A stretch of DNA of 64,000 bases from an uncultured Gellertiella sp. Lineage in GTDB: Bacteria > Pseudomonadota > Alphaproteobacteria > Rhizobiales > Rhizobiaceae. The position numbers were made by a program, and so were the translations under genes. A model generated the notes under the pieces. It was not told the DNA's origin, did no database searches, and saw nothing but the letters and a program-made list of their open reading frames with translations. Positions within the stretch are counted from its first letter, which is position 1; each line of letters opens with the position of its first letter. Below are positions 1 to 64,000 of this stretch, piece after piece. The stretch covers positions 2,510,001 to 2,574,000 of the forward strand of contig NZ_OY735139.1 in NCBI RefSeq assembly GCF_963457605.1. The letters run 5' to 3'.

Positions 1-471
1 GGCCCGATGATCGACAGCAATGCGCTGGCCAAGGTCAAGGAACATGTGGAAGACGCCGTCTCCAAGGGGGCGAAGATCGCTGTTGGCGGCAAGCAGCCGG
101 AACAGGGCGGCCTGTTCTACCAGCCGACGATCCTGACCGGCGTGACCAGCGACATGCTGGTCGCCCGCGAGGAAACCTTCGGCCCCGTCGCGCCGCTGTT
201 CCGTTTCGAAACCGAAGCGGAAGTGGTGGAGCTTGCCAATGACACGGAATTCGGTCTTGCCTCCTATTTCTACTCGAAGGACGTGGCCAAGATCTTCCGC
301 GTTGCCGAACAGCTGGAATATGGCATGGTCGGCATCAATACCGGCCTGATTTCCACCGAAGTCGCCCCCTTCGGCGGCATCAAGCAGTCCGGCACCGGCC
401 GCGAGGGCTCGAAATACGGTATCGATGATTATACCGAGCTGAAATACATGTGCCTCGGCGGCATCGAATGA
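1..471 (+). CDS. gabD: NAD(P)-dependent succinate-semialdehyde dehydrogenase, 3' part only
   Basis: The gene enters from the left edge in frame 1, and about 156 C-terminal residues are visible. They match the end of GabD-type aldehyde dehydrogenases: a GPMIDSNAL segment, the [11 protein letters not shown] cofactor-binding motif, and the [17 protein letters not shown] motif near the C-terminus. The family oxidises succinate semialdehyde to succinate, the last step of GABA catabolism, in the cytoplasm. The catalytic cysteine lies upstream of the window, so activity cannot be judged. A rho-independent terminator follows about 27 bases after the stop. GabD rather than another ALDH is an assignment from C-terminal resemblance. 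Confidence 0.85.
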
Positions 472-497
472 TGGTCTGCTGACCTTTCGAAGGTTTC

Positions 498-533
498 AAT
501 CCCGGTCTCTTCCAGAGGAGGCCGGGATTTTTC
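498..533 (+). terminator. Rho-independent terminator after gabD
   Basis: Arms AATCCCGG (498-505) and CCGGGATT (522-529) pair perfectly and are followed by a T run. It lies just past the gabD stop and just before the convergent small transporter gene, so it may act for both strands. Confidence 0.75.
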
Positions 534-536
534 GTT

Positions 537-914
537 TCAGGCGGCGCGTCCGAACGCCACCAGCACGATGCCGAGGGCTGTAACTGCAATTCCGAGCATC
601 GATAGCCGGCTCACCTGTTCGCCGAGCAGGAAAATCCCCGACAGCGTGGTGATGACAATGCCCAGCGCCACGAAGGGATAGGCCAGCGATACCGGGATCT
701 TCGACAGAACCAGCAGCCACAGCAGCGTGCCGAATCCGTAGGCGGCAAGACCACCCAGAATCCAGGGCGACAGCGCGATGGCCAGCACCGCATCGACCCG
801 GGTTGCGCCGGGCTGGAAGGCCGCTGCAACCGCGGGCCGGGTCATGCCGATTCGAAACAGGGTCTGGGCAAAGGCGCTCAACCCGACGCTGACCAGGATC
901 AGGACATAATGCAT
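537..914 (-). CDS. Small EamA/SMR-like membrane transporter (candidate lipid-sugar flippase subunit)
   Basis: A 125-aa protein with four hydrophobic segments spanning nearly its whole length, resembling EmrE/EamA-type half transporters, including ArnE/ArnF-type flippase subunits. Small proteins of this class work as dimers in the inner membrane. It is the third gene of a leftward set, beginning 10 bases after the stop of the GT-C-like gene, which itself overlaps the UbiA gene. That context suggests it flips a polyprenyl-phosphate-linked sugar made by the UbiA enzyme; this is inference. A multidrug or metabolite exporter is the alternative. Confidence 0.65.
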   Translation of the reverse strand: MHYVLILVSVGLSAFAQTLFRIGMTRPAVAAAFQPGATRVDAVLAIALSPWILGGLAAYGFGTLLWLLVLSKIPVSLAYPFVALGIVITTLSGIFLLGEQVSRLSMLGIAVTALGIVLVAFGRAA

Positions 915-924
915 GGTGGCTTCC

Positions 925-2649
925 TCAGGGATTTCGGGTCAGGGGGCCATAGATGCAGAGATCGCCATCCCGATAGGCAGGTGGGATGGACACGGCAGCA
1001 TCGCAGAAGCTCGCGACATGGGAAATGCCATGGGCGCTGGCATAGGCAATCCTTTGCGCTGCCGTGTCGAGCCGCAGCACCTCGTCATAGCGGTTGCGCC
1101 AGGTGCGGAAGTTTTCCGGAGCCCACATGGCGGCGGCGCCGAATTTGTAATTGGTCCAGATGGAGCGCTCCGAGGTGGCGACGAAGCCCGCCATTTCCAT
1201 GTCGAGGAAACGGGCGGCGGGACTTGTGCCCGGCGGCAGCGGTTCGGCGCGGATCGGCAGCAGCACCAGCGCATCGGGCGGTGAATTGTCACGCATCCAG
1301 CGACCGGCTCTTTCCCATGTCCCGGTGATCGCCGAGAGATTGCGCATCTCCTGCCAGAGCGAGAAAAGCATTGGCCCGGTAAAGGCCAGCGACAGGGCGA
1401 AGACGGCACCGGAGGCCTTCACCAGCAGATCGCTGTCGAGCACGGTGAGCCGGAACCGGGCTTCGATCCAGGCGCGATAGGCCAGAAGCACCAGCATGGC
1501 GGTAAAGGCGGGCCTGCCGAACACCAGCATGCTGGCAAGCAGCAGCCCGAACACCCGGTCGTGCCGCTGCGGCCCGTTGCTGACCCAGCCGGCAGCCAGC
1601 ATCGCCATGCCGGTCACGGCAAGCAGTTGCAGCAGCACGGCGCTGCGGATGAAGTGCAGGTTCAGGATCAGCCGGGATTCGGTGACGAGAGGAACGAGGC
1701 TGCCGACGGTGAGAAGGGCGGTGGCGGCCAGCGACAGGGCAAGAAACATCCGCCCGTTCGCCTTCAGCAGCCACGGCAGCGGCAACAGCGCTGCGACCAG
1801 CAATCCGATCATCACATGGTCTTCGCGCGGAAGGCTGTCCATGAAGAAGTGGAACGGGAAGAAGCCACGCAGGAACGCCGCATAGGAATAGTCGGGTGCT
1901 GCCCCGCTCCCCGCCTTGGCCAGCACCGCGTGCAGCACCGGCAGAAGCAGCGGCAGGCCGAGCAGCGTGCCGCCACCGACCGCCAGCGCCAGGCGCTTCG
2001 GATCGATTTCGCCCGCGCGCCATTGCACGGCGATGACGGCAAGCCACAGCGGCGCCAGCCAGACCGCCATGAAGGCATTCAGCCAGAAGGTCAGGCAGGC
2101 GAGAAACACCGACAGAAGATGCCGTCTTGCCAGCGCTGCTGAAAGGCAGAACAGCAGCACCGCATTGGCAAGTTCCGAATGGGAGAAATACTCGATGTCA
2201 AGCCCGCCGCCCCCCGGCGCATAGCCACGCGCCAGCGGCGAGACGGCAAAGAGCAGCAGGAACAGGCCGGTAAAGATCCGTCCGCGATAGCCAAACCGGG
2301 CTGCAAGCGAGAGGATCGCCGCCATCATCAGCGCGCGCGACAGCAGGAAGGCGATGAACAGGAACAGCTTTGGCGCGATGAAGCGGGCGCTACCGGCAAA
2401 CAGCATCCAGAAGCCGGAGGAGAAATGCCGCAACGACTGGACGAAGGCGTCATCTGCAAATTGCGGCAGGTCGTAATCGGCCTTCAGGATCGGCAGATGG
2501 TAGATGTTGTTGTTGAAATAGGGGACATAGCCGGTAAACAGCACCGACAGCAGGGTGGCGGCAACAATCCAGAACAGCCGCTCCAGCGGCGCGACGGAAG
2601 CGGTATCAGCGCGGGCGTGGTCCGCGGTGGTCATGCCTGCGGCGGACAT
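925..2649 (-). CDS. Polytopic membrane protein, GT-C-like, function unknown
   Basis: A 574-aa protein with a short charged N-terminus, roughly ten or more transmembrane segments and a soluble C-terminal stretch of about 130 residues. The first periplasmic loop carries the acidic pair Asp-Asp (in PQFADDAFVQSL), a layout typical of GT-C glycosyltransferases that use polyprenyl-phosphate sugars. I do not recognise a named family. Its ATG overlaps the UbiA stop (TGATG), so translation is probably coupled. Sitting between a prenyl-phosphate glycosyl donor synthase and a small transporter, it is the likely glycosyl transfer enzyme of the module. GT-C membership is inferred from topology and context. 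Confidence 0.6.
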   Translation of the reverse strand: MSAAGMTTADHARADTASVAPLERLFWIVAATLLSVLFTGYVPYFNNNIYHLPILKADYDLPQFADDAFVQSLRHFSSGFWMLFAGSARFIAPKLFLFIAFLLSRALMMAAILSLAARFGYRGRIFTGLFLLLFAVSPLARGYAPGGGGLDIEYFSHSELANAVLLFCLSAALARRHLLSVFLACLTFWLNAFMAVWLAPLWLAVIAVQWRAGEIDPKRLALAVGGGTLLGLPLLLPVLHAVLAKAGSGAAPDYSYAAFLRGFFPFHFFMDSLPREDHVMIGLLVAALLPLPWLLKANGRMFLALSLAATALLTVGSLVPLVTESRLILNLHFIRSAVLLQLLAVTGMAMLAAGWVSNGPQRHDRVFGLLLASMLVFGRPAFTAMLVLLAYRAWIEARFRLTVLDSDLLVKASGAVFALSLAFTGPMLFSLWQEMRNLSAITGTWERAGRWMRDNSPPDALVLLPIRAEPLPPGTSPAARFLDMEMAGFVATSERSIWTNYKFGAAAMWAPENFRTWRNRYDEVLRLDTAAQRIAYASAHGISHVASFCDAAVSIPPAYRDGDLCIYGPLTRNP

Positions 2650-4049
2650 CAGAGTGCAGCACCGACAATGGCAAGGGCGAGGCCGCCAACGATCCAGCTT
2701 GCCCTGTCCTTCAGCGCGAACAGGATCGGATCATCATGCAACTGCCGCCGGTGGGCGAGGAGCAGGGTGCGGGACACCCAGTAAAGAAACAGCGGGCAGA
2801 GCAGCCACAGCACTTCCGGTCGGCCATAGAGCCGCAGGACAGCGTCGGAATTGACATAGAGCGCCAGAACCGTGATTGCGTTCATGCCGGCCGCCGCCGC
2901 AAGGGCGGCAATGATCGGCAGGTCGGAAATCTTGTAATCGCGGTTGGCGGGATCGGGCAGATCCCTGTCGAGCCGGGTCGAAAGCTCGACATAGCGCTTG
3001 ATCAGGGCGAGCGCGGTGAACATCAGCAAGGCAAAGGCAAACAGCCATTCCGACACCGGAACTGTAATCGCCGCAGCGCCCGCCACCACCCGCAGCGTAT
3101 AAAGCAGCGACAGGATTGTCACATCGACCAGCATCATCCGCTTCAGCACCAGCGAGTAGGCGGTGGTGAGCGCGAGGTAACCTGAAAGCAAACCAATGAA
3201 CAGCGGCGGCAGGAAGAAGGCCATCAGCCCGGAGCCTGCAAGGAGCAGCGGGATCATCGCCAGCCCCTCGGCAAGACCCACCGTGCCTGCGGCCAGCGGC
3301 CTGTCCTTCTTGGTGGGATGGGCGCGGTCGGCCTTGAGGTCGATCACATCGTTCAGCACATAGACGGCGGAGGCAGCAAAGCAGAAGGCAAGCGCTGCAA
3401 GCAGGGACAGGATCAGGTTTTCAGCCGAAAACTGGTGCGAGGTCAGGAGCGGCACCAGCACCAGCGCATTCTTGGCATATTGATGCGGGCGCAGCAGGCG
3501 GATGCGGGCGGCAATATCAGGATGGCGGCGTGAAAAGGCGAGCGCCTCCACCCCGGATCGTTTCAGCCGGGTTTCGGATCTCTGGTCGAGGTTCACGCCA
3601 TAGGCCTGGCGGGCACCCTTCCAGAGGCCGATGTCAGCGGCGTCGCTGCCGATAAAGTCGTAGCCCCCGTCTTCGAGTGAACTGCCATCGGCAATCACGC
3701 CATCAAACAGATCGAGATGCGCGGCAATGGCGCGCGCTTCCTCTGGATGGTCCGTGCCCAGCAGATAGACCGGGCGACCGGCGGATTTCACGATGCCGAT
3801 GAAGTCAAGCACCTCCGGTCGGCAGGGCAGGGTGGCGACATCGAGCGTCGAGGGCTCCGGGGCCCGGGTTCCGAAAGCCGATGAAAGGGCCGCCCGCAGG
3901 CCGCGCTCGGCAAGCAGGTTCGCAAGCCTTTCATGGCCGAGTTGGACCGGCAGCAGCGCCCCCTCGAGCGAGACCACCAGCGGAATGGATCGGGCGATGG
4001 CAAGCTCGGCGGACGCGTCCGTCCCAAGCGACTGGATATGCTGCTTCAT
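2649..4049 (-). CDS. UbiA-family prenyltransferase with N-terminal HAD-like domain (decaprenyl-phosphate phosphoribosyltransferase-like)
   Basis: The C-terminal ~290 residues form a UbiA membrane domain with the Mg/prenyl-phosphate motif NDVIDLKADRAHPTKKDRP, closest in pattern to DPPR synthases that put phosphoribose on polyprenyl phosphate. The N-terminal ~170 residues look like a HAD domain, but motif I reads VVSLEGALL where active HAD phosphatases have DxDxT, so the nucleophile is absent and the domain is probably not a phosphatase. The start is uncertain: ATG at 4049 fits the domain edge, while ATG at 4127, preceded by a GGGGGAG, is an alternative. The gene is first in a set with a GT-C-like protein and a small transporter, suggesting a lipid-linked pentose pathway. 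Confidence 0.75.
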   Translation of the reverse strand: MKQHIQSLGTDASAELAIARSIPLVVSLEGALLPVQLGHERLANLLAERGLRAALSSAFGTRAPEPSTLDVATLPCRPEVLDFIGIVKSAGRPVYLLGTDHPEEARAIAAHLDLFDGVIADGSSLEDGGYDFIGSDAADIGLWKGARQAYGVNLDQRSETRLKRSGVEALAFSRRHPDIAARIRLLRPHQYAKNALVLVPLLTSHQFSAENLILSLLAALAFCFAASAVYVLNDVIDLKADRAHPTKKDRPLAAGTVGLAEGLAMIPLLLAGSGLMAFFLPPLFIGLLSGYLALTTAYSLVLKRMMLVDVTILSLLYTLRVVAGAAAITVPVSEWLFAFALLMFTALALIKRYVELSTRLDRDLPDPANRDYKISDLPIIAALAAAAGMNAITVLALYVNSDAVLRLYGRPEVLWLLCPLFLYWVSRTLLLAHRRQLHDDPILFALKDRASWIVGGLALAIVGAAL

Positions 4050-4158
4050 GCGCACGTTTTCTGGCCCCGTTCCTCGATGATGGAGTGCGGCCAGTATGGG
4101 GCAATTGATTAAAGCTTGCTTTAACATGGTCTCCCCCGGCTCCCTGCAGAGACACATA

Positions 4159-4209
4159 AAAAGCCGCTTCTCACGGGAAAGGCAAATGGCTTTCCGGAGA
4201 AGCGGCTTT
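4159..4209 (-). terminator. Strong rho-independent terminator of efp
   Basis: A 13-bp perfect stem (4160-4172 with 4197-4209) extended by an inner GGGAAAG/CTTTCC pairing. Read leftwards it ends in GGCTTTTT, as expected for a terminator of efp. It sits immediately upstream of the UbiA gene, insulating the two. Confidence 0.85.
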
Positions 4210-4255
4210 GGCAGGCAAGGCCCCGGTTAGGGGCGACTTGAAAGACAGGACCGGA

Positions 4256-4825
4256 TCAGTCCTTGGCGCGTTCCATGTAGGAACCGTCTTCGGTCATGAT
4301 GACGACGCGGGTCCCGGCGGTGATATGCGGCGGCACGAGGGTGCGCAGGCCATTCGACAGGATCGCGGGCTTGTAGGAGGAGGAGGCCGTCTGGCCCTTG
4401 ACGACCGGCTCGGTTTCCATGATCTCCAGCGTCACGGTGCGCGGCAGTTCCATTGCCAGCGCAATGCCTTCATAGATCGACAGGATGACGCTCATGCCTT
4501 CCTGGAGATAGGCCTTCATGTCGCCGACCGTTTCGGCGTCGACGGCCACCTGGTCATAGTTCTCGGGGTTCATGAAGTGGTAGCCTTCGCCATCCTCATA
4601 GAGGAACTGGAAGGGGCGGTCCTCGACGAAGGCGCGCTCGACCTGTTCGGTGGTGCGCCAGCGTTCCGATACCTTCACGCCGTCAACGATGCGGCGCATG
4701 TCGACCTGTGTGACCGGCGTGCCCTTGCCGGGGTGAAAGTTCTGGGCCGTCAGAACCACGTATAATTTGCCATCGACTTCGACGACATTGCCCTTGCGAA
4801 GCGAAGAGGCGATGATCTTTACCAT
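4256..4825 (-). CDS. efp: Translation elongation factor P
   Basis: At 189 aa the protein has the normal EF-P length and three-domain layout. The tip loop reads HPGKGT with Lys34, the residue that EpmA beta-lysylates. EF-P binds ribosomes stalled at polyproline and stimulates peptide bond formation. The ATG has a strong AAGGAAG ribosome binding site. It is divergent from epmA-epmB, whose products modify Lys34, across a 316-base region rich in inverted repeats. A strong terminator follows. No epmC hydroxylase gene is nearby. Confidence 0.97.
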
Positions 4826-5141
4826 AATACTTCCTTGTCACTGTCTGGATCGCATCGTAGAGGACTGGCTCTCGTGGTTTGATTTCGACATTTGTACCCC
4901 GTGTTCTGCACCCTCGAGAGCAAATGTCAAAATCTTGAAAACCACCAGCAAGTTATTGATTCCAGTGGAATTTACGGATTTGACATTCGATCCGCGAGGT
5001 CGCGGCAGATGGGAATCGAATGTCAAATTCATGCCACTGGACGTCTCCAGGAAAACGAGAATTTCTTGATTTCTGCGCGCAAGTACCGCAAATCCGGATA
5101 AATTGCCAGCCTTCCCTTGAACCAACGGTGAAGAAACCTGC
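4826..5141. promoter_or_regulatory. efp/epmA divergent intergenic region with two nested inverted repeats
   Basis: The region holds four copies of a GATTT(n)GACATTyG-like motif arranged as two inverted pairs. Pair A is 4881-4894 with 4921-4934 (14-nt arms, one mismatch), flanked by TGGTTT/AAAACCA. Pair B is 4978-4991 with 5015-5028 (14 nt, perfect), flanked by CCAGTGG (4962-4968) and CCACTGG (5034-5040). No credible gene lies here. The repeats could be operators for a regulator of both transcripts, RNA hairpins in a leader, or a mobile palindromic element of the kind scattered in rhizobial genomes. Confidence 0.6.
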
Positions 5142-6197
5142 ATGAAAACCACCTTTTCCCCCTGGTGGACACCCGATGTCCATGCCGACAGGCGGCCTTT
5201 CCTTCTCGGACGCAATGCCATCCAGGCGGCCTTTCGCGGTTTCTTCGCGCGCCACGACTTCATCGAGGTGGATACGGCGACGCTGCAGGTCTCGCCGGGC
5301 AACGAAGCGCATCTGCATGCCTTTGCCACCGAGGCGATCGACAATGCCGGTTCGCGCCATCCCTTCTATCTCCATACCTCGCCGGAATTTGCCTGCAAGA
5401 AACTGCTGGCGGCAGGCGAGAAGCGGATTTCCTGTTTTGCCCATGTCTATCGCAACCGCGAGCGCGGGCCGCTGCATCATCCCGAATTCACCATGCTGGA
5501 ATGGTATCGCGCCGGTGAAACCTATGAGAGCCTGATGCGCGACAGCGCCGAACTGATCGCGCTTGCCGCCGAGACCATGGGGTGCCGCCAATTCAGCTGG
5601 CGTGGCCGGATGATGGACCCGTTCGCGCAGCCGGAGCACCTGAGCGTCGCCGGGGCCTTCCAGCGGTTTGCAGGCATCGACCTTCTGGCCACCACGTCTC
5701 CAAACGGCGAGACGGACCGCGACGCGCTTGCCACTGCACTTGAAAAAGCGGGCATCCGCTACGCTTCGGATGATACCTGGGCGGATATGTTCAGCCGGGT
5801 TCTGGTGGAAAGGATCGAACCCCATCTCGGCTTTGGCCGGGCGACGGTGCTTTACGGCTATCCGGTCAGCGAGGCAGCCCTTGCCCGCCGCTCGCCCGAA
5901 GAGCCCCGCATCGCCGAGCGCTTCGAGCTTTATGCCTGCGGGGTCGAACTTGCCAATGCCTTCGGCGAATTGACCGATGCCGCCGAACAGCGCCGCCGCT
6001 TCAGCCTGGAAATGGCGGAAAAGCAGCGGGTCTATGGGGAAACCTATCCGCTCGACGAGGATTTCCTCGCAGCCCTCACCCGGATGCCCGAGGCATCCGG
6101 CATTGCGCTCGGCTTCGACCGGCTGGTGATGCTGGCAACCGGGGCGACCCGGATCGATCAGGTGATCTGGGCACCGGTGGCGGAGGCAGGCATTTGA
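5142..6197 (+). CDS. epmA: EF-P--(R)-beta-lysine ligase (GenX/PoxA)
   Basis: A 351-aa protein resembling the catalytic half of class II lysyl-tRNA synthetase without the anticodon-binding domain, the hallmark of EpmA. Visible class II motifs include FRNRE-type sequence in AHVYRNRERGPLHHPEFTML (motif 2) and GIALGFDRLVML (motif 3). It activates (R)-beta-lysine and attaches it to Lys34 of EF-P. Its stop overlaps the TTG start of epmB by four bases, so the two are translationally coupled. It is divergent from its protein substrate gene efp. Confidence 0.95.
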   Translation: MKTTFSPWWTPDVHADRRPFLLGRNAIQAAFRGFFARHDFIEVDTATLQVSPGNEAHLHAFATEAIDNAGSRHPFYLHTSPEFACKKLLAAGEKRISCFAHVYRNRERGPLHHPEFTMLEWYRAGETYESLMRDSAELIALAAETMGCRQFSWRGRMMDPFAQPEHLSVAGAFQRFAGIDLLATTSPNGETDRDALATALEKAGIRYASDDTWADMFSRVLVERIEPHLGFGRATVLYGYPVSEAALARRSPEEPRIAERFELYACGVELANAFGELTDAAEQRRRFSLEMAEKQRVYGETYPLDEDFLAALTRMPEASGIALGFDRLVMLATGATRIDQVIWAPVAEAGI

Positions 6198-7240
6198 CGG
6201 GCCGGACACTGCATACGGTCGAAGAACTGGTTGCCGCGGGATTGCTGCCCGGGGACCGGCTTGAGGATGCAAGAAAAGTTGCGCGCCGCTATGCAATCGG
6301 CATCACGCCCGGGATGGCGGACCTGATCCGCCACCCCGATGACCCCATCGGCCTGCAGTTCCTGCCACAGGCTTCGGAACTGCAGACCGCGCCGGAAGAA
6401 AGTGCCGATCCGATCGGTGACCACGCCCACAGCCCCGTGGAAGGCGTGGTGCACCGCTATCCGGACCGGGTGTTGCTGAAACTGCTGCATGTCTGCCCGG
6501 TCTATTGCCGCTTCTGCTTTCGCCGCGAGATGGTCGGGCCGGAGGGTGATGGCATGCTGGTGGGCGAAAAGCTTGCCGCCGCACTTGCCTATATCGCCGC
6601 CCATGAGGAGATCTGGGAGGTGATCCTGACCGGCGGTGATCCCCTGATGCTGTCACCGCGCCGGTTGGGCGAAGTGATGGCGGCGCTGGGTGCCATCAGC
6701 CATGTCCGGATCGTGCGGCTGCACAGCCGCGTGCCCGCCGTCGACCCCGCACGGATCGATGCCGCGATGATCGCGGCGCTGCGCCAGAGCGGCAAGGCCG
6801 TCTATCTCGCCCTCCACGCCAACCATCCGCGCGAGATGACCGGGGCGGCCTGCGACGCGGTGCGCCGCCTGGTTGATTCCGGCATTGTGATGCTGAGCCA
6901 GACCGTGCTGTTGAAGGGTGTCAATGACGATCCCGAGGTGCTGGCCGCGCTGATGCGGCTGTTCGTCGAAAACCGGATCAAACCCTATTACCTCCACCAT
7001 CCCGATCTCGCGCCCGGGACGGCGCATTTCCGCCTGTCGATCGAAGAGGGGCAGCGGGTTGTCTCGGCCTTGAGGGGCAGAATCTCCGGCCTCTGCCAGC
7101 CGGCCTATGTCCTCGATATTCCCGGAGGGCATGGCAAGACCAGTCTTCACGGCCAGTCCGCTCTGCCGCAACCAGATGGACGTCACCTTCTCACGGATTT
7201 CAGGGGTGGGCGGCACGTCTACCCGCCGGAGAAAAAATAG
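6194..7240 (+). CDS. epmB: EF-P lysine 2,3-aminomutase (YjeK type)
   Basis: A 348-aa radical-SAM enzyme. The iron-sulfur motif CPVYCRFC (CxxxCxxC, about residues 101-108) and the TGGDPLML stretch are typical of lysine 2,3-aminomutases. It converts (S)-alpha-lysine to (R)-beta-lysine for EpmA using SAM, a 4Fe-4S cluster and PLP. The start is a TTG overlapping the epmA TGA. Catabolic aminomutases are usually longer (over 400 aa), and the tight linkage to epmA and efp favours the EF-P role. Confidence 0.92.
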   Translation: MTGRTLHTVEELVAAGLLPGDRLEDARKVARRYAIGITPGMADLIRHPDDPIGLQFLPQASELQTAPEESADPIGDHAHSPVEGVVHRYPDRVLLKLLHVCPVYCRFCFRREMVGPEGDGMLVGEKLAAALAYIAAHEEIWEVILTGGDPLMLSPRRLGEVMAALGAISHVRIVRLHSRVPAVDPARIDAAMIAALRQSGKAVYLALHANHPREMTGAACDAVRRLVDSGIVMLSQTVLLKGVNDDPEVLAALMRLFVENRIKPYYLHHPDLAPGTAHFRLSIEEGQRVVSALRGRISGLCQPAYVLDIPGGHGKTSLHGQSALPQPDGRHLLTDFRGGRHVYPPEKK

Positions 7241-7634
7241 GACCTTCTGGCTGGATATCCCCGTTCATAATTCTTCCACCCCTAAATGAAATTAATTTTC
7301 GATGGAGCCTTATGGTAGTTTCATTCGTTTCATAATTCCGTGTTATGTGCATCTCACATCCTGTAGGATGGCGGGCAATGTCGTGATTTCAGCGGTGATC
7401 GACCAAAAAGATCTGAAATTTCAATTATTTCGCTTTTCAGCGCCATCTTTTTCCCGACCATTGATATGAAAATTGCATATATTTTGGCATGTTTGATAGC
7501 GTCATTGGCGCTAACCCGCATTGCCGGGCGTAGCGGAAAACGCGTTTTTTACAGGGGCAATGTATACATTTGTTTTTTGACTTAGTAGATAACCTAGAAT
7601 TATAAGCATGCGCAGTGAACCAAAGGGACCGGCC
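7241..7634. other. A+T-rich intergenic region before a LysR gene
   Basis: No gene is credible here. The stretch is visibly richer in A+T than its surroundings. It contains a perfect 12-bp palindrome AATGTATACATT at 7559-7570, about 65 bases upstream of the LysR start, which could be an operator. No clear terminator follows epmB. Confidence 0.5.
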
Positions 7635-8564
7635 ATGGCTTTGACTTTGAGGCAGATCGATGCGTTTCGAGCCGTCATGCTGCTGGGCACCCTGACCGAG
7701 GCGGCCCAGCATCTCGGCATATCCCAGCCTGCCATAAGCCGGTTGATCGCCGATCTCGAGCTGGAAATCGGATTCAAGCTGTTTGATCGCAGCGGCAGGC
7801 GGGTGGTCGCTACGGCGGAAGCCGAGTTGCTGGTCGATGAGGTCCGCCGTGCACTTGTCGGTCTCGACCAGATCAAGGAAACCGCCCTGGAAATCGGAAA
7901 ATTCCGCTTTTCGAGGCTCCGCCTGATCACGGTTCCGTCCGTCGCGTCCACCGTGGTGGCAGATCTCATAGAGGTCTTCTCGCGGCAGTTTCCGGAAACC
8001 TTCATCTCGCTGGAAGTCCAGGCTTCTGAAGCCGCAGCGGAATGGATCGTAACCCAGCAATGCGACCTCGGCATTGTCACCGATCTCCCGGAAAACCAGG
8101 CCTTCGCCAGTCGTCGGCTGATGGTCGATGCCATGCATTGCATCCTGCCGATGGACCATCCGCTTGCCGACAAGACGTTGCTGGTGCCCGAGGATTTTGC
8201 GGACCAGAATTTCATTTCCTTCCGCCCGAATTCCATCTTCCGCGCCCGTGTCGATCATATTTTCCAGCGCACGGGTGTCAATCGGCTTATGCGGTATGAA
8301 GTGCGGACCACGGAAGCCATCTGCTCCATGGTCGCCGCCGGTATCGGCATTTCCATCGTTGGTCCGCTCGGCCGACAGTCGACGGACGGTGAAAACAGTC
8401 GCTACCACATCCGGCCAATAGATCCGGCTCCGGATGTGGAGCTCTCGCTGCTCTGGTCCATGCATCGGCCCGTGCCGGTGGTGGCGCAGCAGTTCATGGC
8501 GGTAGCTGAACAGTATTTCAGAAACCATGCGAGCCAGAATGAAACAATCGAGGGCGCGATCTGA
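7635..8564 (+). CDS. LysR-family transcriptional regulator
   Basis: A 309-aa protein with an N-terminal winged helix-turn-helix (LRQIDAFRAV... LTEAAQHLGISQPAISRLI) and a C-terminal periplasmic-binding-like effector domain. ATG 7635 is preferred over the upstream ATG 7608 because AAAGGGA lies 7 bases before it. The domain order and length are ordinary for the family. The N-terminal sequence resembles the NocR/OccR-like branch that senses amino acids, but the effector is unknown. It precedes the carrier-protein cluster by about 195 bases in the same direction and may regulate it; this is inference. Confidence 0.85.
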   Translation: MALTLRQIDAFRAVMLLGTLTEAAQHLGISQPAISRLIADLELEIGFKLFDRSGRRVVATAEAELLVDEVRRALVGLDQIKETALEIGKFRFSRLRLITVPSVASTVVADLIEVFSRQFPETFISLEVQASEAAAEWIVTQQCDLGIVTDLPENQAFASRRLMVDAMHCILPMDHPLADKTLLVPEDFADQNFISFRPNSIFRARVDHIFQRTGVNRLMRYEVRTTEAICSMVAAGIGISIVGPLGRQSTDGENSRYHIRPIDPAPDVELSLLWSMHRPVPVVAQQFMAVAEQYFRNHASQNETIEGAI

Positions 8565-8759
8565 TCGCGCTTCCGTCTTGAGGGTGCAACACGGGAAACC
8601 GCGTGGCGGCAGGGTGTTCGCACCCGATTGCGACGATTCTCCGCTGTTCCAGTAAAGATCTTTAACTACAGCATTTATCTGAATCTTATCAAATCCCGGG
8701 TACATCGGTGGTTGATTTCATCGATCGCGCTTGCATGCGCCAGAACCGCGGGGACACCC

Positions 8760-9011
8760 ATGAACGACCGGATTCGAGACCTTCTGACCAAACTCGGGAA
8801 CCTGCCGGTTCCGGTAGCTGAGCTTGCCGATGAGGCGGATCTCTATACGGCAGGTTTGTCTTCCTTCGCCTCGGTGCAACTGATGCTGGGGATCGAGGAT
8901 GCGTTTGACATCGAGTTTCCCGACAATCTGCTCAACCGAAAGTCGTTTGCCAGTATTGCGGCGATCCGCAGCACGGTCGAGCAGATTCTCGCCCGGAAAG
9001 AGGCGGTCTGA
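8760..9011 (+). CDS. Stand-alone carrier protein (acyl/aminoacyl carrier)
   Basis: An 83-aa protein with a four-helix carrier-protein pattern. The phosphopantetheine site reads AGLSSFASVQ, with Ser35 replacing the usual DS(L/I) serine context (GLSS instead of GxDS). The ATG at 8760 follows a GGGGA and is preferred over upstream in-frame starts, which add a non-homologous 44-residue extension. Its stop overlaps the next ATG (TGATG). In Agrobacterium and Bradyrhizobium, similar carriers are aminoacylated by a seryl-tRNA-synthetase-like ligase encoded next to them, and such a gene is two positions downstream. Holo-form conversion needs a phosphopantetheinyl transferase from elsewhere. Confidence 0.85.
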   Translation: MNDRIRDLLTKLGNLPVPVAELADEADLYTAGLSSFASVQLMLGIEDAFDIEFPDNLLNRKSFASIAAIRSTVEQILARKEAV

Positions 9012-10192
9012 TGAACATGGTCGCGCAGGGGCAGCGTGAAAGCCTGACGGCGAGGGCATCGCGGGTTGCCGCCATCGCCGGGAAATCTGCCGGAGACGTG
9101 GATGCCGAAGGCCGGTTTCCGCGCGAGGCGGTCGATGCCATGATTGCCGAGCGGTTGCTCGGCATCCAGGTGCCGGCAAGCCATGGCGGTGAAGGGGCAA
9201 CCTTTACCGGGATCGCCGAGCTTTGCTCCATCCTCTCGCAGGCCTGTGCCTCGAGCGCGATGATCTTCGCGATGCACCACATCAAGCTGTCGAGCCTGGT
9301 CGAGCACGGGCTGGAAAGTGCCTGGCACACGGAATTCATGGCACGGGTTGCCCGCGAACAGCTGCTTCTCGGCTCCGCCACTACGGAAGGCGGCATTGGC
9401 GGAAACCTGCGCAATTCGATCTGCGCCATCGAGATCGAGGGTGGCACCTGCCGCCTGACCAAGGATGCCACCGTGATTTCCTATGGCGCCCATGCGGATG
9501 CGATCCTGATCACGTCAAGGGCGCACAAGGATGCGGCCGCTTCCGACCAGGTGATGACCGTCTTCACCCGCGATCAGTACACGCTCGAGCGCACCCATGT
9601 CTGGGATACGCTCGGCATGCGCGGCACCTGTTCCGACGGGTTCCTGTTCCAGGGGGAAGCGCCGGCCGAACAGGTCTTCCCGAAACCCTTCGCCGAAATT
9701 GCGGCGCAATCGATGCTCGCCGCTTCGCATCTGCTGTGGAGTGGCGTGTGGTACGGCATTGCTGCCGATGCGGTTGCGCGGTCGCAGGCTTTCGTGCGGG
9801 CTGCCGCCCGCAAGTCGCCCGGCCAGACGCCGCCCGGCGCGCTGCGGCTTGCCGAGGTCTCCAGCCAGCTGCAGATGGTGCGGTCCAACGTTGTTGCCGG
9901 TCTCAAGGCCTATGAGGAGGCCAAGCATGACGAAGACCGCCTGTCCTCGATGGGCTTTGCCGTGGCGATGAACAATGTGAAGATCTGTTCTTCCGAAATG
10001 ATCCTGCCGATCATCAACCATGCGCTGCTGATCTGCGGCATCATGGGTTACAAGAACGGCACGCCCTACAGCCTCGGCCGTCACCTGCGCGATGCGCATT
10101 CGGCCCAGCTGATGATCTCGAATGACCGAATTCTCGGCAACTCGTCCTCTATGCTTCTCGTGCACAAGCTGGACACAAGTCTTCTGGGGTGA
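9011..10192 (+). CDS. Acyl-CoA dehydrogenase-like flavoprotein of the carrier-protein cluster
   Basis: A 393-aa protein with the acyl-CoA dehydrogenase fold: an N-terminal helical domain ([26 protein letters not shown]), a central beta domain and a C-terminal four-helix domain. The usual C-terminal catalytic-glutamate signature (YEGT) is not evident; the corresponding stretch reads [14 protein letters not shown]. It overlaps the carrier gene by one base and the ligase gene at its 3' end. Flavoenzymes of this superfamily can oxidise aminoacyl groups held on carrier proteins, as in prolyl-carrier oxidation for pyrroles. That role here is inference; the substrate is unknown. Confidence 0.8.
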
Positions 10193-10194
10193 CC

Positions 10195-11103
10195 ATGGAT
10201 ATGCAGGTTTCTTTTCTCGACCGTCTGTTTGAGGCGGGTCTTCTGATCGACATGGGCGTCGATGGGCTCTACGGCCGCTCCGGCCCGTTCGAGGAGGTCA
10301 TTGCCGCCTTCGAACGGCTGATCGACCGCATCGGCGGCCCTGACGGTGCCGAGGCAATCCGGTTTCCGCCCGGCATGAACCGGGTCAATTTCGAAACCAG
10401 CGGCTACATGAAGAGCTTTCCGCAACTCGCCGGAACGATCCACTCGTTCTGCGGCTGCGAACTCGATCATGTCAGCCTGCTGAAATGCATGGAAGAGGGG
10501 TCGGACTGGACAAAGGGCCAGGAAGCGACGGACATCGTGCTGACGCCTGCTGCCTGCTATCCGCTCTATCCCGTCGTCGCGCGGCGCGGTGCGGTTGCCG
10601 ACAGCGGCCAGCTTTATGATCTCCAGTCCTATTGCTTCCGCCATGAGCCCTCGAAGGACCCGGCCCGCCAGCAACTGTTCCGCATGCGCGAATACGTATT
10701 CATGGGGCCGGAAGACAAGGTAATGGCCTTCCGCCAGCGCTGGATGGACCGCGGCACCGCGATGATGCAATCGGTTGGCCTGCCTGTCGAAATCGACGTG
10801 GCCAATGACCCGTTCTTCGGTCGCGCCGGTCGCCTGCTGGTCAACAACCAGCGCGACCAGAACCTGAAATTCGAGCTCTTGATCCCGATCACCTCGGTGG
10901 AAAAGCCGACCGCCTGCATGAGCTTCAACTACCATCAGGACCAGTTCGGCCTGAAATGGGGACTGAAATTCGGGGATGGCCAGCCCGCCCACACCGCCTG
11001 TGTCGGTTTCGGCCTCGAACGCATCGCGCTGGCGCTGTTCCATACCCATGGTCTCGACGTCAAGGCATGGCCCGACAGCGTTCGCGCCACGCTCTGGGGC
11101 TGA
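10195..11103 (+). CDS. Amino acid:[carrier protein] ligase (seryl-tRNA synthetase-like)
   Basis: A 302-aa protein matching the catalytic core of atypical class II seryl-tRNA synthetase with no tRNA-binding domain. The three zinc ligands known for this family are present with correct spacing: Cys121, Glu166 and Cys269 (contexts [34 protein letters not shown]). Class II motif 2 and motif 3 arginines are visible ([15 protein letters not shown]). Characterised homologues from Agrobacterium and Bradyrhizobium load small amino acids such as glycine or alanine onto a carrier protein, not tRNA. ATG 10195 has GGGG five bases upstream; a GTG at 10189 overlapping the previous stop is an alternative. Confidence 0.92.
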
Positions 11104-11109
11104 TCGCCG

Positions 11110-12081
11110 ATGTCCGCAGTCTTTGCCGGTCTCGATCCGGCCACCCATGTCCCGCATGCGCTCCATCACAGCGAGCGCATGTGGCCGGAAACCAATTGCT
11201 ATGCCGATCTGTGGATCGAGGTCCTGCATGCACTCGCCCTGCCACCCGAGGCGATGCTCGGCTTTACCCTGACACAGGATTTCGAGGGCGACCAGTTCAC
11301 CTTTTTCAAGGTGCCGCTGGAAGATCTCGAAGCGCTCTATGGCATCCGCTGCACGGAACTGGCGATTTTCGACCAGGTAGAGCTGCATGTCGCCGAACAG
11401 ATCCGCCGCGGGCGGCTCTGTCTGGTCGAAATGGACAGCTATTTCATGCCCGATACCCATGCGACCGGCTATCGCAAGGAGCACGGCAAGACGACGGTCG
11501 GGATCAACCGGCTGGACAGGGATGCCCGGGTGATGGACTATTTCCACAATGGCGGCTTTTTCCGGCTGGAGGGTGAGGATTTCGAGGGCGTGTTCCAGAC
11601 CCATCTCGGCGAGGAGGACGTGCCATTCCTGCCCTATACGGAATTTGCCAAACTTCCGGACGGGAAGCCTGAGCTTGCCGCAATCCGGACGAAGGCGCGG
11701 CAATTGCTGACCTTCCACTTTGGCCGCCGCCCGGCGGAAAATCCGCTGCGCGCCTTCGCTGCGGTGTTTCGCCAGCAGGTGGAGGCGGTGGCCGAGCGCC
11801 CCTTCGGCTTCTTCCACACATATGCCTTCAATACGCTGCGCCAGTTCGGCGCGAATTTCGAGCTGGCGGGGAGCCATCTCGACTGGATCGGCGAAGGCGG
11901 CGAATTCGACGAGGCGGCGCGCGCGGCAGGCCGGCTTTCGGAAGTGGCAAAAACCGTGCAGTTCCAGCTTGCTCGCGCCGTTACCCGCAAGAAGTTCGAT
12001 CCGCTCGCCACGGCCCTCGATCCGGCCATTGACGCCTGGGACCAGATGATGGGATCTCTGGACATGCGCCTTGGCCGCTGA
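11110..12081 (+). CDS. DUF1839 protein, possible cysteine acyltransferase acting on the carrier protein
   Basis: A 323-aa protein of the DUF1839 family, which co-occurs with amino acid:carrier-protein ligases. A conserved-looking triad can be proposed: Cys30 in PETNCYADLW, His125 in YRKEHGKTTVGI and Asp143 in RVMDYFHNGGFF. The layout (N-terminal Cys, then a VEMDSYFMP strand, then His and Asp) resembles the papain-like fold of BtrH-type acyltransferases, which move an aminoacyl group from a carrier protein to an acceptor. That functional parallel is inference. It starts six bases after the ligase stop, and its 3' end lies just before the GH2-like gene. Confidence 0.8.
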   Translation: MSAVFAGLDPATHVPHALHHSERMWPETNCYADLWIEVLHALALPPEAMLGFTLTQDFEGDQFTFFKVPLEDLEALYGIRCTELAIFDQVELHVAEQIRRGRLCLVEMDSYFMPDTHATGYRKEHGKTTVGINRLDRDARVMDYFHNGGFFRLEGEDFEGVFQTHLGEEDVPFLPYTEFAKLPDGKPELAAIRTKARQLLTFHFGRRPAENPLRAFAAVFRQQVEAVAERPFGFFHTYAFNTLRQFGANFELAGSHLDWIGEGGEFDEAARAAGRLSEVAKTVQFQLARAVTRKKFDPLATALDPAIDAWDQMMGSLDMRLGR

Positions 12082-12118
12082 AGCGGCGGACGGCCAGCCA
12101 GCAGCAGAAAGAGGATGC

Positions 12119-14584
12119 ATGCGCCGCCTTTCAACCGCCGGAGCCCGGGTCACCGCCTTGAGCGACGGCTGGACCCTGGTGACATCAGCCGCGGGCCTTT
12201 ACGAAGACCCCGCAGTCGCCTTGCGGGCCGGTCAGGCTGTGGCTGCCCCCGTGCCCGGAACCGTGGCCGGGGCCTTGCGCAACGCAGGGGCCTTTGATCC
12301 GCAACATCCGGTGGCGCTGAACGAACTGGACGCCTGGTATTTTTGCGATCTCTCTGCCGAAGCGCCGGGGCCTGCCATCCTGCGTTTCGAGGGGCTGGCG
12401 ACATGCGCCGGGATCTATCTGAATGACGAACTCCTCCTTTCCACCGAAAGCATGTTCGAGACCTATGATGTCGAGGTCGAGCTGACCGGTCGCGACCGGC
12501 TGGCAATTGCCTTTCGGGCGCTGCGCCCGCATCTCGACCGGGCAGGCCCGCGCGCCCGCTGGCGCCCCCGGATGTTCGACCATCAGGGCTACCGGCTGAT
12601 CCGCACCTCGCTGCTCGGTGCCATGCCGGGCTGGTGCCCGTCGATCCATCCCGTCGGCCCCTTCCGGCCGGTTTCGATCCTGCGACCGGGCGCGGTGCGG
12701 ATCCGGGATCTTGCGCTCCACGCTTCGCTGGAGGGCCGCAATAGGGGCAGGCTCGTGCTCCGCCTTCGCGCCGAAACGGACAGCCCGCCGGTGCTGGCCT
12801 GCAACGGGCAGACAAGCCAGTCCGTTGATATCGGCGAAGGGGAGTGGCAGGCGGAGCTTGTCCTTCACGACATCCGCCCCTGGTGGCCGCATAGCCATGG
12901 CGAGCCCGTTCTTTATCCGGTGTCGATGAGGCTGGGTGGGGAGACCATCGATCTTGGCCACACCGGTTTCCGCTCGGTTGAGGTTGATCGGGGCGCGGAT
13001 GGCAAGGGGTTCGGCCTGACAATCAATGGCGAACCCGTCTTTTGCCGGGGCGCTGTGTGGACCACTGCCGACATCGTCACGCTTGGCGGCACCGGGGCGG
13101 ATTATCTGCCGGTCCTCGAGCGTGCGGTCGAGGCCGGGATGAACATGATCCGCATCGGCGGCACCATGGCCTATGAAAGCCCGGCCTTCTTTGCCTGCTG
13201 CGACCGTCTCGGCCTGATGGTCTGGCAGGATTTCATGTTTGCCAATTTCGACTATCCGGTGAAGGACGAGGGCTTTGTCGCCCATGTCAGGCAGGAGGCA
13301 GGAGACCTCCTCGGCCCTATCAGTGCTGCCCCTTCGCTGGTGGTGCTGTGTGGCGGCAGCGAGATCTACCAGCAGGCGGCGATGCTCGGCCTCGGCAAGA
13401 CCTTCTGGGCGGGGCCGCTGACCGAGACGCTGCTCGCCGAATGCGCCGCCCTCCTGCGGCCCGATGTTGCCTATGTCCCGAATTCGCCCTTTGGTGGCAG
13501 CATGCCCTTTGCGCCGAACGAGGGCGTCACCCACTATTACGGTGTCGGGGCCTATGAACGACCGCTCGAGGATGCCCGCCGGGCGAATGTCCGGTTCTCT
13601 GCGGAATCGCTGGCCTTTGCGCAGGTGCCGCAACAGCGCACGCTCGACGCCCATCTCGCCGTCGCGCCGGTCCATGATCCGCGCTGGAAGGAGCGGGTGC
13701 CCAGAGACCGCGATGCCTCCTGGGATTTCGAGGATACCCGCGACCACTATCTCGAGCGTCTTTACGGGGTGGATCCGGCGCGGCTGCGGCGGGAAGATCC
13801 GGCCCGCTATCTCGACTTTTCGCGCGCGGTAACCGGCGAAGTCTCGGAAAGTGTCTTTGCCGAATGGCGTCGTCCGGGATCGAACTGCCGGGGCGGGCTG
13901 GTCTGGACACTCAGGGATCTCTTGCCCGGCCCGGGCTGGGGCGTCATCGATTCCACCGGCGAGCCGAAGCCGGTGCTCTATGCGCTGAAACGCGCCTTCC
14001 GCCCGGTCCAGCTGTTGCTGGTCGACGAGGGCACCAACGGTCTCGATATCCATGTGCTGAACGAGAAGGCCGACCCGTTGCGCGCCGTGCTGGAGATCCG
14101 TTGCCTGCGCGATGGCCAGCAGCCTGTCGTCACCGGCAGGCGTGAACTCACCCTTGATCCGCGCGGTGCCGTCAGCCTCGCGGCAACCGATCTGTTCGGT
14201 GCCTTCTTCGATACGACCTATGCCTTCCGCTTCGGCCCGCCCGCCCATGACGTGACGGTGGCGATCCTCTCGACGCCAGAGGGCGATCTGCTGGCAGAGG
14301 CCTTCCACTTCCCGCAAGGCCGCGCGAAGGCGATGCATCCTGCCCGCCTCGAGGCGAGCCTCGTGCGCGATGCGGCCCAGTGGTCGCTGCTGGTCGAGGC
14401 CGACCGGTTCGCCCCGTCCGTGTCGGTTGTCTCGCCCACCCACAGGGCAGGCGACGACTGGTTTCACCTGGCACCGGGCGGACGAAAAAGGGTACCGCTG
14501 ATCCCGCGTCCGGGCACCGATCCCGATGCCCTGCCGTCGGGCACGCTGCAGCATCTCGGCTCGCGCCAGATTTTTCCGTTCTGA
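12119..14584 (+). CDS. Glycoside hydrolase family 2, beta-mannosidase-like
   Basis: An 821-aa protein with an N-terminal sugar-binding domain, an immunoglobulin-like domain and a TIM barrel. The barrel carries VWQDFMFANFDYP, typical of beta-mannosidases. The acid/base glutamate is kept in LCGGSEIYQQ (about residue 414) and a nucleophile candidate in RFSAESLAF (about residue 496), though the surrounding residues differ from canonical NE and SEFG motifs. No signal peptide is evident, so it is probably cytoplasmic. ATG 12119 with AAAGAGG upstream is preferred to a TTG at 12071 inside the previous gene. Its place at the end of the carrier operon suggests a mannoside acceptor or product. Confidence 0.8.
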   Translation: MRRLSTAGARVTALSDGWTLVTSAAGLYEDPAVALRAGQAVAAPVPGTVAGALRNAGAFDPQHPVALNELDAWYFCDLSAEAPGPAILRFEGLATCAGIYLNDELLLSTESMFETYDVEVELTGRDRLAIAFRALRPHLDRAGPRARWRPRMFDHQGYRLIRTSLLGAMPGWCPSIHPVGPFRPVSILRPGAVRIRDLALHASLEGRNRGRLVLRLRAETDSPPVLACNGQTSQSVDIGEGEWQAELVLHDIRPWWPHSHGEPVLYPVSMRLGGETIDLGHTGFRSVEVDRGADGKGFGLTINGEPVFCRGAVWTTADIVTLGGTGADYLPVLERAVEAGMNMIRIGGTMAYESPAFFACCDRLGLMVWQDFMFANFDYPVKDEGFVAHVRQEAGDLLGPISAAPSLVVLCGGSEIYQQAAMLGLGKTFWAGPLTETLLAECAALLRPDVAYVPNSPFGGSMPFAPNEGVTHYYGVGAYERPLEDARRANVRFSAESLAFAQVPQQRTLDAHLAVAPVHDPRWKERVPRDRDASWDFEDTRDHYLERLYGVDPARLRREDPARYLDFSRAVTGEVSESVFAEWRRPGSNCRGGLVWTLRDLLPGPGWGVIDSTGEPKPVLYALKRAFRPVQLLLVDEGTNGLDIHVLNEKADPLRAVLEIRCLRDGQQPVVTGRRELTLDPRGAVSLAATDLFGAFFDTTYAFRFGPPAHDVTVAILSTPEGDLLAEAFHFPQGRAKAMHPARLEASLVRDAAQWSLLVEADRFAPSVSVVSPTHRAGDDWFHLAPGGRKRVPLIPRPGTDPDALPSGTLQHLGSRQIFPF

Positions 14585-14593
14585 TTTCCCGTC

Positions 14594-16384
14594 TCACCCG
14601 GCGGGCGGAAAACGCCTTGCCATGGCGAGCACCCCGGCGATGAAGATCTCGCGGGCCTCAGGGGTCGAAAGATTGTGGTCGGTATCGGCGATGAAGCCGA
14701 GCGACACATTGGCAAAGCGGGCGATCTTTTGCCCGCGCTCACCGAAATGGTGGACGAGATTGGCCAGGCCCGGATCGCCCTCGGCATAAAGCAGGCTGAG
14801 GGCTGCCCGGCGTTCCTGCAATTGCGTGAAGGCCTGCTGAACTTCCCGGTAATCCGGCGACAGGAAGGGCAGCGCCTGCAGCACGGTCTCCGACATATGC
14901 AGCAGGCGCTTGGCGACCGCACCGGAGATATTGACCAGCGCGTGTTTCACGGCAATCTCACCCTTGAGGATGCGCAGCCAGGTCGATGCCTGAAACAGCT
15001 TCGTGCCGTAATTGCCGAGCGATTGCGGCACGAAGCGCAGCAGGTCCTCGATATTCTTCCGGCCGTCCCAGAAGAAGAAATAGGGATTGGCCGAGACCGC
15101 GCCCTTCAGCCTGAGATCGCCAAGCAGGCTGCGGAATGCCAGATAGCCGCCGCTGCACCGCCCCGCGACGATGGCAGGCAGCAGGCCCCGGCTCTCGACA
15201 AGATCGAGAGCCGCTGCAACATCCAGCAACTGGGCGTCCGAATAAAGAATCTGTTCCGGCGCGCCTGACAGCGGCGGGCTGTCGCCGGCATTGGCCGCGT
15301 CAAAGCGCAGCGAGGCGACGCCGTCGCGTGCCAGCCGCCGTGCCGCGTCGGCTCCGATCCGGCCCCATCCGGCGCTTGGATGATAGGCGGTTGACAGCAG
15401 GACGACGGTTGCTCCGGTGCGTGGCCCCCCAGGCGGTTCGCACAGGGTTCCAAGCAGGCGACCCCCATCGCCGAAGCGGACCGGCGTTTCGACAAAGCCA
15501 TTGCCTTCAAGCCGCAGCGGCACTTCGGGCAAGGCGGGTGGATCGAGGCGATCGGGCACCAGACCTGCAGACCAGGCGACCAGATCATGGATCAGCGCCT
15601 GCGGTTGTTCGGAAAAATTCAGGTTGCCGACCAGCCGGTCATGGCCATCATGGGAAACCGCCTTCACCCGCAGCCCCTTCGCCTGCACGGCCTCGCCGAA
15701 AAGCTGCTCCTGCGGGCGATCCGGGCGGGCAGCCACCAGCAGGTCCGGGCAGGGTGGCGGGGGCATTGCGCCGATGTCGAAGGCGCGGATACCGGCATGA
15801 ATGCCGTCGGGCAGGCGGAATCCCGAAATCCGGAATCCCCGACCTTCCTTCAGTTCCTTTTCCGGATCCGGCTGGCCATCGGTGATCCGGGCCCAGACGG
15901 CAAGTTCGCGCAGATAGAGACGACCGGAGAGGACGGGGGCAATGAGCGCCACGCCGGACAGGCTGCCCAGGCGATGCCAGACGGTGGCGGCAAGTGCTGC
16001 CCCGAGGCCCTGCGCCACGATCAGGATGCGGCTTGCGCCGGACAGTGCCCGCAGCCGTTCCGCCGCTGTGACGATGGCCTCCTGCCAGTCGCGAAGCGTG
16101 GCGTCGCCCGCACCATCAAGGGCGTTGGCGGTGCCGGGAAGATCGAAGCGCAGGCTGGCAAGGCCGCTCTGGCTGAAATGTTCCGCCGTTACCCGCCAGA
16201 ATTTCCGGGTGGTCATCTCCTCGAAACCCCAGGGGCTGACGAACAGCACGGCCTGATCGCGGGCTTCACCCCCGGCAGGCACGAAGAGGCCGGGGCAGCT
16301 GTCGATGGCGACGGGCAGCGCCGCCAGGGCCGACGGAGGATGGCCGGCACCCGGAAGCGCCGTCTCAAGTCGTTGTTGTCTCAA
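14594..16384 (-). CDS. Double alpha/beta hydrolase (serine aminopeptidase S33-like), first domain degenerate
   Basis: A 596-aa protein with two alpha/beta hydrolase domains (about residues 45-275 and 300-596). The second keeps a nucleophile elbow, AGRCSGGYLAF, with Ser411. In the first, the elbow reads VAQGLGAALA where GHSLG-type sequence is expected, so Gly126 replaces the nucleophile. Similar hydrolases accompany exosortase and polysaccharide loci. The start is taken as TTG 16384, overlapping the flippase stop (TTGA) exactly as epmB overlaps epmA; the long upstream open frame lies inside the flippase gene. It converges on the GH2-like gene with nine bases between. A deacylase or transferase role on the exported glycan is possible. 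Confidence 0.75.
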   Translation of the reverse strand: MRQQRLETALPGAGHPPSALAALPVAIDSCPGLFVPAGGEARDQAVLFVSPWGFEEMTTRKFWRVTAEHFSQSGLASLRFDLPGTANALDGAGDATLRDWQEAIVTAAERLRALSGASRILIVAQGLGAALAATVWHRLGSLSGVALIAPVLSGRLYLRELAVWARITDGQPDPEKELKEGRGFRISGFRLPDGIHAGIRAFDIGAMPPPPCPDLLVAARPDRPQEQLFGEAVQAKGLRVKAVSHDGHDRLVGNLNFSEQPQALIHDLVAWSAGLVPDRLDPPALPEVPLRLEGNGFVETPVRFGDGGRLLGTLCEPPGGPRTGATVVLLSTAYHPSAGWGRIGADAARRLARDGVASLRFDAANAGDSPPLSGAPEQILYSDAQLLDVAAALDLVESRGLLPAIVAGRCSGGYLAFRSLLGDLRLKGAVSANPYFFFWDGRKNIEDLLRFVPQSLGNYGTKLFQASTWLRILKGEIAVKHALVNISGAVAKRLLHMSETVLQALPFLSPDYREVQQAFTQLQERRAALSLLYAEGDPGLANLVHHFGERGQKIARFANVSLGFIADTDHNLSTPEAREIFIAGVLAMARRFPPAG

Positions 16385-17910
16385 TGCAAAGGGTCCTGTT
16401 GTCGAATTCCGGCGATAAGCATTGTGAAACGCGCTGCAAGCAAGGCCCATCTTCCGGGCAGACGCTGGGCCATCGTCATCAGTCCCCCGGCGTCCTTTGG
16501 CGGCACGGCACGCAGCAGCCTGAGCAGCAGGAAATAGCTGAGCGCACCCGAAAGGATTGCCGCTGCGGTTCCCGGAACGCCTGAAATCGCTGTCGCAACC
16601 CCATGCGCGACAACGGCGCAGCCCACAGCGGCAGTGGCGATTTTCGCCAGTGAGGCATACATCGGCAGAAGCGAGCCGTCGAAATTCATCCGCAGTACCA
16701 TCAGCACGCACATCGCGGCCAGCATGACGATGCGCACGGCGGCAGCCCCTTCGCCGCCAAAGCCCGGAACGACGAAATAGCAGCCGAGCGAAATGATCAG
16801 TGCCCCGATGAAGCCGATGATCGTGCGGGGTTTTTCCTGCCCGCAGGCAAACAGGTATTTGGTGCTGATGGCGGCAAAGACCGAAAACGGCGCACTGAGG
16901 CCCAGCAGGGCGACAACCGGGCCGGCCGAGGCAAATTCCGCCCCGAAAATATCGCGCACCAGATCGGTCGCCAGCGCTGCCAGCCCGAAGGCAATCGGCA
17001 GGGTCACATAGGCAAGGATGCGAATCACGTCCTCGAACAGATGCACCGGCAACTTCCGGCCCCCATGCTGATGGGCAAGTTCGGTATAGTAGGGCACCAG
17101 CGCACCGGAAAGCTGGACCGGCAATTGCAGCGCAAGATTGGCCAGTGTCAGGCCGATGGCATAGAAGCCGACGGTGTGGATGCCCATGTAATGTTGCAGA
17201 AAGGTCAGTTCGATGCGGTTGAGGAAAATCGATTCGATGATCGTGCCGAGCGAGATGTAGAGCGAGGCTTTCGCCAGTTCCGCCACCGGGGCCCCACAGC
17301 GATCCGGTTTCACCAGCAGCAGGCGTGCGGCATAGAGGAACATCACCAGATAGCTCGCGACATAGCCGGCAAGGGCACCTGCCGCCCCATAGTGGAGCGC
17401 ACCATAAATGGTGACCGGCACCTGCAGCGCCGCCGAAATCAGCGTCAGGCGCAAGAAGATGTCTGGCCGTTGCTCGCCAACCAGCACATGCACCGTCAGC
17501 GTGCCGATGGCTTGCAACAGGAAGAGCAGGGCCGTGACGATCACCACATCGGGCGTGCCGAAACTCCAGATGGGGTGTTCCGACGTCTGGCTGAGCAGGA
17601 GGAACAGCCCGAGAATGATCAGGGTCACCAGCACCACGAACTGTGCCATGAAGGCGGCAAAGCCGAGACGCTGACGGGCGTCATAACCCTTTGCAGCCAG
17701 TTGCGGCAGCATCCGGGCAAACAGCACGTCGCAGCCAAGTCCGGCAATCAGCGTTCCCGTCGTCGTCAGCCAGAAGGCATAGGCAACAAGGCCGTTGGCC
17801 TCCGGCCCGAGCAGGCGCGCGGTGATGATCGATGAGGCAAAGCCGGTGATCAGCATGGTCATGCCGGCAGCGGCATTGAACAGCGATTTGGTGACAATGC
17901 TTCTGGCCAT
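16381..17910 (-). CDS. Wzx-like flippase (MATE/MOP polysaccharide exporter)
   Basis: A ~509-aa polytopic membrane protein with around 12-14 transmembrane segments. The N-terminus (FNAAAGMTMLITGFASSIITARLLGPEANG) has the pattern of Wzx/RfbX oligosaccharide flippases, which move lipid-linked sugar units across the inner membrane. ATG 17910 (MARSIVTKS) has GGGGAT at proper distance; ATG 17916 and a longer frame to 18024 are possible, but the latter overlaps the GT4 gene. It lies between the glycosyltransferase and the hydrolase, all leftward, forming a surface-glycan unit next to the carrier-protein operon. Confidence 0.85.
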   Translation of the reverse strand: MARSIVTKSLFNAAAGMTMLITGFASSIITARLLGPEANGLVAYAFWLTTTGTLIAGLGCDVLFARMLPQLAAKGYDARQRLGFAAFMAQFVVLVTLIILGLFLLLSQTSEHPIWSFGTPDVVIVTALLFLLQAIGTLTVHVLVGEQRPDIFLRLTLISAALQVPVTIYGALHYGAAGALAGYVASYLVMFLYAARLLLVKPDRCGAPVAELAKASLYISLGTIIESIFLNRIELTFLQHYMGIHTVGFYAIGLTLANLALQLPVQLSGALVPYYTELAHQHGGRKLPVHLFEDVIRILAYVTLPIAFGLAALATDLVRDIFGAEFASAGPVVALLGLSAPFSVFAAISTKYLFACGQEKPRTIIGFIGALIISLGCYFVVPGFGGEGAAAVRIVMLAAMCVLMVLRMNFDGSLLPMYASLAKIATAAVGCAVVAHGVATAISGVPGTAAAILSGALSYFLLLRLLRAVPPKDAGGLMTMAQRLPGRWALLAARFTMLIAGIRQQDPLH

Positions 17911-17983
17911 CAGCATCCCCGCGCCGGCGCAGCGGCCAAAGCGGGACACCCTGGCAAATGGACAGGAGCTCCGGTGGACATCT

Positions 17984-19147
17984 TCATCGCCCGATCCCCG
18001 GCACGGCTCTCTCGTAGGCGGCAAGATAGTGCGCCGCCACGGTGTTCCAGGAGTAGTGGTCGGCCTCCTCCATCAGGCGGGACCGGAGACCTGACCCCTC
18101 CTGCCCCATCCGGTCGAAACCCGAGGCGAGCGCCCCGGCGGCCTGTTCCGCCTGGGTGAAATCGGTGATCACCAGATCCTTGTGGCGGGCGGCGAGTTGC
18201 AGATAGGCATCGTTTTCGTGAAGAACCGGCAGCAGTCCGGCGCTCATCGCTTCGATGGCCACCAGCCCGAAGCCTTCATAGTCGGAGGCCGAGGCAAAGA
18301 TCGAGGCCTTGCCGATCAGGGCTGCGATGGCTTCATTGGGCAGGCCGATATGCAGTCCGACATGCGCATCGAGACCGGCGGCACCGACCATTTGCGCCAG
18401 ATCCGCCTCCTGCAAATCAAAGGGTACCCCGATAATGTCGAGATGCCAGGCCGGGTCATGCCTGACAAGGGCACCCATGGTGGCGATCAGGTTTTCGAGC
18501 CGCTTGTTGCTCGAAAACCGGCCAATCGTCACCATGCGCTTCTGCGGTACCGTGGCACTGCGGCCGGAAAATTTCGAAAGATCGACACCGTTTTCGATGG
18601 TCACCAGCTGGCTTCCGGCGATAAGGCTGAAAGACTGGTGATCGGAGGCGCTGCAGCAGATCAACTGGCGATAGCCGGTGACGGAAACCCGGCTTACCGT
18701 CTGGAACCACAGTTTCTTGATCGCCGCATGGTTCCGGGTGTGAAAGAAGCCGCCATGGGTGGTGGCAACCATCGGCCTGCGGTGCAACAGCCGGAGCCAG
18801 CTGAGCGCGTCAAAGAAAAAGTCCACCGCATGCACGTGGATCAGGTCGGCATCCTGAAGATGGGAGAAGACACCGGGCGACAGCGGATAGCGGGTCGAAC
18901 CGGACCACGGGACCCGCACCACCTCGATGCCCTCGATCATCTCGCGTTCAGGCAGGAGACGGTCCTGTTCGGCAAAGACCTGGTTGCAGGTCACCACCCG
19001 TACCCGAAAGCCCCGCGTCACAAGCTGCCGGCAGAGATTGAAGATCACGTCCTCAAGGCCGCCGCGGCTCGGCAGGAACTGGCGCGAGACATGGACAATC
19101 AGCGGCGAAGTCGAACGGGACGGGGACGGAGGGGGAGGCGCGGTCAA
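17984..19147 (-). CDS. Family 4 glycosyltransferase
   Basis: A 387-aa GT-B glycosyltransferase. The N-terminal acceptor domain begins HVSRQFLPSRGGLEDVIF, the usual glycine-rich start of GT4 enzymes. The C-terminal donor domain has TIGRFSSNKRLENLI and the ExFGLVAIEAMS nucleotide-sugar motif (SDYEGFGLVAIEAMSAG). These retaining enzymes use NDP-sugars such as GDP-mannose in the cytoplasm. It is the first gene of the leftward operon with the flippase and hydrolase. A mannosyl product would fit the beta-mannosidase-like neighbour, but the donor cannot be read from sequence. Confidence 0.88.
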   Translation of the reverse strand: MTAPPPPSPSRSTSPLIVHVSRQFLPSRGGLEDVIFNLCRQLVTRGFRVRVVTCNQVFAEQDRLLPEREMIEGIEVVRVPWSGSTRYPLSPGVFSHLQDADLIHVHAVDFFFDALSWLRLLHRRPMVATTHGGFFHTRNHAAIKKLWFQTVSRVSVTGYRQLICCSASDHQSFSLIAGSQLVTIENGVDLSKFSGRSATVPQKRMVTIGRFSSNKRLENLIATMGALVRHDPAWHLDIIGVPFDLQEADLAQMVGAAGLDAHVGLHIGLPNEAIAALIGKASIFASASDYEGFGLVAIEAMSAGLLPVLHENDAYLQLAARHKDLVITDFTQAEQAAGALASGFDRMGQEGSGLRSRLMEEADHYSWNTVAAHYLAAYERAVPGIGR

Positions 19148-19263
19148 GGGAGCTGCTTTCTCAAGGCGTGCATCGCGGACGCAACGGGCCTTGCTGCGAC
19201 CGTGCCGCCGCGCGGCAAGGGGGCTTGAATGTCACATTCATTCCATGCATCCAGCAATGACCG

Positions 19264-21027
19264 TCAACCTTTAAAATCGCGTTTAACCCGTGTCGATTTC
19301 AAATCAATGGTGTCAGGTGCCGCCGGTTGTCCAAATCCATAGCCCTGCAACGTATCACAGCCGAGATTGCGCAGGATCTCGGCATGTTCCGCTGTTTCCA
19401 CGCCCTGTGCGGTGACAGCCATGCCGAAGGCATGGGCGAGGTCGACAAGCGAGCGGATCATGTGCAGCTGTTCCTGGTCGCCGGTGATCGGCCAGACCAG
19501 TTGCCGGTCGAGCTTGACCCGGTCGGGACGGGCCGCAATCAGCGCCTCCAGCGAGGAATGGCCACTGCCGAGATTGACCACCGCAATCTCGATACCCCTT
19601 GCCCGGGCCGCCCGCAGATGGGTGTGAACACGACTGCCCGGCTGGAAAAGCTCGGCTGTGGTCTCGATCTCGAAGCAGATGCTGCCGGGCGCGATATCCA
19701 GATTGTCGAGATCGGCGAGAAGCTCCGCCGAAGCGAGCCGCCGTGCCGACACGTTGACCGAGATCACGGGAACCTTGAGCCCGCGCGCTTCCCAGGCGCG
19801 GATATCGGCCAGAACGCATTTCAGGATCGCCGCATCGAGCTGGTCGATGATTGCGCTGTCGGTGGCCAGCTGCAGGAACTGTTCCGGCAGCAGCAGGCCT
19901 CTTTGCGGATGCTGCCAGCGGGCCAGCGCCTCGAGCCCGATCGTCTCGCGGCTGCGGGCATCGCACTGGACCTGGTAATGCGGCAGGACCGCCCCCTGAA
20001 CAAGCGCTTGCCGGAATTCACTCAGCAAGCGGCGGTCGGCATGGTATTTCTGCGTCAGTTCCGAAGTGAAGAGCTGCGACTGGCCGCGCCCCAGGCGCTT
20101 GGCGCTATAAAGCGCCAGATCGGAATCGCGCAGCAGCGTCTGCACGCTGCGCCGGGGATTGGCGGCAATGCCGATCGAGGCCCCGGTGGTCACCCGCTCG
20201 CCATTGACTTCGATCCCCCGGGAAATCTCGGCGATGATCCGGTCGGCGCGCTGCTTGAGGCGGGTGAGGTCGCTTTCATTGACGACGATCAGCAGGAATT
20301 CGTCACCCCCCATGCGGGCTGCGAAATCCTGCGGGCCGCGTGCGGCGGCAATGGCATTGGCGGCATTGCGCAGCACGAGATCACCGACATCATGACCGAG
20401 TTCGTCATTGACCTGCTTGAAACGGTCGAGATCGATATGCATCATCGCGAAATGCTGGACGGACATCTCCGCCGCAATGCGCTGGCAATAGCGGTCAAAG
20501 GCGCGGCGGTTCGGCAAGCCGGTCAGATAGTCGTGCTCGGCGGCATATTCGATCTGCGCACGGGTGGCCTGAAGGGCTTCGGCACGCTCCTCGGCGATCT
20601 GCTGTTGCTGGGCAAGCGCCCTGTTCAGCTCCACATCCGCCGTCACATCCCATTCGACCCCGATAAAGGCCGGATCGCCCTGGGCATCAATATAATAATT
20701 GGCCTTGGAGCGGATATGCCGGATCTCGCCATTCGGCCAGATGATCCGGAATTGCGAGAGATAGGAGGCCTTGTTGAGGGCAGCGGCCTCGAAATCCGCA
20801 TTGGCGGCATCGAGATCTTCGGGATGAATGGCTTTCATCCAGATTTCGACCGGCATGACGGGCGATGTCATGTCGGTTGCATAGAGCTTGTGCATGCGCT
20901 GGTCCCAGGTGACCTCACTCTTGGTGAGGCTATGTTCCCAGACGCCGATATTGGACGCGTCCAGCGCCAGATCGAGGCGGCGCAGCAGCGACTGGAATTC
21001 TTCCTCCGTATGGTGCGGGAACGTCAT
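19264..21027 (-). CDS. PAS-GGDEF-EAL protein; diguanylate cyclase with degenerate phosphodiesterase site
   Basis: A 587-aa cytoplasmic protein: PAS/PAC sensor (about 15-135), GGDEF domain with intact GGDEF at 240-244, and EAL domain with EAL at 366-368. The EAL domain's central metal-binding motif, normally DDFGTG, reads VNLGSG (Val484, Asn485), so the two key aspartates are gone and c-di-GMP hydrolysis is unlikely. The protein probably makes c-di-GMP, with the EAL part binding or regulating. No transmembrane segments are seen, so the signal is cytoplasmic. It is divergent from the 975-aa fusion gene and next to a surface-glycan locus, a common c-di-GMP target. Confidence 0.88.
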   Translation of the reverse strand: MTFPHHTEEEFQSLLRRLDLALDASNIGVWEHSLTKSEVTWDQRMHKLYATDMTSPVMPVEIWMKAIHPEDLDAANADFEAAALNKASYLSQFRIIWPNGEIRHIRSKANYYIDAQGDPAFIGVEWDVTADVELNRALAQQQQIAEERAEALQATRAQIEYAAEHDYLTGLPNRRAFDRYCQRIAAEMSVQHFAMMHIDLDRFKQVNDELGHDVGDLVLRNAANAIAAARGPQDFAARMGGDEFLLIVVNESDLTRLKQRADRIIAEISRGIEVNGERVTTGASIGIAANPRRSVQTLLRDSDLALYSAKRLGRGQSQLFTSELTQKYHADRRLLSEFRQALVQGAVLPHYQVQCDARSRETIGLEALARWQHPQRGLLLPEQFLQLATDSAIIDQLDAAILKCVLADIRAWEARGLKVPVISVNVSARRLASAELLADLDNLDIAPGSICFEIETTAELFQPGSRVHTHLRAARARGIEIAVVNLGSGHSSLEALIAARPDRVKLDRQLVWPITGDQEQLHMIRSLVDLAHAFGMAVTAQGVETAEHAEILRNLGCDTLQGYGFGQPAAPDTIDLKSTRVKRDFKG

Positions 21028-21445
21028 GGGCGGACTGTCTGCTGGTTACGGCAGCGGCCATCTGGCCAGGCTTGGGAAAATACCGACATCCTGAAGGCCA
21101 GCCGCACGCCGTCGCGCGCGGACAGTCTGCCGGGCGCGGCAGATCCACCATATTCACCCAAAATATTCAGCCTCGGGGCCAAATTCACCGGTCCACGTCC
21201 TCTGTCCAAATTCACTGTTGCACGATAAACCTAAGGTGCTGGTATGAACGAAAGCTTTTACGCGTGGAATATTTTGCATCAACGATTTGTTATAATGCAT
21301 GTAAATAAGTCGCGCCAATGTTCTGTCCGGTTTCGCCTGCCCGACGGCCGCATTTTCCAAAAAGGGGAGTTTTTCCCTGAATTTGTCGCCTTCCCAATTC
21401 GGTTGCCCGTGATTAAAGTGCACCCGAATTCGCAAGGGGATATAA
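21028..21445. other. Intergenic region between c-di-GMP gene and kinase-lyase gene
   Basis: About 420 bases with no credible gene; the right half is A+T-rich. A near-consensus TATAAT is at 21291-21296, but no good -35 element lies 16-18 bases upstream. The downstream ATG at 21446 is preceded by AAGGGG. Confidence 0.45.
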
Positions 21446-24373
21446 ATGACGAATAATACGCTTCTTCAACGCATCGAAACGCCGAGGCCAGATGTGACGG
21501 TGGGAGAGGCTGCTGCAATTCTCGAGACTTTCTATGGTTTGACCGGTCCCATCGTTGAACTGGGCAGTCAGCAGGACCGCAATTATCGTATTTCCGCGCC
21601 GGAGGGTCGATTTGTTCTGAAGATCTGCCGTTCGGACTATGCGACGGTGGAACTGGAAGCGCAGAACGCAGCAATGATCCATCTCAGCGGCAAGTCGGGT
21701 GCGCCGCGTGTGCCGCTGCCGCAGCGGGCGCGCAATGGCGACGATATCCTGTTTCTCGCCGTTGGCGGCGTCGACTATCAGGTGCGGCTGCTGAGCTATC
21801 TCGATGGCGAGCCGCTCACCCGCCGTCACCACATGTCCCGCCAGATGGTTGAGGGATTGGGGGCGCTGGCCGGGCATCTGGCGGCAAGCCTCAGGGATTT
21901 CACCCATCCGGGCCTTCAGCGCGAGGTGCAGTGGGATTTGCGCCGCGCCGGGCCGGTGGCGCTGCATCTGCTGTCGGGGGTCGCCGATCAGACGATGCGG
22001 GCGCATATTGCCAAGGTGATGGTTGCGTCGGTCAAACGGATCCAGCCTCTTGCCCCGTCGCTGCGGCTGCAGCCGATCCATCATGACGTGACGGATGACA
22101 ATGTCGTGGCGCGTCCCGATCAGGATGGCCGGTTGATTGCCGATGGCGTCATCGATTTCGGCGATATTGTCGAAGGCTGGCTGGTTGCCGATCTCGCTGT
22201 CACCTGCGCCAGCCTGCTGCACCATGCCGATGGCGACCCCTTCTATATCCTGCCTGCAATCCGGGCCTTCCATGCGATATCGCCGCTCGAGCAGGCCGAA
22301 GCCCTGGCACTCTGGCCGCTGATCGTGGCACGGGCCGGCATTCTGGTCGCCAGCAGCGAGATGCAGCTCTCCATCGACCCGGACAATGACTATGTCATGG
22401 CCAATGCCAGGCATGAGCGCGAAATTTTCGATGTTGCGACCAATGCCTCGCATCCCCTGATGGAAATGGCGATCCTGCAGGCAACCGGATTTGAGCCCCA
22501 GGCGGAAGATCTGCCTGTACTGGGTGCCCTGCTGCCCGGTATCCAGCCGGACCAGGTGCGCTTTGCCGATTTCTCCGTGGAAAGCCGCGCCCTGTCGCGC
22601 GACAGCTGGGCATCGCCACAGACCGAAGTCAGGCTGATGGAGCAGGCGGCACGCGAAACCGGCGTGGCGGTGGCGCGTTATGGCGAATACCGGTTGACCC
22701 GCACGGAACTGCTGAGCCCCCGCGAGCCGGAAAACCACGCCTTGCATCTGGCGATCTGCGTGCCTGCCGGTTTTCAGGCCGCCGCCCCCTTCGCCGGGCG
22801 GATCGAACGCAATGGAGCGCATACGGTTCTGGTCGGTGAACGCCTGTCGCTGCATCTCGAAGGTCTCGATACCGTGCATACTGCCGGCATGACCGTTGAA
22901 CAGGGTGAACCGCTCGGCACGATCGCCGGCGAAAATGGCCGGTTCGGACATCTGGCGGTTCAGCTCGTCGATGGCCAGACGCTCCTGCCGCCGCTGTTTA
23001 CCACCGCGGCCAAAGCTGCGGCCTGGCGCAGGCTCTGCCCGTCGCCCTCCGGCCTGCTTGGTCTCGATTGCGATGCGCCGCAGCTTGAAGGGCGGCAGTT
23101 GCTGGACAAGCGCCATGCCAGCTTTGCCGCTGCGCAGAAAAACTACTACCGGGATCCGCCGCAGATCGAACGGGGCTGGAAAGAATTCATGTTCGACACC
23201 CGGGGCCGCACCTATGTCGACATGCTGAACAATGTCGCGATTGCAGGCCATGGCCATCCGCGGCTGGCGGAGGCCGCAGGCCACCAGTGGTCGATGCTGA
23301 ACACCAATTCCCGGTTCCACTATGCCGGGATTGCCGAGTTTTCAGAACGGCTGGCGGCGCTCGCGCCTGACGGGCTCGACACGGTCTTTCTCGTCAACTC
23401 CGGCTCGGAAGCGGTCGATCTCAGTCTGCGCCTTGCCTGGGCGGCCAGCGGGGCGAAGCATGTCGTCAGCCTGCTCGAAGCCTATCACGGCTGGACCATG
23501 GCGAGCGACGCGGTCTCCACCTCGATTGCCGACAACCCGGCGGCCCTCACCACCCGGCCCGAATGGGTGCATCCGGTGATGTCGCCGAACACCTATCGCG
23601 GGGCCTATCGCGGTCATGACAGTGCCGCCTCCTATGTCGCCCATGTCGACGAGGCGCTGCATCGGCTGACGGCAAGGGGCGAAAAGCTCGGCGGTTTCAT
23701 CTGCGAGACGGTCTATGGCAATGCCGGTGGCATACCCTTGCCGGACGGCTACCTGAAGGCGGTCTATGAGCGGGTCCGCGCCCTCGGCGGCGTGTGCATC
23801 GCCGACGAGGTGCAGGTCGGCTTCGGGCGTCTCGGCCATCATTTCTGGGGCTTCGAGCAGCAGGGCGTGGTGCCGGATGTGATCTGCGTCGCCAAGGGCA
23901 TGGGCAACGGCCATCCGCTCGGTGCCGTCATCACCCGTCGCGCGATTGCCGATGCGCTGGAGCGGGAAGGCTATTTCTTCTCCTCCGCCGGCGGCAGCCC
24001 GGTCAGCTGTGCCATCGGCATGACGGTGCTCGACATCATGGAAGACGAGGGCCTGCAGGAAAATGCCCGCGTGGTCGGCGATCACCTGAAGTCGCGGCTG
24101 GAAATGCTTTGCCAGAGGCATCCGATTGCGGGTGCAGTGCACGGCATGGGCCTCTATCTCGGTCTTGAATTCGTCCGCGACCGCGAGACGCTGGCCCCGG
24201 CCACCGAGGAAACCGCCGCGATCTGTGACCGGCTGCTCGATCTCGGCATCCTGATGCAGCCGACAGGCGACCATCTGAACGTGCTGAAGATCAAGCCACC
24301 GCTTTGCCTCGGCGTCGAAACGGCAGACTATTTTGCCGACATGCTGGACCGGGTACTGAGCGACGGCTGGTAA
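21446..24373 (+). CDS. Hydroxylysine kinase / 5-phosphohydroxylysine phospholyase-type fusion
   Basis: A 975-aa three-part protein. The N-terminus (about 20-330) is an APH-fold kinase with Brenner motif IHHDVTDDN near residue 212 and DFGD near 238. A middle beta-rich segment (about 430-530) resembles an M23-peptidase or barrel domain but lacks the zinc HxH. The C-terminus (about 560-975) is a class III PLP aminotransferase-fold enzyme with the PLP lysine in CVAKGMGNGHPLG. Human homologues are two proteins, a 5-hydroxylysine kinase and a phospholyase giving aminoadipate semialdehyde, ammonia and phosphate. The substrate here is inferred; phosphoethanolamine is an alternative. It appears monocistronic, and a terminator follows. 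Confidence 0.82.
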   Translation: MTNNTLLQRIETPRPDVTVGEAAAILETFYGLTGPIVELGSQQDRNYRISAPEGRFVLKICRSDYATVELEAQNAAMIHLSGKSGAPRVPLPQRARNGDDILFLAVGGVDYQVRLLSYLDGEPLTRRHHMSRQMVEGLGALAGHLAASLRDFTHPGLQREVQWDLRRAGPVALHLLSGVADQTMRAHIAKVMVASVKRIQPLAPSLRLQPIHHDVTDDNVVARPDQDGRLIADGVIDFGDIVEGWLVADLAVTCASLLHHADGDPFYILPAIRAFHAISPLEQAEALALWPLIVARAGILVASSEMQLSIDPDNDYVMANARHEREIFDVATNASHPLMEMAILQATGFEPQAEDLPVLGALLPGIQPDQVRFADFSVESRALSRDSWASPQTEVRLMEQAARETGVAVARYGEYRLTRTELLSPREPENHALHLAICVPAGFQAAAPFAGRIERNGAHTVLVGERLSLHLEGLDTVHTAGMTVEQGEPLGTIAGENGRFGHLAVQLVDGQTLLPPLFTTAAKAAAWRRLCPSPSGLLGLDCDAPQLEGRQLLDKRHASFAAAQKNYYRDPPQIERGWKEFMFDTRGRTYVDMLNNVAIAGHGHPRLAEAAGHQWSMLNTNSRFHYAGIAEFSERLAALAPDGLDTVFLVNSGSEAVDLSLRLAWAASGAKHVVSLLEAYHGWTMASDAVSTSIADNPAALTTRPEWVHPVMSPNTYRGAYRGHDSAASYVAHVDEALHRLTARGEKLGGFICETVYGNAGGIPLPDGYLKAVYERVRALGGVCIADEVQVGFGRLGHHFWGFEQQGVVPDVICVAKGMGNGHPLGAVITRRAIADALEREGYFFSSAGGSPVSCAIGMTVLDIMEDEGLQENARVVGDHLKSRLEMLCQRHPIAGAVHGMGLYLGLEFVRDRETLAPATEETAAICDRLLDLGILMQPTGDHLNVLKIKPPLCLGVETADYFADMLDRVLSDGW

Positions 24374-24400
24374 GATATCCTGCGCTGACATGGCTGTTGC

Positions 24401-24436
24401 GAAGGCCCTGGCATCCGTGCCGGGGCCTTCGTCGTT
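24401..24436 (+). terminator. Terminator after the kinase-lyase fusion gene
   Basis: GAAGGCCC (24401-24408) pairs with GGGCCTTC (24423-24430), followed by GTCGTTTC. The rest of the gap up to 24684 shows no credible gene. Confidence 0.6.
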
Positions 24437-24684
24437 TCATCCTCCTGAGGTTTCACGATCTTGCCTCGTTTCTGTCATCATGTCGAAACGATAGATGCTT
24501 ATCAGGCCTCTCATCGATGCTTCGAAGAAGGCGAATCGCAAAGGGTCTGGAGAGGGCATCGGCGCCTCTGGCCTTGTTGCGGAACCCGCATGTGGAGCAT
24601 TGCGTTTTGGGGACCGGACGATCTGGGGCCTGCCCGTGGCAAGCTCTGCTATCCGGTTTCCAGGTGACACACGGGAGAGTGACG

Positions 24685-24879
24685 ATGCAAAGACAGGTCA
24701 TTGAATATGCAGGTGTTCCCGTCGGGATTCTGGTTCCGGACTCCGACCGCATGAAATTCATTGCGGTCAAATATCACGTCCATGATCTCGATGAGCGTCA
24801 TTTCGATTCGGCCAGCGATGTCCGGGCAGCGATCCGCGAACTCTTGCGCCGGAACGAAGCGCACAGCTATTTTGGCTGA
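24685..24879 (+). CDS. Small conserved-type hypothetical protein (64 aa)
   Basis: A 64-aa soluble protein rich in charged residues (core GVPVGILVPDSDRMKFIAVK and a C-terminal helix DVRAAIRELLRRNE). I do not recognise a function. The ATG has GGGAGAG seven bases upstream, and a strong terminator follows the stop, so it looks like a real one-gene unit. Longer in-frame starts to the left lack a ribosome binding site. It may be a small regulator or antitoxin-like protein, but nothing proves this. Confidence 0.65.
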   Translation: MQRQVIEYAGVPVGILVPDSDRMKFIAVKYHVHDLDERHFDSASDVRAAIRELLRRNEAHSYFG

Positions 24880-24907
24880 CACGCCTCAGGCCCCTCAGGG
24901 CATCCAG

Positions 24908-24945
24908 ACCCCGGAACCGGCAAGCGCCGTTTCCGGGGTTTTTTT
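24908..24945 (+). terminator. Rho-independent terminator after the 64-aa gene
   Basis: ACCCCGGAA (24908-24916) pairs with TTCCGGGGT (24931-24939) and is followed by a run of seven or more T. It also separates this gene from the convergent hutC. Confidence 0.88.
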
Positions 24946-24961
24946 GCGGGTTGCAATCAGA

Positions 24962-25708
24962 TCAGATGCCCGGCGGGACTTTCTGCCCGGCGTCCGCCGG
25001 TGAAAAGCGGGCAACCAGCTCGTGGCGGTCGCCGGGATAGGTCAGTTCCACCCGTGTTACCACCGCGCCGCCGGAAAAGGTACGCCGGGCAATGACCAGA
25101 CAGGGCGTGCCCGCCGCGATGCCGAGGGCGGCGGCGGCCTCATCCGTCGCGGCTGCGGCGCGGATCGTGTGCTCTGCCGCACTCCACGGCACCTGGCCAA
25201 GCAGCCACTCGCCGGAGGCAACCGTGTCGAAAGCCTGTTTTTCCGCCTCCGGAACGGCAGCAAGATTGATCAGCCGGTTCTCGTGGCAGAAGGGTATCCT
25301 GCCACCCGAATGCACGGCAGTCAGGTGCAGGACGGGGCCGCCATCGGCAAGGTCGAGCCACTGGCGTTCGCCGGATTTCGCCTTGCGCAGGGTGCGGGTC
25401 TTCAGCGCATAGGAATAGGGCAAGCCGAGCGCCTCGACCTCCGACTTGATGTCGTGGATGTCAAGCACGGCGGAATGGGCGCGGGGATGGGTAACATAAC
25501 TGCCCGCCTTGCGCCGCCGCTCGATCAGCCCGGCATGGGCAAGCTGGGTCAGGACCTTGTTGACGGTCATGCGTGAGCAGCCGTAATGGCTGGCAAGGTC
25601 GACCTCATAGGGAATGCGGCTGCCCGGTGCCCATTCGCCGGACAGGATATGGCCCTCGATCTCGTCGAGAATGCGCTGGTGCAAAGTCTTGTCGCCCGCT
25701 GCCGTCAA
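24962..25708 (-). CDS. hutC: Histidine utilisation repressor, GntR/HutC family
   Basis: A ~248-aa protein with an N-terminal GntR winged helix (LHQRILDEIEGHILSGEW, YGCSRMTVNKVLTQL) and a UTRA/chorismate-lyase-like effector domain that binds urocanate in homologues. The start is taken as TTG 25708, preceded by GGGGA; upstream in-frame sequence overlaps hutF and is not HutC-like. HutC represses hut operons until urocanate accumulates. A matching operator palindrome lies between hutF and hutI. It follows hutF in the same direction, so it is probably autoregulated. Confidence 0.9.
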   Translation of the reverse strand: MTAAGDKTLHQRILDEIEGHILSGEWAPGSRIPYEVDLASHYGCSRMTVNKVLTQLAHAGLIERRRKAGSYVTHPRAHSAVLDIHDIKSEVEALGLPYSYALKTRTLRKAKSGERQWLDLADGGPVLHLTAVHSGGRIPFCHENRLINLAAVPEAEKQAFDTVASGEWLLGQVPWSAAEHTIRAAAATDEAAAALGIAAGTPCLVIARRTFSGGAVVTRVELTYPGDRHELVARFSPADAGQKVPPGI

Positions 25709-25778
25709 AGATCGGTCCCCGCCTGCCGCCTGATGGGCTTTCGGTATAGGGGGGAATTGCTGTCGGGGAAAGCCGCGA

Positions 25779-27131
25779 TCACGGGTTTGCCGCGACCAGA
25801 TCCAGCATGGCGGCGCGGAAGCGGGCCTGGATCTGGTCCCGGTCGCGGTGGCGGCCACCTTCCACCTGCTGCCTGCCATGCACCCAGACGGAGCAGGGCT
25901 TGACCGCGCCTGCAAAGATCAGGCTGTCGAGCACCGCGTCTTCGCGCATCCAGGGAATGTCTCTTGCCGACAGCGCGACGAGATCGGCGGGGCGTCCCTC
26001 GGCAAGGCCGGTTTCAACGCCAAGCGCCGCCGCGCCACCGTCAAGCGCTTCGCCAAAAAGCGTCCGGCCCGTTGATTTTCCCGGCGGTGCGATGACATTG
26101 CGCGACTGCCGCGCCAGCCGTTCGGAATATTCGAGCTGCCGCAACTCGTCGGCAACGCCGATCAGCACGTTGGAATCCGAGCCGATGCCATAGCGCCCGC
26201 CTGCGGCGCGGAACGGCACGGCATTGAAGGTGCCATCGCCGAGATTGGCCTCGGTGATCGGGCACAGGCCCGCAATGGCGCCTGAAGCCGCCATGCCCGC
26301 CGTCTCTGCCTCGGTCATGTGGGTCGCATGGATCAGGCACCAGCGGCGGTCGACCGGCATGTTGTCCAGCAGCCATTCGACCGGGCGTGCGCCGGAAAAG
26401 GCGATGCTGTCCTCCACTTCCTTCACCTGCTCGGCAATATGGATATGCACCGGGCCATCGTGGCTGAGGGTGAGCAGGGCGCGCAATTCGGTCTCGGTCG
26501 CTGCCCGGAGGCTGTGGGGGGCGATGCCGAGCACGGCGGCGGCAAGCGGCTTCACGGCGGCGCGGCAGCCCTCCAGCAGATCGGCATAGCCATCGAGATC
26601 ATGCAGGAAGCGGCGTTGCCCGTCTGCGGGCGGTTTTCCGCCGAAGCCGGAATGGGCGTAGAAGACAGGCAGCAGCGTCAGGCCGATGCCGCTTTCTTCC
26701 GCCGCCGCGGCAATCCGCTCGGCCATTTCGGCGCGGTTCGCATAGGGCGTGCCCGTCGGCGTGTGATGCAGGTAATGGAATTCGCCGACCCGGGTGAAGC
26801 CCGCTTCCAGCATGTCGCAATAGAGCTTGGCGGCAATCGCCTGCACCTGATCGGGGCGCATCGACAGGGCAAAGCGGTACATGATGGTCCGCCAGCTCCA
26901 GAAGCTGTCATCGCCCGGCCCGCGCGTCTCGGCAAGGCCCGCCATGGCATGCTGGAAGGCGTGGCTGTGGAGGTTCGCCATGCCGGGAATGAGGATATCG
27001 CAAACGGTGTCCCCTGGACGCGCCGCAACATCTTTCTCGATCCGGCTGATCCGCCCGGCGTCGACATGGAGTCTGACGTCACGTGCCCAGCCATCCGCAA
27101 GCAGAGCCTGTCCTGCTGCAATAGTCTCCAT
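25779..27131 (-). CDS. hutF: Formimidoylglutamate deiminase
   Basis: A 450-aa amidohydrolase-superfamily enzyme. Metal-binding histidines are visible in MANLHSHAFQHAM, and later motifs GPVHIHIAEQ, LIHATH and GIGSDSNVLIG complete the site. It deiminates N-formimidoyl-L-glutamate to N-formyl-L-glutamate plus ammonia, the branch of histidine breakdown that HutG finishes. The ATG at 27131 gives the usual length; upstream in-frame sequence is antisense to hutI. It is divergent from hutI-hutG-hutU-hutD across an 84-base region with a HutC-like operator. Confidence 0.93.
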   Translation of the reverse strand: METIAAGQALLADGWARDVRLHVDAGRISRIEKDVAARPGDTVCDILIPGMANLHSHAFQHAMAGLAETRGPGDDSFWSWRTIMYRFALSMRPDQVQAIAAKLYCDMLEAGFTRVGEFHYLHHTPTGTPYANRAEMAERIAAAAEESGIGLTLLPVFYAHSGFGGKPPADGQRRFLHDLDGYADLLEGCRAAVKPLAAAVLGIAPHSLRAATETELRALLTLSHDGPVHIHIAEQVKEVEDSIAFSGARPVEWLLDNMPVDRRWCLIHATHMTEAETAGMAASGAIAGLCPITEANLGDGTFNAVPFRAAGGRYGIGSDSNVLIGVADELRQLEYSERLARQSRNVIAPPGKSTGRTLFGEALDGGAAALGVETGLAEGRPADLVALSARDIPWMREDAVLDSLIFAGAVKPCSVWVHGRQQVEGGRHRDRDQIQARFRAAMLDLVAANP

Positions 27132-27178
27132 GTGCCGTTCCCTCCGGGGTGAAAATATCTCTTGCCAGATACCTTCAT

Positions 27179-27190
27179 ATGTATATACAT
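27179..27190. promoter_or_regulatory. Putative HutC operator in the hutF/hutI divergent promoter
   Basis: A perfect 12-bp palindrome ATGTATATACAT sits centrally between the hutF and hutI starts. It fits the GTnTAnAC core known for the HutC subfamily of GntR regulators. Its place would let HutC control both divergent transcripts. Confidence 0.7.
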
Positions 27191-27215
27191 AATTGCACGA
27201 AAAGGGAAACGGAAA

Positions 27216-28472
27216 ATGGCGACAGGCGGGGTGACATCGCAAGGCAGGCCGGTCGGGGCCGATGGGGCGGACCGGCTCTGGCTCGATCTCAGGCTGGTGA
27301 CCCTTGCTGCCGGTTCGCACGACATGGGTCTTGTCGAAAAGGCCGCCGTGGCGGCGCGCGACGGACTGATCGTCTATGCCGGACCCGAAACGGAAATGCC
27401 GCAGCACCTGCGCAATGGCGCGCAGATCGAGCACTGCGACGGGCGCTGGATGACGCCGGGGCTGATCGATTGCCACAGCCATATCGTCCATGCAGGCAAC
27501 CGCGCCCATGAATTCGAATTGCGGCTCGCCGGTGCAAGCTATGAGGAAATTGCCCGGGCGGGCGGCGGCATCGTCTCCTCGGTCAAGGCCCTGCGGGCAG
27601 CCAGCGAAGACCAGCTTGTCGCCGAAAGCCTGCCGCGTCTCGATGCGCTGATTGCCGAAGGGCTCACCACCATCGAGGTGAAATCCGGCTACGGGCTCAG
27701 CACCCTGGACGAAGTGAAGTCGCTGTCCGCCGCAAGACGGCTCGGCTTCAGCCGTCCGGTCGAGGTGGTCACCAGTTTTCTCGGCGCGCATGCGCTGCCG
27801 CCGGAATATCGGGAGGACCGGGCGGGTTATATCGATCTGGTCATCGGGGAGATGCTGCCCGAGATCGCAGGGCTGGGGCTCGCCGATGCGGTCGATGCCT
27901 TCTGTGAGGGCATTGCCTTCAGTCCGGAAGAGGTCGCCCGGGTATTCGAGGCCGCGCGTGCCCTCGGCCTGCCGGTGAAGCTCCATGCCGACCAGCTGTC
28001 CAATCTTCAGGGTGCGGCCCTTGCGGCCCGGCATGGCGCACTCTCCGCCGATCATCTGGAATATACCGACGAGGCCGGGGCCATCGCCATGGCGAAGGCG
28101 GGGACGGTTGCGACCATCCTGCCCGGTGCCTTCTACTTCATCCGCGAGACCCGCAAGCCGCCCGTCGCGCTGTTCCGCAAGCATGGCGTTGCGATGGCCG
28201 TGGCAACCGACGTCAATCCCGGCACCTCGCCGCTGACCTCGCTGCTCCTCACCATGAACATGGCGGCGACCCTGTTCGGCATGACCGTGAGCGAGTGCCT
28301 CGCGGGCGTCACCATCCATGCGGCGCAAGCATTGGGGCAGGGGGCGCGCAAGGGCAGCATCGAGGTTGGCAAGCAGGCGGATCTGGCGATCTGGAACATC
28401 GAGCGTCCGGCTGAACTTGTCTACCGCATGGGTTTCAACCCGCTCCACCAGCGCATCTGGCGCGGAAGATAG
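27216..28472 (+). CDS. hutI: Imidazolonepropionase
   Basis: A 418-aa amidohydrolase with the metal motif [10 protein letters not shown], later [10 protein letters not shown] and [10 protein letters not shown]. It hydrolyses 4-imidazolone-5-propionate to N-formimidoyl-L-glutamate. ATG 27216 has AAAGGGAAACGG upstream; an ATG at 27162 would overlap the operator region and is less likely. It is first in the rightward operon hutI-hutG-hutU-hutD and divergent from hutF. Confidence 0.95.
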
Positions 28473-28482
28473 GGGTCAGGCC

Positions 28483-29304
28483 ATGAACACCATCCTTTCC
28501 ATCTCTGAAGGAACCTCGCCGGTCATTCTGGCCTTTCCCCATACCGGCACCGATCTCCCGGACACCATCGCCGCACGGCTCAACGACAACGGTCGCCTGC
28601 TTGCCGATACGGACTGGCATATCCACGACCTCTATGCAGGCCTGCTGCCGCAGGCGACCACGGTCAGGGCGCTGTTTCACCGCTATGTCATCGATGCCAA
28701 CCGGGACCCCTCCGGCACCAGCCTCTATCCCGGCCAGAACACCACCGGCCTCGTGCCGGTGACCGATTTCGACGGTGTGGCGATCTGGCAGTCGGGCGAG
28801 GAGCCAGACGCGGCGGATGTGGCCCATCGCCTCCACACCTTTCATGCGCCCTACCATGCCGCGCTCGCGAAAGAGATTGAGCGGGTCAGGGCGCTCCACG
28901 GCAATGCCGTGCTTTACGACTGCCACTCGATCCGCTCACACATTCCTTTCCTGTTTGAGGGCAAGCTGCCGGATTTCAACATCGGTACCGACAGCGGCGT
29001 GACCGCCGACCCCGCCATCGAAACCGCGACCTTTGACGCGTGCCGGGAGGCATCCGCCTATACGTCGGTGCTGAACGGACGGTTCCGGGGCGGCTGGACC
29101 ACCCGCCACTATGGCCGCCCGCGCGAGGGCGTACATGCGATCCAGATGGAACTGGCGCAATGCACCCATCTCGTCACCGAAACCCCACCCTTTGCCTGTG
29201 ACGCGGCGAAAGCCGAGCGTCTGCGGCACCACCTCCACGCCATTCTCCAGCGCATCGAGACCGTCGCGCTGGCACTTGCTGACCAGAACAGGGGAACCAA
29301 ATGA
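28483..29304 (+). CDS. hutG: N-formylglutamate deformylase (amidohydrolase)
   Basis: A 273-aa protein with the N-formylglutamate amidohydrolase signature: FPHTGTDLP at the N-terminus, [10 protein letters not shown] and [12 protein letters not shown]. It splits N-formyl-L-glutamate into glutamate and formate, completing the HutF branch. It begins 10 bases after hutI and overlaps hutU by four bases (ATGA). HutF and HutG together indicate the five-step pathway, not the formamide-releasing four-step version. Confidence 0.93.
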
Positions 29305-30974
29305 ACAATCCTCGTCACAATATCCGCGATGTCCGCGCCGCGCGCGGTACCGAACTGTCCGCGAAATCCTGGATGACCGAAGCGCCGTTGCGGATGCTGA
29401 TGAACAATCTCGACCCGGAAGTGGCGGAAAATCCGCATGAACTGGTGGTCTATGGCGGCATTGGCCGGGCGGCCCGCACCTGGGCGGATTTCGACAAGAT
29501 CGTCGAAAGCCTGCGCGACCTCAACGAGGACGAAACCCTGCTGGTGCAATCGGGCAAGCCGGTCGGTATTTTTCGCACCCACAAGGATGCGCCACGCGTG
29601 CTGATCGCCAATTCCAATCTGGTGCCGCACTGGGCGACCTGGGATCATTTCAACGAACTCGACAAGAAGGGTCTGGCGATGTACGGCCAGATGACGGCGG
29701 GCTCGTGGATCTATATCGGCAGCCAGGGCATCGTGCAGGGCACCTACGAAACCTTTGTCGAGGCCGGTCGCCAGCACTATGGCGGCAGCCTAAAGGGTAA
29801 GTGGATACTTACCGGAGGCCTCGGCGGCATGGGCGGCGCGCAGCCGCTCGCCGCCGTCATGGCCGGGGCCTCTTGCCTTGCTGTCGAATGCAATCCCGAC
29901 TCCATCGATTTCCGCCTGCGTACCCGCTATGTCGATGCCAGGGCCGAGACCATCGATGAAGCGCTTGCGATGATCGACCGCTGGACCAGGGCCGGCGAGG
30001 CGAAATCCGTTGGCCTGCTCGGCAATGCCGCCGATGTCTTCCCGGAACTGGTGCGCCGTGGTGTTCGCCCCGATATCGTCACCGACCAGACGTCCGCCCA
30101 CGACCCCATCAACGGCTACCTGCCGAAGGGCTGGACGATGGCCGAATGGAAGGCAAAGCGCGAGAGCGATCCGAAGTCCGTCGAACGGGCGGCCCGTGCC
30201 TCGATGCGCGAACATGTGGAAGCCATGCTTGCCTTCTGGAAGGCGGGCATTCCCACACTCGACTACGGCAACAATATCCGCCAGGTGGCAAAGGACGAGG
30301 GCTGTGAAAACGCCTTCGATTTTCCGGGCTTCGTGCCCGCCTATATCCGTCCACTGTTTTGCCGCGGCATCGGCCCGTTCCGCTGGGCAGCGCTGTCGGG
30401 CGATCCGGAAGATATCTACAGGACCGATGCCAAGGTGAAGGAACTCACCCCCGGCAATACCCATCTGCACAACTGGCTGGACATGGCGCGCGACCGGATT
30501 TCATTCCAGGGCCTGCCTGCGCGGATCTGCTGGGTCGGTCTCGGCGACCGCCACCGGCTGGGCCTCGCCTTCAACGAGATGGTGCGGACCGGCGAGCTGA
30601 AGGCCCCGGTGGTGATCGGCCGCGATCACCTCGATTCCGGCTCCGTCGCCTCGCCGAACCGGGAAACCGAAGCGATGAAGGATGGGTCCGACGCGGTCTC
30701 CGACTGGCCGCTGCTGAATGCGCTTCTCAACACTGCCTCGGGTGCCACCTGGGTGTCGCTGCACCATGGCGGCGGCGTCGGCATGGGCTTCTCGCAGCAT
30801 TCGGGCGTCGTCATCTGCTGCGACGGGTCGGAGGATGCGGCGCGCCGCATCGGGCGGGTGCTGTGGAACGATCCGGCGACCGGCGTCATGCGCCATGCGG
30901 ATGCCGGCTATGACATCGCGCTCGACTGTTCCCGTGAAAAGGGCCTGCGGCTCCCCGGCATCCTCGGCAATTGA
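29301..30974 (+). CDS. hutU: Urocanate hydratase
   Basis: A 557-aa protein of exactly the family length. Typical stretches are [14 protein letters not shown] (NAD-binding glycine-rich region) and [16 protein letters not shown], with the DQTSAHDP segment. It converts urocanate to imidazolonepropionate using tightly bound NAD as an electrophile. It overlaps hutG and is followed after 12 bases by hutD. A histidine ammonia-lyase gene, commonly next to it, is not present in the window. Confidence 0.97.
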
Positions 30975-30986
30975 GGCGAGCAGGTC

Positions 30987-31577
30987 ATGGCGATCACCCA
31001 TCTGGTGGCAAGGACCGACTATCGCCGCATGCCGTGGAAGAACGGCGGCGGCGAGACGGTGGAAATTGCCAAATTTCCCGACAATGCCGATCTCGCCGGG
31101 TTTGACTGGCGGATCAGCATGGCGACGGTGGCGAGCGACGGTCCCTTTTCGCTGTTTCCGGGCATCGACCGCACGCTGGCGGTGCTGGAGGGAGAGGGCA
31201 TCGATCTTGCCATTGACGGGCTCGGTGCCCATCATCTTGCTGTCGACGGCACGCCTCTGGCCTTTCCGGCGGATGTCGCAAGCTCGGCGCGGCTGGTCTC
31301 CGGCCCGATTGTCGATCTCAACCTGATGACCCGCCGCTGGGCCTTTCTGCACAAGATGAAACGGCTGTCGCTGCCGCTCGAAACATCCGGCACGAACAAT
31401 GCCGAGGTCTTCCTGCTGGTGAGGGGAACAGGAAAGGCCGAAAGCGGTGGGGTCCGTTACCACCTTGAGGACACTGATGCATTGCATCTTGCCTCTTGTG
31501 CCGACAGGGTGCGGCTTTCCGGCGACGGCTTTGCCTACCGGATGGAAATCAGGCCTTTTGCCAGGAAGAGCGCCTGA
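30987..31577 (+). CDS. hutD: HutD family protein
   Basis: A 196-aa bicupin-like protein with the HutD opening (DYRRMPWKNGGGETVEIA) and the DWRISMATVASDGPFSLFPG region. In Pseudomonas, HutD is needed for full fitness on histidine and has been proposed to limit hut expression by binding formylglutamate or urocanate. It is not catalytic as far as known. Last gene of the hut operon, 12 bases after hutU. Confidence 0.88.
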   Translation: MAITHLVARTDYRRMPWKNGGGETVEIAKFPDNADLAGFDWRISMATVASDGPFSLFPGIDRTLAVLEGEGIDLAIDGLGAHHLAVDGTPLAFPADVASSARLVSGPIVDLNLMTRRWAFLHKMKRLSLPLETSGTNNAEVFLLVRGTGKAESGGVRYHLEDTDALHLASCADRVRLSGDGFAYRMEIRPFARKSA

Positions 31578-31722
31578 CCCCTGGTGTGAGGTCTGCGGCA
31601 GCCGCGCCAACGGCAATGAGGTCCCTTGGTTTTCCTCCAGCCTGCGAGGCAAAATTGGGCTGGCGCCTGCGTGCCGGAGCGGCCAGAATGGCGTGGACAT
31701 CCCTCCTGCCAAAGGCTGATTC

Positions 31723-32151
31723 TTGCTCTATAGCTGGCTGTTGCTGATCCATATCGCGGGCGCATGCCTCATCGTCGGAGGCGGATTTGCCACCCTTCTG
31801 GTTTTTTCCATCTGCCTGAAGACGCCCGGGTTTTACCCCATGCTGCGAGGTGTTGCCCGGCTGGATTTTGCCCTTGCCGGAACCGGACTGCTGCTGCAGC
31901 CCGCAAGCGGGCTGTGGCTCGCGCAGGAAACCGGCTTTTCCTTCGCCGACCTTTGGCTTGCAACCGGCACCGGGCTTTATGCGGCGGCAGCCTGCCTGTG
32001 GCTGGTGGGCACGGCCCTGCGCAATGACAGCCTGAAATCGGGCAATGCCGCAAGCCTTGCCGACCGGCGGCTTTCCTTCGGATTTGCCCTGTCCGTTTTG
32101 GCCTGGGCCCTGCTCACCGCCACCATGGCCGTCATGGTCCTGAAACCCTGA
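31723..32151 (+). CDS. DUF2269-type four-helix membrane protein
   Basis: A 142-aa integral membrane protein with four hydrophobic segments (starting LLLIHIAGACLIVGGGFA) and the layout of DUF2269 proteins. Histidine 9 in the first helix and the conserved RLDF/LADRRLSFGFA pieces suggest possible haem or metal contact, which is speculative. The start is a TTG at 31723 with AAAGG upstream; no ATG gives a better start. A terminator follows directly. Function unknown. Confidence 0.65.
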   Translation: MLYSWLLLIHIAGACLIVGGGFATLLVFSICLKTPGFYPMLRGVARLDFALAGTGLLLQPASGLWLAQETGFSFADLWLATGTGLYAAAACLWLVGTALRNDSLKSGNAASLADRRLSFGFALSVLAWALLTATMAVMVLKP

Positions 32152-32153
32152 CA

Positions 32154-32190
32154 GAAACGCCCGCGCAACCGGCGGGCGTTTCGGCTTTTT
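32154..32190 (+). terminator. Rho-independent terminator after the DUF2269 gene
   Basis: GAAACGCCCG (32154-32163) pairs perfectly with CGGGCGTTTC (32173-32182), followed by GGCTTTTT. It lies between two convergent genes and may serve both. Confidence 0.85.
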
Positions 32191-32208
32191 CCAAATGAGG
32201 GAGCTGGA

Positions 32209-34467
32209 TCAGGCGGCCCGGCCCATGTGGCGATCCCTGCCGCTGATCCGGAAGGTGCCGATCAGTTCGGCCAGCGTTACGGCTTCCTGGGCGAGCGCAT
32301 GGCTGGAGGCGGTGGTTTCTTCCACCATCGCCGCATTCTGCTGGGTGCCCTGATCGATGACATTGACCGCGGTGTTGATTTCGCGGAGCCCGGTTGCCTG
32401 CTCGCGGGAGGCCTCGACGATGGCGATCACATGGGTGTTGATGTCAAGGATCTCGCGGACGATCTCGCCAAGCGCCTGCCCGACCTCACCGACCAGACCG
32501 ACGCCGGTCTGGACCTGATTGCCGGAAACGGTGATCAGGTCCTTGATTTCCTTGGCGGCCCTGGCAGAGCGCTGGGCAAGCTCGCGCACTTCCTGGGCGA
32601 CAACGGCAAAGCCCTTGCCCGCTTCACCGGCCCGTGCCGCCTCGACGCCCGCATTCAGCGCCAGCAGATTGGTCTGGAAGGCGATTTCGTCGATCACCGA
32701 GATGATGCTGTTGATCTGGCGGGCAGAATCCTCGATCGACACCATGGCGACCGTGGTGCGGTTGGCAATTTCGCTGGAGCGCTCGCCCCGCTCCTTGGCC
32801 TGGGCCACAAGCTTGCCCACCTCTTCCGCCCGCTTGCGGCTGTCGGCAACGGTGGTGGTGATCTGTTCGAGGGCTGCGGCGGTCTCTTCGACCGAGGCCG
32901 CCTGCTGTTCGGTGCGCATCGACAGATTGTTGGCGGCATCGCTGATTTCGTTGGAGCCGCTGCGGATGATGGCGACGCTCTGGCCGACCTTGACCAGGGC
33001 CGTATCGAGCTGCGCCACCGCATCGTTGAAATTCTGCCGCAGCATGTCGAGATTGGCGACGAAGCTTTCCTGGATACGGTATTGCAGGTCGCCGCGCGCC
33101 AATGCGCCCAGCCCCTTGCCAAGGCCTTCGACGACCGCCTGAAGCTGGCGGCTTTCTTCCGCCTTCATCGCTTCCCGTTCAAGCCGTTCCTGTTCCGAGC
33201 GGCTGCGAACCTGTTCGGCTTCTTCCTCGATGCGCCGCTTGTCGATGGCCGCGTCACGGAAAACCGCGACCGACTGCACCATGTCGCCGATTTCATCGCC
33301 ACGATCCTCACCGGCAAGCTCTATCGACGTATCGCCCGAGGCGAGCCGTTTCATCGAGCCGACGAGGGCGATAATCGGGCGGATCAGCTGACGGGAGAAG
33401 AAGGTGCTGGCCGCGACAGCCACCAGCAGCAGGCCGAGCGCGAAGACGGAAACCATGTTGCGCATCAGCACGATGGGCGCATTGGCCTCGTCCCTGCCCT
33501 GCAATGCGCCAATCGCCCATGTCGTGCCGTGATAGCTGACGGGGGTGATCGCCAGATAGCTGGTCATGTCCCGGTAGCCGGTGAGTTCCCCGTTGCCCGC
33601 CTTGCCGGAAAGCGAAGCCTCGACCAGCGGCCCTTCGACCCTGGACTTCAGCGTGTCATTTTCCGGTGTCCGGATCGAATCGACCGTCAGAAGGCGGTCC
33701 TGGTTGACCAGAATCGTCTCGCCCGTTTCACCAAGGCCCGATGTATTCGACATCGTTTCGAGGAATTTGTTCATCGGCATCTGGATTGCCAGCACGCCGA
33801 TGGTGGTGCCGTTCTCGCGAATGGGGGTGGCAAGGAAGGCTGCCGCATCGCCATTGGACGGCGCATAGGGGGAGAAATCGGAATAGAAGATCGCTTCCGG
33901 ATCGGTGGAGGCCATTGCCTCCTTGTAAATCTTGCCGAGCCCGGAAGAGGCCCAGGGGCCGCTGACGAAATTGGTGGCGAAATCCGCTTCCTTGAACACC
34001 GTATAGACCGCATCACCCTTCGTGTTGAAGAGGAACATGTCGTAATAGCCGTAGGTTCTCAGATGCTTGCGGAAAAAGGGATGCAGCCTTTCGTGGAGGG
34101 CGTCGTAGTCGCTGGCACCAGCCTTGTCGAGCAGGTCATGCTTGCCGGTCGGATTGGGATTGTCGGTGAAGTAGCTGGCCTTCAGCTGGTCGAGTGCCGT
34201 CGGACCGAGCTTGTCAGCGGCAGCTTCAAGGGTTTTCAGCGCATTGATGGTGGCGGGGTCTTCCGCCGTCAGGGTCATATCCTTGTCGATATTGGCGAGC
34301 AGCCGCTGAAGATCCATCTTGCGGTCTTCCGCATAGGCGGTGAGCGTCTCGAAGGTCTGGTCGCGCACTTGGCTGTTGGCGATGGTCAGGGAAACTGCTG
34401 TTGAAACACTGACAGCCGCAATGGTCAGGATGGCAGCGGCAAGCGGCAGCTTTTTCGATACGCGCAT
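32209..34467 (-). CDS. Methyl-accepting chemotaxis protein with Cache sensor
   Basis: A 752-aa chemoreceptor: N-terminal transmembrane helix (about 8-30), large periplasmic double-Cache-like domain (about 35-310), second transmembrane helix (about 320-345), HAMP, and a long methyl-accepting signalling domain ending in the hairpin region [20 protein letters not shown]. The C-terminus ([10 protein letters not shown]) has no CheR-binding pentapeptide such as NWETF. The Cache domain senses small molecules outside the inner membrane, often amino or organic acids. It stands alone, between hut and lysine-related genes, but the ligand cannot be inferred. Confidence 0.93.
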
Positions 34468-35008
34468 ATACGAGGTCCTTCCGGCTGGTACGGGGCGAGC
34501 TGTGCCAGTACATCCCGGCGGGACACCAAATCATGTGGCCTCACACGACTTCTTATCGAAGCCGGCAGGGCTACTTTTGAGGATCTGGCTTAAGATAGCG
34601 TTAAACAGTCATAAAATCGTTAAAGGCACTAGTGTATAATTCAATGTTATAGTCGATATTTTTAGAATATTTACCAGAAACGGGTGTCTCAGAGGACGGA
34701 TAGAAGCCAAATATTCAGAGCAATCAACCTAAAAATGCGGAAAAGTTAGATTTATATACAAATTCTATCATAAATAGATTTCACGCATTATAAAAATATA
34801 CATTAAAATCAAAAATAGTTCTGTCAAATGGTAAGTTTTGGTCTGTCTGGAACCTGTGGCCGATACAGAAGTCGTGAAGGGCCGGATTGCCGTCTTCCCA
34901 TCCTGAAACACTCCAAACGCAGGATCGGTGCTGTGTGTCACCTTGACTGTCCTGTGTGAGGACGGCGTGGCTGTCCCTTCATCCCGTCCCGACCTGCGTC
35001 AGTCCCTG
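34468..35008. other. Long A+T-rich intergenic region
   Basis: No credible gene. From about 34600 to 34830 the sequence is strikingly A+T-rich compared with the G+C-rich surroundings. It presumably contains the chemoreceptor promoter on its left side. I see no terminator hairpin, tRNA or clear repeat. Confidence 0.5.
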
Positions 35009-35245
35009 TCAAAAGGCGGTGAAGGTAAGTGTCGTCAGCGACCGCACGATGCCGGGGATGCAGGCAATATTCTCGTTGATGAACTTGCCGATATCCTTCT
35101 CGTCCTTGACATAGACTTTCAGCAGCAGGTCATAGTCGCCGCTGGTGGAATAAAGCTCCGAGACCAGTTCCGTCTTGTAGATCGCATCGGCAACTTCGTA
35201 GGTTTTGCCCGGGGAGCACTGGAGCTGAACGAAAATCGGTTTCAT
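35009..35245 (-). CDS. Stand-alone Lrp/AsnC ligand-binding (RAM) domain protein
   Basis: A 78-aa protein equal to the C-terminal effector domain of Lrp/AsnC regulators (FVQLQCSPGKTYEVADAI, GDYDLLLKVYV), with no DNA-binding helix-turn-helix. Such SraA-type proteins oligomerise and bind amino acids. ATG 35245 has GAGAGG before it; the longer upstream frame is antisense to a LysR gene. It lies 46 bases from the LysR gene and close to amino-acid catabolic genes, which suggests an amino-acid sensor or modulator; that is inference. Confidence 0.82.
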   Translation of the reverse strand: MKPIFVQLQCSPGKTYEVADAIYKTELVSELYSTSGDYDLLLKVYVKDEKDIGKFINENIACIPGIVRSLTTLTFTAF

Positions 35246-35291
35246 GATTGCCTCTCGGACTGTCAGGAATTGCGGCGGGGCCTTGCGGGCA

Positions 35292-36242
35292 CTATGGCGA
35301 CAATCCATCTTGCCGTGCAAGAGGCGAGCGCTCAGCGTCCCCATTTTCCGGCGTGCTGGCCTCGCCGACGATCCAGTCGCGAAAGGCGACCAGTGGCGGA
35401 TAGGCCTCCCGCTCGTGGGGAACCGCGAGGAAATAGCGCTCGGCACTCTGCATCGATGCACCCAGCGTCACGAGATCGCCGCGCCGCAGCTCGTCGGCAA
35501 TCAGAAAAGTCGGCAGCAGGGCCACGCCAAGTCCGGCGATCGCCGCCTGTGCCGCAGTGGCGAACTGGTCGAACAGCATGCCCTGCACGCCTTCCGCCTT
35601 GATGTCGCGGGCCGCAAACCAGCGTTCCCAGGCGTCGGGCCGGGTGGTCAGGTGCAGCAGTGGCAGATCCAGCAGATCCTGCGGATTATCCACCGGATGC
35701 AGGGCGCGGAACGCCGGGCTGCAGGCTGGCACCGTTTCCTCGTTCATCAGGAAGGTCAGGCTGGCGCCCGGCCAGTGGCCGTGGCCGAAATGGATGGCCG
35801 CGTCGATGAGGTCGAGCCGGAAATCGAAGGGCGACAGACGCGTCACGAGATTGATGGTGATGCCGGGACGAAGGGCGAGAAACCTGCCCAGCCGGGGGGC
35901 AAGCCAGCGCGTGCCGAAAGTTGGCAGGATCGCGAGATTGAGCGTGCCGCCGTGCGGGTTGGCCCTGAGGTTCAGGGAGGCCGACGAAATCCGCCGCAGC
36001 GCCTCGCGGATCTCGCGCGCATAGCTGTCACCGGCCAGCGTCAGCCGGATGGTCTGGCGTTCGCGCACGAACAGCGTCACGCCCAGCTGTTCCTCGAGCG
36101 CCTTGATCTGGCGGCTGACGGCGCTCTGGGTGAGGTCCAGCTCCCGCGCTGCCGTGGTGATGCTGCCGGTGCGTGACGCCGCCTCGAAGGCGGCGAGCAG
36201 GGCGGTCGACGGGAGAAAGCGGCGGGGTGCGGCCATGGTCAT
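35292..36242 (-). CDS. LysR-family regulator (GcvA-like), divergent from the pipecolate genes
   Basis: A ~316-aa LysR protein with helix-turn-helix SITTAARELDLTQSAVSRQIKALEEQLG and a type 2 periplasmic-binding effector domain. The ARRFLPSTALLAAFEAA-like opening is typical of the GcvA branch. ATG 36242 or the in-frame ATG 36236 are both possible. It is divergent from the FAD oxidase/ALDH/aminotransferase operon across about 300 bases, the classic arrangement for a LysR activator controlling its neighbour. Confidence 0.88.
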   Translation of the reverse strand: MTMAAPRRFLPSTALLAAFEAASRTGSITTAARELDLTQSAVSRQIKALEEQLGVTLFVRERQTIRLTLAGDSYAREIREALRRISSASLNLRANPHGGTLNLAILPTFGTRWLAPRLGRFLALRPGITINLVTRLSPFDFRLDLIDAAIHFGHGHWPGASLTFLMNEETVPACSPAFRALHPVDNPQDLLDLPLLHLTTRPDAWERWFAARDIKAEGVQGMLFDQFATAAQAAIAGLGVALLPTFLIADELRRGDLVTLGASMQSAERYFLAVPHEREAYPPLVAFRDWIVGEASTPENGDAERSPLARQDGLSP

Positions 36243-36545
36243 TCCATTTTGGCATGAACTCTTGAATAAATGCCGATATTCCCGCTGCAGCCGGGCTTGT
36301 AAAGTCATGGGGTGATATAATCTGGAATGACCGGCCCGGCTGGACCGTTGCCGCGGTCGGATCTTCACTGTGCCGGAGCAATGCGGGTTGTAGAACCATG
36401 GTTGAATGACAGCCGGTTCGGCCTGCCCCTGCATGTTTTTCCGGATGAGCGGACGCGCAATTCTTGATATGACCTGAAGGCGAAAGGTCGGCCGACAGCC
36501 GCATCGTCTTCGGGCGATCAGGCAAGACGAGAACAGGAACAGTTC
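36243..36545. promoter_or_regulatory. Divergent promoter region between the LysR gene and amaA
   Basis: About 300 bases without a credible gene, between divergent starts. It should hold the LysR binding site. I cannot point to a single convincing T-N11-A dyad or -35/-10 pair. Confidence 0.4.
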
Positions 36546-37829
36546 ATGCTGAATGATCCGCGCTCCCACGGGCTCTGGGAAAAGACCGCGCTACCGGCCC
36601 CTGTGACATCGGCTCTGACGGGCGACACGACGGCCGATGTGGTGGTGGTCGGCGGCGGCTATACCGGGCTTTCGGCAGCCCTGCATCTGGCGGAAGCGGG
36701 CAGCCGTGTCATCCTGCTCGAAGCCCATGACATCGGCTTTGGTGGAGCCGGGCGCAATGTCGGCCTGATCAATGCCGGGATGTGGGTGATGCCGGACGAC
36801 CTTCCGGGCGAGCTTGGCGATATCCATGGCGAGCGGCTGCTCGATCTGCTAGGCGGCGGACCGCAGGTGGTGATGGGCCTGATCGACCGGCACCAGATCG
36901 CCTGCGAGCTCGAGCGCAACGGCACGCTGCATTGCGCCGTCGGCGACGATGGCCTGCGCGAAATCGGGGACCGCGCGGCCCAGTGGCAGAAGCGCGGTGC
37001 CCCGGTGGAGCTGCTTTCGGCGGAGGAGACCGCCAAACGCACCGGCACCAGAGCCTATCGCGGTGCGCTGCTCGACCGGCGGGCGGGCACGCTGCAGCCG
37101 CTGGCCTATGCCCGGGGTCTTGCCCATGCGGCCATCCGTGCCGGGGTCACGCTGCACACGTCGAGCCCGGTGATATCGCGGGAACGGACTGCCACCGGCT
37201 GGACGGTCAGGACAGAGGCCGGCAGCGTCTCTGCCCCCTGGCTGGTCGTTGCCACCGATGCCTATTCGACCGGTCCCTTCGACGCGGTCCGGCGCGAGCA
37301 GATCCATCTGCCCTATTTCAATTTCGCCACCATCCCGCTTGGCGACAACCTCAGGCGCAGCGTCCTGCCGAACCGCGAGGGGGCATGGGATACGAAAGAG
37401 ATCCTCTCCTCCTTCCGGATGGATCAGGCCGGACGGCTGGTATTCGGCAGCGTCGGCGCCCTGCGGAACGGCGGGGCGGCGATCCACCGTGCCTGGGCGC
37501 GGCGGGCGCTGAAGAAGCTCTTTCCCGATCTCGGCGACATCCCGTTCGAGGCCGAATGGTTCGGCAAGATCGGCATGACCGACAATGCCCTGCCGCGCCT
37601 GCACCAGTTCGGGCCGCAGGCCATCGGCTTTTCCGGCTATAATGGCCGGGGCATTGCGCCGGGCACGGTTTTCGGCAAGGTTCTGGCCGAACATATCCTC
37701 GGCCAAAGATCTGAAGACGAGATGCCCCTGCCGCTTTGCGATATCCACGAACCGCATTTTCGCACCGTTAAGGAAGCCTGGTTCGAGGCGGGTGCCGCTG
37801 TCGCCCATCTCGCCGGTGCCCGACTCTGA
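36546..37829 (+). CDS. amaA: FAD-dependent amine/imino-acid oxidase, L-pipecolate oxidase-like
   Basis: A 427-aa DAO-family flavoprotein with the N-terminal FAD dinucleotide motif VVVVGGGYTGLSAALHLAE, the GGAGRNVGLINAG stretch and a C-terminal GYNGRGIAPGTVFGK motif that contacts FAD. The family includes gamma-glutamylputrescine oxidase and Pseudomonas AmaA (L-pipecolate oxidase, same length). The next gene encodes an aminoadipate-semialdehyde dehydrogenase, as in the Pseudomonas amaAB pair, so L-pipecolate to piperideine-6-carboxylate is the best guess. Another cyclic or secondary amine is possible. Confidence 0.75.
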   Translation: MLNDPRSHGLWEKTALPAPVTSALTGDTTADVVVVGGGYTGLSAALHLAEAGSRVILLEAHDIGFGGAGRNVGLINAGMWVMPDDLPGELGDIHGERLLDLLGGGPQVVMGLIDRHQIACELERNGTLHCAVGDDGLREIGDRAAQWQKRGAPVELLSAEETAKRTGTRAYRGALLDRRAGTLQPLAYARGLAHAAIRAGVTLHTSSPVISRERTATGWTVRTEAGSVSAPWLVVATDAYSTGPFDAVRREQIHLPYFNFATIPLGDNLRRSVLPNREGAWDTKEILSSFRMDQAGRLVFGSVGALRNGGAAIHRAWARRALKKLFPDLGDIPFEAEWFGKIGMTDNALPRLHQFGPQAIGFSGYNGRGIAPGTVFGKVLAEHILGQRSEDEMPLPLCDIHEPHFRTVKEAWFEAGAAVAHLAGARL

Positions 37830-37877
37830 GCCACGTCCGTTCAAATTCCAGCCTTATCGAAACATGGAAAGACCATC

Positions 37878-39419
37878 ATGACGCTGACAAAAACCGCTCT
37901 TTCTTCCGAAGTTGCCGCGATTCTGGGCCGCCTTGGCGTTGCCGCCGAGGCCTATACAGGCGGCTCGCTCGCCGTCACCTCGCCGGTCAATGGCGAGACC
38001 ATTGCCCGGGTCCGGCAGATTTCCGCTGACGATGCCGCCAAGGCGATTGCCACTGCCCATCAGGCCTTTCTCGCCTGGCGTCAGGTGCCGGCCCCCAAGC
38101 GCGGCGAACTGATCCGGCTGCTTGGCGAGGAACTGCGTGCCGCCAAGGCCGATCTCGGCCGGCTTGTGTCGCTCGAGGTGGGCAAGATCACCTCCGAAGG
38201 CCTCGGCGAAGTGCAGGAAATGATCGATATCTGCGATTTCGCCGTTGGCCTGTCGCGCCAGCTCTATGGCCTGACGATTGCCACCGAACGCGCCGATCAC
38301 CGGATGATGGAAACCTGGCATCCCCTCGGCGTGGTCGGCATCATATCGGCCTTCAACTTCCCGGTCGCCGTCTGGTCGTGGAATGCGGCGCTGGCGCTGG
38401 TGGCGGGCAATTCGGTGATCTGGAAGCCGTCGGAAAAGACGCCGCTGACGGCGCTCGGTGCCCACGCGCTGTTCGACCGGGCGGTCAAGCGCTTCGTTGC
38501 CGAAGGCGGTTCGGCTCCTGCCGGTCTCTCGCAGCTGATCATCGGTGGTCGCGATACCGGCGAAGTGCTGGTCGACCACCCGAAGGTCGCGCTGGTCTCT
38601 GCCACCGGCTCCACCGCCATGGGCCGGATCGTCGGGCCGAAGCTTGCCGCCCGCTTTGCCCGCGCCATCCTCGAACTCGGCGGCAACAATGCCGCCATCG
38701 TTGCTCCGTCCGCCGATCTCGACCTGACGCTGCGCGGTGTCGCATTCGCGGCGATGGGGACCGCAGGCCAGCGCTGCACCACGCTGCGCCGCCTCTTCGT
38801 CCATGACAGCATCTATGACCAGCTGGTGCCGCGCCTCGTCAAGGCCTATGGCTCGGTCACCATTGGCAATCCGCTGGAAGCGGGCACGCTGGTCGGCCCG
38901 CTGGTCGACAGGGGCTCGTTCGAGCGCATGCAGAAGGCGCTGGCCGACGCGAAGGCGCATGGCGGCAAGGTGCATGGCGGCGAACGCCTGCATGAGGCCG
39001 ATGCGCCGAATGCCTATTACGTCCGTCCGGCGCTGGTCGAAATGCCGTCGCAATGCGGCCCGGTCGAGCAGGAGACCTTCGCGCCGATCCTCTATGTGAT
39101 GAAATATTCCGATTTCAACGAGGCGCTGGAACTGAACAATGGCGTGCCGCAGGGCCTGTCCTCGTCTGTTTTCACCAACAATATCCGCGAGGCGGAAGCC
39201 TTCGTCTCGGCGCGCGGCTCCGATTGCGGCATTGCGAATGTCAATATCGGGCCGTCGGGTGCGGAAATCGGCGGGGCCTTCGGCGGCGAAAAGGAAACCG
39301 GCGGCGGTCGCGAATCCGGCTCGGATGCGTGGAAGGGCTACATGCGCCGCGCCACCAACACCATCAACTATGGCTCCACCCTGCCGCTGGCGCAGGGCGT
39401 CAAGTTCGACGTCGAATAA
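37878..39419 (+). CDS. amaB: L-aminoadipate-semialdehyde / piperideine-6-carboxylate dehydrogenase
   Basis: A 513-aa aldehyde dehydrogenase of the ALDH7A1 (antiquitin) type. Visible are NFPVAVWSWNAALALVAGN, ILELGGNNAAIVAP with the general-base glutamate, and GTAGQRCTTLRRLF with the catalytic cysteine. It oxidises alpha-aminoadipate semialdehyde to alpha-aminoadipate with NAD. It starts 48 bases after the oxidase gene and is followed 12 bases later by an aminotransferase. Its substrate is also the product expected from the hydroxylysine kinase/phospholyase fusion at 21.4 kb. Confidence 0.88.
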   Translation: MTLTKTALSSEVAAILGRLGVAAEAYTGGSLAVTSPVNGETIARVRQISADDAAKAIATAHQAFLAWRQVPAPKRGELIRLLGEELRAAKADLGRLVSLEVGKITSEGLGEVQEMIDICDFAVGLSRQLYGLTIATERADHRMMETWHPLGVVGIISAFNFPVAVWSWNAALALVAGNSVIWKPSEKTPLTALGAHALFDRAVKRFVAEGGSAPAGLSQLIIGGRDTGEVLVDHPKVALVSATGSTAMGRIVGPKLAARFARAILELGGNNAAIVAPSADLDLTLRGVAFAAMGTAGQRCTTLRRLFVHDSIYDQLVPRLVKAYGSVTIGNPLEAGTLVGPLVDRGSFERMQKALADAKAHGGKVHGGERLHEADAPNAYYVRPALVEMPSQCGPVEQETFAPILYVMKYSDFNEALELNNGVPQGLSSSVFTNNIREAEAFVSARGSDCGIANVNIGPSGAEIGGAFGGEKETGGGRESGSDAWKGYMRRATNTINYGSTLPLAQGVKFDVE

Positions 39420-40661
<1,242 letters not shown>

Positions 40662-40686
40662 GACGTCCGCACCAACAAGCTTTGAG

Positions 40687-40716
40687 AAGGCCGACGTCCC
40701 GGATGTCGGCCTTTTC
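40687..40716 (+). terminator. Terminator of the pipecolate/aminoadipate operon
   Basis: AAGGCCGAC (40687-40695) pairs with GTCGGCCTT (40705-40713), followed by TTTCCGTTT. Confidence 0.82.
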
Positions 40717-40782
40717 CGTTTCGTTCCCTTGGCCGGAGCCGCAAAAGCCGCTATCCCAACAGGAAACGGAACGGGGGCGACA

Positions 40783-41667
40783 ATGGCTGAACTTGGCTCG
40801 ACGATGCAGATCTTTCGCCCTTATCCCGAGGTCTTCGCCTTCTATGACGGGCGCATTCCGGGAGTGCGGATCCATGGGCCGGAGGACAACTGGCTCGATG
40901 ACGGCGCCTTTTCGCTCGGCACCTGTTCCTATGCCGTGGTCGATGGCGACGAGGCGCTGGTCTATGACCCCCAGATGTCGCTTGCCCATGCCCGCATCAT
41001 CCGCCGCACGCTGGAAGAGGCGGGCTTTACGCGGCTCCGGCTCGTGCTCTCCCACTGGCATACGGATCATGTGGCGGGCAATGAAGTATTTCGCGATTGC
41101 GAGATCATCGCCAATTCAAGGACACTGAAGGCGCTTCAGGACAATCGCGATGCGCTCGAAAACGACGATCCGCCGATCAGGCCGCTGATCCTGCCCGGCA
41201 CGATCTTTGAGGATCACCTGTCGCTGACGGTCGGCAGGCTCGATGTCGAGCTGCGGCTGGTCGATATCCACAGCAATGATGGCACCGTGCTGCTGCTCAA
41301 AAGCCGGGATCTGCTGCTGGCCGGGGATACGCTCGAAGATACCGTCACCTATGTCTCCGAGCCCGAGCATCTCGCCACCCATCTGCGTGAACTGGACCGG
41401 ATGGCGGGCTTTGGCTTCGGGCGTATCCTGCCGAACCATGGCGACCCTGGCATCATCGCATCAGGCGGCTATGACCGGCGGCTGATCGATGCGACGAAGC
41501 TTTACACCGCCCGGTTGCTGCGGCTGGCGGACGAACCCGGCCTTGCGGAACAAGGGCTTGAAACCTTTGCCGAAGACAGCCTTGCCACCGGCGGCATTCA
41601 TTATTTCGAACCCTACGAGCGGGTGCACCGGCACAATGTCGCCTGTGTGCTCAAGGCTCTTCGGTAG
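40783..41667 (+). CDS. MBL-fold metallo-hydrolase
   Basis: A ~294-aa metallo-beta-lactamase-fold protein with the metal motif SHWHTDHVAGN (HxHxDH, about residues 92-97), further ligands in LLLAGDTLED and LPNHGDPG. The fold hydrolyses esters, lactones or thioesters with two metal ions. ATG 40783 follows a GGGGGCG; the upstream ATG at 40729 overlaps the terminator tail. The substrate is unknown. The yigZ-like gene starts nine bases after it, so they are likely co-transcribed. Confidence 0.83.
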   Translation: MAELGSTMQIFRPYPEVFAFYDGRIPGVRIHGPEDNWLDDGAFSLGTCSYAVVDGDEALVYDPQMSLAHARIIRRTLEEAGFTRLRLVLSHWHTDHVAGNEVFRDCEIIANSRTLKALQDNRDALENDDPPIRPLILPGTIFEDHLSLTVGRLDVELRLVDIHSNDGTVLLLKSRDLLLAGDTLEDTVTYVSEPEHLATHLRELDRMAGFGFGRILPNHGDPGIIASGGYDRRLIDATKLYTARLLRLADEPGLAEQGLETFAEDSLATGGIHYFEPYERVHRHNVACVLKALR

Positions 41668-41676
41668 CCTGCCGCA

Positions 41677-42264
41677 ATGTACATGCTGACCGAAACCGGC
41701 ACATTTGCGCAGGAGATCAGGAAGAGCCGTTTCGTCGCCTGGGCAGGCCCGGTTGCCGGTGAGGAGGAGGTGCGGGACTTTCTTCTCCGCCACGCCGATC
41801 CCTCGGCCAGCCACAATTGCTGGGCCTACCGGATTGGCCCGAAGGTGCGTTTCAACGATGATGGCGAGGTGGGCGGCACGGCGGGAAAGCCGATCCTGCA
41901 GGTGATCGAAGGGCAGGAGCTCGACCATGTCGTGGTGCTGGTCACCCGCTGGTTCGGCGGCACGCTGCTCGGCACCGGCGGTCTGGTGCGCGCCTATGGC
42001 GGCACGGCGGGTGCCTGCCTGCGGGGGCTGGACAAGGGGCCGATCATCACCTTCACCCGCTTCAGGGTTAGCTGCGACTTTGCCGATCTCGCCCTGGTCA
42101 AGTCACGACTGTTGTCGATGCCCGGTCTGGCGCTCGAGACCGAAAGTTTCAGCGCGCAAGGCGGCACGCTCGCCTTCCGCCTGTCCGCCAGCGATCTAAC
42201 CAAAGTGCAGGACCTGATCCGCGACCTCACAAGGGGACGGGCGATGATGGAAATTGCGGACTGA
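41677..42264 (+). CDS. YigZ/IMPACT family protein
   Basis: A 195-aa protein with the IMPACT N-terminal domain (KSRFVAWAGPV, ASHNCWAYRIG, DDGEVGGTAGKPIL, TRWFGGTLLGTGGLVRAYGG) and a small C-terminal DUF1949-like domain. Eukaryotic IMPACT and yeast Yih1 modulate GCN2; the bacterial role is unclear, although the family is widespread. It follows the MBL gene closely and converges with the SDR gene, with only two bases between their ends. Confidence 0.88.
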   Translation: MYMLTETGTFAQEIRKSRFVAWAGPVAGEEEVRDFLLRHADPSASHNCWAYRIGPKVRFNDDGEVGGTAGKPILQVIEGQELDHVVVLVTRWFGGTLLGTGGLVRAYGGTAGACLRGLDKGPIITFTRFRVSCDFADLALVKSRLLSMPGLALETESFSAQGGTLAFRLSASDLTKVQDLIRDLTRGRAMMEIAD

Positions 42265-42266
42265 CG

Positions 42267-43037
42267 TCAGACCTTCGGGTCCGGGTTTTCCGTATGGCCA
42301 TCGACCGAGATGATCTGGCCCGAGACCATGCGGGCGGCGTCCGAGCCGAGGAAGACGGCCATGCTGGCGACATCCTGGGCGGTGACGAAGCTGCGCATCG
42401 AGGTGCCGGAGGCATAGCCCTGGTAGATCACGTCGCGGGTGGTGCCCTTGGCTTCGGCTTCCTTTTCCATCACCCGTTCCATGCGCGGACCATGCACGGC
42501 TCCGGGGCAGATCGAATTGGCCCGGATGCCGAAGGGGCCAAGCTCCATCGCCAGCGTCTTCATCAGGCCGTTGATCGCCCATTTGGCCGAGGCATAGGGG
42601 GCGCGGTTCGGATAGCCGTAGATCCCCGCCGTCGACGAGGTCAGGATGATCGCGCCGGATGCCTGCCGTTTCATCACCGGCACCGCATATTTGGCAAACA
42701 GGAAGGCACCTTCGAGATTGACCGAGACGCAGCGCTGCCAGTCGGCAAGCCCGATATTCTCGATGGTCGCGGTCGGCCCGGCGATCCCGGCATTGGCGCA
42801 CAGCACGTCGAGCCCGCCGAACCTCCCCTCAAGTTCCCGGAAAAGGGCGGCAACCGCCGTCTCGTCGGTGACATCGACATGGGCGCGGTGCCAGCTGCCG
42901 GGGCAGGTGGCGAGCGCGGCGGCATCCGCGTCGGCGACTGCGACCAGCGCCCCGGAGGCGGCAAAGGCTTCCGCCATCGCCTTGCCGATGCCGCTTGCCC
43001 CGGCGCTGATCAATACCCGCTGTTGTCCCTTGCGCAT
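42267..43037 (-). CDS. Short-chain dehydrogenase/reductase
   Basis: A 256-aa classical SDR: NAD(P)-binding motif ISAGASGIGKAMAEAF, NAG motif in LCANAGIAGP, and catalytic Ser plus YASAKWAIN (YxxxK). The substrate is not evident. It lies leftward, downstream of the ureohydrolase gene with a gap of about 60 bases, so the two may be co-transcribed. Confidence 0.87.
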   Translation of the reverse strand: MRKGQQRVLISAGASGIGKAMAEAFAASGALVAVADADAAALATCPGSWHRAHVDVTDETAVAALFRELEGRFGGLDVLCANAGIAGPTATIENIGLADWQRCVSVNLEGAFLFAKYAVPVMKRQASGAIILTSSTAGIYGYPNRAPYASAKWAINGLMKTLAMELGPFGIRANSICPGAVHGPRMERVMEKEAEAKGTTRDVIYQGYASGTSMRSFVTAQDVASMAVFLGSDAARMVSGQIISVDGHTENPDPKV

Positions 43038-43098
43038 CCGTCAGTCTCCCTGTTCAGGCCTTGCCGGTTCCCGGTGATGTCATGTCCGGACCTGTGTT

Positions 43099-44163
43099 TC
43101 AGATGTCGCGCCTGCCGTTGACGAAGGGGCTGAACACCATCAGGCTCAGGATCTCGAACAGGACCTGCGCGCCTGCCTGGGCGGTGTTTGTGGTCGCGTC
43201 ATATTGCGGTGCGACCTCCACCACGTCGCCGCCCACCAGATTGACGCCCTTGAGCCCGCGCAGCAATTGCAGCACCTCGCGCGTCGTCAGCCCGCCCACT
43301 TCGGGCGTGCCGGTGCCGGGCGCAAAGGCCGGGTCAAGGCTGTCGATGTCGAAGGAGAGATAGGTCGGGCCGTCGCCGACGACGGACAGCGCTTTGGCAA
43401 TCACCGCCTCGATCCCCATCGCCGCCACTTCCTCGGCATGGATCACCGTCATGCCGCTTTCATAGGAAAACTCCCAGAGATATTCGGCGGGCCCCCGGAT
43501 GCCGATCTGGATGGTGCGGGTGGGATCCAGCACCCCGTCGAGCACGGCATTGCGCATCGGGCCGCCATGGTGGAATTTGGTGAGGTCGAAGGCCCCGCCG
43601 GTATCGCAATGGGCATCGATATGGATGAGGCCGACCGGACGCTTCCTGCCGACCGCCTTCAGGATCGGATGGGTGATCGAATGGTCACCACCGACACAGA
43701 GCGGCACCACCCCGGCCTCGACGATCTGGCTGATCCGCCTTTCGATATCCTCATGGCTCTGTTCGAGCCGGTAGCGGCTGGCAAAGGCGATGTCGCCGAT
43801 ATCGGCGACCCGGAGTTCAAAGGTCGGCGCGCATTCCAGCACATGGTTATAGGGGCCGATCCGCTCGATGGTGCGCAGTGCCCGCGGCCCGAAGCGCGAG
43901 CCGTTGCGGTTGGTGACGCCAAGATCCATCGGCACGCCTGACATCGCCACCTGCAGATCCCCGAAATCCGGGTTGTCGGTTCCCACATCCCGGTAGGGCG
44001 CGGCCAGAAAGGTCGGCAGGCCCGCATAGGGCGCAACGCGGGTCCCGGATTTGGAAAAGATCCGGTCGGCCACCTTGCGGAACTTCGGATCGAAGATCTC
44101 GCCGCCAGTGAGGTCGCCGAATTTCGCCCTCAGCGCCTTCAGGCGCTCCGCATCGAATGTCAT
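43099..44163 (-). CDS. speB: Ureohydrolase, agmatinase-like
   Basis: A 354-aa arginase/agmatinase-family enzyme with all dinuclear Mn ligand motifs: GGDHSITHP, HIDAHCDT and SFDIDSLDPAFAPGTGTPE. It hydrolyses a guanidino compound to an amine and urea. Agmatinase is the family default, but guanidinobutyrase- or guanidine-type specificities look alike. ATG 44163 has GGAGG upstream and removes an unconserved 10-residue extension. It is divergent from a PLP aminotransferase gene 157 bases away. Confidence 0.82.
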   Translation of the reverse strand: MTFDAERLKALRAKFGDLTGGEIFDPKFRKVADRIFSKSGTRVAPYAGLPTFLAAPYRDVGTDNPDFGDLQVAMSGVPMDLGVTNRNGSRFGPRALRTIERIGPYNHVLECAPTFELRVADIGDIAFASRYRLEQSHEDIERRISQIVEAGVVPLCVGGDHSITHPILKAVGRKRPVGLIHIDAHCDTGGAFDLTKFHHGGPMRNAVLDGVLDPTRTIQIGIRGPAEYLWEFSYESGMTVIHAEEVAAMGIEAVIAKALSVVGDGPTYLSFDIDSLDPAFAPGTGTPEVGGLTTREVLQLLRGLKGVNLVGGDVVEVAPQYDATTNTAQAGAQVLFEILSLMVFSPFVNGRRDI

Positions 44164-44320
44164 GTCCGGCCTCCGCTCCATCAACCCGGCCACTAGATTT
44201 CATGGAAAACCAAAAGGCAACCCGGATTTTCCGCCTTTCACTTCGCCGTTGCAGGCAACGGGCAAGGTGGCGTATCGATGGAAACATGTTTTGAGCCAGA
44301 ACACAGGAAACCTGCCGCCG

Positions 44321-45493
44321 ATGTCCCGTTTCAATCCGCTTGTCGAACGCCTCAATCCGCCCGCCATCCCGACCGTGCTCGGCTGGGGCCGTGCCTATGA
44401 CGGGCACCGGGGCAAGATGATCGACCTTTCGCAGGCGGTGCCCGGCTATCCACCGCATCCCGACATGCTGCGCTTCCTTTCCGAAGCGGCGCTGTCGCTG
44501 GACAATATCAGCTACGGCCCGATCGAGGGCGAGCCGGGCCTGCGCGCCGCCTATGCCACCTATGTCACGGAAGCCTATGGCACGCCCGTTGCGGCGAAGA
44601 ACATCCACATCACCGCCGGTGCCAACCAGGCCTTCATCGCCACCTGCCTTGCGACCATGGCCCATGGCGATACGATTGCCACCACCAATCCCTTCTATTT
44701 CAACGAGGAAATCTCGCTGTCGATGCTGGGCATGAAGGTGCGGCAGGTGGACTGCACGCCGCAATCCCGCTTCATCCCGGATCTTGAGGCAGTGCGTGCC
44801 GCCATCGACCCCTCGGTCAAGGCCTTCGTGCTGGTGACCCCCAACAATCCGACCGGTGCGATCTATCCGGAAGACCTGCTCGAAGGGATCTTCGACATCT
44901 GCCGGGAAAATGGCTGCTGGCTGATTCTCGATGAAACCTATCGGGACTTCCTGCCGCAGGCGATCAGCCGCCCGCACGGCTTGTTTGCCCGTCCGGACTG
45001 GGATGAGACGCTGATCGGCCTCTACAGTTTCTCGAAAAGCTTCTGCATTCCCGGCCAGCGCATGGGCGCAATCACCGCCTCGCCGGAACTGGTGGCCCAG
45101 GTCGCCAAGGTGATGGACAACCTGCAGATCTGTGCCCCGCGCGCGGCGCAGGCGGCGGTGACCCGGGCCCTGCCGGCGCTTGCCGTCTGGCGGCAGGACA
45201 ATCGCGTCGAGATCGACCGCCGCGCGGCGGCCCTGAAGGCGGTGATGGCCAGGGCTCCGGACTGGCGGATGGATTCGCTCGGCGCCTATTTCGCCTTCAT
45301 CCGCCACCCGTTCCCCGGCGTGCCTGCTGCCGTGGTGGCGGAAAGACTGGCGCGGGATGCAGGCGTGCTCTGCGTCCCCGGCTCCTATTTCGGCGCGGCA
45401 CAGAATGGCTACCTGCGCTTTGCCTTCGCCAATGCCGATGCCGAAACCATCTTGCTGCTGGCCGAAAGACTGAACGGCTTCAGCATCAACTGA
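44321..45493 (+). CDS. Class I/II PLP aminotransferase
   Basis: A 390-aa fold-type I aminotransferase with the PLP lysine in YSFSKSFCIPGQRMGAI, plus VTPNNPTGAIYP and LDETYRDF. Overall it resembles the aspartate/aromatic aminotransferase group; the substrate is not evident. ATG 44321 gives the normal length, with an AGGAAA about 13 bases upstream. Divergent from the ureohydrolase gene, it may use the amine released by it, which is speculative. Confidence 0.83.
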   Translation: MSRFNPLVERLNPPAIPTVLGWGRAYDGHRGKMIDLSQAVPGYPPHPDMLRFLSEAALSLDNISYGPIEGEPGLRAAYATYVTEAYGTPVAAKNIHITAGANQAFIATCLATMAHGDTIATTNPFYFNEEISLSMLGMKVRQVDCTPQSRFIPDLEAVRAAIDPSVKAFVLVTPNNPTGAIYPEDLLEGIFDICRENGCWLILDETYRDFLPQAISRPHGLFARPDWDETLIGLYSFSKSFCIPGQRMGAITASPELVAQVAKVMDNLQICAPRAAQAAVTRALPALAVWRQDNRVEIDRRAAALKAVMARAPDWRMDSLGAYFAFIRHPFPGVPAAVVAERLARDAGVLCVPGSYFGAAQNGYLRFAFANADAETILLLAERLNGFSIN

Positions 45494-46097
45494 CGCCGGA
45501 TCGCACAAAAACGCGGCGGTTGCCGCAAGACCGCTTCACCCATTCGTATCGCTGGTGCCGATTGCCCGTGCGGGCGGAAGAAGATCGGTCACCGGCCGGT
45601 TTTTCCGCCCAGTCTCGACCCAGGCCGCATCCTGTACCTTTGCGGGCGGGGCAGAAGCCATTCGCTCTCCTGTTCCAAAGACTGGAGGTCACCGGGGCAA
45701 TGGTGAAGTGGGGAGCCCCAGTGACCGGGAGTAGAAAAACCGCTCGCAAACGGTCGCCCCGGTTTTTAAACCGAAGATCTGGACATGACCGGGGCCTCCC
45801 GGCCACATGGCAGGAAGCTATAGGGGATCGGGACGCGCCGGGAAAGACACGAACCGCAGCAGCAATGGGGTTTTCGAGGCACCGGAAGGATGGGTCACCA
45901 CCCTTCCAATGCGGAAACCACCACAAAGAGAATTTCAGAAAAAGGGAATGTAGCGGGATTGTGGGGGAGGCGATGGCCTGCCGGGCATGTGCATCGTATC
46001 GGGCGAGGAAAAAACGCACACAGGCATATTTATCGTTTGCTCCTCTAGTCGCTAGAGGGATTAGGCACCAGTTCAAGATGTTTCTGGAGTGCCCGAC
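45494..46097. other. 600-base intergenic region with strong hairpins
   Basis: No protein gene is credible. A 12-bp hairpin (45687-45698 with 45715-45726, one mismatch) is followed by a second whose arms are AAAAACCG (45735-45742) and CGGTTTTT (45760-45767), ending in T and thus terminator-like on either strand. This could be the aminotransferase terminator region or a small RNA gene. The right end holds the MerR-type promoter of the P-type ATPase gene. Confidence 0.5.
46037..46067 (+). promoter_or_regulatory. MerR-type promoter/operator of the metal ATPase gene
   Basis: The dyad CCTCTAG-TCG-CTAGAGG (46042-46058) lies in the spacer between a TTGCTC -35 (46037-46042) and a TAGGCA-like -10 (46062-46067). 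The 19-bp spacer with a central dyad is the signature of promoters driven by MerR, ZntR, CadR or PbrR regulators. No merR-like gene is present nearby. Confidence 0.75.
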
Positions 46098-48344
<2,247 letters not shown>

Positions 48345-48447
48345 AACCGGACATAAATCGTTTGAATAGGCCTGTTGCCAGAGCGCGGAAGGACCATTAC
48401 GGTGACCGCCTGTGATGTTTTCCCGCTCTTTTCCAAGGGGTTCCCTG

Positions 48448-49434
48448 ATGTTGCGATTTGGCATTCTCTCCACTGCGAAAATCGGGCGCGAACTGGTCGT
48501 GCCTGCCATTCAGGATGCGGAAAACTGTGTGGTGACGGCGATTGCCAGCCGTGATTCCGGCAAGGCACGCGCCATGGCCGACCGGTTTTCCGTGCCGCAT
48601 GCCTTCGGATCCTATGAAGAGATGCTGGCAAGCGACGTGATTGACGCGGTCTATATCCCGCTGCCGACCTCCCAGCATGTCGAGTGGACGATCAAGGCGG
48701 CGGACGCGGGCAAGCATGTGCTCTGCGAAAAGCCGATTGCGCTGAAGGCCGGCGAAATCGACGTGCTGATTGCGGCGCGCGACCGCAACCGCGTGGTGAT
48801 CTCGGAAGCCTTCATGATCACCTATACCCCTGTCTGGAACAAGGTCAGGGCCTTGCTGCGGGAAGGGGCCATCGGCAGGCTCCGCCATGTGCAGGGCGCC
48901 TTCACCTATTTCAACCGCGACCCCGGCAACATGCGCAACATCCCGGCACTTGGCGGCGGCGGTTTGCCCGATATTGGCGTCTACCCGACCATCACCACCC
49001 GTTTCGTCACTGGTGCCGAACCGCTGAGGGTGCAGGCAACCACCGAGCGCGACCCGGAATTCGGCACCGACATCTATTCCTCGGTGCGTGCCGATTTCGG
49101 TGCATTCGAACTGAGCTTCTATATCTCGACCCAGATGGCCGCCCGCCAGGTGATGGTGTTCCATGGCATGGAAGGTTTCATCGAGGTGAAGTCGCCGTTC
49201 AATGCGGATCGCTACGGGGCGGAGGAGATTGAACTCACCAACCAGAACCACGGCATCTCGCAGATCTTCCGCTTTCCCGACAGCCGCCAGTATCGCTGCG
49301 AGGCGGAAGCCTTTGCGCGCGCCGCGACGGGGCAACCGGCGGAACTCGTCAGCCTGGAAAGCTCGCGCGCCAACCAGGCCCTGATTGACGCGATCTACCG
49401 CGCCAGCGAGCGGGACGGCTGGGAGAAAGTGTAA
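48448..49434 (+). CDS. Gfo/Idh/MocA family oxidoreductase
   Basis: A 328-aa NAD(P)-dependent oxidoreductase: Rossmann start [19 protein letters not shown], the family motif CEKPIAL, and a C-terminal alpha/beta domain with [13 protein letters not shown]. Members oxidise or reduce sugars, inositols and related compounds. ATG 48448 follows AAGGGG; a start at 48412 lacks support. No pathway partner lies beside it. A complex inverted-repeat region follows the stop. Confidence 0.85.
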
Positions 49435-49441
49435 AACGAGA

Positions 49442-49507
49442 GTTTGTCAGGGAAAACACGCAAACGAAGTTTTGCGTCTGGAATCCAGTTTTCCCGAATA
49501 GACAAAC
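49442..49507. repeat. Nested inverted-repeat structure downstream of the oxidoreductase gene
   Basis: Three pairings nest: GTTTGTC (49442-49448) with GACAAAC (49501-49507); GGGAAAAC (49450-49457) with GTTTTCCC (49488-49495); and ACGCAAA (49458-49464) with TTTGCGT (49471-49477). A small CTGGA/TCCAG pair follows. The result is a branched hairpin, more elaborate than a normal terminator. Confidence 0.7.
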
Positions 49508-49523
49508 GACAACAAGGGGAGCC

Positions 49524-49560
49524 AGAGTCTGTCTGGTTCAATTTGAACCAGACAGACTCT
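49524..49560. terminator. Near-perfect palindrome between convergent genes
   Basis: Arms of 18 bases (49524-49541 and 49543-49560) are perfectly complementary around one central base. The palindrome reaches the stop codon of the GtrA gene. It probably works as a bidirectional transcription barrier, although T runs are not conspicuous. Confidence 0.6.
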
Positions 49561-49969
49561 AGGTGTTTTCCCGGTTCTTCGTCCCGAAGACGAAGCGGGA
49601 ATAGCCGAAATAGCTGAAGCCCATGGCCGCCAGCGAAGCGGCCACCACGGCAACGACGGGCTGCAGCAGCGGCATGGTGAAGATCAGCGTCGCATAGACG
49701 CCGTAATTCAGCAGCGCCCCCAGAAGCCCGACAAATCCGTAGCGCACCCCCTCGTCGGTCTTCGACCTGCCGGACTGGTCGAAGGTGAAATTGCGGTTGA
49801 TCTGCCATGTCACGAGCATTGCGGTCGCAATCGACAGCACGCGGGCAAGATAGGGGCCAATCGGCGTATAGGTGATCAGGACGTGCAGCAGCCCGGCATC
49901 GGTCAGGAAGCCGCTGGTGCCGGCAATCACGAACAGGGCCAGTCTCTTGAGGCGCGGGGAGAGAATCAT
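49559..49969 (-). CDS. GtrA-family membrane protein
   Basis: A 136-aa protein with four transmembrane helices and the GtrA pattern (FVIAGTSGFLTDAGLLHVL, GFVGLLGALLNYGVYATL). GtrA proteins are thought to flip polyprenyl-phosphate-linked glucose or similar sugars. Its start overlaps the stop of the upstream GT2 gene by four bases, so they are coupled. With the divergent GT-C protein this resembles a gtrA-gtrB-gtrC glycan-modification set. Confidence 0.85.
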   Translation of the reverse strand: MILSPRLKRLALFVIAGTSGFLTDAGLLHVLITYTPIGPYLARVLSIATAMLVTWQINRNFTFDQSGRSKTDEGVRYGFVGLLGALLNYGVYATLIFTMPLLQPVVAVVAASLAAMGFSYFGYSRFVFGTKNRENT

Positions 49970-50958
49970 GCGGCCTTGATACGCTTTTTCGGTCGTTCTG
50001 TCGCCGTGGGGCGGGAAAGCGTGCCGAGTCTCGGCATGCTGTTATAGTAGAGCCGCATCTGCTCTGCCCGCGCCCGCGCCAGGCTGTCGAGGATGGTGCC
50101 CGCCGTCAGAAGCATGAAGGAAATCATCAGGAGCGCCATCGACAGGATCCAGGTCGGCTGGCGCGGCACCAGCCCGGTCTGCCAGTATTCGATCAGGATC
50201 GGTCCCATCAGCAGGGCACTTGTGGCGAGGAACAGGCCGCAGAGCAGGCCGAAGAAGGTGAAGGGCCGGGTCTCTTTCATCAGCATGGCAAACATCCAGA
50301 GGATTTTTGCCCCGTCGCGAAAGGTCGAGAGCTTGGAATGGGAGCCTTCCGGGCGACGCCCGTAGTCAAGCTCGATCTCGCTCACCGGCAGCTTCAGCCG
50401 CCAGACATGCACCGACATTTCCGTCTCGATCTCGAAGCCTGCGGAGACGGCGGGAAAGGTCTTGGCAAAGCGGCGCGAAAAGGCGCGGTAGCCGGAGAAG
50501 ATGTCGGAAAAGCCGGTGCCGAAGATCGCCCGGTAGAGCGTGTTGAAGATCCGGTTGCCGAAGGCATGGCCCTGCCGTCCGGCATCGTCATGCACGCCAC
50601 GGCGGGTGCCGACCACCATGTCGGCGCGATTTTCGACGAGTTCGGTGATCAGGTGGCCGGCATCGGCGGGCGAATAGGTACCGTCGCCATCCGCCATCAG
50701 ATAGATGTCGGCCTCGATATCGGCAAACATCCGGCGCACCACATGGCCCTTGCCCTGCCGGGTCTCGGTATGGACGGTGGCCCCCGCCAGCATCGCCTTC
50801 AGCGCCGTGCCGTCGGTGGAATTGTTGTCGAAGACGAAGATGTCGGCCTCCGGCAGCGCCGCGCGAAACCCTTCCACCACGGCCCCGATGGTCGCCGCCT
50901 CGTTGTAACAGGGGATCAGCACAGCCACATGGGGTTCAGCAGTCATTGCATCGGCCAT
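49966..50958 (-). CDS. Family 2 glycosyltransferase, polyprenyl-phosphate sugar synthase-like
   Basis: A 330-aa GT2 enzyme with an N-terminal GT-A domain (VAVLIPCYNEAATIGAVV, VFDNNSTDGT, YLMADGDGTYSP with the DxD-type metal site) and two C-terminal transmembrane helices (about 225-290). This is the layout of GtrB and bacterial dolichyl-phosphate-mannose-synthase homologues, which load a sugar from an NDP donor onto polyprenyl phosphate. It overlaps the GtrA gene and is divergent from the STT3-like gene. Confidence 0.85.
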   Translation of the reverse strand: MADAMTAEPHVAVLIPCYNEAATIGAVVEGFRAALPEADIFVFDNNSTDGTALKAMLAGATVHTETRQGKGHVVRRMFADIEADIYLMADGDGTYSPADAGHLITELVENRADMVVGTRRGVHDDAGRQGHAFGNRIFNTLYRAIFGTGFSDIFSGYRAFSRRFAKTFPAVSAGFEIETEMSVHVWRLKLPVSEIELDYGRRPEGSHSKLSTFRDGAKILWMFAMLMKETRPFTFFGLLCGLFLATSALLMGPILIEYWQTGLVPRQPTWILSMALLMISFMLLTAGTILDSLARARAEQMRLYYNSMPRLGTLSRPTATERPKKRIKAA

Positions 50959-51109
50959 TGTTTCTACTCGCTACACAGGAAATCAGCCGAAGGACAGGGC
51001 TGGCGGCTTTGATGGATATTGGTGTTTTTACTATTTATTGAGAAGGTTAAGGCTAGGTTTCCGCTGCGCATATTCATCGCCTGCAAGTCATGGAAGAGGT
51101 ACAAATCTG

Positions 51110-52945
51110 GTGCAGCCCCCGGCAAAAGCCTCCTCTGACGCGCCCGCAAGCCTCAAGCCCTCCCCCGATACCCGCGAAAGCTACCCGCTTGCGGCCCTGC
51201 TCTATGGTCTGGCGATGGTGCTGATCCTGCTGGTCGCCCATCGTCTCGAAGCCACCGACTATGTCGGTGCCGACAATGATGACGTGATGCGGCTGATCGA
51301 GGTGCGCGATCTGCTTGGCGGGCAGGGCTGGTTCGACATGACCCAGTACCGGCTCGGGCTCGAAGGCGGCACGCTGATGCACTGGTCGCGCTTCATCGAT
51401 CTGCCGATTGCCCTGCTGATCCGGCTTTTCGGCCATTTCGCCTCCAGTGAGCGGGCAGAACAGCTGGCGCTCGCCGTCTGGCCGCTGTCGCTCGCCTTCT
51501 CGATCGTGCTGCTGACGGGGCTTGCGGCTTTCAGGGCGGGCGGGCGGATGGCGCTGCATGTCGCCTCCATCATGACGATCATCTATGTCTATGGCATGGG
51601 CCGGTTCGGGGTGGGTTCCATCGACCATCACAATGCCCAGCTGACGCTCGCCACCCTGGTGCTGGCCATGCTGGTTGATCCCGAAAGGCGGATGGTGAGT
51701 TTCGGCATTGCCGGATGTGCTGCGGCCATGGGCATTGCCATCGGGGCCGAATCCGCACCCTTCGTCGCGGCTAGCTGCCTGATCATGGGCGCACTCTGGG
51801 GCTTTCACGGTGCCGCACTCTCCCGTCCGGTTGCCGCCTTCAGCCTCAGTTTCGTGGCGACTGTGTCGACGGCGTTTTTCCTGACGGTGCCGCCGGAACA
51901 CTACCGGCTTGTCACCTGCGACAATCTTTCACTCGGCTTTTATGCGCTGGCCTCCATCGGCGGCTTCCTGCTGGCCCTGCAATCGCTGCTGCTGGGGCAG
52001 TTCTCCAGACGCTTGCGCTTTGCCGCATTGGGTGCAACCGGGGTGGTCCTCGCCATCGCGGCCAGACTGATTGCGCCGGAATGCCTTGGCAACCCACTGG
52101 CGAGCCTCGATCCGATGCTGACCGAGCTGTGGCTGAACAAGGTGATCGAGGCCCGGTCCTTCCTGGCGCAGCTGCATGCCCAGCCAAGCACGGCAGGCGG
52201 CTTCTATGCGGTCGGCTTCATCGCACTGATGGTTTGTTCTGGCCGGATCTGGCGCGGCGAGCGGGTCGAACTTTACCTGCTGCTGTTGCCGCTGGTCGGC
52301 GTCAGCTTTGCTGTGTCGCTGGTGCAGGTGCGCGGCTCGATGTTTTCCAACCTGCTGGTGATCCTGCCGATGGCCCTGCTGGTCGCGGACCTGCGCCGCT
52401 GGCAGAGCCGCAAGCCGGACAGTATCGGGCGGGCGCTGGCGCTGTTTGCGAGTGTTCTTGCCTCGGTGCCGCTGTTCTGGTCGATTGCAGGCCTTGCGGC
52501 AGCTCAGGGCCTGAAGGGGCTCGCGGCGCAAATTGCGGCGGACGCCCATCCGGCTGGCCCCGCTTGCGCCTCACGACAGGCGCTGGCGCCGCTCGAAACA
52601 TTGCCGCCGGGCGTGGTGATGGCACCGTCGGAGGTTGGCGTTCATATCCTGCGCTATACCAGGCACCGGGTGCTGAGCGCACCCTATCATCGCGATCAGG
52701 GCGGCATGCTGACCGAACTCAACGCCGGCCTTTCAAGACCTGACGAGGCGATTGCGTTTCTGCGGGGGGCGAAGGTCGATTATCTCGTGTTCTGCGCCGG
52801 CGAAGTGCAGACCAGAAGCCTTGTTGCCATGAAACCGGACGGTCTCTATGCCGCCTTGAGCGCCGGGCGAATACCCGCCTATCTTGAGGCCGTTGCCGGG
52901 GGGGCCGGGAAGGGGATTTCGATTTTCAGGGTCGACAGGCGGTAA
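51110..52945 (+). CDS. GT-C membrane glycosyltransferase with STT3-like motifs
   Basis: A ~611-aa protein with about 12 transmembrane helices and a soluble C-terminal domain of about 130 residues. The first external loop has DNDDVMRLIEVRDLL, then MHWSRFIDLPIALLI, and a second loop GSIDHHNAQLTL; these parallel the DxxxxMRL, W..lyD and DHH motifs of STT3/AglB oligosaccharyltransferases. The WWDYG motif of true STT3 is absent from the C-terminal domain (VLSAPYHRDQGGM is seen instead). So it probably transfers a lipid-linked sugar to an unknown acceptor. GTG 51110 (AGAGG upstream) is preferred over TTG 51038. Confidence 0.65.
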   Translation: MQPPAKASSDAPASLKPSPDTRESYPLAALLYGLAMVLILLVAHRLEATDYVGADNDDVMRLIEVRDLLGGQGWFDMTQYRLGLEGGTLMHWSRFIDLPIALLIRLFGHFASSERAEQLALAVWPLSLAFSIVLLTGLAAFRAGGRMALHVASIMTIIYVYGMGRFGVGSIDHHNAQLTLATLVLAMLVDPERRMVSFGIAGCAAAMGIAIGAESAPFVAASCLIMGALWGFHGAALSRPVAAFSLSFVATVSTAFFLTVPPEHYRLVTCDNLSLGFYALASIGGFLLALQSLLLGQFSRRLRFAALGATGVVLAIAARLIAPECLGNPLASLDPMLTELWLNKVIEARSFLAQLHAQPSTAGGFYAVGFIALMVCSGRIWRGERVELYLLLLPLVGVSFAVSLVQVRGSMFSNLLVILPMALLVADLRRWQSRKPDSIGRALALFASVLASVPLFWSIAGLAAAQGLKGLAAQIAADAHPAGPACASRQALAPLETLPPGVVMAPSEVGVHILRYTRHRVLSAPYHRDQGGMLTELNAGLSRPDEAIAFLRGAKVDYLVFCAGEVQTRSLVAMKPDGLYAALSAGRIPAYLEAVAGGAGKGISIFRVDRR

Positions 52946-52964
52946 GGGCGACGGAGGCCCCCGC

Positions 52965-53204
52965 TCAATGGGCCGCAGCAGTCCGCGAACCGGAAATCAG
53001 CACGCCGCCGGCGAGGAGGCCGATCAGGCCCAGATTGTAGCCGAGGATAGCAAGGCCAAGTGCCATTAGTGACGCTGCATGCAGGCCGACGAGTGAGGCT
53101 GCAAGGAAGGTGGCGGCAATCATCAGGCCGACCATGGCGACAGAGACGACGGAGCGGGTCATGCCAGCGGCAAGTCCGAGCGCCATGCAGGTGACTGCAA
53201 TCAT
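52965..53204 (-). CDS. Small membrane protein (79 aa), unknown
   Basis: A 79-aa very hydrophobic protein with two or three membrane segments, rich in Ala, Gly, Leu and Met. ATG 53204 has a strong AGGAG and is preferred over an upstream in-frame ATG at 53249. I do not recognise a family with confidence. It converges on the STT3-like gene with 19 bases between, and is divergent from xseA. Confidence 0.6.
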   Translation of the reverse strand: MIAVTCMALGLAAGMTRSVVSVAMVGLMIAATFLAASLVGLHAASLMALGLAILGYNLGLIGLLAGGVLISGSRTAAAH

Positions 53205-53394
53205 CTTTCTGTCTCCTATCCATTCCTTACCGGCTTGATAGTGGGCCAAACATCTTACCGAAAGCTTGTTTGGGTTTTGACCATTTTAGGAGACACCTGA
53301 AAAATGGCCTGAGCAGGGTCGAATTGTGGTGTGCTTTGCCCGATTTGGTTGACAATTGGTTCAATAAAGCCGGGAAATCTTGTAAAACAAGCAG

Positions 53395-54987
53395 ATGAGC
53401 AGCCTTTTCGACCCCGATTCGCCGAGCAATCTGACCGAATATTCGGTCTCCGAACTGTCCGGCTCGATCAAGCGGACGGTGGAAACGGCCTTTGACCAGG
53501 TCCGGGTCAGGGGCGAAATCTCCGGATATCGCGGTCCCCACAGCTCCGGCCATGCCTATTTTTCGCTGAAGGATGATCGCGCCCGCATCGAAGCGGTGAT
53601 CTGGAAAGGCACCATGGGGCGGCTGAAGTTCCGGCCCGAGGAGGGCATGGAGGTGATTGCCACCGGCAAGGTCACCACCTTCCCGGGTTCGTCGAAATAT
53701 CAGATAGTCATCGAAACGCTGGAGCCTGCGGGTGCCGGCGCCCTGATGGCGCTCCTGGAAGAACGCAAGCGCCGTCTGGCGGCCGAGGGTCTGTTCGAGG
53801 CGTCCCGCAAGCAGTTGCTGCCCTTCATGCCCCGGGTGATCGGTGTCATCACCTCGCCGACGGGGGCCGTGATCCGCGATATCCTGCACCGCATCGCCGA
53901 CCGTTTTCCGGTTCATGTGGTGGTCTGGCCGGTCAAGGTGCAGGGGGAAGGCTGCGGCGATGAGGTGGCGCGTGCCATTGAGGGTTTCAACGCCCTCCCG
54001 GCGGGCGGCTCAATCGCCCGGCCGGATCTGCTGATCGTGGCACGCGGTGGCGGCAGTCTGGAGGATCTCTGGGGCTTCAACGACGAGGTCGTCGTGCGGG
54101 CGGCCGCCGAAAGCGGCATCCCGCTGATCTCCGCCGTCGGTCACGAGACCGACTGGACGCTGATCGACCATGCCGCCGATGTCCGCGCCCCGACGCCAAC
54201 CGGGGCTGCGGAAATGGCTGTGCCGGTCAGGGCGGATCTCGAGGCAAAGCTGTCCGCCCTGTCTGCGCGGCTTTCGGCTGCGGTGTCGCGGCGGATGGGG
54301 GAAAACCGGCAGGGCTTGCGCGCCCTGATGCGGGCGCTCCCCTCGCTCGATCAGTTGCTGGCTTTGCCCCGCCGGCGTTTCGACGAGGCAGCGGCCGGGC
54401 TTGGGCGGGGTCTCGAGCTCAACACACTCAACAAGCGCCAGCGTTTCGAGCGGGTTGCGGCAAGGGCGAGGCCGGACATGCTGGCCGGTCGGCTGCTGCA
54501 TGCCCGCCAGGGTCTCGACCAGCAGATGCTGCGCATCCGTCGTTCGGTGGAAAGGCTCGTCGACCAGTCCCGCTTCCGTCTGTCGCGCGCCGGCGGGGTT
54601 CTGGACCAGGTGCCGCAGCGGCTCATCCGTGATTATCAAGGCAAGCGGGAGAGGCTGGGCAATCTTCAGCGTAGCGCCGACAATGCCCTTGAAAACCGCC
54701 TGCAACGGCATCGCCAGGCACTTGTGGCACAGGACCGCATCCTGCAGTCGCTCGCCTATACCAATGTGCTGAAGCGCGGCTATGCGGTGATCCGGGACGA
54801 GGAGAACCGGGTGATCTCCACCGCCGCCGCACTCGAAGGTGGCGGGAAGATCGACATCCAGTTCAGCGACGGGCACATTGCGGCGATGACGGGCGAAACG
54901 GAAAGCCCCCCGGCACCCTCCGCTCCACGCAAGAAGTCCGCCGTTTCCCAAAAGCCGCAGCCGCCGAAGCAGGGCAGCCTGTTTTAA
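53395..54987 (+). CDS. xseA: Exodeoxyribonuclease VII large subunit
   Basis: A 530-aa protein with an N-terminal OB-fold domain ([31 protein letters not shown]), a catalytic core ([59 protein letters not shown]) and a long helical C-terminal domain. With XseB it degrades single-stranded DNA to oligonucleotides. The alanine- and proline-rich C-terminal tail (about 500-530) is an extension. No xseB is in the window. It converges on the ProC-like gene with six bases between. Confidence 0.95.
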
Positions 54988-54993
54988 ACCGGA

Positions 54994-55788
54994 TTACCTG
55001 TCCTGCCTGCCGAGAGCCTTGCGCGCGGCAGCCGTCAGGCCTGCATCGATGGCGTCCGCCAGACCCATATCGGCCATGGCCTGAAGGCCCGCCGCCGTCG
55101 TGCCACGATAGGCCTTGAAGATCTCGACGATCCCGGCGGGCGGGCGCGGATCGCGGGCCAGCAGCGTGCTGCCGCCGAGAAAAAGCTGGCGCACGGCCCT
55201 GTCGGCAAGTTCCGGTGCAAGGCCCAGCCTTGTGGCGGCGGCAAGCATCGCATCCGCAAAGGCTGCCAGATAGGCGGGACCAGATCCGGTCAATCCGGTG
55301 AGACAGGCAAGCTCGCGCTCGCTCTTGACCTCGACCACCTCGCCCGAGGCGGCAAACAGGCGCGTGGCAAAGTCCCGGTCCGCCGCCGTGCAGGCGTGAC
55401 TGAACAGCAGCGGCGTGAAGGAGAGGCCGATCTCCGCGCAGGCATTCGGCATCGCCCGCACGATCCGCTGGCTTGAGAACCGGCCGGCAAGCTCTCCCGC
55501 ATCCACCATTGCCATGACGGAGAGCAGCAGTTTTCCCGGGAGGTCGAGATCGAGCCCGTCGCCATCTTCCGGGCGGACCGACAGAAGCACGACATCCGAA
55601 CGGGCGGCGAGCGCCCGATTGTCCGCCGTAAAGCGGATCTGCGGCCAGCGGGCAAAAGCATCCCGGCCCTTGTCGGTCCGGCTCGAAATCCACAGCGCGG
55701 CGGGATCGAGAATGCCCTGTTCCAGCGCGGGCAGCAGCATCGCCCGCCCCAGCCAGCCGGTGCCGCCGATCACGCCGAGCAGGGTCAT
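54994..55788 (-). CDS. Pyrroline-5-carboxylate reductase-like protein
   Basis: A 264-aa protein with an N-terminal Rossmann domain (LLGVIGGTGWLGRAML) and the ProC C-terminal dimerisation domain (LTGLTGSGPAYLAAFADAM). The nucleotide motif differs from the usual GxGxMG/A of ProC, so it may be a paralogue and not the main proline enzyme. ATG 55788 follows the aminopeptidase stop by one base, indicating an operon in which a peptidase and a proline-type reductase are made together. Confidence 0.8.
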   Translation of the reverse strand: MTLLGVIGGTGWLGRAMLLPALEQGILDPAALWISSRTDKGRDAFARWPQIRFTADNRALAARSDVVLLSVRPEDGDGLDLDLPGKLLLSVMAMVDAGELAGRFSSQRIVRAMPNACAEIGLSFTPLLFSHACTAADRDFATRLFAASGEVVEVKSERELACLTGLTGSGPAYLAAFADAMLAAATRLGLAPELADRAVRQLFLGGSTLLARDPRPPAGIVEIFKAYRGTTAAGLQAMADMGLADAIDAGLTAAARKALGRQDR

Positions 55789-55789
55789 C

Positions 55790-57025
55790 TCAGGCCCATT
55801 CGCCGCGGCGCAGCACCGGCACCCGGCTGCCATCGGCACGCAGACCGTCGATATCGACCTGACCCGAGCCGATCATCCAGTCGATATGGATCAGGCTGGA
55901 ATTGCCGCCCTGTGCCTTGATCTGGTCTGCCGAAAGCGCTCCGCCATTGACGAAGCATTTCGAATAGCACTGGCCAAGCGCGATATGGCAGGAGGCGTTT
56001 TCATCGAAGAGGGTGTTGTAGAACAGCACGCCGCTTGCCGAAATCGGCGAGGAATGCGGCACGATGGCCACTTCGCCGAGACGCCGCGCGCCCTCGTCCG
56101 TGTCGAGCACCTTGTTCAGCACCTCTTCGCCCCGACTCGCCTTCGCCTCGACGATCCGCCCTGCTTCAAACCGCACCCGGATATTGTCGATCAGGCTGCC
56201 CTGGTGGGAGAGCGGCTTGGTGCTGGAGACATGCCCCTCCACCTTCAGCGCATGCGGCGTGGTGAACACCTCTTCGGTCGGAATGTTGGGATTGCACAGG
56301 ATGCCGTTCTTGGCGGTGGTGGCGCCGCCGTGCCATTCGTGGCCATCGGCAAGCCCGACCTTCAGATCGGTGCCGGGGCCGGTGAAGTGCAGCGCATCGA
56401 AGCGCTCGCCGTTCAGCCAGGCCGAGCGGCGGGCGAGATTGGCATTGTGGTCGCGCCAGGCGGAAACCGGATCGGCGACATCCACCCGCGAGGCGGCAAA
56501 GATCGCCTCGGCCAGCTGATGTACCGCCTGTTCCTCGGGCAGATCGGGAAAGACGAGTTTCGCCCAGGACGGGCTCGGATAGGCAATAATGTTCCAGTTG
56601 ATTTCGAAATTGGAGATCTTCTCCAGCGCCGGCTTGTAGGCCGCCGAATTGGCGCGGCTGGCGCGCGACACCCGGGCCGGGTCTTCCGCCGCAAGCAGCA
56701 TGGGATTGTCGCCGGCAATGGCCAGACGCGCGGCACCCGCATCATAGGCTTTCGCCATGCCTTCGTAGAGCCAGCCCGAGGCCCGGTCGAAACTGGCGTC
56801 CCGGGCATGCCGGTAGCGCGCCAGCGTGCAGGCTTCATCCGCATAGAAACTCGTGACCAGACCCGCACCGGCCTTGTAGGCCTGCGTGGTCAGCAGCCGG
56901 ACCAGCGGCAGGGCAGCTATCGGCGCGGTGATCACCAGATCCTGGCCCTCCTGCAATTGCAACCCGATGCGGATCGCCACTTCGGCCAGTTTCTCAAGCT
57001 TTTCGGGGTCGACGGATGCGGGCAT
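55790..57025 (-). CDS. M29-family metallo-aminopeptidase
   Basis: A 411-aa enzyme of the AmpS/thermophilic aminopeptidase family. Dinuclear metal ligands can be placed in NIPTEEVFTTPH, FDENASCHIALGQ and HIDWMIGSG. It removes N-terminal residues from peptides in the cytoplasm. Length and domain order are normal. It is the first gene of a two-gene leftward unit with the ProC-like reductase. Confidence 0.92.
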   Translation of the reverse strand: MPASVDPEKLEKLAEVAIRIGLQLQEGQDLVITAPIAALPLVRLLTTQAYKAGAGLVTSFYADEACTLARYRHARDASFDRASGWLYEGMAKAYDAGAARLAIAGDNPMLLAAEDPARVSRASRANSAAYKPALEKISNFEINWNIIAYPSPSWAKLVFPDLPEEQAVHQLAEAIFAASRVDVADPVSAWRDHNANLARRSAWLNGERFDALHFTGPGTDLKVGLADGHEWHGGATTAKNGILCNPNIPTEEVFTTPHALKVEGHVSSTKPLSHQGSLIDNIRVRFEAGRIVEAKASRGEEVLNKVLDTDEGARRLGEVAIVPHSSPISASGVLFYNTLFDENASCHIALGQCYSKCFVNGGALSADQIKAQGGNSSLIHIDWMIGSGQVDIDGLRADGSRVPVLRRGEWA

Positions 57026-57254
57026 GTAAAGGCCTTTCGGGATCGAAAAATGGCAGACGAATCTTTTTCATTCTAGGCCGATTGCGCCCAGGCGCGAAAG
57101 CCCGCAATTCTGGCCCTGACGGGGTCGCAAGCTTTTGCCAAAGCACGGCGCCGCATGTTACCCCCTTGCATGGCGCGCCGAAGCGCGGGATCTGGCGAGA
57201 ACGCGTGCAATGGTTCCCGCTTCAAGGGACTGGAATGGGTGGCAGGGGGAAGGC

Positions 57255-58127
57255 ATGACCGGGGAAAATCGCGCAACGCTGGTCGGCATCATTGCCATCC
57301 TGCTCTGGGCCATGCTGGCCCTCTTTACCGCCACCGCCGGGGCCATACCGCCCTTCGAACTGATGGCGCTGACCTTTGCCATTGCCTGGCTCGGCGGCAT
57401 GGTCGCCCTCGGCCTTCGCGGGCGGGCAGGCCTTTGCGAGCTCTGGCAGCCGCTGGCCCCCTGGCTCACCGACTTTGCCGGCCTGTTCTTCTATCACGCC
57501 CTCTATTTCTATGCCCTGCAACAGGCGCCCGTCGGCGAGGCGAGCGTGATTGCCTATCTCTGGCCGCTGCTGATCGTGCTGTTTTCCGCCCTGCTGCCCG
57601 GCCAGCGGCTGCGGATCTTCCATGTGGCGGGCGGATTGCTGGGTTTTGCCGGGACGGCGTTGATCATCCTCGGCAAGGGCGATGGTTTTACCGGTGAGGG
57701 ATCGGCCCTGGGATACCTGGCAGCGCTCGGTTGCGCCTTCACCTGGTCGGGCTATTCGGTCCTCAACCGGCGTTTCCAGAAGACGCCGAGCGGCATGCTG
57801 GTCGGCGTCTGCGGCGCGGTGGCGCTGGCGGCTTTCGCCTGCCATCTGGGCCTTGAACCGACGGTAAAGCCCGTGTCGCTGCAATGGGCGGCGATCCTCG
57901 CACTGGGGCTTGGACCGGTCGGGCTCGCCTTCCTAGCCTGGGATCATGCGACCAAGCACGGTCAGATCGCGCTTCTCGGCACCCTGTCCTATGCCGCCCC
58001 GGTGCTCTCCACGGCACTTCTGGTGCTGACGGGGGCGGCACCGGCTTCGCTGCGACTGCTGCTTTCGGCGGTGCTGGTCATCGGCGGCGCGGTACTTGCC
58101 TCAGGTGTCGGGCGCAAACCGGCGTGA
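57255..58127 (+). CDS. DMT-superfamily (EamA) transporter, YddG-like
   Basis: A 290-aa protein with ten predicted transmembrane helices in two EamA repeats. The GEASVIAYLWPLLIVLFSALL and PVGLAFLAWDHATKHG stretches resemble aromatic amino acid/metabolite exporters of the YddG type. ATG 57255 has GGGGGAAGG upstream; longer frames to the left are not homologous. Single gene by context; substrate unknown. Confidence 0.83.
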   Translation: MTGENRATLVGIIAILLWAMLALFTATAGAIPPFELMALTFAIAWLGGMVALGLRGRAGLCELWQPLAPWLTDFAGLFFYHALYFYALQQAPVGEASVIAYLWPLLIVLFSALLPGQRLRIFHVAGGLLGFAGTALIILGKGDGFTGEGSALGYLAALGCAFTWSGYSVLNRRFQKTPSGMLVGVCGAVALAAFACHLGLEPTVKPVSLQWAAILALGLGPVGLAFLAWDHATKHGQIALLGTLSYAAPVLSTALLVLTGAAPASLRLLLSAVLVIGGAVLASGVGRKPA

Positions 58128-58196
58128 TCGCGGTGGCATGGCGGCCAAATCATGCTATGCGTCCCGCCATCTCCGGAGAGATAAAGAGGCCAAGGC

Positions 58197-59117
58197 ATGA
58201 TCCTGGTGACGGGTGGAACGGGTTTTGTCGGAACGGCGCTGCTCGAGGCGCTGAAGGCAGCGGATATTGAATTCAGGGCTGTCAGCCGCAGCGCCCGGGA
58301 CGGCTTCCTGCCCGTAGGCCGATTTTCCGCGACGACGGACTGGGATTCAGCCCTTTCCGGTGTTGAAACCGTCGTCCATCTGGTGGCCCGCACCCATGTG
58401 ATGCGCGAGACCGCCTCTGATCCCTTGGCCGTGTACCGGGAGATCAACGTGGCGGCGAGCGTGCGTCTTGCCGAGGAAGCGGCCCGCCAAGGCGTCCGGC
58501 GTTTCATCTTCATGAGTTCGATCAAGGTCAATGGCGAGGAAACCGTGCCTGGCAAACCCTTCACGGCGGAGAGCCTGCCCCGCCCCGACGATGCCTATGG
58601 AGTGTCGAAGCTCGAGGCGGAAGAGGCGTTGAAGGCGATCGGTGCCCGAACCGGCATGGAAATCACCATCATCCGCCCGCCGCTGATCCATGGGCCGGGC
58701 GTCAAGGCCAATTTCGCCAGTCTGGTCCGGCTGGCGACATCTGGCCTGCCGCTCCCCTTCGGCCTCGTCCGCAATCGCCGCTCGCTCCTCCATGTCGGCA
58801 ACCTCGCCGATTTCATTCTGGCGGCGATCCGCCATCCGCAGGCGGGCAACCGGACATTCCTGCTTGCCGACGAGCCTGCCTTGTCGCTGGCCGAGCTGAT
58901 CCGGGCGATTGCTGCGGCCCGTGGTGAGAAAGCCCGGCTGCTGCCGGTGCCGGTGACACTGCTGAAGATGGGGCTGGTTCTGATCGGCCGGAAAGGCATC
59001 GCCAGACGTCTGTTCGGCTCGCTCGAGGTCGACAGCAGCCTTGCGCGCACGGTGCTCGGCTGGCAGCCGCCCCTGACACTGGAAGAAGGGCTGCGGCGAA
59101 CGCTGGGACGGAATTAG
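58197..59117 (+). CDS. NAD-dependent sugar-nucleotide epimerase/reductase (WbpV/WreQ-like)
   Basis: A 306-aa extended SDR with VTGGTGFVGTALLEAL, the active-site tyrosine in DAYGVSKLEAEEAL (YxxxK), and HVGNLADFI. It resembles UDP-hexose 4-epimerase-family enzymes of O-antigen loci, notably the 4-keto reductases making UDP-N-acetylquinovosamine. That specificity is inferred. It overlaps the convergent SDR gene by four bases. Confidence 0.8.
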   Translation: MILVTGGTGFVGTALLEALKAADIEFRAVSRSARDGFLPVGRFSATTDWDSALSGVETVVHLVARTHVMRETASDPLAVYREINVAASVRLAEEAARQGVRRFIFMSSIKVNGEETVPGKPFTAESLPRPDDAYGVSKLEAEEALKAIGARTGMEITIIRPPLIHGPGVKANFASLVRLATSGLPLPFGLVRNRRSLLHVGNLADFILAAIRHPQAGNRTFLLADEPALSLAELIRAIAAARGEKARLLPVPVTLLKMGLVLIGRKGIARRLFGSLEVDSSLARTVLGWQPPLTLEEGLRRTLGRN

Positions 59118-59893
59118 CCCTTGAGTTCCTGCAGGCAGTTGCCGCCATCGACGACGAACATCTGGCCGGTGACATAGCCCGCGCCGGGGCTGCTGAGAAA
59201 GGCGACCATGGCCGCCATTTCTTCCGGCGTGCCGGACCGGCCCATCGGGGTCGCCCGCCCGGCGCGCGCCTCGAATTTGGCAAGCGAAGCGGTCGCCACC
59301 CAGCCGGGCGCGACATTGTTGATCGTCACGCCGCTTTTGGCGACATCCAGCGCGATGCTGCGGCTCATCCCCACCATGGCGGCCTTGGCAGCGCTATAGG
59401 CTGCTTCGCCCGGCATGCTGACCAGCGGGCCGGTGACCGACGACATGTTGACGATCCGGCCATAGCCACGCTCCACCATCCCCGGCAGAACCTGTCTCGT
59501 CATGTTGAAGCAGGTGGTGAGGTTGCGCTCCATCGCCCGGTCCCAGCTCTCCGGGGAAAGCTTGTGGAAAGCCGCTGATTTCAGCGGTGCCCCTTCCATC
59601 GCCATGCCGGCATTGTTGACCAGAATGTCGATCTTGCCAAATGCGCCGATGATGCTGGCAACGAGGTCGGCGACAGCGCCGCGATCCGTGAGATCGGCCC
59701 GAAGCGCCGTGCAGGCAAGCCCCGCCGCCCGTAATTCCTCCGCCCGGTCCTCGATGCGCGGACCGGTGGCGGTGATGGCAAGTGTCGCGCCAAGTTCGCC
59801 GAGCAGCCGGGCACTGGCAAACCCGATCCCCTCTTCGCTGCCCGCGCCCGTCACCAGCGCCACCTGGCCGGAAAGATCAAAAAGCCTGTGCAT
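59114..59893 (-). CDS. Short-chain dehydrogenase/reductase
   Basis: A 259-aa classical SDR with LVTGAGSEEGIGFASARLL, VNNAGMAME and the catalytic AYSAAKAAMVGM (YxxxK). Substrate unknown; FabG-like in general. Its start lies 35 bases left of the 15-bp guaA-3'-end sequence, so in the ancestral chromosome it would have followed guaA. Confidence 0.85.
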   Translation of the reverse strand: MHRLFDLSGQVALVTGAGSEEGIGFASARLLGELGATLAITATGPRIEDRAEELRAAGLACTALRADLTDRGAVADLVASIIGAFGKIDILVNNAGMAMEGAPLKSAAFHKLSPESWDRAMERNLTTCFNMTRQVLPGMVERGYGRIVNMSSVTGPLVSMPGEAAYSAAKAAMVGMSRSIALDVAKSGVTINNVAPGWVATASLAKFEARAGRATPMGRSGTPEEMAAMVAFLSSPGAGYVTGQMFVVDGGNCLQELKG

Positions 59894-60288
59894 TCCTACC
59901 CTTCCTCAACCCTGACGGTGGCGTGGCCCTATTCCCACTCGATTATTCACCATAAACGTAAGAACATGATATTAAACGGAAAAATATTTTTGTGCGGCCG
60001 CGATACCGTCGAAGGCGCCAACAAAAAGTCGGGCTGTTGATATCATTGGAGAATTCGCCCTCCTTTTTGAAACCCACGTTTCCGGGTCAATCGCCACCTT
60101 TCGCGCCACTCGTCGCATATGTGGTCGATTGCCTTTGAGCTCAGATCAGGAAGAAGCACCGAAAAAATACCGTCACAGGCCGCGTCAAAGAGGCATACAG
60201 ATAACAACGAATGCGGTCACCAGAAAACCAACATGGTTACCGTTGTTGGCCTACTAGCCGATCTCGGCCCGGCGGTCTCCGGTGGCGC
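59894..60288. other. Boundary region between chromosome and putative genomic island
   Basis: About 395 bases without a credible gene. The left part carries the guaA-like 15-mer; a strongly A+T-rich patch follows at about 59941-59993. Base use to the right differs from that to the left. A 67-codon frame at 60119-60322 has no ribosome binding site and is not called. Confidence 0.5.
59929..59943 (-). other. Putative attachment-site repeat (guaA 3' end sequence)
   Basis: Read on the minus strand this is ATCGAGTGGGAATAG, encoding Ile-Glu-Trp-Glu-stop, the conserved C-terminus of GMP synthase. The bases before it do not continue a guaA reading frame. Integrative elements are known to insert at the guaA 3' end and leave a copy of this core at their far end, so this may be attR/attL. 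Confidence 0.6.
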
Positions 60289-61056
60289 CTATTTCGAAGG
60301 TGCCTTCGTTGCGCTTTTCTGAAAGAGGGCCACAAGCCCAACAATTGCGATCGCGAGCACAACTGATGCCAGTGGCCGGCTGAATGCCAAGCCTCCATGA
60401 TCGAGCGGCTTGTCGAGGAAATCTCCCACGGCCGCGCCCAGCGGACGCGTCAGGATAAAAGCAGACCAGAAAAGCGTGACCCGGCTGATATTCGTCGCGA
60501 AATATCCCGCTGCCAAAAGCGAAAGCGCGGCAGCAAAGATTGCCGCGGCACCGAGGTAGCCCAGGCCGCCGGTGTCAGCGAGCCAGTCGCCAAGCGCAGT
60601 GCCGAGCGTCTGGGATATTGTGATCGTGACCCAGTAAAACAGCTCTGCACGCGGCTCATGGACCGTTTCAACTGATATGGAGCCGAGCGCCCGATACCAG
60701 GCGAAAAGGGAGAGTAGTACGAGCGTCAACAAGAGCGCTGACCCTCCCGCGTATCCAATTCCGAGGGAGCGGGTGGCGAAATCAGCCATCATTGTGCCCG
60801 CAGTCGTCGATGCGATGATCGTCGCCCAATAAAGCGCCGGTCGATAGCGTGTTGCGGCAATCTGCCAAGCAACCAGCGCGACAAGCACGCCTAGAAAGAT
60901 CGCGCTGCCCACCAAATAGCCGAGGTTCAGCGTCATGCTGACAGTGTCGCCGGCTGTTTCACCAAGGGTGGTCGCCAGGATCTTGATGATCCAGAATCCC
61001 AACGTGATGGCGGGCACTTTGATAAGTGCGGCTCGGGCCTGGTTCGTCATAGACAT
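60289..61056 (-). CDS. DUF347 repeat membrane protein (COG4705-like)
   Basis: A 255-aa protein with about eight transmembrane segments in four similar units. Each unit has a G(T/A)xxxD or similar core followed by GxGY: TAGDTVSMTLNLGYLVG, TAGTMMADFATRSLGIGY, TLGTALGDWLADTGGLGY, PLGAAVGDFLDKPLDHGG. That is the DUF347 repeat, of unknown function and often found near metal-resistance genes. ATG 61056 has AAGGA seven bases upstream. Divergent from the RND adaptor gene across 131 bases. Confidence 0.83.
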   Translation of the reverse strand: MSMTNQARAALIKVPAITLGFWIIKILATTLGETAGDTVSMTLNLGYLVGSAIFLGVLVALVAWQIAATRYRPALYWATIIASTTAGTMMADFATRSLGIGYAGGSALLLTLVLLSLFAWYRALGSISVETVHEPRAELFYWVTITISQTLGTALGDWLADTGGLGYLGAAAIFAAALSLLAAGYFATNISRVTLFWSAFILTRPLGAAVGDFLDKPLDHGGLAFSRPLASVVLAIAIVGLVALFQKSATKAPSK

Positions 61057-61187
61057 TGGGTTTCCTTCAAGCACCTTTGCAGCGCGTCTACGCCCATTCT
61101 GCCGCATCCAAACCGGCCAGCCTCGACATTGGGGTTTTGTATAGAACTGCCAAGCTGGCCCCAATCGCGCTGTCCTATGCATGTGCG

Positions 61188-62180
61188 ATGACGCGCGCCC
61201 TCCACCCTGCATTGTTGTTGCCCATAGTTTTGCTCCACGGATGCGGCAGCGAACCTTCGGCGAAGCCTGTCGCACCGGCCAAGGCTGAAGCGGTTGCCCA
61301 TGAGGCCGACCTCCTGAAGCTTACGCTAACGTCTCAAGCCCAACAGCGACTTGGCATTCGCGTCGTGCGGATCGAGGGCGGCAGCGCGGAGCGGACGCGC
61401 GAGACGAGCGGAGAAATCGTCGTGCCGCCATCCGGCGCGGGCGGCGTCCCTACGGGCTCGACCAGCAACATTGCCCAGATCGGCGCCAGCCAGGCAGCAG
61501 CCGATGGTGAGGTTGCTCGAACCCAGGCACTCGTTCGTCTCGCTCGCATCGCCCTTGCCAGAGCCGATGCGCTGGTCCGGGAAGAAGCGGGCAGCGTGCG
61601 CGCCCGCGATGAAGCAGCGGCGGGATTAGCGACGGCACGCGCCGTGGCAGATGCCGCGCAGGCGCAGCGGAGATTGCTTGGGCCTTCAGTGGGCGCAATG
61701 GGAAATCAAGCGACGCTGTGGGTCCGCGTACCCGTATTTGGGACTGACATTGGCAGCGTTGAGAAGGGTCGGGCGGCTACCGTACGGCCCTTGGGAGACG
61801 CTGCCGGTCCACCGCGCAGCGCACGCGCCGTCCAGGCGCCACCGTCGGCGAATGCGACAGCGGGGACCGTTGACCTGTTCTTCGCTCTCGACAACCGCGA
61901 CCGCACCTATCGTGTCGGACAGCGGGTAGCTGTCGCGCTACCGCTTGGCGGAACGGACGCCGGGCTATCCGTACCGACCGGGGCGATAGTCCGGGATATA
62001 TATGGCGGTGAGTGGGTCTACCGGCGCACCGCGCCAAATATCTATGTCCGCCAGCGGATTGAAGTTGCGAGCGTCGCCGGCGACCGCGCCTTGCTGTCCC
62101 GCGGGCTTGAACGCGGGATGGAGGTCGTGACCGACGGGGCCGCCGAGCTTTTCGGCACCGAGTTCGGGACGCCGCATTGA
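61188..62180 (+). CDS. RND efflux periplasmic adaptor subunit (CzcB/CusB-like lipoprotein)
   Basis: A 330-aa membrane-fusion protein with an N-terminal signal ending in a lipobox-like LLHGC, a helical hairpin (about 100-165) and beta-barrel domains ([49 protein letters not shown]). It would link an inner-membrane RND pump to an outer-membrane channel for export of metal ions or other toxics. Its stop overlaps the start of the pump gene (TGATG). The pump gene is truncated, so the adaptor has lost its partner here. Confidence 0.85.
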
Positions 62181-62890
62181 TGCTTGCCTGGCTGGTTCGC
62201 GCCGCGCTGACCCAGCGCGTGCTGGTGATCGCCATGGCGGCGCTGCTCGTAGTCCTCGGCTTGCGCGCCACTGGCGACGTTCCGCTCGACGTCTTTCCGG
62301 AATTCGCGCCGCCAATGGTCGAGGTGCAGACCGAAGCGCCGGGCATGTCGACCGAAGAAGTCGAAAGTCTGGTCACCGTCCCGATCGAGGTGGCGGTGAG
62401 CGGCGTGCCTGACCTTGCGACGCTGCGCTCAAAATCGGTGCTGGGGCTGTCCTCAGTCCAGATCCTGTTCAAGCGCGGCACCGATGTGATCCGCGCGCGC
62501 CAATTGGTGCAGGAGCGCGTGACGCAGGCCCAGGCGCGCCTTCCCGCCGCAGCCCGGCCGCCAGTCATGCTGCCACCGCTTTCATCGACCAGTCGTGCGA
62601 TGAAGATCGGCATTACCTCGACCAAGCTTGATCAGATGCAGATCTCGGAGCTGGCGCGCTGGACGGTCCGGCCACGGTTGATGGCGGTGCCTGGGGTCGC
62701 CAATGTCGCGATCTGGGGCCTGCGCGACCGGCAGTTGCAGATCCTCGTCGATCCTGACCGCCTGCGCGCAGCGGGGGTAACACTTGCCGAACTGCGCTCA
62801 GCCGCTGGCGATGCGGTGCTGGTCGGTGGCGGCGGGTTCGTCGGCCATCGAACGCGCACGGCCTGCCATGCTCGATCGCGACCGGCTTGA
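62180..62890 (+). pseudogene. RND efflux pump (CzcA/CusA-like), 5' fragment truncated by a junction
   Basis: About 221 residues match the N-terminus of heavy-metal RND pumps: first transmembrane helix, [37 protein letters not shown] and VLVGGGGFV. Full-length pumps have over 1,000 residues. After GGGGFV (about 62842), where the family continues with DTPNQR-like sequence, the frame turns into unrelated residues and stops at 62890. The following DNA is a helicase gene in another frame. Hence only about a fifth of the pump is left. Confidence 0.85.
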
Positions 62891-64000
62891 CGCCTACGAG
62901 CCGCTCGAACCCGCTAACGGTCGGATGCGCGGCGTCATGGATGACGTGTTCGGCGATGGTCTCGATCAACATCTGTGGATTCCGCCATCCCTACCCTATT
63001 ACGGTCCCGAGCGATCCGGGCCGCCACTGACCAAGGCGCTGATCTTCTCGTCCTGGTCGATGGTGCCCGATGCGATCGCGTCAATCCTGTCCTACGAAGC
63101 CGAACGGCGTATGGGTGTCGGCGCTTCGGGGCAGCGATATTTCGGTCATGTTCGCCCACGCCCCATCCAGTTCCGGCAAAACCAAGGGCGACTTGTCGCC
63201 ATGCGGGCAATGCACCTGGTCTATCCGTCGCCGACCTTGGCGCGCCTTGCCGACCCTCTTGCGATCTTTGGAGCGTCGAACGAGACCCTGTCGGTCGAAG
63301 CCATGCGTAAAGCCGTCGCCGACCGCTTGCGCGAGAGCGTCGCCGCACTCGCCGAGCGGTCAGGCGACACCGCAGATGGCCGCGATTGGGAATGGGCTGC
63401 CCCGGCCGTCATCGACGCCATGGCGAAAGCCAGCTCCGTCGCCTGGGTCGACTCGCCTTCCGGCTTCGCCCTCCTCGGCAACAAAGAGGGTTTCAAGGAG
63501 CATGTCGCCGAACTGCGGACTGTGACGACCGAACGCACCTTTGGACCCGTACCGGACACGCTGATTGACCTCCTGGTCGATGTCGCTCTCGGCAGCCCCG
63601 CAGTCTGTGCGCTGCGCTCCCTGCACCGGATCGCGCCCGATCTCGCTTGGGACGATCATCGACTGCTGAAGGCGGCGAACCAGATCTCCTGGGGTTTCCG
63701 CACGCTTTTCAACCAGCACGATGCCGTCGCCCTCCTCCGCAAGGACGACGATGATCGCTATTGGCGCCAGGTGCTTACCTACGGCGTTGAGCATAACCTT
63801 CAGGCCGTTCTCGACGAGTACGTCCACTATCTGCTCGACGCCGAGGGCTTGGGCGCCAAGCCAGCCGTTGATCGTATCGCTGGGATCAGCAAGGCGATCT
63901 CGGAGGCGTTGGCCATTCGCCCCTCGCAGATCGATGTTGAGGATCCGACGGTCGACGGTAAGAAGCTGGTGATCAACAAGTTTCAGATGCGCGGGCGCTT
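62838..64000 (+). CDS. Helicase C-terminal region; 5' end missing, runs off the window
   Basis: An uninterrupted frame runs from about 62838 to the last base with no stop, encoding about 387 residues. It has a helicase motif IV-like strand, [20 protein letters not shown], followed by LSYEAERRM, typical of the second RecA domain of large SF2/SNF2-type helicases. Walker A and DEAD/DEAH motifs should lie upstream, but there the DNA is RND pump sequence, so the N-terminal half is lost. The first ATG (62868) has no ribosome binding site. Large helicases of this sort occur in defence islands, but the system cannot be named. Confidence 0.65.

Follow-up and report, generated by a model that had tools for sequence, protein, structure and literature searches.

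A conserved amino acid:carrier protein ligase operon with DUF1839 and a double hydrolase, and its possible coupling to surface polysaccharide synthesis

Gene content and conservation of the locus

The window, i.e., the whole 64,000-nucleotide stretch of DNA from an uncultured Gellertiella sp. that was analyzed, contains a + strand operon (positions 8760 to 14584) coding for a carrier protein, an acyl-CoA dehydrogenase (ACAD)-fold flavoprotein, a tRNA synthetase-like ligase, a DUF1839 protein and a GH2 protein. A − strand set of genes for a double hydrolase, a flippase and a GT4 enzyme converges on it, as follows.

8760..9011, + strand: acyl/aminoacyl carrier protein (ACP), phosphopantetheine site Ser35 (PF00550; NF005480)
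9011..10192, + strand: acyl-CoA-dehydrogenase-fold flavoprotein, ACAD-like (PF02771/PF00441)
10189..11103, + strand: amino acid--[carrier protein] ligase, SerRS-like (NF005479; PDB 4h2w/3mey)
11110..12081, + strand: DUF1839 protein, predicted papain-fold carrier-dependent aminoacyl transferase, Cys30 (PF08893; AF2; Foldseek)
12119 (or 12071)..14584, + strand: GH2 protein, beta-mannosidases closest (5n6u match)
14594..~16450, start uncertain, − strand: fused double alpha/beta hydrolase, hydr2-like plus hydr1-like (TIGR03101/TIGR03100, below cut-off)
16381..17910, − strand: Wzx-type flippase (PF13440/PF01943)
17984..19147, start uncertain, − strand: GT4 glycosyltransferase (PF13439/PF00534)

Profile and structure matches bore out the identities originally predicted for all of these products. 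The two gene sets, described in the original prediction as lying nose to nose, are instead arranged tail to tail, with the GH2 gene ending at position 14584 and the hydrolase gene at 14594. The tight overlap that had been noted within the operon holds for the ACP and ACAD genes (1 nt) and for the ACAD and ligase genes (4 nt). DUF1839 starts after a gap of 6 nt beyond the ligase gene, and overlap of the GH2 gene depends on the choice of its start, either a TTG overlapping DUF1839 or an ATG 37 nt downstream.

This gene set is not a chance assemblage, since ACP, ACAD and ligase matches were present in 126 of the 127 loci with DUF1839, and 124 of the 127 had a GH2 match when fragments were counted. 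The core operon spans alpha- and betaproteobacteria. The relatives were the best 80 of 574, mostly Rhizobium. Loci L001, L082, L083 and L125 were excluded from the counts as duplicates or short pieces, and no further near-identical locus pairs (5 kb at 99.5 %) were found. Alignment rows whose extended frame contained a stop were removed. Clustering of ORFs mixed in wrong-frame ORFs and was used only for the nif families, which were checked separately.

Two groups of neighboring genes were considered as partners and rejected. EpmA was found in 57 of 80 and 9 of 47 loci and was absent from others with a full operon, and EpmA, EpmB and EF-P were thus not retained; flippase linkage was kept in seven loci devoid of an EpmA neighbor. 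The ABC-transporter and MocA genes adjoining the operons of the R. tropici group were taken as clade synteny.

Predicted amino acid activation, the flavoprotein and the GH2 protein

The ACP exceeds the cut-offs of both PF00550 and NF005480 (for the latter, 116.6 bits with a cut-off of 72), and its Ser35 is invariant in 129 of 129 aligned sequences. In the Dlt system (DltA/DltC), teichoic acid is D-alanylated. The logic of the two systems is alike in that a stand-alone carrier would hold a small amino acid bound for an envelope polymer, and the ACP matches DltC models weakly, below their cut-offs (26.3 versus 68 bits for PRK05087; 19.7 versus 52.35 for TIGR01688). However, the ligase is of another fold, and a soluble DUF1839 protein takes the place of membrane DltB.

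The ligase scored 502.5 bits with NF005479 (curated cut-off of 357) and matched the Bll0957 structures 4h2w and 3mey in a PDB search (E 1.6e-97 and 8.8e-93, respectively). Cys123, Glu153 and Cys271, which we take to be the zinc ligands from the Bll0957 structures, were conserved in all 129 of the ligases aligned, in agreement with the prediction that the enzyme has all three. Homologous amino acid:carrier protein ligases, reported in 2010, load Gly, Ala or Ser on a carrier without charging tRNA, according to a review. The consecutive locus tags bll0957 and bll0958 (acd) are shown together in one published table. The system represents known parts in a new combination: it has the ligase family and the Cys/Glu/Cys set in common with Bradyrhizobium Bll0957, whereas the DUF1839, GH2 and hydrolase partners constitute the new part. 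No pathway combining these parts was found in the literature searched, as judged partly by titles and abstract openings, and PMC1569441 does not mention the hydrolase or carrier terms looked for.

The positions of the flavoprotein that we take to correspond to the catalytic Glu of SCAD and IVD, Ile369 and Leu241, were mapped by a low-identity phmmer alignment. The former is Ile in 124 and Val in 3 of 127 sequences, and the latter is occupied by Leu, Ile, Thr or Val, with no Glu in 128. As both catalytic glutamate positions are lost, ordinary acyl-CoA dehydrogenase desaturation is unlikely, and in that form the oxidation of a carrier-bound amino acid that had been envisaged is equally so. Three other residues, His240, Trp243 and Trp247, are invariant (128/128). 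By fold and profile the flavoprotein matches SCADs and the ACAD-fold flavin monooxygenases KijD3, DnmZ and TdsC/DszC about equally well, and TdsC, KijD3 and SCADs are mixed in the ranking by structure. It differs from these monooxygenases in that its predicted substrate is carrier-bound. The flavoprotein is a probable oxidase or N-oxygenase of a carrier-bound amino acid.

The closest solved structures to the GH2 protein are beta-mannosidases, with 5n6u as the best match (E 5.8e-47). Glu431 and Glu512, conserved in 117 of 117 aligned sequences, presumably align with the acid/base and nucleophile Glu residues of beta-mannosidases. The description of the glycan as mannose-containing goes back solely to this resemblance. 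By eye, the protein has no obvious signal peptide.

The DUF1839 protein and the double hydrolase

The DUF1839 protein scored 438 bits with PF08893, and a sequence search of the PDB yielded nothing credible (best E 0.62). In contrast, a Foldseek search with its AF2 model (pLDDT 86.2, pTM 0.87) returned AziU3/U2 (E 1e-6), CtaG (5e-6) and CcbD (2e-4) with a probability of 1.00, and all 15 matches at E <= 0.001 were of this type and covered the whole chain (E 1e-6 to 7e-4, TMq 0.51 to 0.62). Because the model matches carrier-dependent cysteine amide synthases, DUF1839 is probably the aminoacyl transferase of the pathway; the predicted fold fits the transferase role initially proposed for it. The likeness to CtaG, AziU3 and the lincosamide condensing enzymes CcbD/LmbD extends over the whole-chain fold (TM ~0.5 to 0.6) and a conserved Cys opening a helix. 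Residues Cys30, His125, Tyr144 and His146 were conserved in 124 of 124 aligned proteins, counting the best copy per locus and with four rows containing stops removed. In a separate alignment the Cys was present in 23 of 26 sequences, and the genomes of the three Cys-less copies each contain a second copy that has the Cys. Unlike those of the amide synthases, the putative triad of DUF1839 does not follow the Cys-His-Asp/Glu order: the sequence reads Cys30, Thr/Ser128-129 and His146, with His125 as an alternative His. The published triad for PF08893 is C-(T/S)-H. PMC12945683 describes CcbD as a carrier protein-dependent ping-pong enzyme that uses a carrier-bound aminoacyl donor and acts on a sugar amine. 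Lincosamide synthesis relies on an A-domain to activate the amino acid, whereas an aaRS-like ligase is found here. Homology of DUF1839 to BtrH was also considered; despite a suggestive motif, which is retained as a lead only, profile comparison with seven BtrH_N (PF14399) proteins gave no significant relation (hhalign probability of 3 %, E 0.015). This result and the differing triad count against the pathway proposed below.

Each half of the double hydrolase resembles one of the Exosortase-A system hydrolases 1 and 2 (TIGR03100 and TIGR03101), in the order hydr2-hydr1. It differs from them by being a fusion and by scoring below both cut-offs (57.9 bits versus 202.75 for TIGR03101, 54.3 versus 168.45 for TIGR03100), as did four further double hydrolases, making five tested. 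The C-terminal half carries a nucleophile elbow, GRCSG, whose Cys439 (numbered from the frame opened at position 16471) was found in 61 of 61 aligned sequences.

The hydrolase had been considered part of the glycan set only, but it belongs with the carrier operon, since it occurs in the same 40 of 199 Rhizobiaceae genomes as DUF1839, from 21 genera, even when the two are unlinked. In Azospirillum and Mycetohabitans it is the last gene of that operon. The hydrolase profile also matched in 11 of 11 DUF1839-positive genomes outside the Rhizobiaceae (12 of 12 with one more Rhizobiaceae added). In the first hydrolase survey no more than 6 candidates were scored for each genome, and two sets of DUF1839-negative genomes, picked by handle and not randomly, serve as controls: one partial match was obtained in 80 genomes with at most 16 candidates scored in each, and none in 24 Rhizobiaceae, 9 of them also among the 80, with every candidate scored.

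Candidate pathway and nature of the acceptor

The chances are about even that these genes encode a carrier-protein aminoacylation pathway coupled to surface polysaccharide synthesis. By analogy with its family, the ligase would adenylate a small amino acid (either Gly or Ala) and attach it to the carrier's phosphopantetheine. The flavoprotein, devoid of the bases that ordinary desaturation requires, may then oxidize or N-oxygenate the tethered amino acid. Fold and conservation suggest that the aminoacyl group would next pass to Cys30 of DUF1839 and from there to an acceptor amine in a ping-pong reaction, as with CcbD and its amino sugar. The Cys-elbow double hydrolase might catalyze another acyl transfer or act in proofreading, and a beta-manno-type residue on the acceptor could be trimmed or transferred by the GH2 enzyme. 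In the Rhizobiaceae, GT4 would take part in building, and the flippase would export, a Wzx/Wzy polysaccharide whose lipid-linked repeat unit would serve as acceptor; overall, the most likely acceptor is an exopolysaccharide or the lipid-linked repeat of one. A more specific scheme is doubtful. In it, the tethered amino acid would be N-oxygenated by a group-D-like flavoenzyme, and DUF1839 and the double hydrolase, both acting as Cys acyltransferases, would place the modified residue on the lipid-linked exopolysaccharide unit before flipping.

Lack of co-occurrence between glycan and ligase genes had been set as grounds for refutation; co-occurrence was found. Flippase orthologues (E <= 1e-40) are present in 18 and GT4 orthologues (E <= 1e-60) in 22 of the 199 Rhizobiaceae genomes, all within the 40 that are DUF1839-positive, although these counts and the hypergeometric values ignore relatedness. 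Glycan genes also lie near the hydrolase, among the ORFs examined, in 8 of 10 loci away from the operon. Both observations favor a glycan acceptor and argue against a small, diffusible conjugate of an amino acid with an amine or a sugar, such as a signal, antimetabolite or symbiosis factor, with the polysaccharide genes as separate neighbors. Such a conjugate is nevertheless possible, if somewhat unlikely. AziU3 and CtaG serve small-metabolite pathways, and the structural relatives of DUF1839, CcbD included, thus count against a polysaccharide. So do the records of Azospirillum, Mycetohabitans and Caballeronia, where the operon has no flippase or GT4 gene beside it, and the lack of a flippase orthologue in 22 and of a GT4 orthologue in 18 of the 40 DUF1839-positive genomes. 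A small product would also suit the operon copies directly following the nif cluster on symbiotic plasmids, and a Priestia plasmid where ACP, ACAD and ligase genes accompany those for an alanine permease, an alanine racemase, Ddl and an ATP-grasp ligase similar to dapdiamide A synthase (although under the cut-off of that model).

Aminoacylation of an acceptor that stays with the cell, such as a glycolipid or LPS core that the flippase would move, draws on the same gene evidence as the exopolysaccharide reading. The GH2 and DUF1839 proteins appear cytosolic and would accordingly work ahead of export. A gene for a GINT1-type glycosyltransferase is found at hydrolase locus L146, and an ArnT-type transferase gene lies upstream of the Mycetohabitans operon. 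However, genes for Wzz/GNVR and Wzy_C, some of them weakly matched, lie close to the hydrolase in L144, L146 and L147 and indicate a polymer. A cell-bound acceptor is quite improbable. A catabolic module that oxidizes amino acids or clears thioesters, with the two Cys enzymes as thioesterases, would accord with the ACAD fold, the alpha/beta-hydrolase domains and a second hydrolase copy in L152 beside citrate-synthase and PrpD genes. Nevertheless, activation by the ligase would waste ATP, the GH2 and glycan co-occurrence would be left unexplained, and the DUF1839 fold indicates amide synthases; we regard this explanation as very improbable. Points against the favored polysaccharide acceptor are also L148 and L152, the hydrolase loci with no glycan gene among the ORFs examined, and the fragmented or unannotated state of the GH2 gene in some plasmid copies.

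A predicted transferase of a known mechanism class, together with an obligate hydrolase that leads to glycan loci, makes this pathway directly testable. If the N-oxygenation scheme is true, it would provide a further route to amino acid decoration of surface polymers, and, given the copies next to nif genes, it would be a trait of symbiosis. The six-gene pathway would give long-orphaned enzymes a role, in which a carrier receives a small amino acid that then goes to a further molecule, probably a sugar polymer of the cell surface. If so, enzymes derived from tRNA synthetases would feed building blocks into the surface glycans of bacteria, plant symbionts included.

A carrier-protein operon and the probable glycan genes converging on it

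The operon and the three genes converging on it are laid out in the window as follows.

8760-9011, + strand: ACP, first gene of the operon
9011-10192, + strand: ACAD-fold flavoprotein
10189-11103, + strand: ligase (502.5 bits for model NF005479, whose cut-off is 357)
11110-12081, + strand: DUF1839 protein
about 12119-14584, + strand: GH2 protein, nearest to beta-mannosidases
on the - strand, converging on the operon: double alpha/beta hydrolase, Wzx-type flippase and GT4 enzyme

A gap of 9 nt separates the operon end from that of the hydrolase gene. In a sequence search of the structure database, the ligase matched the Bll0957 structures (E 1.6e-97). Its Cys/Glu/Cys set and the ACP serine are each kept in 129/129 aligned relatives, and both GH2 glutamates in 117/117 aligned copies.

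We compared 127 loci, namely the best 80 of 574 DUF1839 relatives and 47 from other genomes or plasmids. ACP, ACAD and ligase matches occur in 126 of them and GH2 matches, counting fragments, in 124; hydrolase, flippase and GT4 genes are found in 62, 32 and 34, respectively. The sole core-less locus, L099, contains a second DUF1839 copy from a genome with a full operon at L098. The five-gene order is identical in Azospirillum, Mycetohabitans and Caballeronia, and in the first two the hydrolase is the operon's last gene. Upstream of the operon, A. brasilense has GT9 and sulfotransferase genes at a distance of 5-8 kb, and Mycetohabitans an ArnT-type gene at 7 kb. Further recurring neighbors in Rhizobiaceae encode Wzz, GT2, GT4 and GH5 proteins.

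Window positions 3601-7240 carry genes named by eye and from relatives as EF-P (- strand), EpmA (5142-6197) and EpmB (6194-7240); EpmA is another paralogue of tRNA synthetases, and 4 kb separate its gene from that of the ligase. An aminotransferase fusion (21446-24373; PRK06149 type, 1510 bits), which adjoins a GGDEF-EAL protein (19264-21027), recurs next to the operon of the closest relatives.

In Rhizobium acidisoli and R. gallicum the operon is plasmid-borne and directly follows nifHDK...fdxB, and four loci (L038, L055, L056 and L065) share ORF families of nifD/E, nifK/N, nifX and the NifX-associated gene. Symbiotic-plasmid operons L089:3606-15960 and L132:3604-18500 lie directly 3′ of the nif cluster and of a gene whose annotation reads exopolysaccharide production repressor. 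The GH2 gene of some plasmid copies is fragmented (L089) or unannotated (R. binae). PMC10888616 lists bll0957 and bll0958 as upregulated in a phaR mutant at 0.5% oxygen.

The double hydrolase as obligate partner

The hydrolase is an obligate partner of the DUF1839 operon. DUF1839 is present in 40 of 199 family genomes, and the hydrolase (E <= 1e-20) in exactly those 40 and no other. Its profile also matched 11/11 DUF1839-positive genomes outside the family, and G465 within it. Among 80 negative control genomes, with at most 16 candidates scored in each, one gave a partial single-domain match (87 bits); none of 24 negative family genomes, 9 of them shared with that control, matched when every candidate was scored. 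In 9 of the 40 genomes the sole or best copy lies on a different contig or, as in G707, at a distance of about 243 kb; assembly breaks may lie behind some contig splits, although not in G707 or G711. A Cys nucleophile elbow occupies the C-terminal half in 61/61 aligned copies and in nine unlinked or second copies (L151, split over two pieces, left out), while the N-terminal elbow has Ser in 5/61 only.

Ligase relatives (E <= 1e-10) occur in 43 family genomes, the 40 DUF1839-positive ones and three with distant relatives (about 30% identity). Flippase (E <= 1e-40) and GT4 (E <= 1e-60) orthologues occur in 18 and 22 of the 199, all DUF1839-positive; one of the 18, in G665, is a weak match (32%). 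EpmA is present in 57/80 and 9/47 operon loci. Since seven loci retain the flippase without an EpmA neighbor, plain inherited synteny is insufficient to explain this linkage.

We fetched ten off-operon hydrolase loci (L143-L152) and annotated their ORFs in part; among these ORFs, glycan genes lie near the hydrolase in eight loci.

L143: MurJ-type flippase, weak Wzz match
L144: GNVR, sub-threshold Wzy_C
L145: GT2
L146: GH5, Wzx, GINT1-type transferase, weak Wzz match
L147: Wzx, Wzy_C, weak Wzz match
L149, L150: rows of GT4 genes
L151: GT2, sugar dehydratase

No glycan gene was seen among the annotated ORFs of L148 or L152; the latter, a second hydrolase copy of G753, adjoins citrate-synthase and PrpD genes.

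Likely roles of DUF1839 and the flavoprotein

The AF2 model of DUF1839 (pLDDT 86.2, pTM 0.87) matched AziU3/U2, CtaG or CcbD in all 15 PDB matches at E <= 0.001. The folds are alike but the triad order differs, and profile comparison with BtrH_N gave no significant relation; we therefore describe DUF1839 as acting like these enzymes, not as a member of their group. As described in PMC12945683, the CcbD Cys accepts carrier-tethered proline and transfers it to a sugar amine. Earlier mutants placed LmbD in the condensation step, a role its authors held to be structural (PMC4351081). PMC10318531 places DUF1839 among papain-like proteins, gives its triad as C-(T/S)-H and suggests acyl-CoA-dependent glycan processing, so part of this idea is already published.

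Cys30 is present in 124/124 DUF1839 copies. Three genomes, that of Cupriavidus metallidurans and two from the window's phylum, have an in-operon DUF1839 that lacks the Cys and one or both T/S:

L086:19744-20679: Cys-less in-operon copy
L098:9076-10017: Cys-less in-operon copy
L101:8448-9377: Cys-less in-operon copy

In each of these genomes another DUF1839 copy, separated from the hydrolase by 4-5 kb, retains Cys and T/S (L086, L098/L099, L101), a sequence pattern that fits a catalytic role for the Cys.

Glutamate was found in none of 128 aligned flavoprotein copies at either of the two positions that we take, through alignment, to be those of the acyl-CoA dehydrogenase glutamates. The flavoprotein's sequence profile and model (pLDDT 77) matched dehydrogenases and ACAD-fold monooxygenases (KijD3, DnmZ, TdsC, MsuC) about equally. 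Our reasoned guess is that it oxidizes or N-oxygenates carrier-tethered Gly or Ala.

Polysaccharide or small-molecule product

On a Priestia plasmid, ACP, ACAD and ligase genes are coupled with alanine permease, racemase and Ddl genes, which hints at alanine as the amino acid. This P. megaterium cluster (L130:10142-18689), which comprises genes for holo-ACP synthase, ACP, ACAD, ligase, ATP-grasp, alanine permease and racemase, would seem to encode a pathway to an alanine analogue together with self-protection. A Tsukamurella plasmid (L131:8740-18909) carries ligase, carrier and phosphopantetheinyl transferase genes amid glycosyltransferase and exopolysaccharide genes; neither flavoprotein nor DUF1839 was found in this cluster.

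From the observed gene content, conservation, co-occurrence and fold resemblance we infer every reaction, the amino acid and the acceptor. The main rival to a glycan acceptor, a small diffusible conjugate, is possible yet rather improbable. We favor, with middling confidence, a pathway that would aminoacylate an exopolysaccharide or a lipid-linked repeat unit.
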